A DNA stretch of 64,000 nt from contig NZ_CAJYOJ010000004.1 of the NCBI RefSeq assembly GCF_913776295.1, forward strand, positions 36,997 through 100,996, read 5' to 3'. Under the pieces are notes generated by a model that did not search any database, was not told the DNA's origin, and saw only the letters and a list, made by a program, of their open reading frames with translations. Position numbers and translations under genes: made by a program. This DNA is from an uncultured Pedobacter sp. GTDB taxonomy: Bacteria; Bacteroidota; Bacteroidia; Sphingobacteriales; Sphingobacteriaceae. Positions 1 through 64,000 of this stretch are shown here, one piece after another; the stretch's first letter is position 1, and the number at the start of each line of letters is the position of its first letter.

Positions 1-1706
1 TCGTTTTTGTAATCTGCTTCATCGTTGTAGTGGGATTAGTATCTTCTATTGATACTGACAAAACCATTACGGTTTCTAACAACTCAGTACTATTTCTGAA
101 TTTAGATCAGGCCATTACGGAGCGCACACCCAAAAAAACATTTGGTAACCTTCCGATTGTTGGAGGCGACGAAAAAGATGCCATTGGCTTAAACGATTTT
201 CTAAAAGCCTTGCAAAAAGCCAAAACAGATGATAATATCAAATGTATTTACCTGAACGTAAGTAGTCCGAATGCGGGTTTTGCTACTTTGCGTGAGGTTA
301 GAAATGCACTGATCGATTTTAAAAAATCGCACAAAAAAATTATCGCCTACAGCGAGGTGTATACCCAGGGAGCTTACTATCTGGCTTCAGTAGCTGATAA
401 AGTATATTTAAATCCTGAAGGCGCTCTGGAATTTAAAGGATTCAGCTCAGAACTTACTTTTTTTAAAGGCACATTAGAAAAAGTTGGTGTAGAAATGCAG
501 GTGATTCGTGTTGGAAACTACAAAAGTGCAGTTGAGCCTTTTATTTTAGATAAAATGAGCGATTACAACCGTAAGCAGGTAACGGCTTATGTTGGTGGAC
601 TATATAACACATTCTTAAGTGATATTGCCGAAAGCAGAAATATCCAGAAAGACAGCCTGTACAGCATTGCCGATAACTATAAAGTACAACAACCACAGGA
701 TGCGGTAAACTTTAAAATGATCGATGCTTTAAAATATAAAGATCAGATTTTAGAGGAATTAAAAGGATTATCCGGCAGAACAAGGGGAGAAAATATCCGC
801 TCGGTTTCCATTAATGATTATGCGAAGAATAATAGCGATACCGGAGAAGGTAAAGACAAAGTTGCGGTAATTTACGCCAATGGTGAAATTAATGGCGGCG
901 AAGGTTCTGACAACCAAATCGGCTCGGAGCGCATTTCCAGGGCAATCAGGAAGGCACGTTTAGATGATGATATCAAAGCAGTTGTACTCCGCATCAACTC
1001 ACCCGGAGGCAGTGCTTTAGCTTCTGACGTGATCTGGAGAGAGGTTGTATTGACCAGAAAAGAAAAACCGGTTATTGCCTCATTTGGCGATGTGGCTGCA
1101 TCTGGTGGTTATTACATCGGTTGTGCTGCAGACAGCATTTTTGTACAGCCGAATACCATTACAGGCTCTATAGGGGTATTTGGCATTATCCCCAATTTCC
1201 AAAATCTAATGACCAACAAACTGGGAATTACATTTGATGGCGTTAAAACAGGTAAATATGCAGATATCATGGCCACTAACCGCCCTATGACTGCAGGTGA
1301 AAGGTTTATCATTCAAAATGAACTGAACAGAATTTATAGTGGTTTTGTTAGCAGGGTGGCCGACGGCAGAAAGAAAAGTAAAACCTATATCGATAGCATT
1401 GGCGGTGGCCATGTCTGGATTGGTACAGATGCCGTTCAAATTGGACTGGCTGATAGAATCGGAGGTTTTAAAGATGCCATTAAGGCCGCTGCCAAAAAAG
1501 CAAAACTAAAGAATTATAAGGTCGTAGAATATCCGGATGTAATAGACCCATGGAAATCGTTACTGGATGAAGGTACAGATAAAATTAAAACCTATTATAC
1601 CAAACAGGAACTGGGTGATCATTATATGCTTTACCAACAGATGAAAAAAGTGATCGCAAGCTCCGGAATACAGGCACGAATGCCATTTGAAGCGGTAATT
1701 AAATAG
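1..1706 (+). CDS. sppA: Signal peptide peptidase SppA, 67K type (5' end truncated by window edge)
   Basis: Two S49 repeats with 'NSPGGSALASDVIWRE' and 'ASGGYYIGCAADSIFVQPNTITGSIGVFG'. The listed start (GTG at 30) is internal: the frame stays open upstream (VFVICFIVVVGLVSSI), an N-terminal TM helix. Confidence 0.9.
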   Translation, partial: VFVICFIVVVGLVSSIDTDKTITVSNNSVLFLNLDQAITERTPKKTFGNLPIVGGDEKDAIGLNDFLKALQKAKTDDNIKCIYLNVSSPNAGFATLREVRNALIDFKKSHKKIIAYSEVYTQGAYYLASVADKVYLNPEGALEFKGFSSELTFFKGTLEKVGVEMQVIRVGNYKSAVEPFILDKMSDYNRKQVTAYVGGLYNTFLSDIAESRNIQKDSLYSIADNYKVQQPQDAVNFKMIDALKYKDQILEELKGLSGRTRGENIRSVSINDYAKNNSDTGEGKDKVAVIYANGEINGGEGSDNQIGSERISRAIRKARLDDDIKAVVLRINSPGGSALASDVIWREVVLTRKEKPVIASFGDVAASGGYYIGCAADSIFVQPNTITGSIGVFGIIPNFQNLMTNKLGITFDGVKTGKYADIMATNRPMTAGERFIIQNELNRIYSGFVSRVADGRKKSKTYIDSIGGGHVWIGTDAVQIGLADRIGGFKDAIKAAAKKAKLKNYKVVEYPDVIDPWKSLLDEGTDKIKTYYTKQELGDHYMLYQQMKKVIASSGIQARMPFEAVIK

Positions 1707-1780
1707 AAAATTAGTAAGATGGACGATGTAAAATGGAAGACGGAACTACCCCCTATTCCATTTTACACTTTACTTTATCC

Positions 1781-2410
1781 TTAATTAATCAGTTTCCATT
1801 CCGGGTGCAAGGTCAGATAAGTTTGGTTAAGCGCAATATTTGCCGGATGTACCGTTAAGGCAATGCTTTTTCCTTTTAAAAACTCAAAACCAATCCCCTC
1901 TTTTTTCGCATCATAAATAACTACGGTATCTTTTTTTTCATTCAGATAAGCGTAAAGTTTGTTGATGCCCGGGAATTTTAGCTTAGTGTCCTCCAAACTA
2001 ACTCCGGTAGCTAAACCATCCCTTGTTTTAAATTCATTTGAAGTGATTCTGATCTGCTTTACATCTTTCACCTGCATACTGGTATCTCTGTAAGAAGAAT
2101 AAATAGCAACCTCATTCTTTCTATTATCCGTTGAATCGCTGCTGTACCAAATTCCCCAGGCTTTGCCCATGGCTGCATCGCTGAAATCAGGTCTTCCCAG
2201 TTTTGCGCTTACCTGCTGCATATCTTCGCCAAGACTTATCTCTCCTATTGAATGACCTGCGACAACCAGGAAACGATCATCAACAGCTTGTGAGGAAACA
2301 GAAGTAGTGCCTGTTAACGAATCTGCCTTATTTTTATCGGTTTTCTTTGCAGATTGACAGGCAAGGAAACTGATGCTTAGTCCTAAGAGGACAGTTTTTG
2401 TAAATTTCAT
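1781..2410 (-). CDS. Hypothetical lipoprotein
   Basis: ORF with lipobox-like 'LGLSISFLACQS'; no family recognised. Confidence 0.55.
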   Translation of the reverse strand: MKFTKTVLLGLSISFLACQSAKKTDKNKADSLTGTTSVSSQAVDDRFLVVAGHSIGEISLGEDMQQVSAKLGRPDFSDAAMGKAWGIWYSSDSTDNRKNEVAIYSSYRDTSMQVKDVKQIRITSNEFKTRDGLATGVSLEDTKLKFPGINKLYAYLNEKKDTVVIYDAKKEGIGFEFLKGKSIALTVHPANIALNQTYLTLHPEWKLIN

Positions 2411-2499
2411 GAGTGTAAAACAACGCTTTAATAAAATTGTGTTTAGAAACTGATCAGCATGATCAAAATTTGAGGCATTATTTCCTAATTTTACCCTTT

Positions 2500-4176
2500 A
2501 TGGAAAATAAGACCATCGCCCGCACCTTACGCCTCTTATCGCAGCTCATGGAACTGCATGAAGAAAATCCTTTCAAGATAAAATCAGTGGCCAATGCTTA
2601 CTTTAAGGTAGATAAACTGCCTTTTGCCTTAAAAGACAAACCCCTGGATGAACTGTATAAAATTGATGGTATAGGTAAAGGATTGGCTTCTAAAATCATA
2701 GAACTGCTGCAAACCGGAGAACTACAGGAGCTTAACGAAATACTTGCAAGAACACCAGAGGGTGTAGTAGAGATGCTAAGTATAAAAGGCATCGGACCGA
2801 AAAAAATATTTATCATCTGGCGTACTTTGGGAATCGAAAATATCGGCGAACTATATTATGCCTGTAATGAAAACCGATTGATTGAAGCCAAAGGTTTTGG
2901 CTTAAAAACCCAGGAGGAAATCAAAAATGCCATTGAATTTAAACTGGCTGCCAACGGCAGATTTTTATATGCACAGGTAGAAGGTTTTGCCAAAATTTTA
3001 TTTACCCAGCTTGCAGACTGGACTGCAAAAATTGACCCTGCTGCACTTTTAGGCTTTGCAGGGCAGTACCGCCGTGCATGTGAGATAGTTGATGAACTTG
3101 AAATGGTGATCGGCAGTGAACATGTTGATGTACTTAAACAAAATTTACCTGCTTTTGAACAGCTTTCGCTTATTGAAGCAGAGCAATCCTACATCTGTAC
3201 CACTGAGGCCGGACTTAGGATCAAAATCTATGCGGTAGAAAAGTCAGCCTTCTATTTAGAATGGTTTACTTTGACCGGAAATAAAGAACACGTTGAAAAA
3301 GTGCTGGCTTTAGCAGGCAGTGGTCCATTCGTAAATGAAGAAGAAATTTACAGCAAGGCTGGATTAGCTTTTATCGAGCCCGAGCTTCGTGAAGATTTGG
3401 ATGAAATTGAACTGGCTAAAGCAAATAAACTCCCAACGCTGATCCAATATGAAGATTTAAAAGGCAGCTTGCATAACCACTCCACCTGGAGCGATGGTGT
3501 GCATACTTTAGAGCAGATGGCGGTTTACTGTAAAGAAAATTTAAATCTTCAGTATCTAGGAATTTGCGACCACTCTAAAACGGCTGTTTATGCCAAAGGA
3601 TTAAACGAACAACGCGTTTTTGGGCAGCACCAGGAAATTGATGAACTGAATAAAAAACTGGCTCCATTTAAAATTTTCAAAGGCATTGAAAGCGATATTT
3701 TAAGTGATGGATCGCTTGATTATCCAGACGATATCCTTAAAACATTTGATTTTGTGGTAGCTTCTGTGCACAGTAACCTCCGCATGGACGAAGCCAAAGC
3801 AACGGCCCGTTTACTAAAAGCAATTGAAAACCCTTACACTACCATTTTAGGTCACCCAACTGGTCGGTTACTGTTAAGCAGGGCCGGCTACCCTATCGAT
3901 TATAAAAAAATTATTGATGCCTGTGCGGCCAATAAGGTAGTGATTGAAATTAATGCCAATCCTTTACGCTTAGATTTAGACTGGCGCTGGCACCGTTATG
4001 CACTTGAAAAAGGTGTGTTATTATCGGTGAATCCTGATGCGCACCGCACAGAAGGTTTCCATGATATGCATTATGGTATTTTAGTGGCCCGCAAAGGTGG
4101 TTTAAGCCCCGCTAAATGTTTAAATGCTTTCACTTTAGAGGAAATTACTGCATATTTTGGTAGTAGGAAGGTTTAG
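2500..4176 (+). CDS. polX: DNA polymerase/3'-5' exonuclease PolX (pol beta-like plus PHP domain)
   Basis: N-terminal HhH motifs ('IDGIGKGLASKI','IKGIGPKKI') and C-terminal PHP domain ('GSLHNHSTWSDG','GICDHS','GHPTGRLL','NPDAH'). ATG at 2500 (MENKTIARTL) preferred over the listed upstream start. Confidence 0.86.
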   Translation: MENKTIARTLRLLSQLMELHEENPFKIKSVANAYFKVDKLPFALKDKPLDELYKIDGIGKGLASKIIELLQTGELQELNEILARTPEGVVEMLSIKGIGPKKIFIIWRTLGIENIGELYYACNENRLIEAKGFGLKTQEEIKNAIEFKLAANGRFLYAQVEGFAKILFTQLADWTAKIDPAALLGFAGQYRRACEIVDELEMVIGSEHVDVLKQNLPAFEQLSLIEAEQSYICTTEAGLRIKIYAVEKSAFYLEWFTLTGNKEHVEKVLALAGSGPFVNEEEIYSKAGLAFIEPELREDLDEIELAKANKLPTLIQYEDLKGSLHNHSTWSDGVHTLEQMAVYCKENLNLQYLGICDHSKTAVYAKGLNEQRVFGQHQEIDELNKKLAPFKIFKGIESDILSDGSLDYPDDILKTFDFVVASVHSNLRMDEAKATARLLKAIENPYTTILGHPTGRLLLSRAGYPIDYKKIIDACAANKVVIEINANPLRLDLDWRWHRYALEKGVLLSVNPDAHRTEGFHDMHYGILVARKGGLSPAKCLNAFTLEEITAYFGSRKV

Positions 4177-4256
4177 GGTTTAGGGTTTAGGGTTTAGGGT
4201 TTAGGGTTTAGGGTTTAGGGTTTAGGGTTTAGGGTTTAGGGTTTAGGGTTTAGGGT
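4171..4256 (+). repeat. Perfect tandem heptanucleotide array (GTTTAGG/TTTAGGG), ~12.3 copies
   Basis: Read directly: gtttagggtttaggg...tttagggt. Confidence 0.97.
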
Positions 4257-4360
4257 GGAACAGAACTCAAGTAAGCTTGTTTAAACTATCTTCAAAAACA
4301 TCGGTGAAATCTAATAATCGGTGTAATCAAACCATAAAAATCTTTTAATATCTTTGCCCC

Positions 4361-4963
4361 ATGATCAGTGAAATTGCCAACCGCATATTTAATCAGGTTA
4401 TTACAGACTACCATAAGTTTGATGATATTGACCATCCGGTTGAAAACCCTTACGATGCCGAAAGTTTAGAGCATCTTTTCTATATCAAAAACTGGATTGA
4501 TACTGCTCAATGGCACATGGAAGATGTGGTGCGCAATCCGCAGATTGATCCTGTTGAAGGTTTAAGCTGGAAAAGACGGATTGATGCTCAAAACCAGGTA
4601 CGTACCGATATGGTGGAGTTTATAGATGGTTATTTTTTAAATCTTTATCAAGGAATTACGGCTCTGCCGGATGCAAAAATCAATACCGAAAGTCCGGCAT
4701 GGGCAATTGACAGGCTTTCTATACTAGCCCTGAAAATTTACCATATGAAGGAAGAGGCTGAACGCGAAAGCGCATCAGCCGGGCACCGTGCACAATGCCA
4801 AACCAAACTTAACGTATTGTTATCGCAACGTGAAGATCTTTCAACCAGTATTGATGAGTTACTGGCAGATATTGAGGCGGGCAAAAAGTACATGAAAGTG
4901 TATAAACAAATGAAAATGTACAACGATCCGAGTTTAAACCCGGTGTTGTACAACAAGGTATAG
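4361..4963 (+). CDS. DUF4254 family protein
   Basis: 'DYHKFDDIDHPVENPY...LEHLFYIKNWIDTAQWHMEDVVRNPQIDP' recalls DUF4254; next to a GT9 gene. Confidence 0.7.
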   Translation: MISEIANRIFNQVITDYHKFDDIDHPVENPYDAESLEHLFYIKNWIDTAQWHMEDVVRNPQIDPVEGLSWKRRIDAQNQVRTDMVEFIDGYFLNLYQGITALPDAKINTESPAWAIDRLSILALKIYHMKEEAERESASAGHRAQCQTKLNVLLSQREDLSTSIDELLADIEAGKKYMKVYKQMKMYNDPSLNPVLYNKV

Positions 4964-4997
4964 AAAAACAGAACGACCAAAGCCGAAAGCGAAATTC

Positions 4998-6029
4998 ATG
5001 TCATCAACCCAAAAAATTATCGTATTACGTTTTTCGGCTATGGGGGATGTGGCCATGGTAGCTTCCGTATTACAAGAATTTTCGGAGCAGAACCCATCGG
5101 CTGAACTTATTATGGTCAGCCGGCCGGCTTTTAAGCCATTTTTTAACCATATTCCCAACCTCATCTTCCACCCTATCCAGCCAAAAACCATTCATAAGGG
5201 CATTAATGGATTATATAAACTTTATCAGGAACTCCGTAGCTATAAGCCCGATGCTATAGCCGATTTACATGATAATTTAAGAAGCAGGGTAATTTCTACT
5301 TTTTTTCGCTTAACCGGAACAACTATTAAAAGAATAGATAAGGGAAGAGGAGAAAAAAAAGCCTTGACGCAAACCGTTAATAAAGTTTTTAAACCTTTAA
5401 AGCAAACGGTAGAACGTTACGCCGATGTTTTCCGCGAATTGGGTTTTAGTATTAAACTCAGTCACCAGATCAGCAAATCTGCGCAAGCTTTACCTGAAAA
5501 GGCCAAAACCTGGTTTAGTGATCAGACCCCAAAAAAAATTGGTATATCTCCTTTTGCACAGCATATTTATAAAGTATATGCATTAGAAAAAATGGAAACG
5601 GTGATAGCCTCACTCAGCCAATTAGGGTACAATCTTTTTATATTTGGTGGTGGCGAAAGGGAACAGCATGTTGCCGAAAACTGGGCTAAGACATATCAAA
5701 ACACCTATAATTTAATTGGAAACTTTAATTTAACAGAAGAGCTGGCCATTATCTCAAACTTGGATTTAATGTTAAGCATGGACTCATCTGGTATGCATAT
5801 GGCATCGCTTGTTGGTATACCTGTGGTATCCATCTGGGGACCAACACATCCTTATGCAGGCTTTTTGGGATATGGACAACAAGAAAGCGATTGCATCCAG
5901 ATTGATCATCCAACCAGGCCAAATTCTATTTATGGAAACAAACCCTGCCTTTGCGGTGTTGAAAATTGTATAGATTTAATCGAGCCGAAAACCATCGTTA
6001 ACAAAATTAAAGAGAAACTAAATGGCTAA
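4998..6029 (+). CDS. Glycosyltransferase family 9 (heptosyltransferase-like)
   Basis: 'VLRFSAMGDVAMVASVL' N-terminus, 'MDSSGMHMASLVGIPVVSIWGPTHPYAGFLGYGQ' C-terminal motif. Confidence 0.87.
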   Translation: MSSTQKIIVLRFSAMGDVAMVASVLQEFSEQNPSAELIMVSRPAFKPFFNHIPNLIFHPIQPKTIHKGINGLYKLYQELRSYKPDAIADLHDNLRSRVISTFFRLTGTTIKRIDKGRGEKKALTQTVNKVFKPLKQTVERYADVFRELGFSIKLSHQISKSAQALPEKAKTWFSDQTPKKIGISPFAQHIYKVYALEKMETVIASLSQLGYNLFIFGGGEREQHVAENWAKTYQNTYNLIGNFNLTEELAIISNLDLMLSMDSSGMHMASLVGIPVVSIWGPTHPYAGFLGYGQQESDCIQIDHPTRPNSIYGNKPCLCGVENCIDLIEPKTIVNKIKEKLNG

Positions 6030-6519
6030 ACAACTACTTCTCATCCGCCATGGTAAATCGGATTGGGGAAACATAAACTTAAGTGATTTCGATCGTCCGC
6101 TGAACAAACGTGGCAAGGAAAACGCACCAGAAATGGCAGAAAGATTGCTTAAACGCTGTTTTAAAATCGATCTGATGGTGAGCAGCCCCGCAAAAAGGGC
6201 CAAATCTACTGCCAAATACTTTGCTGAAGCTTATAATATTGATCACATCCAGTTCGAAGAATCTATTTATGAGGCCAATACCACAGCCTTACTTCATATG
6301 GTTAACCAGCTGAATAATGGTGCAGATCATGTAGTGATGTTTGGTCATAATCCTGGTTTTACCGATTTTGCGAATGAGTTATGCGATGCCGACATTTACA
6401 ACATTCCAACTGCAGGTATGGTATTAATTTCTTTCCCCTTTGATTCATGGCAAATGGTAAGTAAAGGGACAGGAGAACTGGTGTTTTTTGATTACCCGAA
6501 AAATAGTGATGAGGTTTAA
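6022..6519 (+). CDS. Histidine phosphatase family protein (SixA-like)
   Basis: 'LLLIRHGKSDW' RHG motif, 'MVSSPAKRAKSTA', 'VVMFGHNPGFTDFA'. Confidence 0.85.
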   Translation: MAKQLLLIRHGKSDWGNINLSDFDRPLNKRGKENAPEMAERLLKRCFKIDLMVSSPAKRAKSTAKYFAEAYNIDHIQFEESIYEANTTALLHMVNQLNNGADHVVMFGHNPGFTDFANELCDADIYNIPTAGMVLISFPFDSWQMVSKGTGELVFFDYPKNSDEV

Positions 6520-6998
6520 GTCTTGTTACCATTAAGTGATTAAGATCATTAAGGTAAGTAGATAGTTAATTAATTGCCACGGAAACACTGATTTGCACGG
6601 AAATTATCGTGGATTTGCATTTAACATGGCTTTAGCAACTATATAAATACTTAAACGGGCTTTAACCCATCGACGCTGAAAAGGCTTTTCCGACGAGCAC
6701 AGTCCACAGTTTAATAAACCCGGTAGTAGCGGGCAGCTCCCGATCCTTCATTGAGACTGTAGCGGATAACGGGGCTGAATAAGCCAAGAACTATTGAACG
6801 AAAATCTACAAAAAAATCCAACTAAAATATCGCAATTTAGATAAGCATATTACGAATCAAATAATTTTAATTACCTTTGAATATAATATAAAAAACGAGA
6901 GTCCGGCAATAGACATTTCGGTGAATTCATAACCTAAACTCTTCTGGTTATTTCATAATTCGTATCGCCGGAGTATTTACCCATTAATTTATCTGTAC

Positions 6999-7688
6999 AT
7001 GAATTTTGACTATAATACTACGCGTAGCCATTTAATTTTATCTGAATATGGCCGTAACGTACAAAATATGGTGAAGTATATCTGCGAATTACCCACCATT
7101 GAAGAACGTAATAAATATGCCCAGGCCGTTATTGACCTAATGGGTTTTCTACAACCACATTTACGTGATGTCGCCGACTTTAAACATAAACTTTGGGATC
7201 ACCTGCACATTATTTCTGGCTACCAGATTGATGTGGATAGCCCATATCCAAAGCCATTAATTGAAAATGCCTACATCAAACCGGAGCCCCTGGCCTATCC
7301 TCAACAAAGAATTACCTACAAACACTATGGTAAAACGGTAGAAAATCTGATTGAAAAAGCCATGCGTGAAGAAAATCCGGAAATTAAAAAGGCAATGGTG
7401 CAGAGCATCGCCAATTTTATGAAAATGGCCTATGTTACCTGGAATAAGGATAATGTGAGCGATGATACGATTATTAAAGATCTGAAATACCTTTCTGGCG
7501 GATTGTTATCACTTGATGAAGGTGTTAATCTGGCCAAGGTAGAATTCAGAACACAAAATCCTCGTCAAAGCAATAACAACAATAACCGGGGCAGAAACAA
7601 TAATAATAACAACAACGGAAAAAACCGTCAAAATAACAACAACAATAATAATCGTCAACGTAACAACAACAATAAACCTAAATATTAA
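6999..7688 (+). CDS. DUF4290 family protein with Asn-rich C-terminal tail
   Basis: 'MNFDYNTTRSHLILSEYGRNVQNMVKYICELPTIEERNKYAQAVIDLMGFLQPHLRD' plus tail 'NNNNNRGRNNNNNNNGKNRQNNNNNNNRQRNNNN'. Confidence 0.72.
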   Translation: MNFDYNTTRSHLILSEYGRNVQNMVKYICELPTIEERNKYAQAVIDLMGFLQPHLRDVADFKHKLWDHLHIISGYQIDVDSPYPKPLIENAYIKPEPLAYPQQRITYKHYGKTVENLIEKAMREENPEIKKAMVQSIANFMKMAYVTWNKDNVSDDTIIKDLKYLSGGLLSLDEGVNLAKVEFRTQNPRQSNNNNNRGRNNNNNNNGKNRQNNNNNNNRQRNNNNKPKY

Positions 7689-7737
7689 AGGAAAGGTAAA
7701 AGGCAGAAGGTAGACAGAAGGAAGGTTAAATGTACCC

Positions 7738-7772
7738 AATCTTAATACTTGATACTTAATACTTGATACTAA
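7738..7772 (+). repeat. Heptad repeat, ATACTTR x ~5
   Basis: AATCTTA-ATACTTG-ATACTTA-ATACTTG-ATACTAA in strict 7-nt register. Confidence 0.85.
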
Positions 7773-7786
7773 TTACTACAAGAGAT

Positions 7787-9112
7787 ATGAACGCATTTGA
7801 AATAACAGGCGGAATTAAATTAAAAGGCGAAATCACTCCTCAAGGTGCCAAAAACGAAGCTTTACAGATTTTATCGGCGGTATTGCTTACCGAAAAGAAA
7901 GTAACCATCAGTAATATTCCAGATATTAAAGATGTAAATAAACTGATTGAACTACTTGGCGATTTGGGCGTTATTGTTGAACGCATGAATAAGGATACCT
8001 ATTCGTTTGAAGCCAAAAACATCGATTTAAATTTCTTTGAATCTGATACTTTTAAAGCCAAAGGAGGTGGTTTACGCGGTTCAATTATGATTGTTGGACC
8101 ATTATTGGCACGTTTTGGTAAGGCAGCAATCCCGAAACCAGGTGGCGATAAAATTGGTCGCAGAAGGTTGGATACCCACTTTATCGGTTTCGAAAAACTG
8201 GGTGCAAAGTTCGTTTACGACAGCAAAAAAGCTTTCTTTAATGTTGATGCTACCAATTTAAAAGGCGCTTACATTCTGTTAGATGAAGCCTCGGTAACCG
8301 GAACGGCAAACATTGTGATGGCCGCTGTTTTAGCCAAAGGTACTACTACCATTTACAATGCGGCCTGCGAACCCTACTTACAACAACTTTGTAAAATGCT
8401 GAACCGCATGGGTGCAAAAATTTCGGGCATTGGTTCTAATTTATTAACTATTGAAGGCGTAAAGGTTTTAGGCGGAACCGAGCACAGAATGTTGCCGGAT
8501 ATGATCGAAATTGGTTCTTTTATTGGTATGGCTGCGATGACAGAATCAGAAATTACCATTAAAGATGTTTGTTATGATGAACTTGGGGTAATACCGGAGG
8601 TCTTCAAAAAACTGGGGATCAAACTAGAGCGTCGTGGCGATGATATTTATGTCCCCTCGCAAAAACACTATGAAATCGATACGTTTATCGATGGTTCTAT
8701 TTTAACCATTGCCGATTCACCATGGCCAGGCTTTACGCCTGACTTATTGAGCATTGTTTTGGTTGTAGCTACACAGGCAAAAGGAAACGTACTCATTCAC
8801 CAGAAAATGTTCGAAAGCCGCTTATTCTTTGTGGATAAACTGATTGATATGGGCGCACAGATTATTCTTTGCGATCCGCACCGTGCTACGGTTAATGGTA
8901 TTGATAAAAAATACAAACTTCGCGGAATCAGCATGACTTCTCCAGATATCAGAGCCGGGGTTTCCTTGTTAATTGCAGCTTTATCAGCAGAGGGTAAATC
9001 AACCATTTACAATATAGAACAGATTGAACGTGGTTACCAGGATATCGACACCCGTTTACGGGCATTAGGTGCGCAAATTAAACGTGTAAATGCGGATGCA
9101 CCGAGCCATTAA
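7787..9112 (+). CDS. murA: UDP-N-acetylglucosamine 1-carboxyvinyltransferase
   Basis: EPSP synthase family: 'GAKNEALQILSAVLLTEKKVTISNIPDIKDV', 'DIRAGVSLLIAALSAEGKSTIYNIEQIERGYQDIDTRL'. ATG 7787 (MNAFEITGGIKLKGE) preferred. Confidence 0.94.
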   Translation: MNAFEITGGIKLKGEITPQGAKNEALQILSAVLLTEKKVTISNIPDIKDVNKLIELLGDLGVIVERMNKDTYSFEAKNIDLNFFESDTFKAKGGGLRGSIMIVGPLLARFGKAAIPKPGGDKIGRRRLDTHFIGFEKLGAKFVYDSKKAFFNVDATNLKGAYILLDEASVTGTANIVMAAVLAKGTTTIYNAACEPYLQQLCKMLNRMGAKISGIGSNLLTIEGVKVLGGTEHRMLPDMIEIGSFIGMAAMTESEITIKDVCYDELGVIPEVFKKLGIKLERRGDDIYVPSQKHYEIDTFIDGSILTIADSPWPGFTPDLLSIVLVVATQAKGNVLIHQKMFESRLFFVDKLIDMGAQIILCDPHRATVNGIDKKYKLRGISMTSPDIRAGVSLLIAALSAEGKSTIYNIEQIERGYQDIDTRLRALGAQIKRVNADAPSH

Positions 9113-9173
9113 AAACGTGAAAGGCAGAAGGTTTAAGGCTTAAGGTAGAACCCAAAGAGACAATAGCATAACG

Positions 9174-9210
9174 AGAAACGCCCCGGTAAAAATTTACCAG
9201 GGCGTTTTCT
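9174..9210. terminator. Rho-independent terminator downstream of murA
   Basis: AAACGCCCcGGTAAAaaTTTACCaGGGCGTTTTCT hairpin. Confidence 0.8.
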
Positions 9211-9460
9211 ATGGTTAGCATATAAGGAGAATCGTCATGCTGAATTCATTTTACAAGTAGATATGATGTTTTCAATTGCCTTGTAGCTACTTCGTGGTCA
9301 GCATCTATCCTTTCTTAAGACCTTGAAATAAATCCGATGCCTATCGGATCAGGGTGACGACTTTGGAATACGCTAGCTAGTCGGGATTTGCAATCCCGTT
9401 TTTCAGGTGATAGCAGGAATTACATCATTGTCCAGTTCACATCTTACATGTTACATCTCA

Positions 9461-10822
9461 CTACCCCGATATCGCGTTGATAATATCATACTGCGTGATA
9501 ATCTCAATTTTACCCATTTCATCTTCCACTAAAACTGCCGAATTTTCTTTGTTAATTAAGGAAGAAATTTTATCAATAGAAGTATTCAGATCAACAAACG
9601 GGAAGGTAGCCGTCATAATTTCAGAGATCGGAGCTGACTTTAATCCCGGATTTTCCAATAAGGCACTTAAAATATCACTTTCGGCTACTTTACCCACAAT
9701 CATCCCCTGCTGTGTTACCGGGATTTGAGAGATATTCATTGATTTAATGGTATTAATGGCCTCAAGCACCGTTTTTTGAGCGTCAAGGGTTACAATCTCT
9801 GCGCTTTCTTTTTTAGACAAGATTGATTTTGCGGTTAGTTTTTCATCCTGTAAAAATCCACGTTCACGTAACCAATCTTCATTGTACATTTTACCCATGT
9901 AACGGCTGCCATGGTCGTGAAAAATAACCACCACTACATCTTCCGGCTTGAGTTTATCTTTTAACTGAATTAAGCCACCAATGGCAGCACCGGCAGAGTT
10001 ACCCACAAAAATACCCTCTTTACGTGCAATATCGCGGGTCATTAAAGCAGCATCTTTATCCGTCACTTTTTCAAATAAGTCAATCACATCAAAATTCACA
10101 TTTGCCGGCAGAAAATCTTCGCCAATACCTTCGGTGATATAAGGATAAATTTCATCCTTATCAAAAATACCCGTCTCCTTGTATTTTTTGAAAACCGAAC
10201 CATAGGTATCAATGCCCCAGACTTTAATGTCAGGATTTTTTTCTTTCAGATATTTCCCGGTTCCGGAAATGGTTCCACCTGTACCCACGCCTACCACCAG
10301 ATGCGTAATTTTACCTTCTGTCTGCGCCCATATTTCCGGGCCAGTTTGTTCATAATGCGCCTGAGAGTTGGCTAAATTATCATACTGATTGGGTTTCCAT
10401 GAATTTGGAACCTCGCGTTCTAAACGTGAAGAAACAGAATAATACGAACGGGGATCTTCAGGTTCAACGTTTGTAGGACAAACGATTACCTCAGCACCAA
10501 AAGCACGTAAAGCATCTACCTTCTCCTTCGATTGTTTATCCGTTGTGGTAAAAATACATTTATAACCTTTAATAATGGCGGCCATAGCAAGGCCCATACC
10601 GGTATTTCCGGATGTCCCTTCAATAATGGTTCCTCCCGGTTTTAGCTTACCACTTTTCTCCGCATCTTCGATCATTTTAACCGCCATACGGTCTTTAATG
10701 GAATTGCCGGGATTAGTAGTCTCTATTTTTGCCAGGATTGTTCCCGGAACTCCCTTTGTTATCGTATTTAATTTAACCAAAGGCGTATTGCCTATCGTTT
10801 CTAAAATATTATTGTACCACAT
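9461..10822 (-). CDS. PLP-dependent cysteine synthase/cystathionine beta-synthase with C-terminal CBS domains
   Basis: 'ILETIGNTPLVKLN', 'NPGNSIKDRMAVKMIEDAEKSG', 'EGTSGNTGMGLAM', 'GVGTGGTISGTGKYLKEKNP', followed by a CBS pair. Start MWYNNIL at 10822 preferred. Confidence 0.9.
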   Translation of the reverse strand: MWYNNILETIGNTPLVKLNTITKGVPGTILAKIETTNPGNSIKDRMAVKMIEDAEKSGKLKPGGTIIEGTSGNTGMGLAMAAIIKGYKCIFTTTDKQSKEKVDALRAFGAEVIVCPTNVEPEDPRSYYSVSSRLEREVPNSWKPNQYDNLANSQAHYEQTGPEIWAQTEGKITHLVVGVGTGGTISGTGKYLKEKNPDIKVWGIDTYGSVFKKYKETGIFDKDEIYPYITEGIGEDFLPANVNFDVIDLFEKVTDKDAALMTRDIARKEGIFVGNSAGAAIGGLIQLKDKLKPEDVVVVIFHDHGSRYMGKMYNEDWLRERGFLQDEKLTAKSILSKKESAEIVTLDAQKTVLEAINTIKSMNISQIPVTQQGMIVGKVAESDILSALLENPGLKSAPISEIMTATFPFVDLNTSIDKISSLINKENSAVLVEDEMGKIEIITQYDIINAISG

Positions 10823-11043
10823 GTTTACAAAATTAAGCAAAGGCATTAACTATTTTACAAACTATATTTTATTTAAAACATAATTTTAAAAAGTAAAAAA
10901 TAAAAGAATTTAATTCTATAATCTATAATTATGATAGGCATTATAGATTGATTATTGGGTAAAATACCATTTCGGTTACAGGTACTTTGCCTATGTTAAG
11001 TATACCAAATTAAAATCTAGTTACGCATTGTTTCGTTTGAGAT

Positions 11044-12141
11044 TTAAGCCAATTTATAAATTTTCCCCGGCAAAGACACAATTATGCCCTGCATCTCTAA
11101 GGTCAGAATCACAATGGCGAGTTTACTTTGCTGAATATTCAAATGATGGGAAAGCTCATCTATTGAAAGCTGACCATTTTGTAAAGCATCAATAACCCGT
11201 TGTTCATTAGGGGTAAGACTTAATTGTAAGGTAGTTTGTTGCGTATTGTGTTTAATCTTTATTTCATCATCCCAGCCCAGATAATAAATCAGGTCGTTAA
11301 CATTGGTGATCAATCCCGCTCTGTTGGTTTTGATCAGGAAATTACATCCTTCCGAAAAAACGTCATTTGTTCGGCCAGGAAAAGCATATACATCTTTATT
11401 ATAGGAATTTGCGATTTCTGCGGTAATTAAGGCACCTCCTTTTATTGATGCTTCAACTACAATTGTAGCATCTGCAATACCTGCAATAATGCGGTTTCTT
11501 TGCGGAAAATTGGGCCGGTCGGGATTGGTAAGGATGGGAAATTCGGTAAGCAGCCCCCCGTTCAAAACCATTTTCTGTGCAACCGTTTTATGGATTTTTG
11601 GATACATCCGGTCTAAGCCATGGCCAAGTACGCCAACGGTAGCGATCTGATTGGCCAGACATTCTTTGTGAGTGGTTACATCAATGCCATATGCGAGTCC
11701 GCTAACAATTAAAACATGGTATGGTGCTAAAACTTCGCACAACTCTTTGCAAAGATTTTTACCATAATTTGTTGCATTACGGGTTCCAACAACGCTGATG
11801 ATACGAGGCTGGTTAAAATCAACGGTACCTTTTGCATAAAGCAATATGGGTGAATCGATACAATTCTTTAACCTTTTAGGATATTTTTCGTCTGAAAAAA
11901 ACAATACCTCTATCCCATGTTTTTCCACAAAATCCAATTCCTGCCTGGCCCTGGTCAGCGCATCGGTACCGCGAATAGCTTCAATTGTTTTTTCTCCAAC
12001 GCCCGGAATCTGCAGGAGCTGCTTTTTGCTTGCCGAAAATATATTTTCGGCACTTCCGCAGTAGGCCAGCAGGTTTTTGGCCGTTACCGGACCAATGGAT
12101 TTAATAAAAGTTAAGGCAATTTTATGTAGCGTGCTCATCAT
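11044..12141 (-). CDS. dprA: DNA-processing protein DprA
   Basis: 'VVGTRNATNYG', 'IVSGLAYGIDVTTHKECL', 'GLLTEFP', 'RNRIIAGIADATIVVEASIKGGALITAEIANSYNKDVYAFPG'; C-terminal winged helix. Confidence 0.93.
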   Translation of the reverse strand: MMSTLHKIALTFIKSIGPVTAKNLLAYCGSAENIFSASKKQLLQIPGVGEKTIEAIRGTDALTRARQELDFVEKHGIEVLFFSDEKYPKRLKNCIDSPILLYAKGTVDFNQPRIISVVGTRNATNYGKNLCKELCEVLAPYHVLIVSGLAYGIDVTTHKECLANQIATVGVLGHGLDRMYPKIHKTVAQKMVLNGGLLTEFPILTNPDRPNFPQRNRIIAGIADATIVVEASIKGGALITAEIANSYNKDVYAFPGRTNDVFSEGCNFLIKTNRAGLITNVNDLIYYLGWDDEIKIKHNTQQTTLQLSLTPNEQRVIDALQNGQLSIDELSHHLNIQQSKLAIVILTLEMQGIIVSLPGKIYKLA

Positions 12142-12189
12142 CTAATAAGGTTAAATAAATTCGGGATGATTTATTTCCTTAAGGCAAGC

Positions 12190-12456
12190 TTAAAAATCGA
12201 TATCAATTAAACTTTTTAATGGAATATGAATATTGTTTTTTAGCTGAATATATTTCTCTGTTACCGCCCAAACGGTAGTATCAACACGTTTCGGGCCGAT
12301 GGTGGTATTAAAAGTAATGACGGCTTTTGATTTAAATTCATTACCTAATCTTTGTGCTTCATCAAGTTTGGTTTGCAGTTCCTGAGAATGATCTTCCTTC
12401 GCGTTGATAATATTTAAATAACTGATGTGTTCCTTTTCTACAATTTCTATCGGCAT
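12190..12456 (-). CDS. Hypothetical 88-aa protein
   Basis: Compact ORF between terminator 12548-12584 and dprA. Confidence 0.55.
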   Translation of the reverse strand: MPIEIVEKEHISYLNIINAKEDHSQELQTKLDEAQRLGNEFKSKAVITFNTTIGPKRVDTTVWAVTEKYIQLKNNIHIPLKSLIDIDF

Positions 12457-12547
12457 GGCTCTCTTTAACGATTAATGTTAAACAAGCTTATCAAATTTTT
12501 ATAAAAAAAGCAATACCTATTTACTCAAAAATTGTAATTAATATATA

Positions 12548-12584
12548 AAAAGGGCCGGTTTTAAAATACAAAACCGGCCCTTTT
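12548..12584. terminator. Terminator with perfect 15-bp stem
   Basis: AAAAGGGCCGGTTTT-aaatac(a)-AAAACCGGCCCTTTT. Confidence 0.85.
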
Positions 12585-12603
12585 AGTACAAAATATGCGT
12601 CAG

Positions 12604-14091
12604 TTATTTAAACTTCAGTTTTCTGGTTTCAACCATTCCTTTGAACTCGTGATCGAGTTTTTCGTTAGCTGTATCTGTCTGTTGTCTACCGATGCCGGAA
12701 GTACTGCTAATGAGGTTATCTTTAGCCAGTGCAGAGAAATTATTATTTGCAGAATAGTACAGCGCCTGAGCCAGCATTTTTTCTGATGGGTCACCAAAAT
12801 CCCTGGTCAGGTCATCTGAAACATCTTTGTCAACGGTCATGCCCGCAAAATAATCGCCCTGATCTAACTGATTTTTAGTTTGGAACTGCGGAATGTACAA
12901 ATCATTTTTATCAATTCGGATCGAAAAGAAACCTACGGGTTTGCCATAAGTGGTTTTACCGATTAACTTCACATCTAATACCGGTTTTAAATTATTGATT
13001 AATAATTCGCTGGCAGAAGCGGTGCCACTGGTAACCAGGAAATAGACGCGTGTTAACCCATTTAAAGATCCACGTTTGGCAAAAACTTCCTGATTGCCCG
13101 CTGCTATGGTAGGCTTATAGGAATAATCGAAATAGGAATAAAGCCTGGTTACACCATCATTCCCCTTAGCGTAAAATTTCTGGTTCTGTAAGATAGTTGC
13201 ATTACCATCCTGCATGGTTTTGGTCCAGTAAGTCGTGTACATCACTTTACCATTTTGCGCAGGGGGTGCAATTAAGTTGGTAAACAATTCGGAAGTAGCC
13301 ACAGAGCCGCCACCGTTATACCTTAAATCTACCACCAGCTCGGTAACGCCATCTGTAGTAAATTTCGAAAAAGCAGCATCTAAAGCAGCAGTAGCATTGG
13401 TGGTAAAACTGTTAAATACAATATAGCCTACTTTTTTTGCGCCAACTGTATAAGTATTCGTAAATAAAACAGGGTTGATGTTGTAGCTGGCGCGGTTAAT
13501 AACGATATCCTGTGTGCCGCCACCGGGTTTTACAAAGGTTAGTGAAATTGAAGGGTTATCGCCAAATATAGAAGCATTTAAGTTGGCAATATCGGCACTT
13601 GATCTTGAAGTACCACCTCCATTAACTTTAGTAAGCTGATAACCACGCTTTAGACCTTTTAAATCAGCAGGAGATCCTGGATAAACATATTTAACCCGCA
13701 AAAGGTCAGATCCATCGAAATTAGCAGAAAAACCATAATCTTCACCTGCCCCACTAAGCTGACTGGCTACCGATCCGTCATCAATAAAAGAATATTTATC
13801 TTTTCCGCCAGTACTCGGCAAAGCTTTAATTGCTGCAATAACTGCATTGTTTGAGCTATATTTCCTTGGATTAAAGGTATCGTAACCTGGCATGCCCACG
13901 TTCCAATAATATGTTTGCTGTGCATAAAGATAAATCGAATCTTTGGTTAATTCATCCCTTGTTCCTGATGCACCTTGCGGCACACTTTCTTTATCAGGAG
14001 TGTTACTCGATTTTTTACATGATGCGGTAAACCCAAGCACAATAATCAAAGCACAGAAAAATGTGTTCTGTGAAATAAATTTTTTAAGCAT
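12604..14091 (-). CDS. S41 family C-terminal processing peptidase-like lipoprotein with PDZ domain
   Basis: Lipobox 'LGFTASCKKS', PDZ 'PGSPADLKGLKRGYQLTKVNG', S41 'ELVVDLRYNGGGSVATSELFTNL' and 'VTSGTASASELLINNLKP'. Confidence 0.87.
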   Translation of the reverse strand: MLKKFISQNTFFCALIIVLGFTASCKKSSNTPDKESVPQGASGTRDELTKDSIYLYAQQTYYWNVGMPGYDTFNPRKYSSNNAVIAAIKALPSTGGKDKYSFIDDGSVASQLSGAGEDYGFSANFDGSDLLRVKYVYPGSPADLKGLKRGYQLTKVNGGGTSRSSADIANLNASIFGDNPSISLTFVKPGGGTQDIVINRASYNINPVLFTNTYTVGAKKVGYIVFNSFTTNATAALDAAFSKFTTDGVTELVVDLRYNGGGSVATSELFTNLIAPPAQNGKVMYTTYWTKTMQDGNATILQNQKFYAKGNDGVTRLYSYFDYSYKPTIAAGNQEVFAKRGSLNGLTRVYFLVTSGTASASELLINNLKPVLDVKLIGKTTYGKPVGFFSIRIDKNDLYIPQFQTKNQLDQGDYFAGMTVDKDVSDDLTRDFGDPSEKMLAQALYYSANNNFSALAKDNLISSTSGIGRQQTDTANEKLDHEFKGMVETRKLKFK

Positions 14092-14093
14092 AC

Positions 14094-14702
14094 TTATTTG
14101 TAAATTTCTAATGATACAATATACTGCAAATTAATTGATTTGGATTGTTGCTCATCAAATTTATTTGCACCAACAACTAACGCCTGGTTCACCAATAAAT
14201 TGTTGTCATTTAATATGTTCTGAAAAATTTCTGCTTTAGGCTGTCCCAGCTCATCAACAAAGTACACGGTAAGATACTGCTCCAGTCCATTCCATTCGGT
14301 TTGCTTAATTTTATTAAGCTGTTGCTCAGGATTACCCGCCGTTACAATAATGATTTTTTTCCGGTCTACCACGAGGTTCTGCATAAATCCGAGCATGTTT
14401 TTATAAAGCAATAGCTTTAAAGGCAAACGGGCATTTTGGTGCAGCAAATTGAAATTGTACTCATATTTATGATCAATGCCAAACTGCGTCGCAGTTTTTT
14501 CAAAAAGCCTATCAGCACCACTCACCTCATATTCGCTACGCATAAACTCCAGAATGGGTTGCGCATTTTTTTGCTCGGTATACTCTATAAATTGGGCAAA
14601 CAGATAATAAACCTGCAGTAAATAATCTTTCTCCGGAAATAGCACATCATCCAGCTCAAAAATTACCAGCTGCTTATCTTTAGCATATAGGCTTGCTTCC
14701 AT
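14094..14702 (-). CDS. HAD superfamily-like protein with altered motif I
   Basis: 'LVIFELDDVLFPEKDYLLQVY' in place of canonical 'hhFDLDDTLFxE'; later 'KIIIVTAGNPEQQLNKI'. Confidence 0.65.
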   Translation of the reverse strand: MEASLYAKDKQLVIFELDDVLFPEKDYLLQVYYLFAQFIEYTEQKNAQPILEFMRSEYEVSGADRLFEKTATQFGIDHKYEYNFNLLHQNARLPLKLLLYKNMLGFMQNLVVDRKKIIIVTAGNPEQQLNKIKQTEWNGLEQYLTVYFVDELGQPKAEIFQNILNDNNLLVNQALVVGANKFDEQQSKSINLQYIVSLEIYK

Positions 14703-14703
14703 A

Positions 14704-15183
14704 TTAAATTATAAAAAGTTTTAGTTCATCATCGGCGATATTATACCCAAACACACCATTCAATTTTTCATCAGTTCTGACAAAAATTTCTTCCCCGCTG
14801 GCAAAAATGCATTCGCCTGACACAAAAACAGCAAAATTTTGATATGCAGTTGCTCCATTGGCCAGATAGCCGGCTATTAAACTCGCATCAGGCAATAAAA
14901 CCTGAATGCCATATTCGCCAAAAAGTACAGCCGATTTAGCGATTGGTTCCACTTCAAATTGGTGGAGCGGGATAATGGAATCAATCCCCTCTGTTATGCA
15001 AAAATTTAATAGAATATGGGCGATGCTTTCTTTGTTGAGCTGTCCCAGCGATGAAAAAGCATAGTTTTCGGTAACCATTCCCGGAACATCCCCGTAATCA
15101 GCCAATAAAACAAAATGAGTAGGAAAAGCTTTCATCAGCTTTAATGCTTTTGCATGATTGCCACCTGTAATGAGTATTTTCAA
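14704..15183 (-). CDS. Stand-alone pre-ATP-grasp-like domain protein
   Basis: 'MKILITGGNHAKALKLMKAF' N-terminus and 'GIDSIIPLHQFEVEPIAKSAVLFGEYGIQVLLPD' recall the pre-ATP-grasp domain; the ORF ends before any ATP-grasp domain. Confidence 0.5.
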   Translation of the reverse strand: MKILITGGNHAKALKLMKAFPTHFVLLADYGDVPGMVTENYAFSSLGQLNKESIAHILLNFCITEGIDSIIPLHQFEVEPIAKSAVLFGEYGIQVLLPDASLIAGYLANGATAYQNFAVFVSGECIFASGEEIFVRTDEKLNGVFGYNIADDELKLFII

Positions 15184-15259
15184 AATTTAATGATTGAATG
15201 AATAAATAGTGAATGATTAAATGGATTTTCTATTTCTTAAAATCCACAGCCCTTTAATC

Positions 15260-15910
15260 TTAAACGATCAACCCGTCTTTCATCATTACCACCCTGTCAC
15301 TGGTTTTGGCCAGGTGTTCATTGTGCGTAACAATTACAAAAGTCTGGTGGAAATTATCGCGCAAACTCACAAATAATTGATGCAAGCCCGCGGCATTTTC
15401 GGAGTCTAAATTCCCCGAAGGCTCATCAGCCAATATAATGGAAGGATTATTGATCAACGCCCTTGCTATGGACACGCGTTGCTGTTCACCGCCCGACAAT
15501 TGGTTGGGTTTATGCTGTGCCCTATCTTTAAGTCCGAAAAGATCTAAAAGTTCAAGCGCTCTTGTTTCAGCCTGTTTTTTGCTGGTCTTGGCGATAAACG
15601 CAGGGATACAGATATTTTCGATGGCACTAAACTCTGGCAGTAAATGATGGAACTGAAACACAAAACCAATATTCTGATTTCGGAAATTACTCAACAGATC
15701 GCCATTCAGTTTATTGATAACCGTACCTTTTAATTCTACAGATCCTGCATCAGGCTTATCCAACGTACCTAAAATATGCAATAACGTACTTTTCCCGGCA
15801 CCAGATGGTCCAATGATACTCACGATCTCCCCTTTCTGTACTTCAAAATTTACTCCTTTTAAAATGTGTAGATTTCCGTACGATTTTCTGATTCCAGTGG
15901 CTTTTAGCAT
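15260..15910 (-). CDS. ABC transporter ATP-binding protein (LolD/MacB-type)
   Basis: Walker A '[12 protein letters not shown]', '[15 protein letters not shown]', Walker B '[12 protein letters not shown]'. Confidence 0.92.
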
Positions 15911-16244
15911 GGTTCAAATTTAGTAAAATGGTTGGTTAGTTCAATAGTTTATTGGCCAATGGTTTATTGGTTCATAGTTGATGATTTATTAGTTCATATT
16001 TACTTTTTCCAATAGTTTAATCGTTTAATGACTCATGAATAATCGCCTAATAGCTGATTAGCTTACGCTTTAACTGACAATAGTTTATTGCTTATTGCAC
16101 ATTGATTATTAGACAATTATTAATAAATGTATCTCTTGAATATTCAGACTATCAACCATGAACGATGTGACCATTAACCAACTACTAACCTACCATTAAC
16201 CAACAAAATTGAAAAAAGATTTGGAGGAGTAAATTTTATATTTA

Positions 16245-16261
16245 ACTTTGAAAAACAAAGT
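16245..16261. promoter_or_regulatory. Candidate operator dyad ACTTTG-N5-CAAAGT overlapping a TAACTTTG -7-like element
   Basis: ACTTTGAAAAACAAAGT, 10 bp before ATG 16271; related dyad at 17226-17242. Confidence 0.6.
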
Positions 16262-16270
16262 ACTTTTAAA

Positions 16271-16906
16271 ATGAACACTCCAGAAGAACAGTTAAACACC
16301 TTAAAAGATATCAGAAATATGATGGATAGATCATCCAGATTTATTTCTTTGAGTGGTTTGTCGGGTATTTTTGCGGGTGCTACAGCCTTGGCAGGTGCTT
16401 ACTTTGCAAACAACGAAATCAACAAATTCATCCAGAAAAGAGGTTATGGCTATGGAGTAGGCGGAGAATTGGACCTGGAATTTAACCTGATCAAACTCGG
16501 GATTTTTGTATTGGTAATTGCTTTAGCCGGGGGTGTTTTATTTACGTATAGAAAAAGTCAGAAAAATAAGCTTCCCATCTGGGATAAAACCTCTAAATCA
16601 CTTTTGATCAACCTATTTATTCCTTTGTTTGCCGGAGGACTATTTATTATCGCCTTATTGATCAACCATCCGAACACCTATAGTATCATCGCGCCAAGCT
16701 GCCTGATTTTTTATGGGCTGGCACTGATTAACGCCAGTAAATTTACCTATAGTGATATCCGCTATTTAGGCTTTTGCGAGGTGATATTGGGCTTGGTCTG
16801 TATGTTTTATGTGGGATATGGATTAATTTTCTGGGCTTTAGGCTTCGGTGTACTACACATTGTTTATGGTCTTTTGATGTATTTTAAATATGAGAAAGGT
16901 CAGTAA
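16271..16906 (+). CDS. Hypothetical multi-TM membrane protein
   Basis: Several hydrophobic segments; stop precedes the wHTH start by 2 nt, so likely co-transcribed. Confidence 0.7.
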   Translation: MNTPEEQLNTLKDIRNMMDRSSRFISLSGLSGIFAGATALAGAYFANNEINKFIQKRGYGYGVGGELDLEFNLIKLGIFVLVIALAGGVLFTYRKSQKNKLPIWDKTSKSLLINLFIPLFAGGLFIIALLINHPNTYSIIAPSCLIFYGLALINASKFTYSDIRYLGFCEVILGLVCMFYVGYGLIFWALGFGVLHIVYGLLMYFKYEKGQ

Positions 16907-16908
16907 GG

Positions 16909-17205
16909 ATGAAAAACCCGATAGCAGATTTAAATAAAATATTCGATAGCCGGATCAGGCTGGGCGTGATGTCTATGCTGGTGGTGAACAAAGAAATTGG
17001 CTTTAACGACTTAAAACAAATGCTCGAGTTGACGGACGGCAATTTGGCTTCACATCTAAACACCTTAGAACAGGCCGAATTTATCAAGGTACATAAGGGC
17101 TTTATTGGTCGTAAAACCAATACTACCTACTCCATTACCGATTTGGGAAGGCAGGCATTTAAAGCACACTTAGATGCACTTGAAAAAATGATCAGGAAGC
17201 TATAA
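16909..17205 (+). CDS. Winged-helix transcriptional regulator
   Basis: 'FDSRIRLGVMSMLVVNKEIGFNDLKQMLELTDGNLASHLNTLEQAEFIKVHKGFIGRKTNTTYSITDLGRQAFKAHLDAL'. Confidence 0.85.
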   Translation: MKNPIADLNKIFDSRIRLGVMSMLVVNKEIGFNDLKQMLELTDGNLASHLNTLEQAEFIKVHKGFIGRKTNTTYSITDLGRQAFKAHLDALEKMIRKL

Positions 17206-17225
17206 GCTATTTTTTTTAAGCATTT

Positions 17226-17242
17226 ACTTTGAAATACAAAGC
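17226..17242. promoter_or_regulatory. Candidate operator dyad ACTTTG-N5-CAAAGC
   Basis: ACTTTGAAATACAAAGC followed by ACTTTTAAAA, matching the arrangement at 16245-16270. Confidence 0.55.
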
Positions 17243-17261
17243 ACTTTTAAAAAACATAAAG

Positions 17262-17567
17262 ATGGAAGATATACGAGAACCTCAAATGAATTACGTAGGC
17301 AAAAGACTCGCTTACTATTCTGCGCTCATGGGAACATTGATATTCATAACCTACCTGATATCAGGATCTTTTCTCCTATTAGTCACCGGAGCTGTTTTTA
17401 CGCTAAGTGCAGCACTTATAAATATTACGGTAGTGGCGTTAATCGTAATAGAATTTATCAATTACCGAAATCATTGGAAAAATTCCCTGACCACAATCGT
17501 CTGCATGCTCTTGAACATCCCGTTAGCCGCTAGCTACATGCTTATATTAACTTATTTCCATTCTTAA
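17262..17567 (+). CDS. Hypothetical small membrane protein
   Basis: ATG at 17262 (MEDIREPQMNYVGKRL); two to three hydrophobic segments. Confidence 0.6.
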   Translation: MEDIREPQMNYVGKRLAYYSALMGTLIFITYLISGSFLLLVTGAVFTLSAALINITVVALIVIEFINYRNHWKNSLTTIVCMLLNIPLAASYMLILTYFHS

Positions 17568-17579
17568 ATCTTAAATTAA

Positions 17580-19139
17580 ATGAAAAATAAATCGAACCTC
17601 TTACTATTATCGGTCCTACTGGGCGGCCTCTTGTTTACTTTTCTTTTTTGGGAAGAAAGACTCGCGTTTAATCTCCTTATTTACAGTATCTATTTGCTGG
17701 CCATCACCTTTATTAATCCGGATGTGATTAAAAGTACCAAACTAAAAATTTACGGCCTGGCACACCTGCTGGCAGCGGTTCTGGTGGTGATTAACAATTC
17801 TGATTTAGCTTTGGTAACTTACTACATCAGCCTGCTCTTATTTATTGGTTTTGGTCATCAACAGCAAATCCGGACCATTTTTACTGCTTTTTTAGCAGCC
17901 ATTCTGCAGATTGTCACTGTGCCTTTTAATGCGATCAAACGATTAAGCCAGGTCAGTGTAGGCAAAGTGAGCCTTAACCCATTTTTTACCCTAATCAAAT
18001 ACATCTTTATACCAGTTATCATTGTAATCTTCTTTTCATGTCTTTATGCAGCCGCAAGTAACGTTTTTGCACATTATGCAGAAACCATCTTAACTAATAT
18101 TGGCGACTTCCTGGATCATTTGTTTCACTTCTTTTTTAAAGACCTGAGTTTTGAGCGCATCATGCATGTAGGCCTTGGACTGTTATTAACAGGAGGTTTA
18201 TTGCTCGCATTTTTGGATAAAAGTCTCGAAAAAGCGGAACTGAAATGCAAAGAACAATTGGTAAGGATGAGAAGACGTATCGGACAAAAAACGGTATGGT
18301 ACAACATCGCAGAAACATTTACCGGCAACCTGTTAACCCGGAAAATGGCTTTAAAAACGGAATATATTGTGGGCATTATTTCTTTTGCCGCACTTAATCT
18401 GTTGTTACTGATGTTAAACACCATCGATATCACAACACTTTGGTTTGGCTATGAACCTTCGGGCAATTTTTCTGAAGAACTGCACCAAGGTACAAATTCA
18501 TTGATCCTTAGCATTGTAATGGCCATGGCAGTAATACTCTATTATTTCAGGGGAAACTTAAATTTTTATCCCAAAAGTAAAACGTTGAGGGTATTGGCTT
18601 ACGCCTGGATGGTCCAGAATTTTATCCTGGTCATATCCGTATTTATTCGCGATGCTTACTATATCGAATTTCATGGTTTGACTCATAAAAGAATCGGCGT
18701 ATTGGTATTTGCCACCCTTTGCATCATTGGTTTGGCAACAGTTTATTTTAAAGTAGCCAAACAGAAAACCATCTTCTATCTTTTCAAAGTGAATGGAAAT
18801 ATCTGGTTTGCCCTGCTGTTGACATTTAGCTTTATTAACTGGGATGTTTTAATTGTGAAATACAACCTCAATCATGTTGACGCTATTGCTATTGATCCTT
18901 ATTATCTGACTTCCTTATCAGAAAAGACACTGCCTTTGTTAGATAAAAACCGGTCAAAAATACATCCTTCAGTCCACAACGATTCAGAAATCGCCAAGGT
19001 ATACCAGCCAGAAGCAGATTTAATGAGAAAACTGGATCAACGGATCGATTATTTTAAGGAAAGGTATGACCGAGAAAGTTGGTTATCATGGAATTTACAG
19101 GATTGGAATACAGCAGAATATTTTGGGCTTAAAAAATAA
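17580..19139 (+). CDS. DUF4173/DUF4153-like multi-TM protein
   Basis: Polytopic; 'YFRGNLNFYPKSKTLRVLAYAWMVQNFILVISVFIRDAYYIEFHGLTHKRIGV' resembles this family. Confidence 0.6.
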   Translation: MKNKSNLLLLSVLLGGLLFTFLFWEERLAFNLLIYSIYLLAITFINPDVIKSTKLKIYGLAHLLAAVLVVINNSDLALVTYYISLLLFIGFGHQQQIRTIFTAFLAAILQIVTVPFNAIKRLSQVSVGKVSLNPFFTLIKYIFIPVIIVIFFSCLYAAASNVFAHYAETILTNIGDFLDHLFHFFFKDLSFERIMHVGLGLLLTGGLLLAFLDKSLEKAELKCKEQLVRMRRRIGQKTVWYNIAETFTGNLLTRKMALKTEYIVGIISFAALNLLLLMLNTIDITTLWFGYEPSGNFSEELHQGTNSLILSIVMAMAVILYYFRGNLNFYPKSKTLRVLAYAWMVQNFILVISVFIRDAYYIEFHGLTHKRIGVLVFATLCIIGLATVYFKVAKQKTIFYLFKVNGNIWFALLLTFSFINWDVLIVKYNLNHVDAIAIDPYYLTSLSEKTLPLLDKNRSKIHPSVHNDSEIAKVYQPEADLMRKLDQRIDYFKERYDRESWLSWNLQDWNTAEYFGLKK

Positions 19140-19143
19140 GAAA

Positions 19144-19677
19144 ATGGAAAAGAATCGTAATCTGATGTATTATTTATTTGGCATCTTATTATTCGTGTGT
19201 TTTAAGTTAGCCTATATAACAATGGATGCTGAAAAGTTATCATTTATACTTAGTCCAACTGATTACTTCGTTTCAAAATCAACAAATTCCAATAGCAGAT
19301 GGATTGAGCATTTAGGTTATTATCATCAGGATCTTAATATTACAATAGAGAAATCGTGTTCAGGCTTCAATTTTTTCTCTCTAAGTTTTTTAATTACTTA
19401 TTGCCTATCCATTAGCTATTTGAAGCGTTTTAAATTAAAATGGATTACATTACCCGGTTCCCTGTTATTCAGCTGGATATTAACCATATTCGTTAATACT
19501 TCACGAATAAGCTCTTCCATTTTTATAGCTAACAGCATCAATATTCCAAAGCAGTATCAACCGCTTGTTCATCAAGCAGAAGGTACATTCATCTATCTAT
19601 TCTTTTTGATATTAACCTACAAATTAATTAATCATTTACTAAAAACATACGCTGTTCATTATGAAAAACCTGCTTAA
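19144..19677 (+). CDS. Exosortase, XrtK-like
   Basis: Polytopic with ordered exosortase residues: Cys in 'EKSCSGFNFFSLSFLITY', Arg in 'VNTSRISSSIF', His in 'HQAEGTFIYLFFL'. Start MEKNRN at 19144. Confidence 0.78.
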   Translation: MEKNRNLMYYLFGILLFVCFKLAYITMDAEKLSFILSPTDYFVSKSTNSNSRWIEHLGYYHQDLNITIEKSCSGFNFFSLSFLITYCLSISYLKRFKLKWITLPGSLLFSWILTIFVNTSRISSSIFIANSINIPKQYQPLVHQAEGTFIYLFFLILTYKLINHLLKTYAVHYEKPA

Positions 19678-22483
19678 TCCAAAATGGCTTATCGTAATTA
19701 GCATTATTCCATCAATAATACTGCTGCTGCTTTTCTACGGCCAATTCAGCATTATTAAAAGTTTGCTAAAAACAGAAACTGTAGAAATATGGTTAAATTT
19801 TTCATTAACAATAATGCTGTTGACCTGTGCACAGTTGGCTTATACCCTATTTAGCAGATACAAGAAGTACAACATATCTATATTTTATGCTTTTTTTAGC
19901 TTGTTGGCTTATACTATTTTTCTATATGCATATGCACAATATGCCGATATAATAATTCCGTTCTCAGTTCCGCAATGGATGATTAATGTGGATGTAATTT
20001 TATATCCGGGCACCTTTTTAATGCCCACTCTAATTCATTCACTTTTTATTTTGGTCGAGTTTTCGAGCCGGAAAAGCAGATCATCGTCAGCCTGGTTAAG
20101 TTTTATGTATGGAATCTCAATACCTATACTAGGATATGTATTTTTACAGATTGTACTTCCCTTATGGAAAAAACCGGAAAGCAGTTTTGATACAAATGTA
20201 TTGATGATATTATTCATCATTGCCTCTGTACTATTCCTATTCTTTATTTGTCGTGGCATCTATATTATTACAAAATTAAATACTCTAAAATTTTCAAAAT
20301 ATATTGTTTTCATCAAAGTACTAATTGCCATTATTTTACCAATTGTCGGATTATTGATTAACAATGGGAGACTTAGACTTACAGGTAACTTGGGTGAATC
20401 TATATTTGGAAATTTTAGCAGCATTTGGTTCTATATCATTGCTATCATAAATGGGATATTGGTATGTTTGCCCAGCTTCAGAAACGTCCATATACGTTTG
20501 CTCCGATTTTTAGCGCTTGCGATCTGCTTTCCCTATACACTCTATTTTTTTCTTGTCTTTTTACCTTATTTACCTTTAGCGATAATTGCAATAATTGTTA
20601 TTGGTGCAGGTTTTCTGATGTTGGCACCACTCTGTCTATTTGTTGTACAGATTAATGAATTACTTAAAGATTTTAATGCTTTGGCAAGAAATTACTCCCG
20701 CACAAGACTAACAGCCTACACAAGCATTGCTTTATTAACCATCCCAGTTTGTATTACTACCCTTTATTTACACGACAGGTACGTCTTGAACAAGGCGTTG
20801 GAGTATGTGTACAATCCAGATTATGCTAAAAAATATAACATTGATAAGCAATCCTTAGCCAGAACATTGTTGAGAATACGACAGCAAAAAGGAAGAAGTA
20901 ATTCCTTATCGGAAGAGAAATCGCCATTTTTAACACCGTATTATAATTGGCTGGTATTTGATAATCTGGTTTTGTCCGAAAACAAGATTAATACTTTAAT
21001 GGCCATTTTTTTAGGCGAAAGTGAGCAAGAGCAAGTTCCAGCCATTCAAACCACCAGTAAAGTAAAAATATCTAAAATTTCGAGTGTAACTAAATTTAAT
21101 CAGGCACAACAGGCATGGATCAGCAACATTGATCTTGAACTTACAAACCCCGAACAAACAAATTTAGAAAGCTATGAAACAGCATTTATTTTACCTGAAG
21201 GTTGCTGGATCAGCAATTTCTATTTAAATATCGGCAATAGAAAGGAATATGGAATATTAGCCGAGAAAAAAGCAGCACTTTGGGTTTTCTCACAGATCAG
21301 AAACGAGAACCGCGATCCCGGTATTTTGTATTATTTAACCGGGAATAAAATTGCATTTAAAGTTTTTCCTTTTTCATCCCGACAAACCAGAAAAAGTGGA
21401 ATAGAATTAATCCATAAAGTGCCAATAAATCTCAAAATAGATAACAAAATTATTTTACTTGGCGATAGCAACACACCTAGAAGTCATAAAATCGAATCCA
21501 TCAATGGAACAGTTTACCTACCTGCTGCTGAGAAAGCAAAGTTAAAACTGATTAAAAGAAGACCAGAATACCATTTTATTATTGACGTTTCCAAAACTTG
21601 CGCAACAAGTAAAGCCGAATATGTTAAACGCATCAATAATTTTATAAGCAAAAATCAAATCGATCAACAGAACATCAGATTAAATTTTGTGAGCACTTTT
21701 AATGAGGAAATAGCCTATACAGCCGATTGGAAAGATAAACTCTACAGACAAAGTTTCGATGGTGGTTTTTATTTGGAAGGAGCGATCAAAAAAATCTTAG
21801 TGGAGAACTATACAGCCAACAGTAGTGCACATCCGATTATGGTGGTGGTAAGCAATACATTAGCGAAAAGCATATTACAGAATGATCTTGCCAATTTTAA
21901 AATAACATACCCAGAAAGTGATGATTTTTATGAGCTTGATCAATCGGGTAACTTGTATAGCCATTCGCTAGTGAATAAACCCGAACAGCGGTTGAATGCC
22001 GTGCAGGCAATAAATAACCCCGCAGTTTACTGTTGGCCTGATCCGCTGAAAACGAAAGCTTATCTGGCGAATGATGGACAGCCTTCCATCATTATCGATC
22101 GCTCTATAAAAGCAGTTAGCCAAAATGCTATTGATAAAAGGAATTGGCTATCTGGCTTGAACTTACATGGAATGTGGCTTAAAAGCCAGATAAATTGCGA
22201 GCAGTATAACCAATCACAACTCAATCTAATAAAACAGAGCATGCGAACAGGCTTTTTATCCAGATCAACATCCTACTTAGTTGTTGAGAATGAAGCGCAA
22301 AAACAGATGCTAAAGAAAAAACAAAATCAAATTTTATCGGGTAACAAAAACTTAGATCCTGATGAAGACACGCAAAGCATGGACGAACCAAACTTATATA
22401 TCCTCATTACCATAATAATCATGTTTTTCTTATGTTATTCCAGAAATAAACTAAACTTTTCATCTAAAACAAACAGTAATTAA
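19661..22483 (+). CDS. MSEP-CTERM-like sorting-domain protein (multi-TM N-terminus, VIT/vWA-like central region)
   Basis: Immediately downstream of, and overlapping, the exosortase gene. C-terminus 'SMDEPNLYILITIIIMFFLCYSRNKLNFSSK' = short motif, TM, basic tail. Central 'ISKISSVTKFNQAQQAWISNIDLELTNPEQTNLESYETAFILPEGCWISNFYL' is VIT-like. Confidence 0.7.
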   Translation: MKNLLNPKWLIVISIIPSIILLLLFYGQFSIIKSLLKTETVEIWLNFSLTIMLLTCAQLAYTLFSRYKKYNISIFYAFFSLLAYTIFLYAYAQYADIIIPFSVPQWMINVDVILYPGTFLMPTLIHSLFILVEFSSRKSRSSSAWLSFMYGISIPILGYVFLQIVLPLWKKPESSFDTNVLMILFIIASVLFLFFICRGIYIITKLNTLKFSKYIVFIKVLIAIILPIVGLLINNGRLRLTGNLGESIFGNFSSIWFYIIAIINGILVCLPSFRNVHIRLLRFLALAICFPYTLYFFLVFLPYLPLAIIAIIVIGAGFLMLAPLCLFVVQINELLKDFNALARNYSRTRLTAYTSIALLTIPVCITTLYLHDRYVLNKALEYVYNPDYAKKYNIDKQSLARTLLRIRQQKGRSNSLSEEKSPFLTPYYNWLVFDNLVLSENKINTLMAIFLGESEQEQVPAIQTTSKVKISKISSVTKFNQAQQAWISNIDLELTNPEQTNLESYETAFILPEGCWISNFYLNIGNRKEYGILAEKKAALWVFSQIRNENRDPGILYYLTGNKIAFKVFPFSSRQTRKSGIELIHKVPINLKIDNKIILLGDSNTPRSHKIESINGTVYLPAAEKAKLKLIKRRPEYHFIIDVSKTCATSKAEYVKRINNFISKNQIDQQNIRLNFVSTFNEEIAYTADWKDKLYRQSFDGGFYLEGAIKKILVENYTANSSAHPIMVVVSNTLAKSILQNDLANFKITYPESDDFYELDQSGNLYSHSLVNKPEQRLNAVQAINNPAVYCWPDPLKTKAYLANDGQPSIIIDRSIKAVSQNAIDKRNWLSGLNLHGMWLKSQINCEQYNQSQLNLIKQSMRTGFLSRSTSYLVVENEAQKQMLKKKQNQILSGNKNLDPDEDTQSMDEPNLYILITIIIMFFLCYSRNKLNFSSKTNSN

Positions 22484-22510
22484 ACCCACTTACAATTAAC
22501 CTCTCCACTC

Positions 22511-22532
22511 TTCCAGCCTAAGCTGGAATTTT
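22511..22532 (+). terminator. Candidate terminator after the sorting-domain protein gene
   Basis: TTCCAGCctaaGCTGGAA followed by tttt. Confidence 0.5.
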
Positions 22533-22588
22533 CCCCTGATGCAACTGCTTCAGAGGAATTAAAAACAATTAATCGTACATTAAAAATC

Positions 22589-22900
22589 ATGAAAAATTTA
22601 AAGTCAACATTTGTTTCACCGTCAACACGTATTGCCATCATCGTTGGGATTACAGCGTTCATTCTAAGCATTCCGCTTATCGCTATGCAATTTACAAACG
22701 AAGTGGATTGGACGCTATCCGATTTTCTAACCGCAGGAATTTTATTGCTCAGCACAGGTTTTGCCACTGAACTGGTTATTAGAAACCTAAAAACCGGCAC
22801 ATTAAGAACAATAATTCTCCTTGTCATTTTGCTAATGCTATTCCTGATCTGGGCAGAGCTTGCCGTGGGCGTTTTCGGAACGCCGTTTGCAGGCAGTTAA
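22589..22900 (+). CDS. Hypothetical small membrane protein
   Basis: 103-aa ORF with three hydrophobic stretches. Confidence 0.55.
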   Translation: MKNLKSTFVSPSTRIAIIVGITAFILSIPLIAMQFTNEVDWTLSDFLTAGILLLSTGFATELVIRNLKTGTLRTIILLVILLMLFLIWAELAVGVFGTPFAGS

Positions 22901-22984
22901 CTGCTGCCATTAACTATTTGGTTCCCGCAGATTTAGTGTGATTAACGCCCAGGATTTTTTTTGCATTTGGCTACAATAACATTG

Positions 22985-23075
22985 TTTTTAGCCTGATTGC
23001 AGCGCTAAGCCCGGATCCCGATTTTTACATCGGGTGAGGACTTATAGCGGAAAGCAGGGCCGCCGGCCGCCATTA
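22985..23075 (-). repeat. Divergent copy of dispersed intergenic repeat family (see 24740-24870)
   Basis: Reverse complement reads TGGCGGCCGGCGGCCCTGCTTTCCGCTATAAGTCCTCACCCGAT...CCGGGCTTAGC, alignable by eye to the copies at 24.8 and 59.2 kb. Confidence 0.45.
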
Positions 23076-23207
23076 GTAACCGGCCCCTCACTTTCAAATA
23101 AAAATATCTGCTAAATCAGCCCGATACCATAAATCAGCATCCATTACCGATACCTATTCCCTGTTTAACACAAAACGCTCATTTTATTAAAAAATCGGTA
23201 AATTCTA

Positions 23208-23238
23208 TTTGTTTAAAGGCTGTGAAATTGTAGCTTTG
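23208..23238 (+). promoter_or_regulatory. Bacteroidota-type promoter upstream of sucC
   Basis: TTTG-N19-TAGCTTTG matches the -33/-7 consensus. Confidence 0.6.
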
Positions 23239-23332
23239 GGCAAATTTTGTAGCAAATGAACCCAATGCTGTTAAAACCATTATTTTGATAGTAAAAGGCT
23301 CCATCTGACAGATAAAGAAAAAATATAAACAG

Positions 23333-24532
23333 ATGAATATTCACGAATACCAGGGTAAACAAATATTAAAAAGTTTCGGTGTTAACGTTCAAGAAGGAAT
23401 AGTTGCCGATACTCCTGAGCAAGCTGTTGAGGCCGCTAAGCAACTGAAAACCGATTACAACTCTGACTGGGTTGTGATTAAAGCGCAAATCCATGCTGGT
23501 GGTCGCGGTAAAGGTGGCGGTGTTAAATTGGCCAAAAACCTTGAAGAAGTTAAACAACGTGCTACCGACATCATCGGCATGCAATTGGTAACGCCTCAAA
23601 CCGGACCGGAAGGTAAAAAAGTGAATAAAGTTTTGGTAGCCCAGGATGTGTATTATCCAGGCGCTTCTGAAACCAAAGAATTCTATATCTCTGTATTATT
23701 AGACCGTGCTAAAGGCCGTAACATCATCATGTACAGTACCGAAGGCGGTATGGATATCGAAGAAGTTGCAGAACACACACCACACTTAATATTCAAAGAA
23801 GAAATCGATCCTAAAGTTGGTTTACAGGGCTTTCAGGCACGCAAAATCGCCTTCAACTTAGGTGTTAGCGGTAATGCGTTTAAAGAAATGGTAAAATTCG
23901 TTACTGCTTTATACAAAGCTTACGAAGCAACCGATTCTTCCATGTTCGAAATTAACCCGGTATTAAAAACATCTGATGATAAAGTAATTGCAGTTGATGC
24001 CAAAGTGAATCTGGATGAAAACGGTTTGTTCCGTCACCCGGATTATGCGGCAATGCGCGATGAAACCGAAGAAGATCCAATGGAAGTTGAAGCAAGTGCA
24101 AGCAACCTGAACTTCGTTAACCTTGATGGTAACGTAGGTTGTATGGTTAACGGCGCAGGTTTGGCAATGGCTACCATGGATATCATTAAATTAGCTGGTG
24201 GTGAGCCTGCTAACTTCCTTGACGTAGGTGGAACAGCAAATGCACAAACGGTTAAAGCCGCTTTCAATATCATTTTGAAAGATCCTAACGTTAAAGCCAT
24301 CCTGATCAACATTTTTGGTGGTATTGTACGTTGCGACCGCGTTGCTCAAGGGGTTATCGATGCATACAAAGAAATCGGAAATATCCCTGTGCCAATTATC
24401 TGCCGTTTGCAAGGTACAAATGCCGAAGAAGCTAAAAAATTAATCGACGAATCTGGCTTACAGGTTTATTCAGCAATTGCTTTAAAAGAAGCAGCTGATC
24501 TGGTAACTAAAGTTTTGGCTGAGCAAGCATAG
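23333..24532 (+). CDS. sucC: Succinyl-CoA synthetase (ADP-forming) subunit beta
   Basis: '[17 protein letters not shown]', '[18 protein letters not shown]', '[23 protein letters not shown]', '[24 protein letters not shown]'. Confidence 0.95.
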
Positions 24533-24579
24533 TGAGCTTAAAGCAAAAAGACTAAAGCTTAAAGCAATATATATTTTGA

Positions 24580-24612
24580 AACCTTTCAGTTTAAACTGGA
24601 AGGTTTTTTTAT
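24580..24612 (+). terminator. Terminator downstream of sucC
   Basis: AACCTTTCAGTTTAAACTGGAAGGTTTTTTT. Confidence 0.75.
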
Positions 24613-24739
24613 TTCGCTCTATCACAGGAGTGTCTGCAGGACCGGTGTCGGATGCAAATAATTTACTTTTGTTTCGGTTCATGGTGAAACGAAACTCGAC
24701 TCAGTTAATTTTATTTCAATTGACCAAATTGCTTTAGTT

Positions 24740-24870
24740 GGACAATATTTTTTTTTTGGAAAGCAAGGTTCTGTACATTTCGGCTCCGAAAGCCCTGCTA
24801 TCCCTCCAAGTCCTCGCTCATGCTTCGCTCCGGGCTTTCCGTTTTATCAGGTTTATGTAACCAGGGCAGC
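24740..24870 (+). repeat. Dispersed intergenic repeat family, copy near 24.8 kb
   Basis: T-run then GGAAAGC...CCCTGCTATCCCTCCAAGTCCTCGCTCATGCTTCGCTCCGGGCTTTCCGTTTTATCAGG; related to 59125-59250 and 62205-62330. Confidence 0.7.
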
Positions 24871-24888
24871 TGGTTCTTGGGAATATTC

Positions 24889-24922
24889 AAACCTCGCAGG
24901 TTTTTTGAAACCTCCGAGGTTT
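24889..24922. terminator. Hairpin AAACCTCgcAGGTTT...AAACCTccGAGGTTT (dispersed-hairpin type)
   Basis: Read directly; abuts the 3' end of the XRE gene; similar hairpin at 59296-59328. Confidence 0.6.
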
Positions 24923-25127
24923 ACTCAGCGCGGAATTCCAGGATATCACCAGGCTGGCAATCCAAAACCGAACAGATAGCCTCCAACGTTTCTAAACGGA
25001 TCGCCTTTGCCTTGCCTGTTTTTAGGATAGACAGATTGGACATCGTGATCCCCACCCGATCACTCAATTCAGTAAGCGACATTTTACGCCGGGCAAGCAT
25101 CACATCTAAATTTATAATTATGGGCAT
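24921..25127 (-). CDS. Small XRE/Cro-type HTH regulator
   Basis: 'MPIIINLDVMLARRKMSLTELSDRVGITMSNLSILKTGKAKAIRLETLEAICSVLDCQPGDILEF'. Confidence 0.88.
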   Translation of the reverse strand: MPIIINLDVMLARRKMSLTELSDRVGITMSNLSILKTGKAKAIRLETLEAICSVLDCQPGDILEFRAE

Positions 25128-25163
25128 TTTGAATCGGTAAAGTTAGAAATGTTTTCAACTAAC

Positions 25164-25752
25164 CTAAATGGTTAAATCGTTTTCTTGTTTAAGTTTTCTC
25201 GTGTACACAATAAACTGGTAAGTTGCATTTGCCAGTATAATCAAGCCCATTGAATAAAGGCTGGAAAAGCCGTGTGTATGGTCATGTTTAAATGATCCAC
25301 CAGTTAAATTACCAACATATTCATCCATCACCGTCATGCCTCCGATACTTATAGCCAAAAATAAAAACATCACGATTACCAATAACTGATAAATATTCTG
25401 TTCTTCAAGCCTATCAATATTAATCAGCCTATACCTGATGGCCAATAAAATGGCGCTACCTAAAATGAGAAAAAAAAACAACTCCTGAACCACCATCATC
25501 AAAAATTTGATTTTCAAGGGCAAGCGATTGCTTCAGGCTGGGCCTTAACTGTATCTTTCCTACTCCGCTATTGGTAAAATTAAACCCCTTAATATTTAGT
25601 TTGCTTACCGGTGCATTCCTGACCACATTAATAGTTAAACTACCTTTGTTGAAATCTATAACAGCATAAATAAAATGTGCAAAAACAGAAACCAAGGCAT
25701 AAAAAATCAGGCTGTAAGCCGAGTTTCTCAGAATTTTTATTGCGTTGCTCAT
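25164..25752 (-). pseudogene. DUF2975-like membrane protein gene interrupted by a frameshift at a T9 (minus strand) homopolymer
   Basis: Frame 1 MSNAIKILRNSAY...DDGGSGVVFF and frame 2 FFLILGSAILLAIRYR...KQENDLTI join if one T of the nine is removed (588 nt). The C-terminus ENDLTI matches the neighbouring paralogue. Confidence 0.65.
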
Positions 25753-25754
25753 GG

Positions 25755-26312
25755 TTAAATCGTTAAATCGTTTTCTGCCTGAATTTCTATGCCACTGTTT
25801 ACCAGCTGTACAATAACAAAAAGTATAATGGACATAAAAAACCATACATCAGCGCCGCCAAGATTTAATGATTGAAGATTGGGTGTCTCAATTCCGTGTG
25901 CCGCTAACCAAATGATATACTTATTGCCTGAATAGGTGAACAACCCTATCCCTAGCGCTAGAAAAGCTTCTTTTGAAATAAAATGCCTTAATTCTATACC
26001 GAAAGGCTGAGTAATACTGATTTTTTTCTGGGTAAAAACTTGTATAATCAAATAGAATATTATGGCTTTTAATACAGCTACAATAATAATTACTGTAGAG
26101 ATAACAAGAAAATATCCCTGATCGAGTTTGTAGACACGAGCTAAATAATCTGCGCCATCCCAAAAATTGCGTACTCCATGCATATGTATACACAATGTAG
26201 TAACCATGTTTACCAACATTCCGCCTGCTTCAATACATAGTGCAGTAAAAATCACCCAGGAAAGCACCTGTAATACCTTGAAAATCAGCTTACTTTTTAT
26301 TTTAATTTCCAT
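25755..26312 (-). CDS. DUF2975-like membrane protein
   Basis: Four hydrophobic segments, C-terminal 'AENDLTI', next to a small XRE regulator (typical DUF2975 neighbourhood). Confidence 0.68.
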   Translation of the reverse strand: MEIKIKSKLIFKVLQVLSWVIFTALCIEAGGMLVNMVTTLCIHMHGVRNFWDGADYLARVYKLDQGYFLVISTVIIIVAVLKAIIFYLIIQVFTQKKISITQPFGIELRHFISKEAFLALGIGLFTYSGNKYIIWLAAHGIETPNLQSLNLGGADVWFFMSIILFVIVQLVNSGIEIQAENDLTI

Positions 26313-26379
26313 AGTTATATTTCATTTTAAAAGGTTTGTGTTAAGATTTGACCTGTAAATGGTCGAGTCGTTTTTTCCT

Positions 26380-26625
26380 TTATTTTTTATTTCTTATCAG
26401 GATTGCCAAAACATAGAAAACCGCCATAGACAACAAAGAGGACGCATAAAATAGTTGAGGTGAAATGTCTTTCCAATATTAAATCCCATAGTATCTAAAA
26501 AAATTCAAGAAGTAGAAAACTGCATTGATACCTAACCATCTGACAAAAATTCTTAAGCTCAAAATCAGCTGGTCAATGGTAGATGCAGTTTTAGCTTTAA
26601 AAAAAAGAAATTTAAGAAACGTCAT
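26380..26625 (-). pseudogene. Small membrane-protein-like ORF interrupted by an in-frame TAA
   Basis: MTFLKFLFFKAKTASTIDQLILSLRIFVRWLGINAVFYFLNFFRYYGI*YWKDISPQLFYASSLLSMAVFYVLAILIRNKK*; the same frame continues after the stop at 26479-26481. Confidence 0.45.
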
Positions 26626-26683
26626 ATTTATTCAATTAATTCCTCAACAAACATAAAAAAATATTTATTACAAATCAAAATAA

Positions 26684-26704
26684 ATTTATTGAATTACAAT
26701 AAAT
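26684..26704. promoter_or_regulatory. Candidate operator dyad ATTTATTG-N5-CAATAAAT
   Basis: Perfect 8-bp arms, about 60 bp upstream of the DUF2975/XRE gene group. Confidence 0.4.
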
Positions 26705-26833
26705 AAATATTATAAAGCAGCTATATCAGGATGTATCAAACAAAATAGATCGAAAACTTTCTTGGAATGATTTTTGTTATAAGTAAAAGCATAAAAAACA
26801 TGTGCAAACGATAACATTTTCAGCATTTTATCC

Positions 26834-26865
26834 TTTCGGATTGCCATACAAATTTCGTAACTTTG
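26834..26865 (+). promoter_or_regulatory. Bacteroidota-type promoter upstream of rpoD
   Basis: TTTC-N20-TAACTTTG. Confidence 0.55.
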
Positions 26866-26902
26866 CACACTTCAATAATTAAAGAGCACACAAAACGTAT
26901 AA

Positions 26903-27763
26903 ATGAGACAACTCAAGATAACGCAATCCATTACCAACCGTGAAAGTCAGTCATTAGACAAATATCTGCACGAAATTGGTAAAGTAGATTTAATAACAGC
27001 AGAAGAGGAAGTAATTTTAGCAAGAAAGATTCGTGAGGGTGATCAGGCTGCATTAGAGCGGTTAACCAAAACCAACTTACGTTTCGTTGTGTCTGTTGCA
27101 AAACAGTATCAAAATCAAGGTTTAACTTTAGGCGACTTAATTAACGAGGGCAACTTAGGTTTAATTAAAGCTGCAAAACGCTTTGATGAGACTAAAGGTT
27201 TCAAATTTATTTCTTATGCGGTTTGGTGGATCCGTCAATCTATTTTGCAAGCTATTGCCGAGCAAAGTCGTATCGTGCGTTTGCCGTTAAACCAGGTAGG
27301 TTCCCTAAGTAAAATCAGCAAAGCTTTTTCTAAGTTAGAGCAGGAATACGAACGTGAACCTTCTCCGGAAGAATTAGCAGATATTTTAGAAACTACGGTT
27401 GATAAGATTTCAGATACTTTAAGTAATTCAGGCCGCCACGTATCCATGGATGCTCCTTTTGTACAAGGTGAAGAGAATACTTTATTGGATGTATTGGAAA
27501 ATCACGAGCCCAATACAGATAGCTCACTGATCAACGAATCTTTATCTGAAGAGATTAAACGTTCTTTATCTACTTTGACCGAAAGGGAAAGAGAAATTAT
27601 CGTTTTATTCTTCGGTTTGGGTTCTAACCACCCACTTTCGTTAGAGGAGATTGGGGAGAAATTCAACTTAACACGTGAACGTGTTCGCCAGATTAAAGAT
27701 AAGGCGCTGCAACGTTTACGTCATACGTCAAGAAGTAAAATATTAAAATCTTATTTAGGATAA
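26903..27763 (+). CDS. rpoD: RNA polymerase primary sigma factor RpoD/SigA (Bacteroidota type)
   Basis: '[37 protein letters not shown]', region 2 '[41 protein letters not shown]', region 4 '[19 protein letters not shown]'. Confidence 0.95.
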
Positions 27764-27785
27764 TAAATCAGATTCAAACAGATAC

Positions 27786-27815
27786 AAAAAGACCGGTTAA
27801 AGCCGGTCTTTTTTT
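27786..27815 (+). terminator. Terminator downstream of rpoD
   Basis: AAAAAGACCGGttaaagCCGGTCTTTTTTT. Confidence 0.88.
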
Positions 27816-27917
27816 GTTTATTAGGTTTCTCCTTTATAATGGAAATATCGATTACAGACTACTAATCTTCTTATTGCAGTAACTAAATTTATCGTTATGA
27901 TTTTATATCTTTAAATC

Positions 27918-28280
27918 ATGTCGGTTGCTTTACTCAAAAAATCTATAATTATATACAGACCCATTTTTTTATGGAATATACTAATTAGTCTTTTAACTGC
28001 GGTATTCTTCCTTTTAAATGGATTCCGGCAACCTGGAATTTATTCTTTATCCATTTTCATCAAACTTATCGGCTGGTCATCTTCTATAGGCATATATTAT
28101 ATGTTTTACCAATCTACCGCCTACTTTTTCAAAAATCAAGGTATAGGACTTAAAAAAATCATTGCAAACTTAGTTTTATATGATTTAATCTTTTTAATCG
28201 TAATCTTACTTATATCATTCATATGCAGAGACTTTTTATCGACAGTGTTAATCAATCTTTTGCAGACAGGGCAGTATTAA
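27918..28280 (+). CDS. Hypothetical membrane protein overlapping an ABC ATPase gene
   Basis: 120 aa, several hydrophobic segments; overlaps the downstream ATPase ORF by 58 nt. Confidence 0.55.
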   Translation: MSVALLKKSIIIYRPIFLWNILISLLTAVFFLLNGFRQPGIYSLSIFIKLIGWSSSIGIYYMFYQSTAYFFKNQGIGLKKIIANLVLYDLIFLIVILLISFICRDFLSTVLINLLQTGQY

Positions 28281-28882
28281 GCAGCGTTTATCTCAATTGC
28301 AATATTGGAGAAGTAGTTGGCTTGCTGGGCAGAAATGGTTCGGGTAAATCTACGCTGCTAAAAATCATTTTTGGAAGTGTAAGAGCCAAATTTAAATACC
28401 TGAATATAAATAACAAGGTTTACAGCAAAGGCTATTTATCAAAAAACCTCTCCTACCTGCCGCAAGATAGGTTTATCCCGGATCAGATTAACGTTCTGCA
28501 GGCAATCAATCTTTTTTGCAAGAAACACTTCGCCGAATTGCATCAGATTGAATTTGTTGCTAAAAATTTAAAATCAAAGTTCTACGATTTATCAGGCGGC
28601 GAATGCAGATTTTTAGAATGCCTGCTCATGATTTATAGTGATGCAGATTATATACTACTAGACGAGCCATTTTCACAGCTCTCACCCTTGCTGGTTGAAG
28701 AAATTAAAAGCCATATCCAGCTATTTAAAGCCCATAAAGGCTTCATCATTACGGATCATTTTTACCAATCTATTTTAGATGTTTCTGATAGAATTGTACT
28801 GCTTCATAATGGCTGTAATTATAACATCAGGAATGAGGATGATTTGGTATTATACCAGTACTTACCTGAATTTACGCCTTAA
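28223..28882 (+). CDS. ABC transporter ATP-binding protein
   Basis: Walker A 'GLLGRNGSGKSTLLKI', signature 'YDLSGGECRFLECLLM', Walker B 'YILLDEPFSQLSP', 'IITDH'. Confidence 0.85.
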   Translation: MQRLFIDSVNQSFADRAVLSSVYLNCNIGEVVGLLGRNGSGKSTLLKIIFGSVRAKFKYLNINNKVYSKGYLSKNLSYLPQDRFIPDQINVLQAINLFCKKHFAELHQIEFVAKNLKSKFYDLSGGECRFLECLLMIYSDADYILLDEPFSQLSPLLVEEIKSHIQLFKAHKGFIITDHFYQSILDVSDRIVLLHNGCNYNIRNEDDLVLYQYLPEFTP

Positions 28883-28967
28883 ATCTAAAGACTGGGTGAT
28901 GCTGATTCGATAGCCGGCTATTGGATTGATCTCATCAGATTATCGTTTAATAACTGAAGTTAAAAAA

Positions 28968-29008
28968 TCCTGAAACACCCGTCCGCCCGGCCGGGCGGAA
29001 GTTCAGGA
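28968..29008. repeat. Dispersed hairpin TCCTGAA...TTCAGGA containing a GC-rich palindrome CCGCCCGGCCGGGCGG
   Basis: tcctgaaacacccgtccgcccggccgggcggaagttcagga; perfect 16-bp palindrome at 28983-28998. Confidence 0.75.
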
Positions 29009-29076
29009 TGATTAACCAAAAATCAATGCGTGATCTGATCAGATAGCTACTCCCAGCCTCAAAATATACTAAAGCC

Positions 29077-29120
29077 CCTTAAACACCCGTGTGACCGGCC
29101 GGGCGGAAGTTTAGAGTGAC
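29077..29120. repeat. Second, degenerate copy of the nested GC palindrome hairpin
   Basis: ccttaaacacccgtgtgaccggccgggcggaagtttagagtgac. Confidence 0.65.
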
Positions 29121-29147
29121 GATCATTACAGGATAACGTTTTTGTAT

Positions 29148-30011
29148 TTAAAACAACAGATGTTTAACCGTTAGTCCGTTATTGATCAATTGCTTTAATG
29201 AATCGATACCGATACGCAAATGCGTTTCCACATATCTTTCGGTTACGGTACTATCACTTTCTGCAGTTTTAACGCCTTCAGGAATCATCGGTTGATCGGA
29301 AACCAAAAGCAAAGCACCAGCAGGGATTTTATTCGCAAAGGCCGTGGTAAAAATAGTTGCCGTTTCCATGTCTACTGCCATTGCGCGTAAAGTTTTCAAA
29401 TACTTTTTAAATTCTTTATCGTGTTCCCAAACCCTACGGTTGGTGGTATAACAGGTTCCTGTCCAATAATCCCGACCATGATCACGTATAGTTGTAGAAA
29501 TGGCCTTCTGCAGGGCGAAGGCTGGCAAGGCCGGTACTTCTGCAGGCAGATAATCATTTGAGGTACCTTCTCCCCTAATAGCTGCAATAGGTAAAATTAA
29601 ATCACCCAATTGGTTTTTCTTTTTTAAACCGCCGCATTTACCTAAAAACAATACAGCTTTAGGCTTAATGGCCGTTAGTAAGTCCATCATGGTAGCTGCC
29701 AGCGGGCTTCCCATACCAAAGTTGATAATCGTAATACCGTTTGCGGTGACACTTTGCATCGGCTTATCTAAACCCATAATCGGAGCATGATCGTTCCACT
29801 CCGAAAACATGCTTACATATTTACTGAAATTGGTCAGCAGGATATAATCGCCGAATTGATCTAACGGCCTGCCAGTATAACGTGGCAACCAGTTTTTAAC
29901 AATTTCATCTTTTGACTTTAGGCCTGATTTAACCGGACTTTCTACTTCTTTTACTTTTTTCGATTTCTCAACAATTTCCTCGTCTTTTTTTACGTCTTTT
30001 TCTTCGTTCAT
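29148..30011 (-). CDS. amn: AMP nucleosidase
   Basis: PNP/UDP phosphorylase fold: 'ANGITIINFGMGSPLAATMMDLLTAIKPKAVLFLGKCGGLKKK', 'AVDMETATIFTTAFANKIPAGALLLVSD'; Lys/Glu-rich N-terminal extension. Confidence 0.88.
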   Translation of the reverse strand: MNEEKDVKKDEEIVEKSKKVKEVESPVKSGLKSKDEIVKNWLPRYTGRPLDQFGDYILLTNFSKYVSMFSEWNDHAPIMGLDKPMQSVTANGITIINFGMGSPLAATMMDLLTAIKPKAVLFLGKCGGLKKKNQLGDLILPIAAIRGEGTSNDYLPAEVPALPAFALQKAISTTIRDHGRDYWTGTCYTTNRRVWEHDKEFKKYLKTLRAMAVDMETATIFTTAFANKIPAGALLLVSDQPMIPEGVKTAESDSTVTERYVETHLRIGIDSLKQLINNGLTVKHLLF

Positions 30012-30057
30012 AATAATTAGTTTAGCGCTATGCGCCATGCGCTAAGTGTAATACAAA

Positions 30058-30085
30058 AAATCCTCCAGCTTTCGCGAGAGGATTT
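30058..30085 (-). terminator. Candidate terminator downstream of clpX
   Basis: Minus strand AAATCCTC-tcgcgaaagctg-GAGGATTTTTTG. Confidence 0.6.
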
Positions 30086-30090
30086 GAACT

Positions 30091-31329
30091 TTATGCGGCC
30101 TGCAGCTTTTTAAAGTCGGCCTTTTCAAATTTCTCTATCGCGTAATCGAGATTGATGTGCAACTCCTTTACGTCAGCCTGTGTCGGTGTATCAAACATCG
30201 CATCCAGCATAATTGCTTCACAGATCGACCTTAAACCACGGGCCCCTAATTTATATTCCATTGCTTTATCCACAATAAAATCCAAAACTTCATCGTCAAA
30301 AACCAACTTCACATCTTCGTAAGCAAAAAGCTTCACATACTGTTTGATCAATGAGTTTTTAGGCGCTGTTAAAATATTCCTTAACGACGCTTTATCCAAT
30401 GGATTTAAATGTGAAAGAACCGGTATACGACCAATTAATTCCGGAATTAACCCAAATGATTTTAAATCCTGAGGGGTAATATACTTATAAAGATTTTTAA
30501 GATCCAATACCATCTCATCTTTCTTTACTTTGTAACCTACTGCCTGTGTACGTAACCGGTTGGCAATTTTCCGTTCAATCCCATCAAATGCACCCCCACA
30601 GATAAAAAGAATATTATTGGTATTTACCGGGATCATTTTCTGATCGGGGTGCTTGCGTCCGCCCTGAGGTGGAACGTTTACGACCGTACCTTCCAGGATT
30701 TTCAGTAAGGCCTGTTGAACACCCTCGCCTGATACATCGCGTGTAATGGAAGGATTATCGCTTTTACGTGCTACCTTATCTACCTCATCGATGTACACGA
30801 TACCGCGTTCGGCAGCAGTTACATCATAATCGGCAGCCTGCAGTAACCGGGTCAAAATACTTTCCACATCTTCACCAACATAACCTGCTTCAGTTAAAAC
30901 CGTAGCATCGCAGATACAAAATGGTACATGCAAAATTTTAGCGATGGTTTTAGCCAACAAGGTCTTTCCTGTACCCGTTTCGCCCACCAGCATGATATTG
31001 GATTTCTCAATCTCAATCTCGTCTTTATCAACCTTTTGATTTAAACGCTTATAGTGGTTATAAACCGCAACAGAGAGTACCTTTTTTGCATCATCCTGAC
31101 CAATAACATACTGATCCAGATGTTGTTTAATTTCAAGAGGCTTCAATAAGTTGATGGCCTCCTGAATATTTTTTGTGCCTTTAGTGCCTAATTCCTGTGC
31201 AAGCAACTGATTGGCCTGGGTAACACATTTATCGCAGATAAATGCATCCATGCCTTCAATCAACATTAATGTTTCATGCTTGCCAGAATGGCAGAATGAG
31301 CAACGAGATTCTTTATTTTGTTTCGCCAT
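30091..31329 (-). CDS. clpX: ATP-dependent Clp protease ATP-binding subunit ClpX
   Basis: Zinc finger '[27 protein letters not shown]', '[16 protein letters not shown]', 'GRIPVLSHL'. Start [10 protein letters not shown] at 31329. Confidence 0.95.
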
Positions 31330-32020
31330 CTTTTTTTGCGTTTCTCGATAATACTTCATCAACCATACCAAATCCTTTAGCCTCTTCAGCTGTCATCCAG
31401 TAATCGCGGTCTGAAGCTTTCTCTACCCAATCATATGCCTGGCCAGAGTGCTCAGAAATAATATCGTATAATTCTTTTTTCAATTTCAGCATCTCTCTTA
31501 AGTTGATCTCCATATCAGATGCTACACCTTGCGCACCGCCTGATGGCTGGTGAATCATTACTCTGGAGTGCGGTAACGCAGCACGTTTACCTTTAGCACC
31601 CGCCACCAATAAAACAGCACCCATTGATGCCGCCATACCTGTACAGATGGTAGCTACATCCGGCTGAATATATTGCATGGTATCATAAATACCTAAGCCT
31701 GCATACACAGACCCGCCTGGAGAGTTAATGTAAATCTGAATATCCCTATCAGCATCTGTTGATTGTAAAAATAATAACTGAGCCTGAATGATATTTGCAT
31801 TCTGATCATAAATTGCATCACCTAAAAAGATGATACGGTCCATCATTAACCTTGAAAAAACATCCATCTGAGCCACATTTAACTGACGCTCTTCAATAAT
31901 GTATGGCGTCATGTTCTGAGGGTTCAGATTAGCCTGTGCAATAAATTTATCTACGTGTAAGCCGCCAATTCCCTGATGTTTAACGGCAAATTTTCTGAAT
32001 TCTTGTGAGTCTATGTTCAT
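31313..32020 (-). CDS. clpP: ATP-dependent Clp protease proteolytic subunit ClpP
   Basis: 'YINSPGGSVYAGLGIYDTMQ', 'GMAASMGAVLLVAGAKGKRAALPHSRVMIHQPSGG'. Confidence 0.95.
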   Translation of the reverse strand: MNIDSQEFRKFAVKHQGIGGLHVDKFIAQANLNPQNMTPYIIEERQLNVAQMDVFSRLMMDRIIFLGDAIYDQNANIIQAQLLFLQSTDADRDIQIYINSPGGSVYAGLGIYDTMQYIQPDVATICTGMAASMGAVLLVAGAKGKRAALPHSRVMIHQPSGGAQGVASDMEINLREMLKLKKELYDIISEHSGQAYDWVEKASDRDYWMTAEEAKGFGMVDEVLSRNAKKDGETK

Positions 32021-32073
32021 GATTATAGAGTTTGGCGTTTTGCGGTGAGCGTTAAGCCTTCCAAAAACACTAT

Positions 32074-32433
32074 TTATTTTAATAAATATTTCCTGAAGTT
32101 GGTTAATTTCCGTGCCAATTTATCTAATTCTTCCAGATAATCATTCAACTCTGTGTCAGAAATATATTTTCTCCGTTCTAAAACTACTAAAATATTTGTA
32201 TTCTCAAACGTAGAACGATGTGCAATATTCAGATAATGAGCGAATTCCTTATTGGAAACCGAACCTGACCCCTCAGCGATATTATTGGATATGCTAAGAG
32301 CAGCCCCATTGAGCTGCTCTGCAAATCTGTATTTTTTATCAACTGACAATCGGTCAGCAATATCTAGTAATTTATCAGTTAACTCGATTGATAACTGCCA
32401 AACTTCAAGCGATTGAAATTTAAATTGTGCCAT
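32074..32433 (-). CDS. Four-helix bundle protein (23S rRNA intervening-sequence/S23-type family)
   Basis: 'FQSLEVWQLSIELTDKLLDIA...YRFAEQLNGAALSISNNIAEGSG..SNKEFAHYLNIAHRSTFE' is characteristic. Confidence 0.88.
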   Translation of the reverse strand: MAQFKFQSLEVWQLSIELTDKLLDIADRLSVDKKYRFAEQLNGAALSISNNIAEGSGSVSNKEFAHYLNIAHRSTFENTNILVVLERRKYISDTELNDYLEELDKLARKLTNFRKYLLK

Positions 32434-32515
32434 AACTAAATATAGCAATAGCACAATCATTTACAAAACAGCTTAGGCACTTTGCTAAACGCTTAGCGCC
32501 ACACGCTAGCCGCTT

Positions 32516-33868
32516 TTACTTTTTCTCCACTAGCGCCACAAACTTATCATAATCAATATCTTTTTGCTCCAAAGTCACAACAGATTTGATTTGTTCGAAA
32601 GTTTTTAATGCTTTTACTTCTTCGAAAACACGGTTTGCATTTTCTTTTTCCTGTAAAAATTGAACAGCATATTGTGCCAATTGATCTTCAGGAAGCGGGC
32701 TTGGGCTATACATTCTGAATTGTGCATCCAATTTAGCTTTAGCTGCCTGAACTACATCCTCATATTTGATTTCAATACTGTTATCTTTGATAATCTTGTT
32801 TTCGATCAAAGTCCATTTCAGGTTTTTAGCGAAATCATCATAACCTTCAGCCAATTCTTCGTCTGTTAATTTTTCATTTGTGGCTTTTAACCAACGACGT
32901 AAAAATTCGTCAGGCAATTCAAAAGTGTGTTTAGCTAATAATGCTTCATAAATATCGTTAGATAATTTACGTTCTGCATCTTGTTTAAACATGCTTTCTA
33001 CTTCTTCGGTAATTTTTGCCCTGAAACCAGCTTCGTCAGTTACCGTACCCTCACCAAATAATTTATCAAAAAACTCCTGGTTTAAGTCAGATTCCTCTAA
33101 ACGATTAACATTTTTGACATGAAGTTTAAAGCTTCCTTGCAAAGCTCCGGCTTCTTCTTCAGTAATATTGAGAACTTTTGCAATTACAGCAGCCTCTTCA
33201 AATGCTTTTTGGATATCGATGGTTACTTCATCATCTTTCTTTAAACCAATGAGCGATTTAAGGATTTTTTTATCTTTGATCTGATCTAAACGAACACTTC
33301 CGGTACTGGTAATGCCGCCTTCAACAGTGGTACCATCTTCAGCTACCTGGGTTAATTCAGCGTAAAGTACGTCGCCATCAGCTGAAACTTCAGGATTGGT
33401 CATTTTACCGTAACTACGACGGATATTTTTGATCCGGCTTTCTAAAGTTTCCTGATCAGCTTTAATTACGTATTCGGTAAATTTATCTTTAGATGAAAGA
33501 TTCACGTCAAAAGCAGGTGCTAAACCCAATTCATAATCAAACTCGAAATCATCTGTATTATCCCATTTAAATTCGCGTTCATCATCCATTTTAGGAAGTG
33601 GTTGACCTAAAATCTCTAATTTTTGCTCAGCGATATAGTTAGATAAGGTATCATTCAACAAGTTGTTCACCTCTTCTACTAAGATACTTTTGCCATACAT
33701 TTTTTTAATGTGGGCAGCAGGAACCATTCCTTTACGGAAACCAGGTAATTGTGCTTTTTTAGCTTGATCTTTAATGGCTTTCTCTACCTTTCCAGTGTAA
33801 TCAGCAGGTGCGATCTTGATTTTTACAACAGCATTTAAGTTGCCGGTTTTTTCCTGTGTAATATTCAT
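32516..33868 (-). CDS. tig: Trigger factor
   Basis: 'MNITQEKTGNLNAVVKIKIAPADYTGKVEKAIKDQAKKAQLPGFRKGMVPAAHIKKMYGKSILVEEVNNLL'; upstream of clpP/clpX. Confidence 0.92.
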   Translation of the reverse strand: MNITQEKTGNLNAVVKIKIAPADYTGKVEKAIKDQAKKAQLPGFRKGMVPAAHIKKMYGKSILVEEVNNLLNDTLSNYIAEQKLEILGQPLPKMDDEREFKWDNTDDFEFDYELGLAPAFDVNLSSKDKFTEYVIKADQETLESRIKNIRRSYGKMTNPEVSADGDVLYAELTQVAEDGTTVEGGITSTGSVRLDQIKDKKILKSLIGLKKDDEVTIDIQKAFEEAAVIAKVLNITEEEAGALQGSFKLHVKNVNRLEESDLNQEFFDKLFGEGTVTDEAGFRAKITEEVESMFKQDAERKLSNDIYEALLAKHTFELPDEFLRRWLKATNEKLTDEELAEGYDDFAKNLKWTLIENKIIKDNSIEIKYEDVVQAAKAKLDAQFRMYSPSPLPEDQLAQYAVQFLQEKENANRVFEEVKALKTFEQIKSVVTLEQKDIDYDKFVALVEKK

Positions 33869-33994
33869 TTTTTCTGAGATATAGTACGATGTACAGTTAG
33901 ACGGGAGATATGAGATATGAGATTTTAGAAAAAACCATATATCGCCATAACCGGCACAGTACATCAATTTTTATTAATCAATGTTTTTAAAAAC

Positions 33995-34026
33995 AAAACC
34001 GTTCCGATGTAAACATCGGAACGGCC
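33995..34026 (-). terminator. Terminator of first tRNA-Leu unit
   Basis: CCGTTCCGATG-taaa-CATCGGAACGG with a T-rich tail on the minus strand. Confidence 0.75.
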
Positions 34027-34038
34027 TTTATCTTGTTG

Positions 34039-34120
34039 TGCGGAAGAAGGGACTCGAACCCCCACGCCGTGAAGCGCCAGATCCTAAGTCTGGTGCGGCT
34101 ACCAATTACGCCACTTCCGC
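34039..34120 (-). tRNA. tRNA-Leu(UAG)
   Basis: Minus: GCGGAAGTGGCGTAATTGGTAGCCGCACCAGACTTAGGATCTGGCGCTTCACGGCGTGGGGGTTCGAGTCCCTTCTTCCGCA; anticodon loop CTTAGGA gives UAG; class II variable arm. Confidence 0.93.
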
Positions 34121-34142
34121 AGTTAGGATGTTATAAGGACTG

Positions 34143-34172
34143 CAAAGATAGAAACAAGATTGAATAATCAAA
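34143..34172 (-). promoter_or_regulatory. Promoter of first tRNA-Leu
   Basis: Minus: TTTG-N18-TATCTTTG. Confidence 0.7.
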
Positions 34173-34350
34173 AGGCATCACCCATATTTTAGTGCATATT
34201 CTTTAAAATAAATGCTAACTCATTAATTTTTAGAGAGAAAATTTTATAACCAGAAGTCTTTTTTAAGAGTATGAATCTGCTTCAACAAGCCTTGTCCTTT
34301 TGTTTATGATATTTTCAGCATGTGAAGACAACAGCGTATAGGAAAATTAT

Positions 34351-34753
34351 AAAGGTTGGTGCCACATCAACTTTTTGTCTAGAATGAGAATATGAAAAAA
34401 TACCAAACGTTCCTACGGAACGAAACGCCAATTGGCAATTGGCTACCGAGGAGTCGTCGCAAGGGGACGGTCTTTTTCTAAAGGTTGGTGCCACATCAAC
34501 TTTTTATCTGGAATGAGAATATGAAAAAATATCAAACTTTCCTACGGAACGAAACGCCAATTGGCAATTGGCTACCGAGGAATCGTCCCGAGGGGACGGT
34601 CTTTTTCTAAAGGTTGATGCCACATCAACTTTTTGTCTGGAATGAGAATATCAAAACATACCATACGTTCCCACGGAACAAAACGCCAATTGGCTACCGG
34701 GGAATCGTCCCGAGGGGATGGCATGCAAAACTTTCAATTTAAAGGTTGGCGTC
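34351..34753 (+). repeat. Tandem array of ~129-bp units (3 copies plus start of a 4th)
   Basis: Units at 34351, 34480, 34609 and partial at 34741, each starting 'aaaggttg[ga][tc]g' with CGTTCCtacGGAACG, GCCAATTGGC and CGTCCCgagGGGACG mini-hairpins. Confidence 0.93.
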
Positions 34754-34943
34754 TTGCTGACCTAGTTTAAATGCATGAAACCAGAGGTTTAGTGCCCTCA
34801 CCGATCTCCATTTCATGTTTCTTTCACTCCCGGTCATGCATGGTAATTGTTTATAAAAATTTGTTTCAGCCGATGGTAACGGGCAGATAAGATCAATGAT
34901 CAGATTTGCAAACCAGGTCATCATCATCAATCCTTAACGTCAT

Positions 34944-34975
34944 AAAAAAACCGTCCTGGGTTATCAGAACGGTTT
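34944..34975 (-). terminator. Terminator of second tRNA-Leu unit
   Basis: AAACCGTcCTGggttatCAGaACGGTTT. Confidence 0.65.
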
Positions 34976-34983
34976 ATATATCG

Positions 34984-35065
34984 TGCGGAAGAAGGGACTC
35001 GAACCCCCACGCCGTGAAGCGCCAGATCCTAAGTCTGGTGCGGCTACCAATTACGCCACTTCCGC
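34984..35065 (-). tRNA. tRNA-Leu(UAG), second identical copy
   Basis: Same 82-nt sequence as 34039-34120. Confidence 0.93.
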
Positions 35066-35087
35066 AGATAGGATGTTTTAAGGATTG

Positions 35088-35117
35088 CAAAGATAGAAAC
35101 TTAATTGAATAATCAAA
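35088..35117 (-). promoter_or_regulatory. Promoter of second tRNA-Leu
   Basis: Minus: TTTG-N18-TATCTTTG; near-identical to 34143-34172. Confidence 0.7.
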
Positions 35118-35205
35118 TTTTTATCACTTATAAAAATTTATTCACATTGCCTGAGAGACCTTAAAAAAAACACAACTTGCTAATCAAGTCACATTTTCAA
35201 ATTAT

Positions 35206-35508
35206 CTATAATTTCACCAGTGTTACATCAACCAGTTCCGGTCCACCGTCAATAGGATAACCCTCCACTTTTTTCCCTTTAACCGTAACCTTTTTATCCA
35301 AATAAGTATCCAGGTTTACGGTTGCACTTTTTAAAGCGTAAGTTTTATTACCGGCTTTTAATAAATGTGTACCATATTGAAAAGTACTCATTCCCAGTTT
35401 TTGAATAGTTCCGCTAGCAGTAACCGAGGTGGTATCTTTTGTATCTTTGATGGAGCTACAGCCTGAAATTACCGCAATAAACAGGGCTAATCCTAATATT
35501 TTCTTCAT
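35206..35508 (-). CDS. Hypothetical small lipoprotein
   Basis: Lipobox 'LFIAVISGCSS'. Confidence 0.65.
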   Translation of the reverse strand: MKKILGLALFIAVISGCSSIKDTKDTTSVTASGTIQKLGMSTFQYGTHLLKAGNKTYALKSATVNLDTYLDKKVTVKGKKVEGYPIDGGPELVDVTLVKL

Positions 35509-35562
35509 GATGACTTAAACGGTAAAATTTAATTTTATGCTACAATTTAGAAAATTAAAACG

Positions 35563-36366
35563 CTATGCACCATCAAGTTGTTTTTGGAATTCGAAAAAAT
35601 ACTGAACAGCTTTAACCAGCCTGCTACCATACCAACTGAACATTTCCCCATCAACCAACATCACTTTAGCATCGGGAATGCCTGCCTGGATTTCTTCGAT
35701 GTGTCTTTCGTTAAAAGGATAAGGCTCTGATGAAAGCAGGATAAGTTCGCAGTTCGAAATTTTCAGCTCCTCCAGTGTTATTTCCGGGTAGCGTTCCTGA
35801 GCGATAATGTTGGCCATCCCGTTGGTTGTCAAAACATCATCAATAAAAGTATTTTTTCCAGCGGCCATATAAGGTTTTCGCCAGATGAGATAGGCTACCT
35901 TCTTATCAATTTGATTTTGAAGCGCAAGTGTTTTCAGGTCATTAAATCCAGCTGATATCAGGTGATTGAGGTAGCTGGCTTCCGGCTGTCGGTTTACCAG
36001 CTCCCCGATCTGCGCTATGGTCTTCATGGCATCATCTAAGGTTAAGATATCACTCATCCATACCGGAAAATATTCGGCCAGTTCTTCTATATCATTCTGT
36101 GTATTTTCCTCTTTATTGCCAATAATGAGATCGGGATTTAAATCTTTAATCAGATCGATGTTTAGTTTTTTGGTACCTCCCACCTTCGTCCGTTCTGCAA
36201 ACTTCTCTATCGGATGGATACAAAATTTGGTTAATCCGATAATTTCTGTATCGAGGCCAAGATCAAACAACAGCTCGGTTTGCGAAGGCACTACAGAAAC
36301 AATCCGTTTGGGCGGAAAATTAATGGCAACCTCCCGACCCATCTGATCGGTAAACGTTTTTTGCAT
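35563..36366 (-). CDS. Helical-backbone metal receptor / BtuF-like substrate-binding protein without obvious signal peptide
   Basis: 'RIVSVVPSQTELLFDLGLDTEIIGLTKFCIHP', 'NIDLIKDLNPDLIIGNKEENTQNDIEEL'; no N-terminal hydrophobic leader. Confidence 0.78.
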   Translation of the reverse strand: MQKTFTDQMGREVAINFPPKRIVSVVPSQTELLFDLGLDTEIIGLTKFCIHPIEKFAERTKVGGTKKLNIDLIKDLNPDLIIGNKEENTQNDIEELAEYFPVWMSDILTLDDAMKTIAQIGELVNRQPEASYLNHLISAGFNDLKTLALQNQIDKKVAYLIWRKPYMAAGKNTFIDDVLTTNGMANIIAQERYPEITLEELKISNCELILLSSEPYPFNERHIEEIQAGIPDAKVMLVDGEMFSWYGSRLVKAVQYFFEFQKQLDGA

Positions 36367-36418
36367 AGTACAAAGGTAATTAACCCCAGTTAAAAAGGGT
36401 TACTACCGGTGGAAATAT

Positions 36419-37102
36419 CTAAGCTTTAACCGCCAAATCTTCTTTTACCACGCCATCGGCAATATGTAATATCCGGTTTCCATACTGCGCGTTCCTTTCT
36501 GAATGGGTAACCTGAATAATGGTAATCCCCTCCTCTTCATTCAGCTTTTTAAACAGCGTCATGATTTCTTCTGCCTGCGCCGATTGCAGATTACCTGTTG
36601 GCTCATCAGCCAGAATAATAGAGGGTTGTGCAGCCAAGGCCCTGGCAATGCCCACTAACTGTTGCTGACCTCCGGATAACTGATTGGGAAACAAATCCTT
36701 TTTAGCCACGATATTAAAACGGTCAAGCAAATCAGCTATCCTGCTGGCTCGCTCGGCGCTGCCTATCTTCTTGTATAATAGAGGGGCTTCAATATTTTCG
36801 TACACGGTCATTTCGTCAATTAAATGGTAAGCCTGAAATACAAAACCGATATGGTTTCGGTAAAGCTCAATTCGTTTACGTTCATTTAAACTGGTTACAT
36901 CTTCGCCCATAAAGTAATAATTACCATAAGTGGGCTCTTCTAACATGCCTATAATGTTAAGCAAGGTAGATTTTCCGGCACCGGATGGCCCCATGATGGA
37001 AACAAATTCGCCTTGATTTATGGTAGTGGTGACCAGGCGTAATACATAATTTTTAACGCCTTTGCTGGCGTAGTACTTTTCGATATTGGTAAGTTGTATC
37101 AT
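36419..37102 (-). CDS. ABC transporter ATP-binding protein (MacB/LolD type)
   Basis: '[20 protein letters not shown]', 'LSGGQQQLVGIARAL', 'IILADEPTGNL'. Confidence 0.92.
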   Translation of the reverse strand: MIQLTNIEKYYASKGVKNYVLRLVTTTINQGEFVSIMGPSGAGKSTLLNIIGMLEEPTYGNYYFMGEDVTSLNERKRIELYRNHIGFVFQAYHLIDEMTVYENIEAPLLYKKIGSAERASRIADLLDRFNIVAKKDLFPNQLSGGQQQLVGIARALAAQPSIILADEPTGNLQSAQAEEIMTLFKKLNEEEGITIIQVTHSERNAQYGNRILHIADGVVKEDLAVKA

Positions 37103-37191
37103 ATTTTTTAAGGTTGAGGGTTAAAAGGTTAAAGGTTTGAAGGTTTTGGACAATTTCGCCTTCTACCTAAAAAACTTCTGCCTTCTCGCCG

Positions 37192-39618
37192 TTATTCATA
37201 TTTAAGTGCATTCACCGGATCAGTCACAGCGGCCTTTCTTGCCTGTATACTCACCGTAAGGATGGCTATAATTACAGAAATTAATGTAGCAGCAGCAAAA
37301 GGCATAAAGGGTACGTCTATGCGGTAAGCAAAGCCTTCGAGCCATTGTTTTATAATGATGTAGGCGATAGGCCAGCTCACTAGGTTGGCCACGATAACCA
37401 GAATTAAAAACGATTTGTTAAGCAAACTTATAATCTGGATATTTGATGCACCGAGCACTTTCCTTACTGCAATCTCCTTGGTCTTCCGCTTAGTCACAAA
37501 TGTAGAAAGCGCAAATAAACCAAGCAATGAAAGGGAAACAGAAACCAGGCTGAACAGGATAATCATGTTCATAAACCGCCTGTTTTCTTCCAGGCTTTTT
37601 GAAAAAGCATCATCCATAGAATAGTACTCTATCGGAAAGTTCGGATACAGCATTCTCCACTCCTTTTCAATTTTGCCGATGATCTCTTTAGGTCGCGCCG
37701 TATTGAAACGAACCAGTAAATTGTTTGTATTTGAAGTACCTCCAAGTCTGGTTACCTTATAAACCGTTGGCAAAACTGCTTTATCAAAGCCTTCGTTATG
37801 ATAGTTTTTAATAATGCCAACCACCTGAAAAACATTGTTCTTCCCTTCCCAATCAGTTTTTTGATAGGTCTGCCCGATTAAATTTTTTCCGAATAAATTT
37901 GCCGCTGCTTCGTTTAAAACTACAGTATTAACCGTATCGCTTTTATATTCCCGGGAAAAAATCCGGCCTTGCAATACTTTCACACCAAGCGCCGGCAGAG
38001 CGTCCATCGTAACGGTAACGGTATTTAACTTTATGGGTTTACCCTTGTATTTAATTTCTTCAGGCACATTAAAACTATTTCCCAACACCTGCGTAGTAGT
38101 TGCGACATATTGAATGCCGGGTATTTTCTTCAGCCTATCGGCAAATTTGTCTTCATAACTGGTTTTAATATTGATCAGATTTCCTCTTTCAAAGCCTAAA
38201 TCCTTGCTACTCATAAACCGGGACTGCATTTCCATTACACCAATGGATATGATAAACGTCACCGAAATGACAAACTGAAAGATAACCAATACGTTACGAA
38301 GAACTACGCCTCGCAAACCGTTTTCGTAATTGCCTTTTAAAACAGCTACAGGATTATAATTAGATAAAACCCAGGCCGGGTATAAACCGGCAAGCAAGGT
38401 TACAAACACAAACAGTCCTACCAGCTGAGCAATCAGGACCAATAACCTGGCATTGTGCCAAAAACTTAAAGCCACATTAAACTGCTGGTTAAAAGCTGGC
38501 AAAACCATTTCAATTAAAACAATACAGAGAAAAAGCGAAATCAGGCTCTGCAACCCCGATTCAACCAAAAACTGAGTGGTCAATTGGCTTTTATAAGAAC
38601 CCAGTACCTTTTTTACCCCTACTTCCTTGGCCCGCTGAACAGATTGTGCCGTGGCCAGATTGATAAAATTAATGATGGAAACCAGGAGTAAAAATGCCGA
38701 TATGGCCATTACAGGTTTTAACTTTTCGAACCAGCTCAGGGTATACGGCGGATTGGAATGCACAGTTGCTAACGGGATGACTTTTAAGCCCGGCAACTTT
38801 TTAGGTTTTTGCATATCTTCATAATCCTCCTCCTGTCCTTTCAATAAGTTTTTCCTGAAATCGACATATAATTTCTGTAAAGTCTGGTTCAATACCAACG
38901 TATCGCTGGCTTTATTCAGTTTAATGAACATCAGGCAATAATTGTTATTGGTCGGTTCATCAGGGTCTTTATCTTTAGTTCCGGTTCTCATAATGGCACT
39001 AAAATGAACACTTTGTGGCGTTTTAGGCTCACTGATTATTCCGGTAACCGTTAATACATTGCCTTTATCGTCCCTCCAGCGGATAATTTTTATTGTTTTA
39101 CCCAAAGCTTTTGTTGTGCCGAAAAGCTTTAAGGCAAGGCTTTCTTTTAAAACGATCGTGTTCTTGTTTTCAAGCGCTTTATCGGCACTGCCCTGAACAA
39201 ACTGATAATCGAAAACCTTAAAAAAGCTGCTATCCGAATCTTTGATCTTATTCACCATAACCGGATCGGCGTTGTCTGTTTTAACCGAATAACCACTGCC
39301 AAAACTCCAGTCGTTATCTACTTTAGTCACTGCAACTGCCTGTGGCAATTTCGTCCTGATCAAATTTGCGATGCGGCTATTTGAAACCTCATTCCAGTGT
39401 TCCTTATTATCAGGGGTAAAAAAATCATGTTTTTCTCTGATTTGATAAACATTTTTTAATTCGGGAGACCATTTATCGTAACTCTCTTCATGATTAATAT
39501 ATAAAATCATAAGCACAAAAGCAGTTAAACCAAGTGCCAGTCCGACGATATTGATAGCGGCATATACCTTGTTTTTCCAAAGGTTTCGTAAAGCGATTTT
39601 AAGGTTAAGTTTAAACAT
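37192..39618 (-). CDS. FtsX/MacB-type ABC permease, paralogue 5 of operon
   Basis: 'MFKLNLKIALRNLWKNKVYAAINIVGLALGLTAFVLM', 'KEIAVRKVLGASNIQIISLL', ends 'DPVNALKYE'. Confidence 0.92.
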   Translation of the reverse strand: MFKLNLKIALRNLWKNKVYAAINIVGLALGLTAFVLMILYINHEESYDKWSPELKNVYQIREKHDFFTPDNKEHWNEVSNSRIANLIRTKLPQAVAVTKVDNDWSFGSGYSVKTDNADPVMVNKIKDSDSSFFKVFDYQFVQGSADKALENKNTIVLKESLALKLFGTTKALGKTIKIIRWRDDKGNVLTVTGIISEPKTPQSVHFSAIMRTGTKDKDPDEPTNNNYCLMFIKLNKASDTLVLNQTLQKLYVDFRKNLLKGQEEDYEDMQKPKKLPGLKVIPLATVHSNPPYTLSWFEKLKPVMAISAFLLLVSIINFINLATAQSVQRAKEVGVKKVLGSYKSQLTTQFLVESGLQSLISLFLCIVLIEMVLPAFNQQFNVALSFWHNARLLVLIAQLVGLFVFVTLLAGLYPAWVLSNYNPVAVLKGNYENGLRGVVLRNVLVIFQFVISVTFIISIGVMEMQSRFMSSKDLGFERGNLINIKTSYEDKFADRLKKIPGIQYVATTTQVLGNSFNVPEEIKYKGKPIKLNTVTVTMDALPALGVKVLQGRIFSREYKSDTVNTVVLNEAAANLFGKNLIGQTYQKTDWEGKNNVFQVVGIIKNYHNEGFDKAVLPTVYKVTRLGGTSNTNNLLVRFNTARPKEIIGKIEKEWRMLYPNFPIEYYSMDDAFSKSLEENRRFMNMIILFSLVSVSLSLLGLFALSTFVTKRKTKEIAVRKVLGASNIQIISLLNKSFLILVIVANLVSWPIAYIIIKQWLEGFAYRIDVPFMPFAAATLISVIIAILTVSIQARKAAVTDPVNALKYE

Positions 39619-39695
39619 CTTTTTAAGGTTTAGGGTATGGCGTTTAGCGATGAGCGGGAAAATTACGCTGTACGCTAAGCGCTTACCGCAGGTTA

Positions 39696-42089
39696 TTATT
39701 CATATTTAAGTGCATCAATGGTATTTGCCGAGGCCGCTTTATATGAGCGAACACTAACCGTAACCAGTGTAATTGCCATTGATATGGCCATAGCCAATGT
39801 AAATGGCCAGATACTGATATCAATTCGATAGGCAAAACCGGCTAACCATTTCGAAACAAAAAGGTAAGCCACGGGCCATGCCACAATGTTGGCAACGAAG
39901 ACCATAACAAGGAAAGACCCATTCAGCATTTTTACGAGCTCAAGCGTTGAAGCTCCAAGAACTTTGCGGATAGCAACTTCTTTGGTCCTTTGTGTGGCCA
40001 CAAATGAAATTAATCCGAATAAACCGATAAATGAAATGAAAATAATCACACCGGCAAATATTTTAAACAACACCCCCATAATCTGTTCGCTTTCATAATA
40101 ACCGTTAATAGTTTCATTTACAAAAGCTGAATCAAAAACCCCATTAGGAAAAGTACTGTTCCATATTTCATCAATCTCTTTCATTGTAGCAGCAATTTGT
40201 TTGCTGTCTATTTTAACCGCCACATTCCAATACTCATTTTTTCCGGGAAAAATGGCAATTGCCGAAATCTGCTCGCGTAATGATTGGTCGTTAAAATCTT
40301 TTACCACACCCACAATCGGCACGGTATTTCCGCTCGTAACAATCACTTTTCCAATAGCCTCCTGAGGATTAGTAATTGACATTTTCTTTAAAAAGGTTTC
40401 GTTAACCACACAGCCATTTGCGGTATCACTCTTACGATATAATTTTCCGGCAATTAATTTTAAATCAAAAACCTTGAAGAAATTTTCATCTGCCCGAATA
40501 TTCCTTAATTCGAAATCTTTGTTTTTGACACCATTATAGGTAAAATCGCTGGAGTTAATATTACTGGATAATGGCGGCGACTGGCAAAAACTGATGTTGT
40601 TAACACCCGAAAGTTTGCTTATCCGCTCTTTAAAAGTGTTGTATTTGATTTTACTTATACTGTCATTAGGGATACCAACCATAGCTACAGCACTGGGATT
40701 GAATCCCAGCGATTTTTGCTGCACGTATTCCATCTGCCTGATCACTACCAAAGTTCCGACAATAAGTGTTACTGTAATTGCAAATTGAGCTACCACTAAA
40801 ATTTTTCGAAGGCTTAACCCTCCCTTATTCAAGGCAATTTTATTTTTTATGGCCAGTGCAGGTTTAAAACCGGAAATAACAAGTGCCGGATAAAAGCCAG
40901 CAAGAAAAGAAATGAATATAACCAGTATGGCCATGAATGAAAAAATTGATGGATGACCAAAAAGGCTGAATTCGATCCTGCCCCTGAAAAGATGCTGCAT
41001 GGTCGGTATGGCGAGTTCAGTAACTACACATGCAATAAGTAAGGCGGCTAAACTGACTACAAAAGTTTCGGTTAAGAACTGATAGATCAGTTGGCTGCGT
41101 TTGCTGCCCATTACTTTACGAACCCCAACCTCTTTTGATCGGGTTACTGATTGTGCAGTACTTAAATTAATGAAATTAATACAGGCAGTAATGATCAGGA
41201 ACAAACCAATTATAGCCAGCCCGTAAATCTGGCTTCTGTTGATGGAACTGTTTGCAAAATTATCGTATTTATCGCTGAAATGAATAGCTCTTAATAACTG
41301 TAATTTATTTTCTTGATTACCGGCTATTTTATTAACAGGATAATATTTCTTATTAAAGTTGGCTATTGATTGTTGCAAATCTTCAGCTTTAAGACCTTCT
41401 TTTAGCAGCACATAACTACAAAAGGCGGAGTTGACTGAATCCCAGTTACTATTAAACCGACCTTTGTAGGTTTCGTAACTAATTACAATTTTTAAAGGGA
41501 AACTACTGTTCTGAGGCATATCCTGAATAATGCCAGCTACTTTCAGGGTAATTTTTTCGCCAAGCCTGATATTATTTCCAATCGCTTCTTTCACGCTACC
41601 AAAAAACTTTTTAGCATATTGGGCTGACAGCACCACAGTATTGGGTTCTGCCAGGGCCAGTTCCGGCGCACTGTAGATCCACCTAATATCACTTAAGACA
41701 TTAAAAAAATCGGGTTGCGCATAATATACAGCCTCCTGACTTTTCATTTTCTCTTTTCCGCTGGCATCGTTTATCTGTAGAAAGGCATTTCTTTTTACAA
41801 TTGAACCCACTTTTTCAAATCCTGCAATTTCATTCCTGGCGGCTGCAGCAAAAGGTACGGGTACTCCTGAAGAAAAATCTTCGTAGGCGCTATATTTCCA
41901 GTCGGTAACTACCCGATAAATCCGATCCTCATTTTTATAACCTTCATCGAAACTGAGCTGAAAACGGATAAAAATGAAAATCAGGATACAGCTTGCCATC
42001 CCTATAGATAAGCCAAGAATATTGATCAGCGTATAACCTTTGTTTTTCCAGAGGTTTCGCCAGGCGATTTTGAGGTTGAGTTTGAACAT
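39696..42089 (-). CDS. FtsX/MacB-type ABC permease, paralogue 4
   Basis: 'MFKLNLKIAWRNLWKNKGYTLINILGLSIGMASCILIF', ends 'NTIDALKYE'. Confidence 0.92.
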   Translation of the reverse strand: MFKLNLKIAWRNLWKNKGYTLINILGLSIGMASCILIFIFIRFQLSFDEGYKNEDRIYRVVTDWKYSAYEDFSSGVPVPFAAAARNEIAGFEKVGSIVKRNAFLQINDASGKEKMKSQEAVYYAQPDFFNVLSDIRWIYSAPELALAEPNTVVLSAQYAKKFFGSVKEAIGNNIRLGEKITLKVAGIIQDMPQNSSFPLKIVISYETYKGRFNSNWDSVNSAFCSYVLLKEGLKAEDLQQSIANFNKKYYPVNKIAGNQENKLQLLRAIHFSDKYDNFANSSINRSQIYGLAIIGLFLIITACINFINLSTAQSVTRSKEVGVRKVMGSKRSQLIYQFLTETFVVSLAALLIACVVTELAIPTMQHLFRGRIEFSLFGHPSIFSFMAILVIFISFLAGFYPALVISGFKPALAIKNKIALNKGGLSLRKILVVAQFAITVTLIVGTLVVIRQMEYVQQKSLGFNPSAVAMVGIPNDSISKIKYNTFKERISKLSGVNNISFCQSPPLSSNINSSDFTYNGVKNKDFELRNIRADENFFKVFDLKLIAGKLYRKSDTANGCVVNETFLKKMSITNPQEAIGKVIVTSGNTVPIVGVVKDFNDQSLREQISAIAIFPGKNEYWNVAVKIDSKQIAATMKEIDEIWNSTFPNGVFDSAFVNETINGYYESEQIMGVLFKIFAGVIIFISFIGLFGLISFVATQRTKEVAIRKVLGASTLELVKMLNGSFLVMVFVANIVAWPVAYLFVSKWLAGFAYRIDISIWPFTLAMAISMAITLVTVSVRSYKAASANTIDALKYE

Positions 42090-42166
42090 ATGGTTTAAGG
42101 TTTAGGGTGTAGGGTTTAAGGTCTGGGCGCTTTTACCTTACGCCCTCAACCTCCAAACCTTCTGCC

Positions 42167-44548
42167 TCATTCGTATTTAAGTGCATCAACAGCATTGGCT
42201 TTGGCAACTTTAAACGTTTGCAGGCTAACTGTAATCAAAGCAATCAGTATCGATGTTAAAAGTGCCAGCAAAAAAGGCCATGGGTTTATCGAAATTTTAT
42301 AATCATACTTTTCCAGCCATTTAGCCACGAGGATGTAAGCCACCGGAATGGCAATCAGATTGGCAATAACCACCAACTTCATAAAATCTTTGTTCAGCAG
42401 GATTAAAATATCGGAAAGGTTAGCACCTAATACCTTGCGGATGCTGATTTCTTTGCTGCGCTGTTCGGCCATATAAAGCGCCAGCCCTAATAAGCCAAGG
42501 CACGATATAAAAATAGCGAAGCCTCCAAAGATATTAGAAAGTACACTTAAAAGCTTTTCGCTTTTTATTTTTTCAGCCATGCCGTCGCTTACCAATCTTA
42601 TTTCTATTGGATATGCCGGATTTAAACGTTGACTGACCTGTTTAATAGTTTCAAGCGACGCTGTTAACGACTGCCTGGTATTTAGCCTAAGCAACAGTGT
42701 CTCGCTTTTTTTCGCATTATAATAATAAACGGTTGGTGAAACTCTGGCTCCTAAAGATTCGTTAAAGAAATCCTGTACAACTCCGACCACTTTTAGCGGT
42801 GGATTACCAGCCCATGTAATAACGGTTCCAACAGGATTTTTCAATTTCATTACCTTTACAGCTTCCTGATTTAATAATAAAGAAGTCGCTGTATCTGCAG
42901 GAAATTGCGGTGCGAAGTCTCTTCCTGCAACAATTTTAATACCTGCTGTATTGGCAAAGTTAAAACCGGTACTTCTATAACTGATGATCGAAACATCATT
43001 TTTGGGTTTATCAGGCCATGAAATATCGCTTGTAATGTTTCCACTACGCGTAAATGAACTGGCATATTCTGTAGCTGATTCAATTGCACCAGCACGTTTA
43101 AGCTCGTCCTTGAAAACTTCCAGTTTACTTGGATTTGTTAACATACCTTCCAAATCTATTTGCGCAAGTGCAGCAACATCAAATCCAAGCGGTTTATCCC
43201 GCATGTACTGCATCTGCTTATAAATTACTATGGCAGATATAATCATGCAGATGGAAAGACTAAACTGTAATACCACCAATGTTTTGCGGATAGAAAATGA
43301 ACCTGTTGAACCTTTAAAACCTTTAAGCACTTTTACCGGAATAAAAGAAGAAAGGTAAAATGCCGGGTAGCTTCCGGCAAGTAAGCCCGTAATCAATATC
43401 ATTGACAGTAACAGTACCCAAAACGGGTAAGAACTGTAATCAATCTTAATGGAAATATTAAGCAGGTTATTAAAATAGGGCAAGGAAAGTTCGAGCGTAA
43501 TGAAAGCAATGGCCATCGCTACAACTGACAATAATAACGATTCGATCATAAATTGTCCCATAATGGTATTTCGGGTGGACCCCAAAGCTTTCCGCACACC
43601 AACTTCCCTGGCCCTTTTTTCTGATTTTGCCGTAGAGAGGTTCATGTAATTGATGCAGGCAATAAGCAATACGCAAATGGCCAGAAAAACAAATAGACGC
43701 AATTGATCTATTTTACCTCCAGCCGATTTTCCGTTCTCAAAATGATCGTACAAATGGAATTTAGCCAAAGGAAAAAGAAAAAGCTGGTATGTCATTTCTT
43801 TCAGATCAGCTTCTTTATTCACGATAAAGTTTTTAATGGCTGTGTTAGTAGCGGTTAAATCGGCATTATCTTTTAGCTGGAATAAAGTTAAACAGGTGAT
43901 AGCGCCCCATCCGTTTTCTCTCTCGCCCGGATTTTCCTGTTCATAAAATGTCCAGGGCTGTAAAACATCAAACTGAATGGTCTGGTTTTTAGGCAGGTCT
44001 TCAATTACTGCACTTACCTTCAAACTGATTTTATTGTCGTAAGTAATAAGCTGGCCCAGCGGATTTTGATTGCCAAACAACTTCTTAGCTGTAGAGGTAT
44101 TGATCAATACATTATTCGGTTCGGCCAATGCTGTTTCTGGATTACCATAAATAAATTTCTGACCAAGGATTTGCAAGAAACTTGGATCCGCACTTAATGC
44201 TTCCAGTTTAAAATGATTCTGATCATGGCTGTAAAGCCTGGTGTTGCCAGGCATGGTGATGCGTGCAGCATTTTTAATACCCGGAAGTTCAATCATGGCA
44301 GCATTGGCCAACTTATTTGGCACCGCCATGGTTGTAGCTAACTTGCCGTTATATTTCAGGTTTAAAGTTGCGAAATAAACATCATCGGCATTTTTATATT
44401 GTTTATCGAAACTCCATTCGTAATTGACATACAGCAATAACATTAAGCAACAAGCCATACCAATAGCCAGGCCACCAACATTGATTAATGTAAAGCCTTT
44501 GTGTTTCCATAGGTTGCGTAAGGCGATTTTTAGATTTAATTTGAACAT
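42167..44548 (-). CDS. FtsX/MacB-type ABC permease, paralogue 3
   Basis: 'MFKLNLKIALRNLWKHKGFTLINVGGLAIGMACCLML', ends 'NAVDALKYE'. Confidence 0.92.
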   Translation of the reverse strand: MFKLNLKIALRNLWKHKGFTLINVGGLAIGMACCLMLLLYVNYEWSFDKQYKNADDVYFATLNLKYNGKLATTMAVPNKLANAAMIELPGIKNAARITMPGNTRLYSHDQNHFKLEALSADPSFLQILGQKFIYGNPETALAEPNNVLINTSTAKKLFGNQNPLGQLITYDNKISLKVSAVIEDLPKNQTIQFDVLQPWTFYEQENPGERENGWGAITCLTLFQLKDNADLTATNTAIKNFIVNKEADLKEMTYQLFLFPLAKFHLYDHFENGKSAGGKIDQLRLFVFLAICVLLIACINYMNLSTAKSEKRAREVGVRKALGSTRNTIMGQFMIESLLLSVVAMAIAFITLELSLPYFNNLLNISIKIDYSSYPFWVLLLSMILITGLLAGSYPAFYLSSFIPVKVLKGFKGSTGSFSIRKTLVVLQFSLSICMIISAIVIYKQMQYMRDKPLGFDVAALAQIDLEGMLTNPSKLEVFKDELKRAGAIESATEYASSFTRSGNITSDISWPDKPKNDVSIISYRSTGFNFANTAGIKIVAGRDFAPQFPADTATSLLLNQEAVKVMKLKNPVGTVITWAGNPPLKVVGVVQDFFNESLGARVSPTVYYYNAKKSETLLLRLNTRQSLTASLETIKQVSQRLNPAYPIEIRLVSDGMAEKIKSEKLLSVLSNIFGGFAIFISCLGLLGLALYMAEQRSKEISIRKVLGANLSDILILLNKDFMKLVVIANLIAIPVAYILVAKWLEKYDYKISINPWPFLLALLTSILIALITVSLQTFKVAKANAVDALKYE

Positions 44549-44620
44549 AAGGTTTAAGGTTTATGGCATAAGGTTTAGGGTCTGGCGCACCTTACGCCTC
44601 CGACCTTTCAACCTTCTGCC

Positions 44621-46999
44621 TTATTCGTATTTTAAAGCATCAACTGGGTTGGCTTTCGCCGTTTTATAAGCCTGAAAGCTTACCGTAACTAAAGCCATTA
44701 GCAAAGTACCAAAAGTAGCTACCGGCATAATCCACCAGCTAAATTCTGTGTGATATTCAAAATTATTCAGCCATTTCCCCATTATATAATAACTTACTGG
44801 AATGGCAATTACAATGGCTACAGCGATCATTTTAAGGAAAGACAGGGATAGTAACTGCATTAAATTGGCTACCGATGCACCTAAAACCTTTCGAACACCA
44901 AATTCTTTGGTACGTTGTTCTGCACTGTAGGCAACCAAACCAAATAAACCCAGGCAGGAAACGAAAATGGCCAGGCCACCAAATAAATTGGAAAGAATAC
45001 CCAAGGTTTTTTCTGATTTATATTTTTCCTGATATAATGAATTTATAAAGGTAATTTCCGTTGGATATGCAGGATTAAAAGCCTTTGTAATCCTGCTGAT
45101 GGTTTCGATGTTACGCTGGAGGTTATTTTTATTATTCAAACGCATGGTGATGGTGCCTGTTTGATACTGATTTAAAAAGATCACCTGAGGGTTATTGGAT
45201 TTGTAAGGTGAATCCCAAACGTAATCATCAAAAACCCCGATGATGTTTACATTCGACCCGAAAATCGTTATTTTTTTCCCGATAGGATCCTGGTAACCGA
45301 ATACCTTCACAGCCGAAGCACTCACCATAACCCCGCTGGAATCGGAAGCAAAGTTTTTTGAAAAATCGCGGCCTGCTATCAATTTAATGCCATTTGTTTT
45401 GATGAAATCGTAAGTGGTAGCCACCTGGTTAAACATCACTGTATTTTCTGGCTTCGTCATGCCATCCCATTTGACATCCATAAAGTTACGCCCATGGTGA
45501 GACAGGCTGACGGACGACTGATACATCGACGTTACCGCACCCGACCTCAACATTTCGGTTTTGAACAAGTCAAATTTATTTTTCAGTTCGCCATCCTGAG
45601 GAAGTTCGACAAGTGTATTCACGTCGAAACCAACCGGTTTATTCTTAATGTACTGAATCTGGCGGTAGATGACCAAAGTGGCAATAATTAAAATAATGGC
45701 GAAACAGAACTGCCCGACAACGAGTACCTGCCTCAGGCTTATGTCCGCAACCCCCCGGGATGAGATTTTCCTTCTTAAGGTTTGAATCGGATTAAACGCA
45801 GACAGATAAAACGCGGGATAGCTCCCTGCAATTAAGCCGGTTGCAAAAACAATTCCTAAAATACCAAGCCAACTTGCTGAATTAAAATACGATATGCCCA
45901 GATTAATGTTTAACAGCCTGTTGAACGCCGGCAGGCATATCTCCAGCAATGCAATGGCTATGATGACCGCCACAAAAGTCAGTACCATCGATTCTGTTAA
46001 AAACTGCATCACCAGCGAGGCGCGGTCTGCACCGATTGTTTTCTTTATTCCAACTTCTTTGGCGCGTTTCTCCGATTTAGCGGTCGCCAGGTTCATGAAG
46101 TTGATACAGGCGATTAATAATATTCCGAATGCCATTCCTACGAAAAGCCAGATTTGTTCGATATCACCCCCTGCCGGTTTGCCATTATCAAATTTACCAT
46201 AAAGATGCAATTTGCTTGCCGGATATAAAAAATTTGGTTGCCATTGCCCGTCCTGATCTGTATTTGCCTTAACCAGTGCTTCAATTTTCTGATTCACCAG
46301 TTCGATATCTGCATCCGGCCGCAATGAAACCATCGTAACAAAACTATAATTGGTCCAGTTTAAATCTCTTGCATTATCATCTACAATTTCGTAAAACGAC
46401 CAGGGCATTAAAAAATCGAAGCGGTTGGAACTGTTTTCAGGTAAATCTTTGATTACTCCGGTAATGTTCAGGTTTTCCTGATCCTGGTAACGAACCGATC
46501 TGTTCAGCACGTTGGTGGTTCCAAATAAAGTCCTGGCGGTACTTTCCGTCAAAACCACTGAACGCGGATGACTCAGCGCCGTTTTGGCATCCCCGGCTAT
46601 AAAATGATAGTCATACATTTTCAGAATGCCCGGTTCTGCAAATTTCGACTCTTTTTTATAGCTGTTCTGTCCGTTAGCAATCAGGCTTTTTCTGCCATAA
46701 TCCATTCGGGCAATGTATTTCACTTCAGGCAGTTCCTGTTTTAACAGCGGGCCCAATGCAGTTGTCGAACCATTAAATGTTCCTGCAATTTTACCACCAT
46801 CGCCCGGCACGTTCGTCATGGCAACATATACATTGCGCCAGTTTTTCGCCTGCCTATCAAAGTTCCACTCATAGGTTACGTAAAGTAATAACATCAAACA
46901 AGCGGTCAAGCCAATAGCCAGGCCAATTACATTGATGAAAGAAGAGGTTTTGTTCTTCCACAGATTCCGTAATGCGATTTTTAAGTTGAGTTTGAACAT
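44621..46999 (-). CDS. FtsX/MacB-type ABC permease, paralogue 2
   Basis: 'MFKLNLKIALRNLWKNKTSSFINVIGLAIGLTACLML', ends 'NPVDALKYE'. Confidence 0.92.
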   Translation of the reverse strand: MFKLNLKIALRNLWKNKTSSFINVIGLAIGLTACLMLLLYVTYEWNFDRQAKNWRNVYVAMTNVPGDGGKIAGTFNGSTTALGPLLKQELPEVKYIARMDYGRKSLIANGQNSYKKESKFAEPGILKMYDYHFIAGDAKTALSHPRSVVLTESTARTLFGTTNVLNRSVRYQDQENLNITGVIKDLPENSSNRFDFLMPWSFYEIVDDNARDLNWTNYSFVTMVSLRPDADIELVNQKIEALVKANTDQDGQWQPNFLYPASKLHLYGKFDNGKPAGGDIEQIWLFVGMAFGILLIACINFMNLATAKSEKRAKEVGIKKTIGADRASLVMQFLTESMVLTFVAVIIAIALLEICLPAFNRLLNINLGISYFNSASWLGILGIVFATGLIAGSYPAFYLSAFNPIQTLRRKISSRGVADISLRQVLVVGQFCFAIILIIATLVIYRQIQYIKNKPVGFDVNTLVELPQDGELKNKFDLFKTEMLRSGAVTSMYQSSVSLSHHGRNFMDVKWDGMTKPENTVMFNQVATTYDFIKTNGIKLIAGRDFSKNFASDSSGVMVSASAVKVFGYQDPIGKKITIFGSNVNIIGVFDDYVWDSPYKSNNPQVIFLNQYQTGTITMRLNNKNNLQRNIETISRITKAFNPAYPTEITFINSLYQEKYKSEKTLGILSNLFGGLAIFVSCLGLFGLVAYSAEQRTKEFGVRKVLGASVANLMQLLSLSFLKMIAVAIVIAIPVSYYIMGKWLNNFEYHTEFSWWIMPVATFGTLLMALVTVSFQAYKTAKANPVDALKYE

Positions 47000-47082
47000 A
47001 TTTTGAGATTGAGGTTAAAAAGGTTGAGGGTTGAGGGATTTGGGCGTTTTAACCTTACGCCCTAAACCTTTAACCCTACACC

Positions 47083-49452
47083 TTATTCATATTTAAGCGC
47101 ATCAATAGGATTGGCCTTTGCCACTTTTACCGACTGCAAACTGACCGTTAACACGGCAATTAAAACGGAGATAACGATGGCTAGCAAAAAGGGAATAAAT
47201 GAGATAGCCACACGATAATCAAAAGCAGATAACCATTTATTGATGATGACATAAGCTAACGGAAAGGCAATCATATTGGCAATGGCCACCAGCTTTATAA
47301 AATCTTTATTTAACAATACCAGGATATTGCCGGTGCTGGCACCTAAAACCTTACGGATACTGATTTCCTTTTTGCGTTGCTCGGCCATAAAAAGCGCCAG
47401 CCCCAATAAACCTAAACAAGAAATAAAAATGGCGAAACCACCAAACCAGTTCGAAAGTGAACCCAGTAATTGTTCATTTTTAAATTTTCCTTCGAACGAT
47501 TCATTTACAAATTTGCGGTTAACAGGATAATTCGGTTCCATTTGCTTTACCAGGTCATCAATTTTAGCCAAAGATGAACTGATGTTTTGATTAGGATTTA
47601 ACCTTACTATTAGCACCCGCGCATCGCCATTTGTATTTGCTCTGAAAATCATCGGGGCTACTCGTTGATAAGCACTTTCTACCACAAAATCTTTTACTAC
47701 ACCAACTGTAGTTAATTTTTTGCCCCAAAAAGTAATTACCTTGCCAATCGGATTTTTCAATCCCATCATTTTCACCGCGGCTTCATTCAACAATACACTT
47801 GCCGTATCATTTGGAAATTTTACTGAAAACTCCCGACCACTCATCATTTTTGTGCCGATCGTTTCAACAAAATCATATCCTATTGCCCTATGGTTAAAAG
47901 AAATAGCCTCGTTCGGATTTTTACCTTCCCAATCTACAGCCGTAGTATTGTCTCCACCTTCAGTAAAATCGGTACTAAAAGTTGTAACGTTGCTTGCTGC
48001 TCCTGATGCCAGAAGCTGGGTTTTAAGCAATTCCAGTTTAACGACATCATTTATCTTGCCTACCACGGCTATTTGAATCAAATTAGACTTATCATAACCG
48101 ATGGGTTTATTCTTAACATAATTGAGCTGCTGATAAATAACTGCTGTACACACAATTAAACCAGCGGCAAAAACAAATTGACCTACCACCAGTACTTTCC
48201 TCACTAAAGCCGATGAATCGGTTTTAAGGGTAAAGCCTTTTAACACTTTAATTGGTTCGAAAGAAGATAGATAAAGTGCCGGATAACTGCCGGCAATCAA
48301 TCCGGTCAAAATCATTAATCCCAATAAGGTTAACCAAAACAGGGTATTATGATAATCGATTGTCAATTTAATATCCAGCAAAGTATTAAAGTATGGTAAA
48401 CTAACTTCAATTAAAATAAAAGCTAAAACTGTAGCGATAAAAGTGAGAAGCAAGGATTCTAAGAAGAACTGATTGATCAAAGCTTTACGTGTGGACCCTA
48501 TTGCTTTACGTACACCAACCTCTTTTGCCCTGCGCTCCGAGCGTGCAGTAGATAAATTCATAAAATTGACACAGGCAATCAACAAGATGCAAAAGGCCAG
48601 CAATAAGAATATCCTAAGCTGATCTATTTTTCCCCCTACCGATTTGCCATTCACAAAATCATCGTACAGGTGCCATTTGTTTAATGGATGTAGTAAAGCT
48701 ACAGACGTGTTATCTTTCTGATTGCGTTTATAGATATCATGCATCAAATTATTTGCAGCGCTGAAAAAGTTGTTATCCTGTAACTGAACAAGGGTTAAAC
48801 ACATATTATTTCCCCAATTGTCCTTCTTCATCCAGGGTTCTCGTTGTTCGAACAACGCCCAGGGCATAATACACTCAAAAGCCAAACTGCTATTGGCAGG
48901 CACATCTTCTATTACGGCCTCAACCTTTAATACCTCCTGATTTTCAAGCTTTACCATTTTATTAACAGGATCTTCATTTCCAAATAACTTTTTTGCAAAA
49001 GATTTGGTAAGGATGATGGTATTCACATCTTGTAAAACCTGGGCCGGGTTACCTTCAAGAAATTTATAATCTAATATTTTAGTAAAATTTCGATCAGCAA
49101 ATATGGCACTGCTATTTATTTTATTGTCGCCGACAGTAATTAACTGTTTTCTTGGATAAGTAGTGTGGGAGGCATACTTAACCCCAGGAATTTTTTCCTG
49201 TACTTCTTTGGCCATCACATTAGGTGTCCACGCCCAGCTAAAAGTTTTACCACTTGCTTTCATGTTTTGATAAACTACATAAGTTTTATCGTGATTGGAG
49301 AATTGTTTATCGTAACTCCATTCGTAAGCCACATAAAGCAATAAAACTATACAACTGGCCAGGCCGATGGCAAGTCCGCCGATATTGATCAGCGAGAAAC
49401 CCTTGTTTTTCCAGAGGTTCCGTAAAGCTATTTTCAGGTTTAATTTGAACAT
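47083..49452 (-). CDS. FtsX/MacB-type ABC permease, paralogue 1
   Basis: 'MFKLNLKIALRNLWKNKGFSLINIGGLAIGLASCIVL', ends 'NPIDALKYE'. Confidence 0.92.
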   Translation of the reverse strand: MFKLNLKIALRNLWKNKGFSLINIGGLAIGLASCIVLLLYVAYEWSYDKQFSNHDKTYVVYQNMKASGKTFSWAWTPNVMAKEVQEKIPGVKYASHTTYPRKQLITVGDNKINSSAIFADRNFTKILDYKFLEGNPAQVLQDVNTIILTKSFAKKLFGNEDPVNKMVKLENQEVLKVEAVIEDVPANSSLAFECIMPWALFEQREPWMKKDNWGNNMCLTLVQLQDNNFFSAANNLMHDIYKRNQKDNTSVALLHPLNKWHLYDDFVNGKSVGGKIDQLRIFLLLAFCILLIACVNFMNLSTARSERRAKEVGVRKAIGSTRKALINQFFLESLLLTFIATVLAFILIEVSLPYFNTLLDIKLTIDYHNTLFWLTLLGLMILTGLIAGSYPALYLSSFEPIKVLKGFTLKTDSSALVRKVLVVGQFVFAAGLIVCTAVIYQQLNYVKNKPIGYDKSNLIQIAVVGKINDVVKLELLKTQLLASGAASNVTTFSTDFTEGGDNTTAVDWEGKNPNEAISFNHRAIGYDFVETIGTKMMSGREFSVKFPNDTASVLLNEAAVKMMGLKNPIGKVITFWGKKLTTVGVVKDFVVESAYQRVAPMIFRANTNGDARVLIVRLNPNQNISSSLAKIDDLVKQMEPNYPVNRKFVNESFEGKFKNEQLLGSLSNWFGGFAIFISCLGLLGLALFMAEQRKKEISIRKVLGASTGNILVLLNKDFIKLVAIANMIAFPLAYVIINKWLSAFDYRVAISFIPFLLAIVISVLIAVLTVSLQSVKVAKANPIDALKYE

Positions 49453-49688
49453 ATTTGTTAAGGTTGAAGGTTGGAAGGTTAAAAGGTTTGAGCGAATAAA
49501 CTATACGCCTTCTACCTTTAAGCCTTTTACCTTGTGGTTGCCAATCCCGGATCTCCCCATCCGGGAAGATCACTGAGCGGCTATTATTAACTAAACTAAA
49601 ATCTCTTTTAGGGTTGGAAGGCGGTAAGGCGGAAGGTTAAAGGCCGATACAATTCCACCTTCTACCTTAAAACCTTCAGCCTCTCTCC

Positions 49689-50387
49689 TTATATCAATTC
49701 TTCATTCCTGCTTTTATTTATTTTTTCGGATATCACATGTCCGTCTTTCAGGTTGATAATCCGGTTAGAGAAACTGGCATCGTGACTGGAGTGGGTAACC
49801 ATTATAATGGTGGTTCCGGTCTCATTCAGCTCGCAGAGCAACTCCATTACCTCATTACCATGCGAACTATCCAGGTTTCCGGTAGGCTCATCGGCCAGAA
49901 CCAATTTTGGTTTGGTAACCAGGGCCCTTGCTACGGCTACTCTTTGCTGCTGTCCGCCGGACAATTGTTGTGGAAAATGCCCGCTACGGTTTACGATATT
50001 CATCCGCTCAATAATTTCATTTACGAGTATCTTGCGCTCGCCAGCAGGAATTTTGTTATAAATTAACGGTAATTCAATATTTTCAAAAACGGTTAATTCA
50101 TCAATCAAATTGAAATTCTGGAAAACAAATCCCATATTTTTCTTTCGGAAATTGGAACGTTCCCTGTCGTTTAAGGTTAAGAGCTCTGTGCCTATAAATT
50201 TGTAACTTCCGCTTTCGGGCTTGTCTAATAAACCCATTACATTTAACAAGGTAGATTTCCCACAGCCGGATGGCCCCATGATAGAAACAAACTCTCCTGC
50301 TGCAACATGAAGGTTAATGCCATTAAGCGCTGTAGTTTCTACTTCTTCCGTTTTGTAAACTTTTTCCAGATTTTCTATTTTTATCAT
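49689..50387 (-). CDS. ABC transporter ATP-binding protein (MacB/LolD type)
   Basis: 'GPSGCGKSTLLNVMGLLDKPESG', 'LSGGQQQRVAVARALVTKPKLVLADEPTGNLD'. Confidence 0.94.
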   Translation of the reverse strand: MIKIENLEKVYKTEEVETTALNGINLHVAAGEFVSIMGPSGCGKSTLLNVMGLLDKPESGSYKFIGTELLTLNDRERSNFRKKNMGFVFQNFNLIDELTVFENIELPLIYNKIPAGERKILVNEIIERMNIVNRSGHFPQQLSGGQQQRVAVARALVTKPKLVLADEPTGNLDSSHGNEVMELLCELNETGTTIIMVTHSSHDASFSNRIINLKDGHVISEKINKSRNEELI

Positions 50388-50393
50388 AATTCT

Positions 50394-50435
50394 AGTATCA
50401 AGTATTTTGTATCAAGTACTTAGTAGCAAGTATCA
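50394..50435. repeat. Heptad tract AGTATCA-like x6
   Basis: AGTATCA AGTATTT TGTATCA AGTACTT AGTAGCA AGTATCA in strict 7-nt register. Confidence 0.85.
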
Positions 50436-50478
50436 AGACCTGATTATTTTATATTAACTTTAAACCCATTTTCTTAAA

Positions 50479-50526
50479 AACGCCAAACGCCAAACGCCAA
50501 ACGCCAAACGCCAAATGCCAAACGCA
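50479..50526. repeat. Tandem heptad repeat (AACGCCA) ~6.7 copies
   Basis: Five perfect AACGCCA units, then AATGCCA and AACGCaa. Confidence 0.93.
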
Positions 50527-50530
50527 AACC

Positions 50531-51775
50531 CTATTTGTTAATCTCCACCTGATCGTATTGGTTAAACTGATCGTAAGATGAAGTAATCACTTCGTCGCCT
50601 TTCTGCAAACCATCTAATATTTCATAGTATAGATAGTTTTTCCTCCCGATTTTAACATTTTTCTTGATCGCTTTTCCGTTGGTTACCACAAAAACCCATG
50701 AGCCGCCTGTACTTTGAAAAAACTGTCCCTGGGCAAGAAGTAATGATTTGCTATTATCAGACAAAGTTAATTTTGTTTGTAATGTCAATCCACGGCGTAA
50801 ACCTTCGGGTGCTGAACCTTTAAAAACCATCTCTACCTGGAACTGACCGGATGTAACCTCGGGAATTACTTTGCTTACGGTTAAGTTATAGGTTTTACCG
50901 TTAAATTCACAGTTGGCCGTTTGTCCTTCTTTAACCCTGTTGATGTAATATTCATCAACTCCCGCCTGCAATTTGTAGCCTTGTAATACGTCGATCTTCC
51001 CAATCATTTCGTTGGCATTATAAGATTTACCGATTACCGGATCATAAGAAGAGAGCTTGCCGGAAACCGGAGCTTTAATGGTCATATTTTCGATGTTTTT
51101 ACGGATCATCTCCAAACTTTCGTTCATTTGCCCCATCGATTGGTCTATTTGAGCCAGTTGCATTTTACGGCTTTGATTTTCCTGTTTTATAGCCTGGCGT
51201 ACAATTTTTAATTTCCCCTGGTAGTATTCGTAATCCTGATTAGATTTATTAAACTCCTGTAGCGTGATTACCTTTTTGGCAAAAAGTGCACTATCTAATC
51301 GATATTGGCGGGTAGCCGTACGTAAATTATTCTCTACATCTAATACATCCTGATTCAAAATTCGTTGATTCTGCTCCAAATCTAATCTCGATTTACGCAA
51401 TTGGTTAATCTGCTCAGTAGCGGCTGTTTGTTGTGAGGTGTAGCCCAACATGGCATTCGAATTTGCGATCCGCAACAATGGTGTACCTTTCACTACAGAT
51501 GCCCCATTTTCAGTAAAAATCTCCGCAACCGTTCCACCTTCTGATGAACTTACAATAACCGAGGTTAAAGGAACCACACTGGCATTTAACAGCACTACAT
51601 CTTCGAAATCGCCATATTCTACTCTACTGATGGTTAATTTGTCGGCATCGGCACTATAAACTTTTTTGAGGGATAGAGTATAGCCATAAATTACAACTGC
51701 TACAAAAGCAAGTATGCCGCCTATCATTAACAGGGTTTTAGTGCTAAATCTTTTCTTCTCTATTTTCTTATCCAT
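50531..51775 (-). CDS. Periplasmic adaptor (HlyD/MacA-like membrane fusion protein)
   Basis: N-terminal TM, barrel-sandwich halves ('GGTVAEIFTENGASVVKGTPLLRI', 'MTIKAPVSGKLSSYDPVIGKSYN'), coiled coil. Start MDKKIEKKRF at 51775 preferred. Confidence 0.87.
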   Translation of the reverse strand: MDKKIEKKRFSTKTLLMIGGILAFVAVVIYGYTLSLKKVYSADADKLTISRVEYGDFEDVVLLNASVVPLTSVIVSSSEGGTVAEIFTENGASVVKGTPLLRIANSNAMLGYTSQQTAATEQINQLRKSRLDLEQNQRILNQDVLDVENNLRTATRQYRLDSALFAKKVITLQEFNKSNQDYEYYQGKLKIVRQAIKQENQSRKMQLAQIDQSMGQMNESLEMIRKNIENMTIKAPVSGKLSSYDPVIGKSYNANEMIGKIDVLQGYKLQAGVDEYYINRVKEGQTANCEFNGKTYNLTVSKVIPEVTSGQFQVEMVFKGSAPEGLRRGLTLQTKLTLSDNSKSLLLAQGQFFQSTGGSWVFVVTNGKAIKKNVKIGRKNYLYYEILDGLQKGDEVITSSYDQFNQYDQVEINK

Positions 51776-51806
51776 GTGTTCGGTTGTAGGGTCTGGTTTC
51801 ACTAGT

Positions 51807-51822
51807 AACCAAGCATGTGCCA
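51807..51822 (-). promoter_or_regulatory. Candidate sigma-54 -24/-12 promoter of the export operon
   Basis: Minus TGGCACATGCTTGGTT: perfect TGGCAC -24 box, imperfect -12 box (TGGT vs TTGC), ~32 nt upstream of ATG 51775. Confidence 0.4.
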
Positions 51823-51885
51823 AAACCTAAAAAACACATAACAAACTGATTATCAATTGTAAATTAAATATTCTATTTTTTATAT

Positions 51886-51922
51886 GTCCGTTATCGAACA
51901 GTTGATGTGCGCGAGCGGACAG
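51886..51922. promoter_or_regulatory. Two tandem 16-bp dyads, candidate activator sites
   Basis: TGTCCGTTATCGAACA (51886-51901) and TGTGCGCGAGCGGACA (51907-51922), start-to-start 21 bp. Confidence 0.6.
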
Positions 51923-52000
51923 TTTTATTAAATTTGCCCATTCCCTTCATCAACTCATAGAAGGGTTGAGTAAACTGGAATAATAAATAAATAAGGCTAG

Positions 52001-53374
52001 ATGATGTTAGACGCCACTGTTTTAATTATTGATGATGATGACGATATCCTGCTAAGCGCCCGTTTGTTTTTAAAACAACAGGTAAAGCAGGTAATTACCT
52101 GCAAATCTCCTAAAGAGATCAACGTTTTATTGAGCAAAAATGAGATTGATATCATCCTGTTGGATATGAATTACCAGAAAGGTGCCAGCGATGGCAGAGA
52201 AGGCCTTTACTGGTTAGAACATATTCTGTCGATTGATAAGGATTATGTGGTTATACTAATGACTGCTTTCGGGAATGTTGAGCTGGCAGTAAAAGCCATA
52301 AAAAAAGGAGCTACGGATTTTATTCTTAAACCCTGGGAAAACGAAAAGCTCTTTGCCACCCTGTCTGCTGCATCCAGGCTTCGGGAATCAACCAGAAAAG
52401 TAAAGAAACTGGAAAAAATCCACAACTCATTACACAAAGATATGACCCGCGGTTTCGAACACATTGTCGGAGCAGCAGAGGGCATCAGGCAACTTCAGAA
52501 TACACTCCTTAAAGTGGCCCCAACCGACGCCAATGTATTAATTTTAGGTGAAAACGGAACCGGAAAACAGGTGTTCGCCTATGAAATCCATGGCAATTCG
52601 CATCGTAAAAATCAGGTATTTATGCATGTAGATTTAGGCTCTCTGAACGAGAATCTTTTTGAAAGCGAACTTTTTGGTTATGCCAAGGGGGCTTTTACCG
52701 ATGCAAAAGAGGATAAACCCGGCCGCTTTGAACTGGCCGATGGTGGAACAATTTTTTTAGATGAGATTGGAAATTTAACATTACCGCTCCAGGCAAAATT
52801 ATTAAGTGTTCTACAAAACCGCACGGTTACCCGCCTGGGCGAAAGCAAGGAACGTAAAGTAAATGTACGCCTCATTACAGCAACCAATATGCCCCTGAAT
52901 GAGATGGTTGCCAAAAATACATTCCGGCAGGATTTACTCTTCCGTATTAACACCGTGGAACTTTTACTGCCACCACTAAGGCAACGTGGAAACGACATCA
53001 TCTTACTGGCCAATCATTTTATGCAGGCATTCAGTTCTAAATACCATAAGGAAATAAGAGGCCTAAGCCCCGGGGCCGAGAGCATGTTACTGAAATACAA
53101 GTGGCCGGGCAATGTACGCGAATTACAACATGTGCTGGAAAGAGCGGTTATTATGAGCGATGGAACAGACATTACCGAAAATGATTTGCAGTTAAGTCCA
53201 AATCGATACGCACAGAACAATGCGCTGCCAGATGAAATGGCTTTGGAAGATATGGAGAAAATGATGGTGCAGAAAGCCATTGATAAACACAAAGGAAATA
53301 TATCAAAAGCTGCGGCAGAACTAGGCTTAACTCGTGCGGCACTTTATAGAAGAATTGAAAAATTTGGAATCTGA
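52001..53374 (+). CDS. NtrC-family sigma-54-dependent response regulator
   Basis: Receiver 'VLIIDDDDDILLSARLFL...IDIILLDMNY', AAA+ 'GENGTGKQVFAYEIH', GAFTGA loop 'GYAKGAFTDAKEDKPGRFELADGGTIFLDEIGNL', C-terminal Fis-type HTH. Confidence 0.95.
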   Translation: MMLDATVLIIDDDDDILLSARLFLKQQVKQVITCKSPKEINVLLSKNEIDIILLDMNYQKGASDGREGLYWLEHILSIDKDYVVILMTAFGNVELAVKAIKKGATDFILKPWENEKLFATLSAASRLRESTRKVKKLEKIHNSLHKDMTRGFEHIVGAAEGIRQLQNTLLKVAPTDANVLILGENGTGKQVFAYEIHGNSHRKNQVFMHVDLGSLNENLFESELFGYAKGAFTDAKEDKPGRFELADGGTIFLDEIGNLTLPLQAKLLSVLQNRTVTRLGESKERKVNVRLITATNMPLNEMVAKNTFRQDLLFRINTVELLLPPLRQRGNDIILLANHFMQAFSSKYHKEIRGLSPGAESMLLKYKWPGNVRELQHVLERAVIMSDGTDITENDLQLSPNRYAQNNALPDEMALEDMEKMMVQKAIDKHKGNISKAAAELGLTRAALYRRIEKFGI

Positions 53375-53463
53375 GAAAGGCTTGAGGTATAAGGTGTAAG
53401 GCATAAGGTAGAAAAGACCATTATCAGCCCAAAACCTTAAACCTTAAACCCTAAACCTTAACT

Positions 53464-54819
53464 ATGTTCTACCAACGCTTTACCTTTCGTTTAATATTCC
53501 GCCTGCTGATCATTAATCTGCTGGGCTACTTTTTGTTCTACCTGATTAAAAACACTGAACTCTGGTTTACCATCATAGGGGTTGCACTGATTTTATTGGG
53601 TACCATTATATCCCTTTACTACTATATCAATCAGATCCGGTCGGATATCAACCGTTTCATATTAGCCGTAAAAACCAGAGATCACACTTTAAACTTCAGA
53701 AACAAAACAACAAAAGGCAGTTTCCCCGAATTATACGAATCGTTTGGTGATATTTTACAAGTACATAAACAAATCCGATTGGAACAGGAAGCTATGTTTC
53801 AGCTCATCAAAACCATTTTAGAACAGGTTCCGGTTGGTGTAATTGTAATGAGCCATTCAGCAGCAGAAAAAGGGGATGAAATTGCGTTTTTCAATCAGGC
53901 CGCTTCTAACCTTTTAAGCGTACCGGCCTATAAATACTGGCACCGGTTAAAACAGCATCTTCCGGTATTCGGGGCAGAAATAGAGCAGATTTCTACAGGT
54001 GGAAAACGGTTTCTGGAACTCAAAATTCAGGACAAACTGATCCAGTTATCTACTGAGGTGATTCCTGTAAACCTTTATGGCAAAAACTACATCATCATCA
54101 GCTTCCAGAACATTAAAGACGAAATTGAGCAAAAAGAAACGGAAGCCTGGAACAGATTAGTGGGCGTTATTTCGCATGAAATTTTAAACTCCATCACGCC
54201 TATCAGTTCATTATCGGATACGATTAATAAAATGGTAACTGATAAAAAGGATTTGACAGAAGACGAGATGGACGACCTCAAAACAGCGCTGCATACCATC
54301 CAAAGGCGTTCATCCGGTTTATTGGATTTTGTAAAAGATTACCGCTTAATTGCCGAACTCCCTACACCAAATCTTCAACCGCACACCATTGGCGAAATAT
54401 TGAAGCACATTAAAGTACTGATGCAGCCATTTGCGAAAGTTAAAAATGTGGTGCTGGATGTAGAACAGACCTCATCAAAAATCACCATTCAGCTGGATTT
54501 GAAATTAATAGAACAAGTATTGATTAACCTGATTACGAATAGTATTTATGCCGTCGAAGATAAGGATATGCCTTATATCAATGTAAACTACCGTTTAGAA
54601 AACACGAAACTATATATAGATGTTACCGATAACGGAAAAGGCATAGAAACTGATGATCTGGAAAAAATCTTTGTTCCATTTTATACCACCAGGAAAAACG
54701 GATCGGGCATAGGATTAACCATTAGCCGCAACATTATGAAGATGCATAGGGGAAGTATCGAAGTAATTTCTACTCCTCAAAGTGGTACAACTTTTTCACT
54801 GGTATTTAATTATGTTTAA
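53464..54819 (+). CDS. Sensor histidine kinase
   Basis: Two N-terminal TMs, H-box 'RLVGVISHEILNSITPISSL', N-box 'LINLITNSIYAVED', 'DNGKGI', 'GSGIGLTISRNIMKMHRGSIEV'. Confidence 0.93.
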   Translation: MFYQRFTFRLIFRLLIINLLGYFLFYLIKNTELWFTIIGVALILLGTIISLYYYINQIRSDINRFILAVKTRDHTLNFRNKTTKGSFPELYESFGDILQVHKQIRLEQEAMFQLIKTILEQVPVGVIVMSHSAAEKGDEIAFFNQAASNLLSVPAYKYWHRLKQHLPVFGAEIEQISTGGKRFLELKIQDKLIQLSTEVIPVNLYGKNYIIISFQNIKDEIEQKETEAWNRLVGVISHEILNSITPISSLSDTINKMVTDKKDLTEDEMDDLKTALHTIQRRSSGLLDFVKDYRLIAELPTPNLQPHTIGEILKHIKVLMQPFAKVKNVVLDVEQTSSKITIQLDLKLIEQVLINLITNSIYAVEDKDMPYINVNYRLENTKLYIDVTDNGKGIETDDLEKIFVPFYTTRKNGSGIGLTISRNIMKMHRGSIEVISTPQSGTTFSLVFNYV

Positions 54820-54903
54820 TCATCTGAATGTTTTTTTGACCTAAAAATTCAAACAAAACCATTTTGATATGCTTTTAAAGATATAGATACATTCAATACG
54901 AGC

Positions 54904-57093
54904 ATGAAGACAGTTATAATATCGAATAGACTCCCCGTTAAAATCATTGAAGAGAACGAAGAATACACGTTTATCCCCAGCGAGGGCGGCCTTGCTACCG
55001 GCCTTGGTGATGTGTACAAATCGGGCAACTCCATCTGGATCGGATGGCCAGGAATTGAGGTTCCGGAAGAACGTCAGGAAGAAGTTACACAAAAACTCGC
55101 CGGGTTAAACCTCTATCCTGTTTTCCTTACCCAAAACGAAATTAATTTATACTACGAAGGTTTTTCAAATGAAGTATTATGGCCTGTATTTCATTATTTG
55201 GTTACCTATGCGCATTATGAACAAAGTTATTGGGATTGCTACCAATCCGTTAATGAGAAATTTGCAAAAAGTGCCATGCAGGTGTTGGGCAGAAAAGATA
55301 AAATCTGGATTCAAGACTATCAATTGCTCCTTCTACCTGGCATTTTGAGAGAAAAACTACCAAATGCTACCATCGGTTTTTTCCAGCATATCCCTTTCCC
55401 GTCCTACGAAATTTTCAGGTTAATCCCCTGGCGGGAAGAACTGTTAAACGGCTTAATCGGTGCTGATTTAATCGGTTTCCATACCTATGATGATGTACGG
55501 CATTTTATCAGCACCGCCACACGTTTACTTCCTGTAAATTCATCATCAAACGTACTCAATAGCCACGAAAGGCAAATTGTGGTAGAAGCTTTCCCTATGG
55601 GGATTGATTTTGATAAATATTCTGATCTACCGGCTACAGAAAAAGTTAAAGAAGAAATTGATTATTTCAGGACTGGAAAAGAAGCGATGAAAGTAATCCT
55701 TTCTATTGATCGGCTCGATTATAGCAAAGGTATACTCGAAAGGTTGAAGGCTATGGAATTACTCCTTCAGCACCATCCTGAATATATAGGCAAAATCGAA
55801 CTTTTCATGATTGTGGTTCCTTCACGGGATACCGTACCGCAGTATAGTGAGTTGAGAGATCAGATTGACCAATTTGTTGGAAATTTAAATGCCAGGTACC
55901 GCTCCATGAACTGGATTCCGGTAAATTATTTTTACCGCTCTTTCCCTATTGAGGTGTTATCTGCGCTTTATTCAACTGCCGATATTTGCCTGGTAACACC
56001 TATGCGAGATGGAATGAACCTGGTAAGTAAAGAATATGTGGCCAGCCGGAACAACAATGATGGTGTGCTGATTTTAAGCGAAATGGCCGGCGCTTCCAAA
56101 GAATTAACGGATGCCGTAATTGTTAATCCGAATAATATGGGCGACATTATGGAAGCGATTGTAACTGCATTAAAAATGCCGCTGGAAGAACAACAGCAAC
56201 GAATGAAAGCCATGCGGGCTATAGTAGAAAAATTTAACGTTAAACATTGGGTTAACAATTTTATTTTAAGATTAAACGAAGTGAAAGATTCTCAAAAATC
56301 GTTATTGACCAAACATGCAGTAAATTCCATTAACGAAGTAATTGCTGCTAAATATGCCACAACAACCGATAGGGTTCTATTTTTAGATTATGACGGCACC
56401 CTGGTAGACTTTACCGGAAATATCGATGATGCCTCGCCTGATGATGAACTTTATGATCTGATCGAAAACCTTACTATTGATCACACCAATAAAGTGGTGA
56501 TCATCAGCGGAAGGCGACATGAAACATTGGAAGAGTGGTTTGGCCATTTAAAGGTAGATCTGATTGCTGAGCATGGTGCATGGCAAAAATCGTATGGAGA
56601 TAAGTGGAACAGTCTGCCCCTGCTCACCGACCAATGGAAACAGGAAATAAAGACTTTATTGGAAACCTATACCGATCGTACTCCAGGATCGTTTATTGAA
56701 GAAAAAAGCTACTCATTAGTGTGGCACTACCGAAAAGCAGAAGAGGGATTAGGTGATTTAAGGGCGAATGAAATTGTGAGCCACATGAAAATCCTCGCTG
56801 CCGATAAAGGATTGCAATTAATGCCAGGCAATAAAGTAATCGAGTTTAAAAATATAGAAGTTAACAAAGGAAAAGCTGCTTTAAACTGGTTGTACGATAA
56901 AAACCCAGATTTTATTCTGGCGTTAGGCGATGACCATACCGATGAAGACATTTTCAAAGTATTGCCAGATGATGCTTTTACCATAAAAGTGGGCAATAAC
57001 ATTTCGGAAGCAAAATACTACCTCAATGATTTTAAAGAGGTAAGAAAACTACTTTGGAGTTTGGTAAAAGAAGAGTTTGTAGAGCGGGGTTAA
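54904..57093 (+). CDS. Bifunctional trehalose-6-phosphate synthase / trehalose-phosphatase
   Basis: GT20 'VIISNRLPVKI...PSEGGLATGL', 'WIQDYQLLLLPGILREKLPNATIGFFQHIPFPS', and C-terminal HAD 'VLFLDYDGTLVDF', 'LALGDDHTDEDIFKVLP'. Confidence 0.92.
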   Translation: MKTVIISNRLPVKIIEENEEYTFIPSEGGLATGLGDVYKSGNSIWIGWPGIEVPEERQEEVTQKLAGLNLYPVFLTQNEINLYYEGFSNEVLWPVFHYLVTYAHYEQSYWDCYQSVNEKFAKSAMQVLGRKDKIWIQDYQLLLLPGILREKLPNATIGFFQHIPFPSYEIFRLIPWREELLNGLIGADLIGFHTYDDVRHFISTATRLLPVNSSSNVLNSHERQIVVEAFPMGIDFDKYSDLPATEKVKEEIDYFRTGKEAMKVILSIDRLDYSKGILERLKAMELLLQHHPEYIGKIELFMIVVPSRDTVPQYSELRDQIDQFVGNLNARYRSMNWIPVNYFYRSFPIEVLSALYSTADICLVTPMRDGMNLVSKEYVASRNNNDGVLILSEMAGASKELTDAVIVNPNNMGDIMEAIVTALKMPLEEQQQRMKAMRAIVEKFNVKHWVNNFILRLNEVKDSQKSLLTKHAVNSINEVIAAKYATTTDRVLFLDYDGTLVDFTGNIDDASPDDELYDLIENLTIDHTNKVVIISGRRHETLEEWFGHLKVDLIAEHGAWQKSYGDKWNSLPLLTDQWKQEIKTLLETYTDRTPGSFIEEKSYSLVWHYRKAEEGLGDLRANEIVSHMKILAADKGLQLMPGNKVIEFKNIEVNKGKAALNWLYDKNPDFILALGDDHTDEDIFKVLPDDAFTIKVGNNISEAKYYLNDFKEVRKLLWSLVKEEFVERG

Positions 57094-57156
57094 TAAATAT
57101 ATAGTCAATTAATACCATGATGCCAAGGTCTGTGTCCCCAGAGATCTTTCTTAAAT

Positions 57157-57205
57157 AGCTTCGACAACTTTGATATGCGGTGTGCGTGTTAAAGTTGTCG
57201 AAGCT
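57157..57205. terminator. Perfect 15-bp inverted repeat between convergent genes
   Basis: AGCTTCGACAACTTT-N19-AAAGTTGTCGAAGCT. Confidence 0.55.
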
Positions 57206-57217
57206 TAATCTATAATC

Positions 57218-59002
57218 TTACAAAAATATCGGCCTGTCCAGCTTAATGGCAATGCGGTAAGCTGCGTTCATTAAACCTACATGACTATAAGCTTGCGGGA
57301 AATTACCCCATTGGCTACCTGTTTTGGCATCAACATCTTCGCTAAATAACAGCAGGTGGTTGCAATATTTAATGATATTTTCAAACTCTTTTATGGCTTC
57401 GTCAGTACGGCCCACACAGGCTAAAGCTTCTACATACCAAAAAGCACAGATTAAAAAGGTGGTTTTGGGTTTACCGAAATCATCAGCATGTAAGTAACGA
57501 TAGAACAGTCCGTCTTCAGTTTTCAGCTCTTTTTCCAAAGCAATTAAATGGTCCTTTGCCCGATCAGAGGCTGGATCAAGATAATTCATCATAATCAATT
57601 GTAGCGTGCTGGCATCTAAATGCGGGCTTCCCACTGCATTGGTATATACTTTTCTTTCCGGATCGTAGCAGGCTTCTATATGTGCTGAAGCCTTATCAAT
57701 CAGTACTTTCGCGCGCCTTTCAAAATCTTCATTACCAATCGTTTTGGCCATTTTTAACGCGGCCTGTGCGCCTGCCCATTGAAAAAGGTTACTATAACAA
57801 TGTACATTGGCAATGTTTCTGAATTCCCATATTCCCGCATCTTTTTCGTCAATGGTACGCTCAATTTTGGAGAGTACACTTTCAATCCACTTTACCGAAT
57901 CGCCACGTTCCGAAAAAACAAAACGATGATCGGTATAAAGTGGCAACATAGAAATTAAAACCTGCCCGTAAATATCATTTTGAATATGTTCATAGGCCTG
58001 GTTTCCTATCCTGATCGGCTGTTCTCCTTTATATCCTTCCAAATGATCGAGGGTACGCTCCGTAATTTGTCTCTCGCCCGCAATACCGTACAAAGGTTGG
58101 TAACGTACATCTTCAGCACGAGAAATATCAGAAAGGTAATTAAAATACCGCTCCATTTCCTCAAAATGGCCGATATGGTTTAATGAGGTAAGTACATAGT
58201 GCGAATCGCGAAGCCAGCAATAACGGTAATCCCAGTTTCGTGTGCTGCCTGGCGATTCTGGCAAACTGGTTGTACTTGCGGCTATAATCGCACCTGTATC
58301 TTCATATTGATGGATTTTTAAAACGAGGGCAGATCGGATGACAAATGGCTGGTAAAAACCTGCTATCGATGAGTGTTTAATCCATAAACGCCAGTAAGAA
58401 ATCGTTTCCCTTAAAAAGTTTTCTGCTGTACTAACTATGGGGGCTTCCAGGTTTTGTCCATAAGTCATCACCAGGTACTTAGGCTCATTTAGAACAAATG
58501 CTTTCTCGTCAAAAATATAAGTAAGCGATACATTGGTACTTAAGCGAATATTTTCATCGCAACCCAGATAGTCGATATGATTGCTGCCCCTGCTCGATTT
58601 CATTTTACCGTTTCCATAGTCACAAACCGGCTCACATTTAATGGTAATGCGAGGGTTGCCCTCCAAAGGTTCAATCTTTCTGATAAACATCAGCGGTTTA
58701 AAATAGCGATCGTATAGATGGAAGCGTGGTGCAAAATCGGTAATACGGTATTTCCCATCCTCAGCAGTAATCTCTGTCCTTAAAACATTGGTATTTTCGA
58801 TGTAATATTGATGAGAGGTGAATTCACCCTGTGGCAAAATCGAAAATTCGCCGCCTTTCTTTTCGTCCAATAAACTCCCAAATACAAAAGGGCTGTCAAA
58901 GCGTGGCCAGCAAAGCCAGGATATATCGGTATTTTTATTTACATGAGCAATGAAAGCGCAATTTCCTATAATTCCTGTTTGATAAAGGTGCTGTTCGGTC
59001 AT
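57218..59002 (-). CDS. Glycoside hydrolase family 15 protein
   Basis: 'LYQTGIIGNCAFIAHVNKNTDISWLCWPRFDSPFVFGSLLD', 'RNWDYRYCWLRDSHYVL'. Confidence 0.88.
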   Translation of the reverse strand: MTEQHLYQTGIIGNCAFIAHVNKNTDISWLCWPRFDSPFVFGSLLDEKKGGEFSILPQGEFTSHQYYIENTNVLRTEITAEDGKYRITDFAPRFHLYDRYFKPLMFIRKIEPLEGNPRITIKCEPVCDYGNGKMKSSRGSNHIDYLGCDENIRLSTNVSLTYIFDEKAFVLNEPKYLVMTYGQNLEAPIVSTAENFLRETISYWRLWIKHSSIAGFYQPFVIRSALVLKIHQYEDTGAIIAASTTSLPESPGSTRNWDYRYCWLRDSHYVLTSLNHIGHFEEMERYFNYLSDISRAEDVRYQPLYGIAGERQITERTLDHLEGYKGEQPIRIGNQAYEHIQNDIYGQVLISMLPLYTDHRFVFSERGDSVKWIESVLSKIERTIDEKDAGIWEFRNIANVHCYSNLFQWAGAQAALKMAKTIGNEDFERRAKVLIDKASAHIEACYDPERKVYTNAVGSPHLDASTLQLIMMNYLDPASDRAKDHLIALEKELKTEDGLFYRYLHADDFGKPKTTFLICAFWYVEALACVGRTDEAIKEFENIIKYCNHLLLFSEDVDAKTGSQWGNFPQAYSHVGLMNAAYRIAIKLDRPIFL

Positions 59003-59124
59003 AAACTATTTTTTGTTTATCTACTAACAAGCTTATAGGGAAAATGTTGGGTAGAAAGGTTAAAAAAGACTTTTTAGATATCTGGCCTTTTCAGTTTTAA
59101 AAATTGAGATCTTTTGATTGGCGA

Positions 59125-59250
59125 AAAGTTCATTTTTTTTTTGGAAAGGTATGGTTTTACTTTGATGGCGGCCAGCACTCCTGCTATCGCTTCAGGTCCT
59201 CGCTCGTTCCTCGCTCCGGGCTTTTCGCTTTATCACCTGTCCGTTGCAGG
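59125..59250 (+). repeat. Dispersed intergenic repeat family, copy near 59.2 kb
   Basis: T-run, GGAAAG...GGCGGCCAGCACTCCTGCTATCGCTTCAGGTCCTCGCTCGTTCCTCGCTCCGGGCTTTTCGCTTTATCACC. Confidence 0.7.
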
Positions 59251-59295
59251 GGGGTTATAAATAAAGGGGGCTGTAATCACAATCTATAACAGAAA

Positions 59296-59328
59296 AGACC
59301 CTACAGGTTTTTGAAACCTGCAGGGTCT
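59296..59328 (-). terminator. Hairpin/terminator downstream of glgC
   Basis: AGACCCTaCAGGTTTttgAAACCTGcAGGGTCT. Confidence 0.75.
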
Positions 59329-59365
59329 GTAAAGAATCATCAACACATTCAAGGTGACAAGGTAT

Positions 59366-60634
59366 TTAAATTACGGTACCGCTTGGCACCACTGCGCCTT
59401 TTTTAATCACTACTATACCATCTTTAACAGCGTAAAGCTCGAAATCGCCGTCTTCCAAATGGTCGCCGCCATTAATTTTAACGTCATTTCCAATCCGACA
59501 ATTTTTATCAATGATGGCGTTATTGATAAAACAACGATCGCCTATCCCGATCAAAGAATTGCCTTTACTGTTTTCTTCCTCAATTTCTTCCAGAGTCTGA
59601 TACCGATCGCTACCCATAATATAGGCATTGGTAATTACCGTATCTTTTCCAATTCTCGACCTGATCCCCAAAACAGCGTGTTCTACTTTTTTGGCCTGAA
59701 TAATACAGCCTTCAGCAATAATAGTTTTATCTAAAGTAGTACCCGAAATTTTCGATGGAGGCAACATCCTTGCCCTGGTGAAAATAGCATGATTGCTATC
59801 AAACATGTTAAATTTAGGTATTTCATCCGTTAAGCCTAAATTGGCTTCGAAGAAAGATGAAATGTTACCAATATCAGTCCAATACCCTTCATATTGATAG
59901 CTTAGGACTCTACTCTCTGTAATGGCTCTTGGTAAAATTTCCTTACCAAAATCCTTTTCTTCTTCATTCTCATTTAAAATGTTGATCAGGTATTCACGGT
60001 TAAAAACATAGATACCCATCGATGCCAGAAAATTACGTCCCTCGCCTTGCATTTCTTCGCCGGTATCCGAAACCCAGTCCTCCAACCCGGTCTTAGGTTT
60101 TTCGATAAAAGAGGTAATCATGTTTTCCTCATCAGCTTTTAGAATACCAAAATCAGTTGCATCCTTCGCCGTTACCGGAATGGTGGCAATGGTAATTTCC
60201 GCGGCAGCTTCGATATGTTTTTCAATCATATCTTTAAAATCCATCTGGTAAAGCTGGTCGCCGGAAAGGATTAAAATATAATCAAATTCATGAGAAACGA
60301 TGTGATGCATACACTGACGGACAGCATCTGCTGTACCCTGGAACCAACCAGAGTTTTGTACCGTTTGTTCGGCAGCCAAAATATCAACAAAAGCCGTACT
60401 GAAGTGACTAAAATGATAGGTGTTTTTAATGTGTTTGTTAAGGGACGCCGAATTAAACTGGGTTAACACAAACATGCGGTGAATACCCGAATTGAGACAG
60501 TTCGAGATCGGAATGTCTACCAAACGGTATTTACCAGCTATCGGAACTGCCGGTTTAGAACGTGTTTGTGTGAGTGGCGATAATCTAGAGCCCTGGCCAC
60601 CGCCAAGGATAACGCCTAAAACTTTGTCAGTCAT
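59366..60634 (-). CDS. glgC: Glucose-1-phosphate adenylyltransferase
   Basis: 'VLGVILGGGQGSRLSPLTQTRSKPAVPIAGKYRLVDIPISNCLNSGI', 'FIEKPKTGLEDW'. Start MTDKVLG at 60634. Confidence 0.93.
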   Translation of the reverse strand: MTDKVLGVILGGGQGSRLSPLTQTRSKPAVPIAGKYRLVDIPISNCLNSGIHRMFVLTQFNSASLNKHIKNTYHFSHFSTAFVDILAAEQTVQNSGWFQGTADAVRQCMHHIVSHEFDYILILSGDQLYQMDFKDMIEKHIEAAAEITIATIPVTAKDATDFGILKADEENMITSFIEKPKTGLEDWVSDTGEEMQGEGRNFLASMGIYVFNREYLINILNENEEEKDFGKEILPRAITESRVLSYQYEGYWTDIGNISSFFEANLGLTDEIPKFNMFDSNHAIFTRARMLPPSKISGTTLDKTIIAEGCIIQAKKVEHAVLGIRSRIGKDTVITNAYIMGSDRYQTLEEIEEENSKGNSLIGIGDRCFINNAIIDKNCRIGNDVKINGGDHLEDGDFELYAVKDGIVVIKKGAVVPSGTVI

Positions 60635-60642
60635 GCTTAAGC

Positions 60643-62055
60643 TTATTTTAAATTTTGGTATAATTCTATATAATTCAAGGCTGCCCTGTCCCACGAATGA
60701 TCGATTTTCATCATGGTTTTTCTTACAGCTTTAAAGGCTTTTTTATCATTGTAAAATCCAACAGCCCGGTTAATGGAATGGGTAACATCCCAAATACTGG
60801 TTTGATCGTGGCAAATCCCGAAACCATTGTCGCCGATATCAATTACCGTATCTCTCAGGCCACCTACCCTCCGCACAATCGGAACCGTTCCGTATCGCAA
60901 GGCATATAGCTGGTTAAGGCCGCAAGGCTCCACTCTCGATGGCATGATCAGGAAGTCAGCACCGGCATACATCTGATGTGAAACCTGTTCGTTATAACCG
61001 ATATAAACATTGTATCTGCCGCCAAAGAAATCCTTCAACTGGTTTAACCTTCCTTCCACCCAGCTATCTCCCGATCCTAATACCAAAATATTGATGTTAT
61101 CGCCATGCTGTTGCAAGGCGGTATAAAAAATGTCAGGTAAAATATCGGCACCTTTCTCATCAACCAATCTTCCTATAAAAGTAAACAGAGGCTTAGATGA
61201 ATCTAACTGAAAAACATCACAAAGTGCTTTTTTGTTTGCCAGTTTTCCAGCTTCAACCGTTTTTAACTGATAACCTTTGTTTAACATAGGGTCTGTTTCC
61301 GGATTCCAGACTTCATTATCAATTCCATTTAATATTCCAACTGATTTCCACCGCTCCTGCCTCAACAAACTTTCCAGTCCACGGGCATTGCCCATCATTT
61401 CTTCCAGGTAAGTTGGCGACACCGTAGTTACTTTCCAGGCGCATTTAATAGCCGACGCCAATGGGTTTATGGCATCATCCCAACCCAGTAAGCCACCCTT
61501 CCACAAATCAAATGCGGGTAAATAGTATAATTTATCCCAGCCAAACTGCCCCTGATATTGTGCATTATGAATGGTTAACACAGTTGGAACATTACTTATC
61601 GGCTTGTATTTTACGCAATTTGAAACCATAAACGGCGTTAAACCGGTATGGTGATCGTGACAATGAATTACATCCGGACGATGTTCCCATTGAACAATCC
61701 AATCAAGTGTAGCAATCTGAAATGCAATGAATCTTTCTGTATCGTCATGATATCCATATACATTCGGGCGGTCGGTTAAGCCTTGTATATGCACAATATA
61801 TAAATCAAAACCAAGTTTATTGGTCTTTTCTTTTAATATACGATATTGAAAGTGGTTATTTCCGTAGTTTGCCCAGGCATCATAGGTAACCTCAAATTCA
61901 CTTTCGCGGATAAATTTGGTATCGTAAGCAGGAACAACCACCTTGGCAATATGGCCTAGTTTATTTTGGTATTTAGGTAAGGCCCCTACTACATCGGCTA
62001 AACCACCAACTTTTGCAACAGGGTAACACTCGGCACTTATGTGTATAATTTCCAT
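60643..62055 (-). CDS. glgA: Glycogen synthase (GT5)
   Basis: 'MEIIHISAECYPVAKVGGLADVVGALPKYQNKLGH', 'FIGRLVDEKGADIL', 'PSRVEPCGLNQLYALRYGTVPIVRRVGGL'. Confidence 0.92.
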   Translation of the reverse strand: MEIIHISAECYPVAKVGGLADVVGALPKYQNKLGHIAKVVVPAYDTKFIRESEFEVTYDAWANYGNNHFQYRILKEKTNKLGFDLYIVHIQGLTDRPNVYGYHDDTERFIAFQIATLDWIVQWEHRPDVIHCHDHHTGLTPFMVSNCVKYKPISNVPTVLTIHNAQYQGQFGWDKLYYLPAFDLWKGGLLGWDDAINPLASAIKCAWKVTTVSPTYLEEMMGNARGLESLLRQERWKSVGILNGIDNEVWNPETDPMLNKGYQLKTVEAGKLANKKALCDVFQLDSSKPLFTFIGRLVDEKGADILPDIFYTALQQHGDNINILVLGSGDSWVEGRLNQLKDFFGGRYNVYIGYNEQVSHQMYAGADFLIMPSRVEPCGLNQLYALRYGTVPIVRRVGGLRDTVIDIGDNGFGICHDQTSIWDVTHSINRAVGFYNDKKAFKAVRKTMMKIDHSWDRAALNYIELYQNLK

Positions 62056-62204
62056 CAAATATTTGGTGTAGATAACCCAAGTAAGTTACTAATTGTTTTG
62101 AGTTTTGCAAATAATGAAAATTATATTTTTAGTTGATTGTTTTAGGATAAAAATCGTTGTATCGACTGAAACCACGTGGGATGGGGAGCTAATTCAGTTA
62201 ATTA

Positions 62205-62330
62205 CTAAGCTTTTTTTATTTGAAAGTGAATGTTCAGTTTTTGTGGCGGCCTCCAGCCCTGCTATTCGCTGCAAAGCCTCGCTTCGTGCCTCATCTTCGG
62301 ATTTTCCGCTGCTATCAGGCTTATGAACAA
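62205..62330 (+). repeat. Dispersed intergenic repeat family, copy near 62.3 kb
   Basis: GGCGGCCTCCAGCCCTGCTATTCGCTGCAAAGCCTCGCTTCGTGCCTCATCTTCGGATTTTCCGCTGCTATCAGGCTTATG. Confidence 0.65.
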
Positions 62331-62541
62331 AGTTGGTCCCTATCAGATGCCAAAAAATGGAATTTGTGCCGATCTTTTTTAATCTGCGGGAATAAATTGC
62401 TTATCATCTCCCGCTGATTTCGCAGATAAACGCAGAGATTTTTTTAAAACAGCTATTTACTTCAAAAAAAAACCTGAAACAAGTGCAAGGTGACGTCACG
62501 TATGATATCAAATCTTTGATATGAAATTCAGCACATAAAAA

Positions 62542-62564
62542 AACCGCTTAAATCATAAGCGGTT
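62542..62564 (-). terminator. Terminator downstream of the methyltransferase gene
   Basis: AACCGCTTAaatcaTAAGCGGTT with T-run on the minus strand. Confidence 0.75.
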
Positions 62565-62603
62565 CTTAACAACAAAACAAATATATTTTTTGGTTTACGA
62601 TAG

Positions 62604-63398
62604 TTAATATTCTTCAGCGAGAATTTCATAGAAATCTCGGATAGGCTGAAACTGTGGGTGTAATGATACTACATCACCAAAAACCAATAGAGCCGGCGCC
62701 GTTATTTTTTTATCTTCAACAATCTCTGCGATGGTATCAACAATACCTACCACGATTTTCTCCTCAGGTGTAGATCCGTTCTGAATTACCGCAACTGGCA
62801 ACAGATTTTTATTTTCTGCCTGAAAAATTGCTGCAATCTCTTTTACCTTTTCAATTCCATTTAAAACAACAATCGTCGCTTTGGTTTTCGCAGCAATGTA
62901 CAAATCTTCCGAAATATCGCCTTTCGAATTTGTTCCGGTTACTGCCCAGAAGCTTTCGCTCATGTCTTTATAAATCATGGGGATCTTCTGCAAACTTGGT
63001 GCACCTGTAGCACTCGAAATACCCGGAATAATTTCAGTGGGAATACTATATGATTCTGCCGCATCTATCTCTTCATATCCTTTTGCAAAGAAAAACGGAT
63101 CGCCACTTTTCAAACGTACCACATGGCCATAGTTTAACGCATAATCGATGATGAGCTTATTCACTGCATCCTGAGAAAATGATTCATCATCAGAACGTTT
63201 GCCCACATAAACTTTCGGAATGCCATCTGGAGCATGACACAATAAAGCCTCGTTCACATTTGCATCGTACAAAACAACATCAGCTGTTTTTAATGCTTTA
63301 ACCCCTTTTAAACTAAATAAATCCGGGTCACCTGGACCTGCACCTATTAAGGTAATTTTTGGTTCAATGTTCGCTTTTTCTACTTTATTCAAAATCAT
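62604..63398 (-). CDS. cobA: Uroporphyrinogen-III C-methyltransferase (CobA/SUMT)
   Basis: 'KITLIGAGPGDPDLFSLKGVKALKTADVVLYDANVNEALL', 'VVRLKSGDPFFFAKGYEE', 'IIPGISSATGAPSLQKIPMIYK'. Confidence 0.87.
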   Translation of the reverse strand: MILNKVEKANIEPKITLIGAGPGDPDLFSLKGVKALKTADVVLYDANVNEALLCHAPDGIPKVYVGKRSDDESFSQDAVNKLIIDYALNYGHVVRLKSGDPFFFAKGYEEIDAAESYSIPTEIIPGISSATGAPSLQKIPMIYKDMSESFWAVTGTNSKGDISEDLYIAAKTKATIVVLNGIEKVKEIAAIFQAENKNLLPVAVIQNGSTPEEKIVVGIVDTIAEIVEDKKITAPALLVFGDVVSLHPQFQPIRDFYEILAEEY

Positions 63399-63490
63399 AA
63401 CTGAAAGTTTATGCTCGTTATACGTTTGTTTAATTACACAAATATATAAAGTCTATAGAAATTGTAGTAATTTATTTTAAAATATTTTTC

Positions 63491-63523
63491 CCTGTCATTC
63501 TGAACGAAGTGAAGAATCTTTCT
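63491..63523 (+). repeat. Widespread intergenic repeat motif (GTCATTCTGAACGAAGTGAAGAATCT)
   Basis: ccctgtcattctgaacgaagtgaagaatctttc; recalled as frequent in many bacterial genomes. Confidence 0.6.
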
Positions 63524-64000
63524 ATAGTTCTCATCCAGATCTTTTAACTATCGCTTGAAATGATAGTCAAGCGGCACGGGGCTTAACAAGCAAAAAAGCT
63601 AGCTTTCCGTGTCTCTGTGGCACAAAAACTAAACAGGGTCTTAGCCAGACGCTAAGACTAGAATTTTTGGAATGAAAGATCCTTCGTTACGCTACTATTG
63701 ACGTTATTTTGTTATCTTTTGATAGTTAGACACTTGTGCGCAATGCATTTCCGTCTTACAAGGCCTTCGCACTGTGCTCCCGTTCTACTCAAGTCCGGCC
63801 TAACAAATTTTTCGGATTCCAATAACCGAGCCCTATTACTGGTTTGAAAGAAAACGGCGTAGCCCTCATGAATGCAGCTGAAAACTATTAAAACGAATGA
63901 ATAAATTTTCAGCCGGCATTTTATTAATGTTTGTCTATTGTTTTTTATCTGTATTAATGAGCTCGGCAATGCCTCGGTTTTGTTACTTTTTGATGCCAAA

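Follow-up and report, generated by a model that had tools for sequence, protein, structure and literature searches.

Bacterial homologues of VIT/vWA proteins were described in 2011 with varied sorting tails (LPXTG, PEP-CTERM and GlyGly-CTERM), and with them the notion of dedicated systems (PMC3237569). On the enzyme side, the model for archaeosortase A from Haloferax volcanii involves a thioester on Cys-173 and an ethanolamine lipid (PMC7157517). Among the systems catalogued as protein family models, those compared with the present locus are exosortase K/MSEP-CTERM (TIGR04287 and TIGR04286), exosortase N with its VIT cargo (TIGR04476 and TIGR04477) and exosortase X/PID-CTERM (NF046081 and NF046080). 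A search of the open literature gave no mention, in this sense, of exosortase K, MSEP-CTERM, XrtN, PID-CTERM or XrtX, which is not proof of absence, and no experiment on XrtK; we know of none either.

Here we analysed two overlapping genes in a stretch of 64,000 nucleotides from an uncultured Pedobacter, which we call the window and from whose first letter all positions are counted. To judge from its profile matches, the window pair is an ordinary member of the already catalogued exosortase K/MSEP-CTERM system, and its interest comes from its relatives more than from the pair itself.

The exosortase K of the window

The first gene of the pair encodes the enzyme, with the following features:

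19144..19677, + strand: exosortase K (XrtK), 177 aa (TIGR04287 match; AlphaFold pLDDT 89.5)
19357..19359, + strand: Cys72, predicted nucleophile (invariant in 34/34)
19504..19506, + strand: Arg121, predicted catalytic residue (invariant in 34/34)
19570..19572, + strand: His143, predicted catalytic residue (invariant in 34/34)

The open reading frame has its start ATG at 19144 and its stop at 19677 and encodes 177 amino acids, one fewer than the approximate length of 178 given in a preliminary description of this DNA, which was right about the overlap with the start of a 940-aa protein. The strings quoted there (EKSCSGFNFF, NTSRISSS, HQAEGTF and ...SMDEPNLYILITIIIMFFLCYSRNKL) were all found at the locus. 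Its proposal of an exosortase-K-like identity is borne out by the NCBIfam model TIGR04287, which matches XrtK with 135.7 bits (E=1e-39, profile positions 2-161 of 163) for a curated NCBI cut-off of 55 bits. A search of the window's own genome with the XrtK protein gave a single match, the locus itself, and the second exosortase of this genome is over the cut-off for XrtY, not for XrtX.

Cys72, Arg121 and His143, which follow each other in the exosortase order already noticed in the preliminary description, show no variation in the 34 aligned XrtK homologues. Such a Cys/Arg/His set characterizes transpeptidase-type sortases and not rhomboid-type proteases. XrtK is polytopic and its helical AlphaFold model is confident; together with a positive-inside reading of the loops, this model predicts a catalytic face turned toward the periplasm. 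Searching the solved structures with the XrtK fold gave no significant match.

The cargo and its C-terminal tail

The second gene encodes the putative substrate, hereafter the cargo, in which the following features were delineated:

19661..22483, + strand: MSEP-CTERM cargo, 940 aa (TIGR04286 match)
19682..20812, + strand: eleven predicted transmembrane helices, residues 8-384, N-terminus inside (AlphaFold helices; loop K/R counts)
21125..21394, + strand: VIT domain, residues 489-578 (PF08487; Foldseek)
21560..21940, + strand: vWA-like domain, about residues 634-760, MIDAS incomplete (AlphaFold model, Foldseek, alignment)
22379..22390, + strand: M907-D908-E909-P910, predicted recognition motif, within a linker modelled as disordered and predicted to face the periplasm (conservation; AlphaFold)
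22394..22462, + strand: C-terminal transmembrane helix of the tripartite tail, residues 912-934 (AlphaFold model)
22463..22480, + strand: C-terminal cytoplasmic end (sequence; K/R excess over D/E in homologue C-tails)

The cargo gene (ATG 19661, stop 22483) overlaps the XrtK gene by 17 nt, and its 940-aa product matches the NCBIfam model TIGR04286 with 873.5 bits (E=1.6e-262, positions 1-918 of 920), for a curated NCBI cut-off of 150 bits. An adjacent MSEP-CTERM-type substrate, as suggested earlier, is thus present, and the models for exosortase K and MSEP-CTERM both match well above their curated cut-offs. One match to the cargo family was obtained in the window's own genome.

The AlphaFold model of the cargo (pLDDT 83.8) begins with 11 helices between residues 8 and 384, continues with a region rich in beta structure and closes with a helix that starts at residue 912. 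Lys/Arg counts in the loops of 33 cargo homologues alternate regularly between inside and outside, with the N-terminus inside, and the topology of the polytopic N-terminus seen in the preliminary description is predicted on this basis. By Foldseek, the soluble part is similar to inter-alpha-inhibitor heavy chain 1 (E 3.6e-10), and PF08487 matches the VIT domain with 1.2e-5 and 25.9 bits, slightly below the Pfam cut-off of 26.5, so that the VIT/vWA-like region reported earlier was recovered as well. The fold of the vWA-like domain is supported by Foldseek. In its MIDAS (DxSxS...T...D), D642 and S644 are conserved but not the second Ser, and 31 of the 33 homologues have Phe or Tyr in place of the Thr; the domain does not carry the residues of a functional MIDAS. 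The preliminary description found such a region unusual for this kind of target, which does not hold, as VIT proteins with LPXTG, PEP-CTERM and GlyGly-CTERM tails are known (PMC3237569) and the XrtN cargo also has a VIT domain.

The C-terminus of the cargo is tripartite: an M-x-E-P motif, a hydrophobic helix and a basic end, with R929 and K931 located at the end of the helix and RNK at the terminus. Residues 902-911, which span the MDEP motif, have a pLDDT below 50. The M, E and P that the preliminary description expected to be conserved are invariant in 29 of the 29 aligned cargos that retain an M-x-E-P tail, the second position being mostly Ser. From the helix topology and the loop charges, the VIT/vWA-like region and M-D-E-P are therefore predicted to be periplasmic, on the same face as the Cys/Arg/His set of XrtK.

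Operon context

The pair lies between genes of a conserved operon:

16271..16906, + strand: M211, 211-aa membrane protein with no Pfam family (upstream operon member)
16909..17205, + strand: HTH_34 winged-helix DNA-binding protein, probable operon regulator (PF13601, 1.3e-28)
17229..17567, + strand: 112-aa small membrane protein with no family (operon position conserved)
17580..19139, + strand: DUF4153 polytopic membrane protein (PF13687, 2.4e-42; synteny)
22589..22900, + strand: M103, 103-aa membrane protein, downstream (right flank of the XrtK and cargo block in several Pedobacter)

The order widely retained in Pedobacter is a LolD-like ATPase on the opposite strand, M211 (present in 58 of the 61 genomes searched of the window's genus), HTH_34, the small membrane protein, DUF4153, M103 and sucC. 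XrtK and the cargo are inserted as a block between DUF4153 and M103 in the window and in P. terrae, and throughout Pedobacter they are both there or both missing inside this operon. The idea that remnants stayed in place where the pair is missing was dropped, none being detectable in the gap flanking DUF4153 in 13 Pedobacter genomes.

Outside Pedobacter, HTH_34 (on the same strand) and M211 are also found upstream of XrtK in loci from Flavobacteriaceae, Chitinophagaceae and Marinifilaceae, some of which add CreD, DUF218 or DUF1361, and several XrtK loci are without these neighbours. In several genomes the XrtN cargo and XrtN likewise follow HTH_34 and M211, accompanied once by CreD; two different dedicated exosortases thus accompany a VIT cargo behind one regulator type. 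Deletion of CreD impairs envelope integrity in Stenotrophomonas (PMC4689548), and the neighbours as a whole (the winged-helix regulator, DUF4153 or CreD, DUF218) suggest that the operon may have a role in the integrity of the cell envelope.

Distribution and motif variants

Scanning genome contigs with the cargo alignment yielded 37 loci, nearly all from Bacteroidota plus one from a Ca. Fibrimonadales bin, and XrtK stands immediately upstream of the cargo in most of them. Enzyme and cargo also occur together when genomes are counted: in the window's family, XrtK is over its cut-off in 3 of 151 genomes and the cargo in the same 3, and in a sample of the phylum XrtK is over its cut-off in 4 of 393 genomes, all 4 having the cargo. 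In one genome of the window's genus (G090), a joint deletion left an XrtK half which contains Cys and Arg and ends past the Arg region, and only the C-terminal third of the cargo, which we read as a pair that decayed together. An apparent frameshift in the P. fastidiosus cargo proved to be a masked run of N and was not used as evidence.

Where Cytophagales outside Hymenobacter have no adjacent XrtK, the enzyme is encoded elsewhere in the genome (8/8), and a loss of XrtK from these unlinked-cargo genomes was rejected for this reason. Their eight cargos end with MSEP, SSEP, ASEP and once MSEW. Two observations of this kind count against the explanation that we favour below: the MSEW cargo, in place of MSEP, comes from a genome with XrtK (G697), and SSEP or ASEP is found in several relatives.

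The preliminary description was right to read MDEP instead of MSEP in the window. The same motif also occurs in P. terrae and P. fastidiosus, in the G090 remnant and in a further genome (G283); because of these relatives, MDEP is regarded as an ordinary variant of M-x-E-P that does not define a system of its own. A scan for M-x-E-P tails over the window and 1.22 Mb (about 29%) of one Flavobacterium genome returned the cargo as the only credible match, and one enzyme for one substrate fits all the data seen over this range. Sphingobacteriaceae VIT proteins of roughly 1000 aa were left out, as they match the cargo model over the VIT stretch alone and their loci are too short to contain the C-termini.

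A tail switch in Hymenobacter

The Hymenobacter set comprised 115 genomes, with the cargo in 41, XrtK in 15 and XrtX in 81; one cargo (G587) is a wreck and was excluded, so that 40 readable cargos remain. Tail and enzyme covary among them. The cargo ends with M[ST]EP in all 15 genomes bearing XrtK, whereas in the genomes without XrtK it has a PID-CTERM-type tail (25/25), made of P-[LIV]-D, a hydrophobic helix and a basic end. The bodies of the MSEP and PID cargos can be aligned as far as a point some 10 residues ahead of the motif, beyond which they diverge. One genus therefore presents the same cargo body with two tails, each matching the exosortase of the genome, and where a genome encodes both XrtK and XrtX, as four do, the MSEP tail of XrtK is retained.

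A tree was built from the tail-less bodies of 37 of the 40 Hymenobacter cargos together with 5 outgroups. It unites the PID cargos in a single clade, nested within the MSEP-bearing cargos, and the SH-aLRT support for this clade is full. Read from this tree, the tail change is one ancestral switch, kept ever since; repeated independent switches were rejected, as the tree requires one change, and so the 15-versus-25 pattern represents one evolutionary event and not 40 independent observations. Relatives that lost XrtK and carry the tail of another exosortase constitute strong indirect evidence that the tail would be the signal of XrtK. They also provide natural evidence that exosortase specificity resides in the last few dozen residues of the substrate, and the two tails of Hymenobacter offer a ready-made cross-complementation test.

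Proposed mechanism and alternatives

We consider it probable that XrtK is a membrane cysteine transpeptidase with the neighbouring cargo as its dedicated substrate, whose tail it would cut and which it would transfer within the envelope, the cargo staying in the inner membrane. The computations themselves establish the families of the two proteins, their conserved residues and predicted topology, the joint occurrence of enzyme and cargo, and the way in which tail and enzyme covary. What we infer for catalysis, exact cut site, transfer, acceptor and envelope role would run as follows. The cargo would be held in the inner membrane via its 11 N-terminal helices, with the VIT/vWA-like domain exposed in the periplasm and Cys72 of XrtK, with Arg121 and His143, on the periplasmic face where the motif is predicted. 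XrtK would cut in or beside M-D-E-P, the last (twelfth) helix being discarded, and the new C-terminus of the cargo would be held as a thioester on the enzyme. It may then be passed to an envelope acceptor, which might be a lipid with an amine group, as in the model for archaeosortase A, the analogue on which the proposed chemistry of XrtK is based (PMC7157517). Since the N-terminal helices stay in the membrane, the end product would be an inner-membrane protein, either matured or tethered covalently, and would not be secreted to the surface. For the same reason a release of the cargo to the surface after tail removal is unlikely, and maturation or tethering is the likely outcome. Such a cargo raises the question of how an exosortase acts when its substrate cannot exit the membrane. 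More tentatively, and with doubts prevailing, XrtK might attach an inner-membrane protein by its C-terminus to some other component of the envelope, forming a covalent bridge in an envelope-maintenance operon where XrtK, XrtN and XrtX would be exchangeable and the type of cargo kept.

XrtK could instead be a dedicated membrane protease only: by cutting off the C-terminal helix it would liberate or activate the periplasmic domain, without any transfer. The N-terminal helices already retain the cargo, which makes a new C-terminal anchor unneeded, and covariation of enzyme and tail is equally expected from a simple protease, which explains the same data. We nevertheless hold this reading to be unlikely, since the Cys/Arg/His set points to transpeptidase-type sortases and since archaeosortase A couples cleavage with lipid attachment, no cleavage occurring without the enzymes of the lipid pathway (PMC7157517).

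A different objection concerns the tail change in Hymenobacter, which might be drift following the loss of XrtK, with no new enzyme acting on the tail. The change happened once, XrtX is common in the genus regardless (81/115), and some tails score poorly against the PID_CTERM model, which is over its cut-off of 26 bits in part of the scanned PID-tailed cargos and gives no match at all for one of them. Drift is nonetheless distinctly improbable in our judgement: P-[LIV]-D, the hydrophobic helix and the basic end are retained in all 25 readable tails of a deep clade, two switched cargos reach 46.5 and 40.3 bits with PID_CTERM, and XrtX is encoded in 24 of the 25 genomes with a PID-tailed cargo, the exception being a metagenome bin.

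Sorting of the cargo to the outer surface of the cell, which has been proposed for PEP-CTERM proteins and is implied by the term sorted surface protein in the preliminary description, would agree with the usual description of exosortase systems as surface-sorting, and in a cyanobacterium an exosortase is reported to be required for motility and biofilm (PMC12188702). We regard it as very improbable and that term as probably wrong, since the 11 predicted helices, with their consistent positive-inside charge, would keep the cargo anchored in the inner membrane once the tail is removed. Finally, the view of the tail as nothing more than a twelfth membrane helix and of XrtK as a structural partner, small and encoded by an overlapping gene as subunits often are, deserves hardly any credence against catalytic-type residues invariant in 34/34 homologues, a motif invariant despite its disorder in the AlphaFold model, and a tail that becomes that of another exosortase's substrates upon loss of XrtK.

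Comparison with known systems

With the exosortase K/MSEP-CTERM system, the window pair shares near-full-length matches over the cut-offs, adjacent overlapping genes and the tripartite tail, and differs by a minor variant, Asp for Ser at the second position of the motif. Archaeosortase A belongs with XrtK to the exo_archaeo superfamily, whose signature TIGR04178 is found in XrtK, and has in common with it the proposed cysteine thioester chemistry; unlike XrtK it has many substrates, and its lipid anchor was demonstrated experimentally (PMC7157517). The VIT/vWA proteins of the 2011 study, including the marine sortase target TIGR03788, also have varying tails and some adjoin a dedicated sortase, whereas their similarity to the cargo is weak, their enzymes are different and the 11-helix N-terminus is absent from that description (PMC3237569). 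As far as we could find in the open literature, the Hymenobacter switch would be a new instance of this known pattern of tail variation.

Exosortase N resembles XrtK as a dedicated enzyme beside one VIT cargo, with HTH_34 and M211 upstream, but it has about 440 aa and a model of its own, and its cargo ends with VPEP; the window proteins score 19.7 bits against TIGR04476 (cut-off 200) and 43.5 bits against TIGR04477 (cut-off 250), far below both. The exosortase X/PID-CTERM system differs from that of XrtK by its enzyme family and its motif, and meets it in Hymenobacter without XrtK, where the same cargo body carries a PID-type tail.

Damaged and divergent copies of the pair

Among the Pedobacter relatives of the window's genome, the genes for exosortase K (XrtK) and its cargo, the MSEP-CTERM protein, appear in places to be damaged. 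In a genome of the same genus (G090), a deletion joins XrtK to the cargo (L053:9742-11071), removing the His region of the enzyme and two thirds of the cargo, the MDEP tail of which is still there. Compared with the window's cargo, that of P. terrae carries a one-base frameshift (L111:10432-10471), which could reflect real decay or a sequencing error.

The cargo of one Hymenobacter genome (L195, G587) is in pieces, and the tail PTAVPLND can still be read in the remnant. In a member of the Cytophagales outside Hymenobacter (L203, G697), MSEW replaces MSEP at the cargo tail, and XrtK is present in the same genome. Outside Bacteroidota, an XrtK/cargo pair was found in a bin named Ca. Fibrimonadales (L096:7451-10661), possibly through transfer or a binning error.

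Other exosortases and other genes of the window

Besides XrtK, a second exosortase is encoded in the window's genome (L122:1219-1800, contig C79); it is a match to exosortase Y (NF046083, 2.1e-70). At another locus (L116:1231-2304), a single 357-aa ORF combines exosortase X (XrtX) with a fused region that matches, below cut-off, the XrtX-associated membrane protein family (NF046082). In the window itself (36419-50387, minus strand), two ABC ATPases flank a tandem run of five ORFs that are permease-like and 789-808 aa long; MacB_PCD and FtsX domains were present in all three of those scanned.

Resemblance of the cargo's soluble part

The soluble part of the window's cargo (21125-21940) resembles inter-alpha-inhibitor heavy chain 1. 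Members of this heavy chain family are bound covalently to glycan via their own C-terminus. The likeness concerns the soluble part; C-terminal covalent attachment is a feature of the heavy chains and may be extended to the cargo by analogy only.
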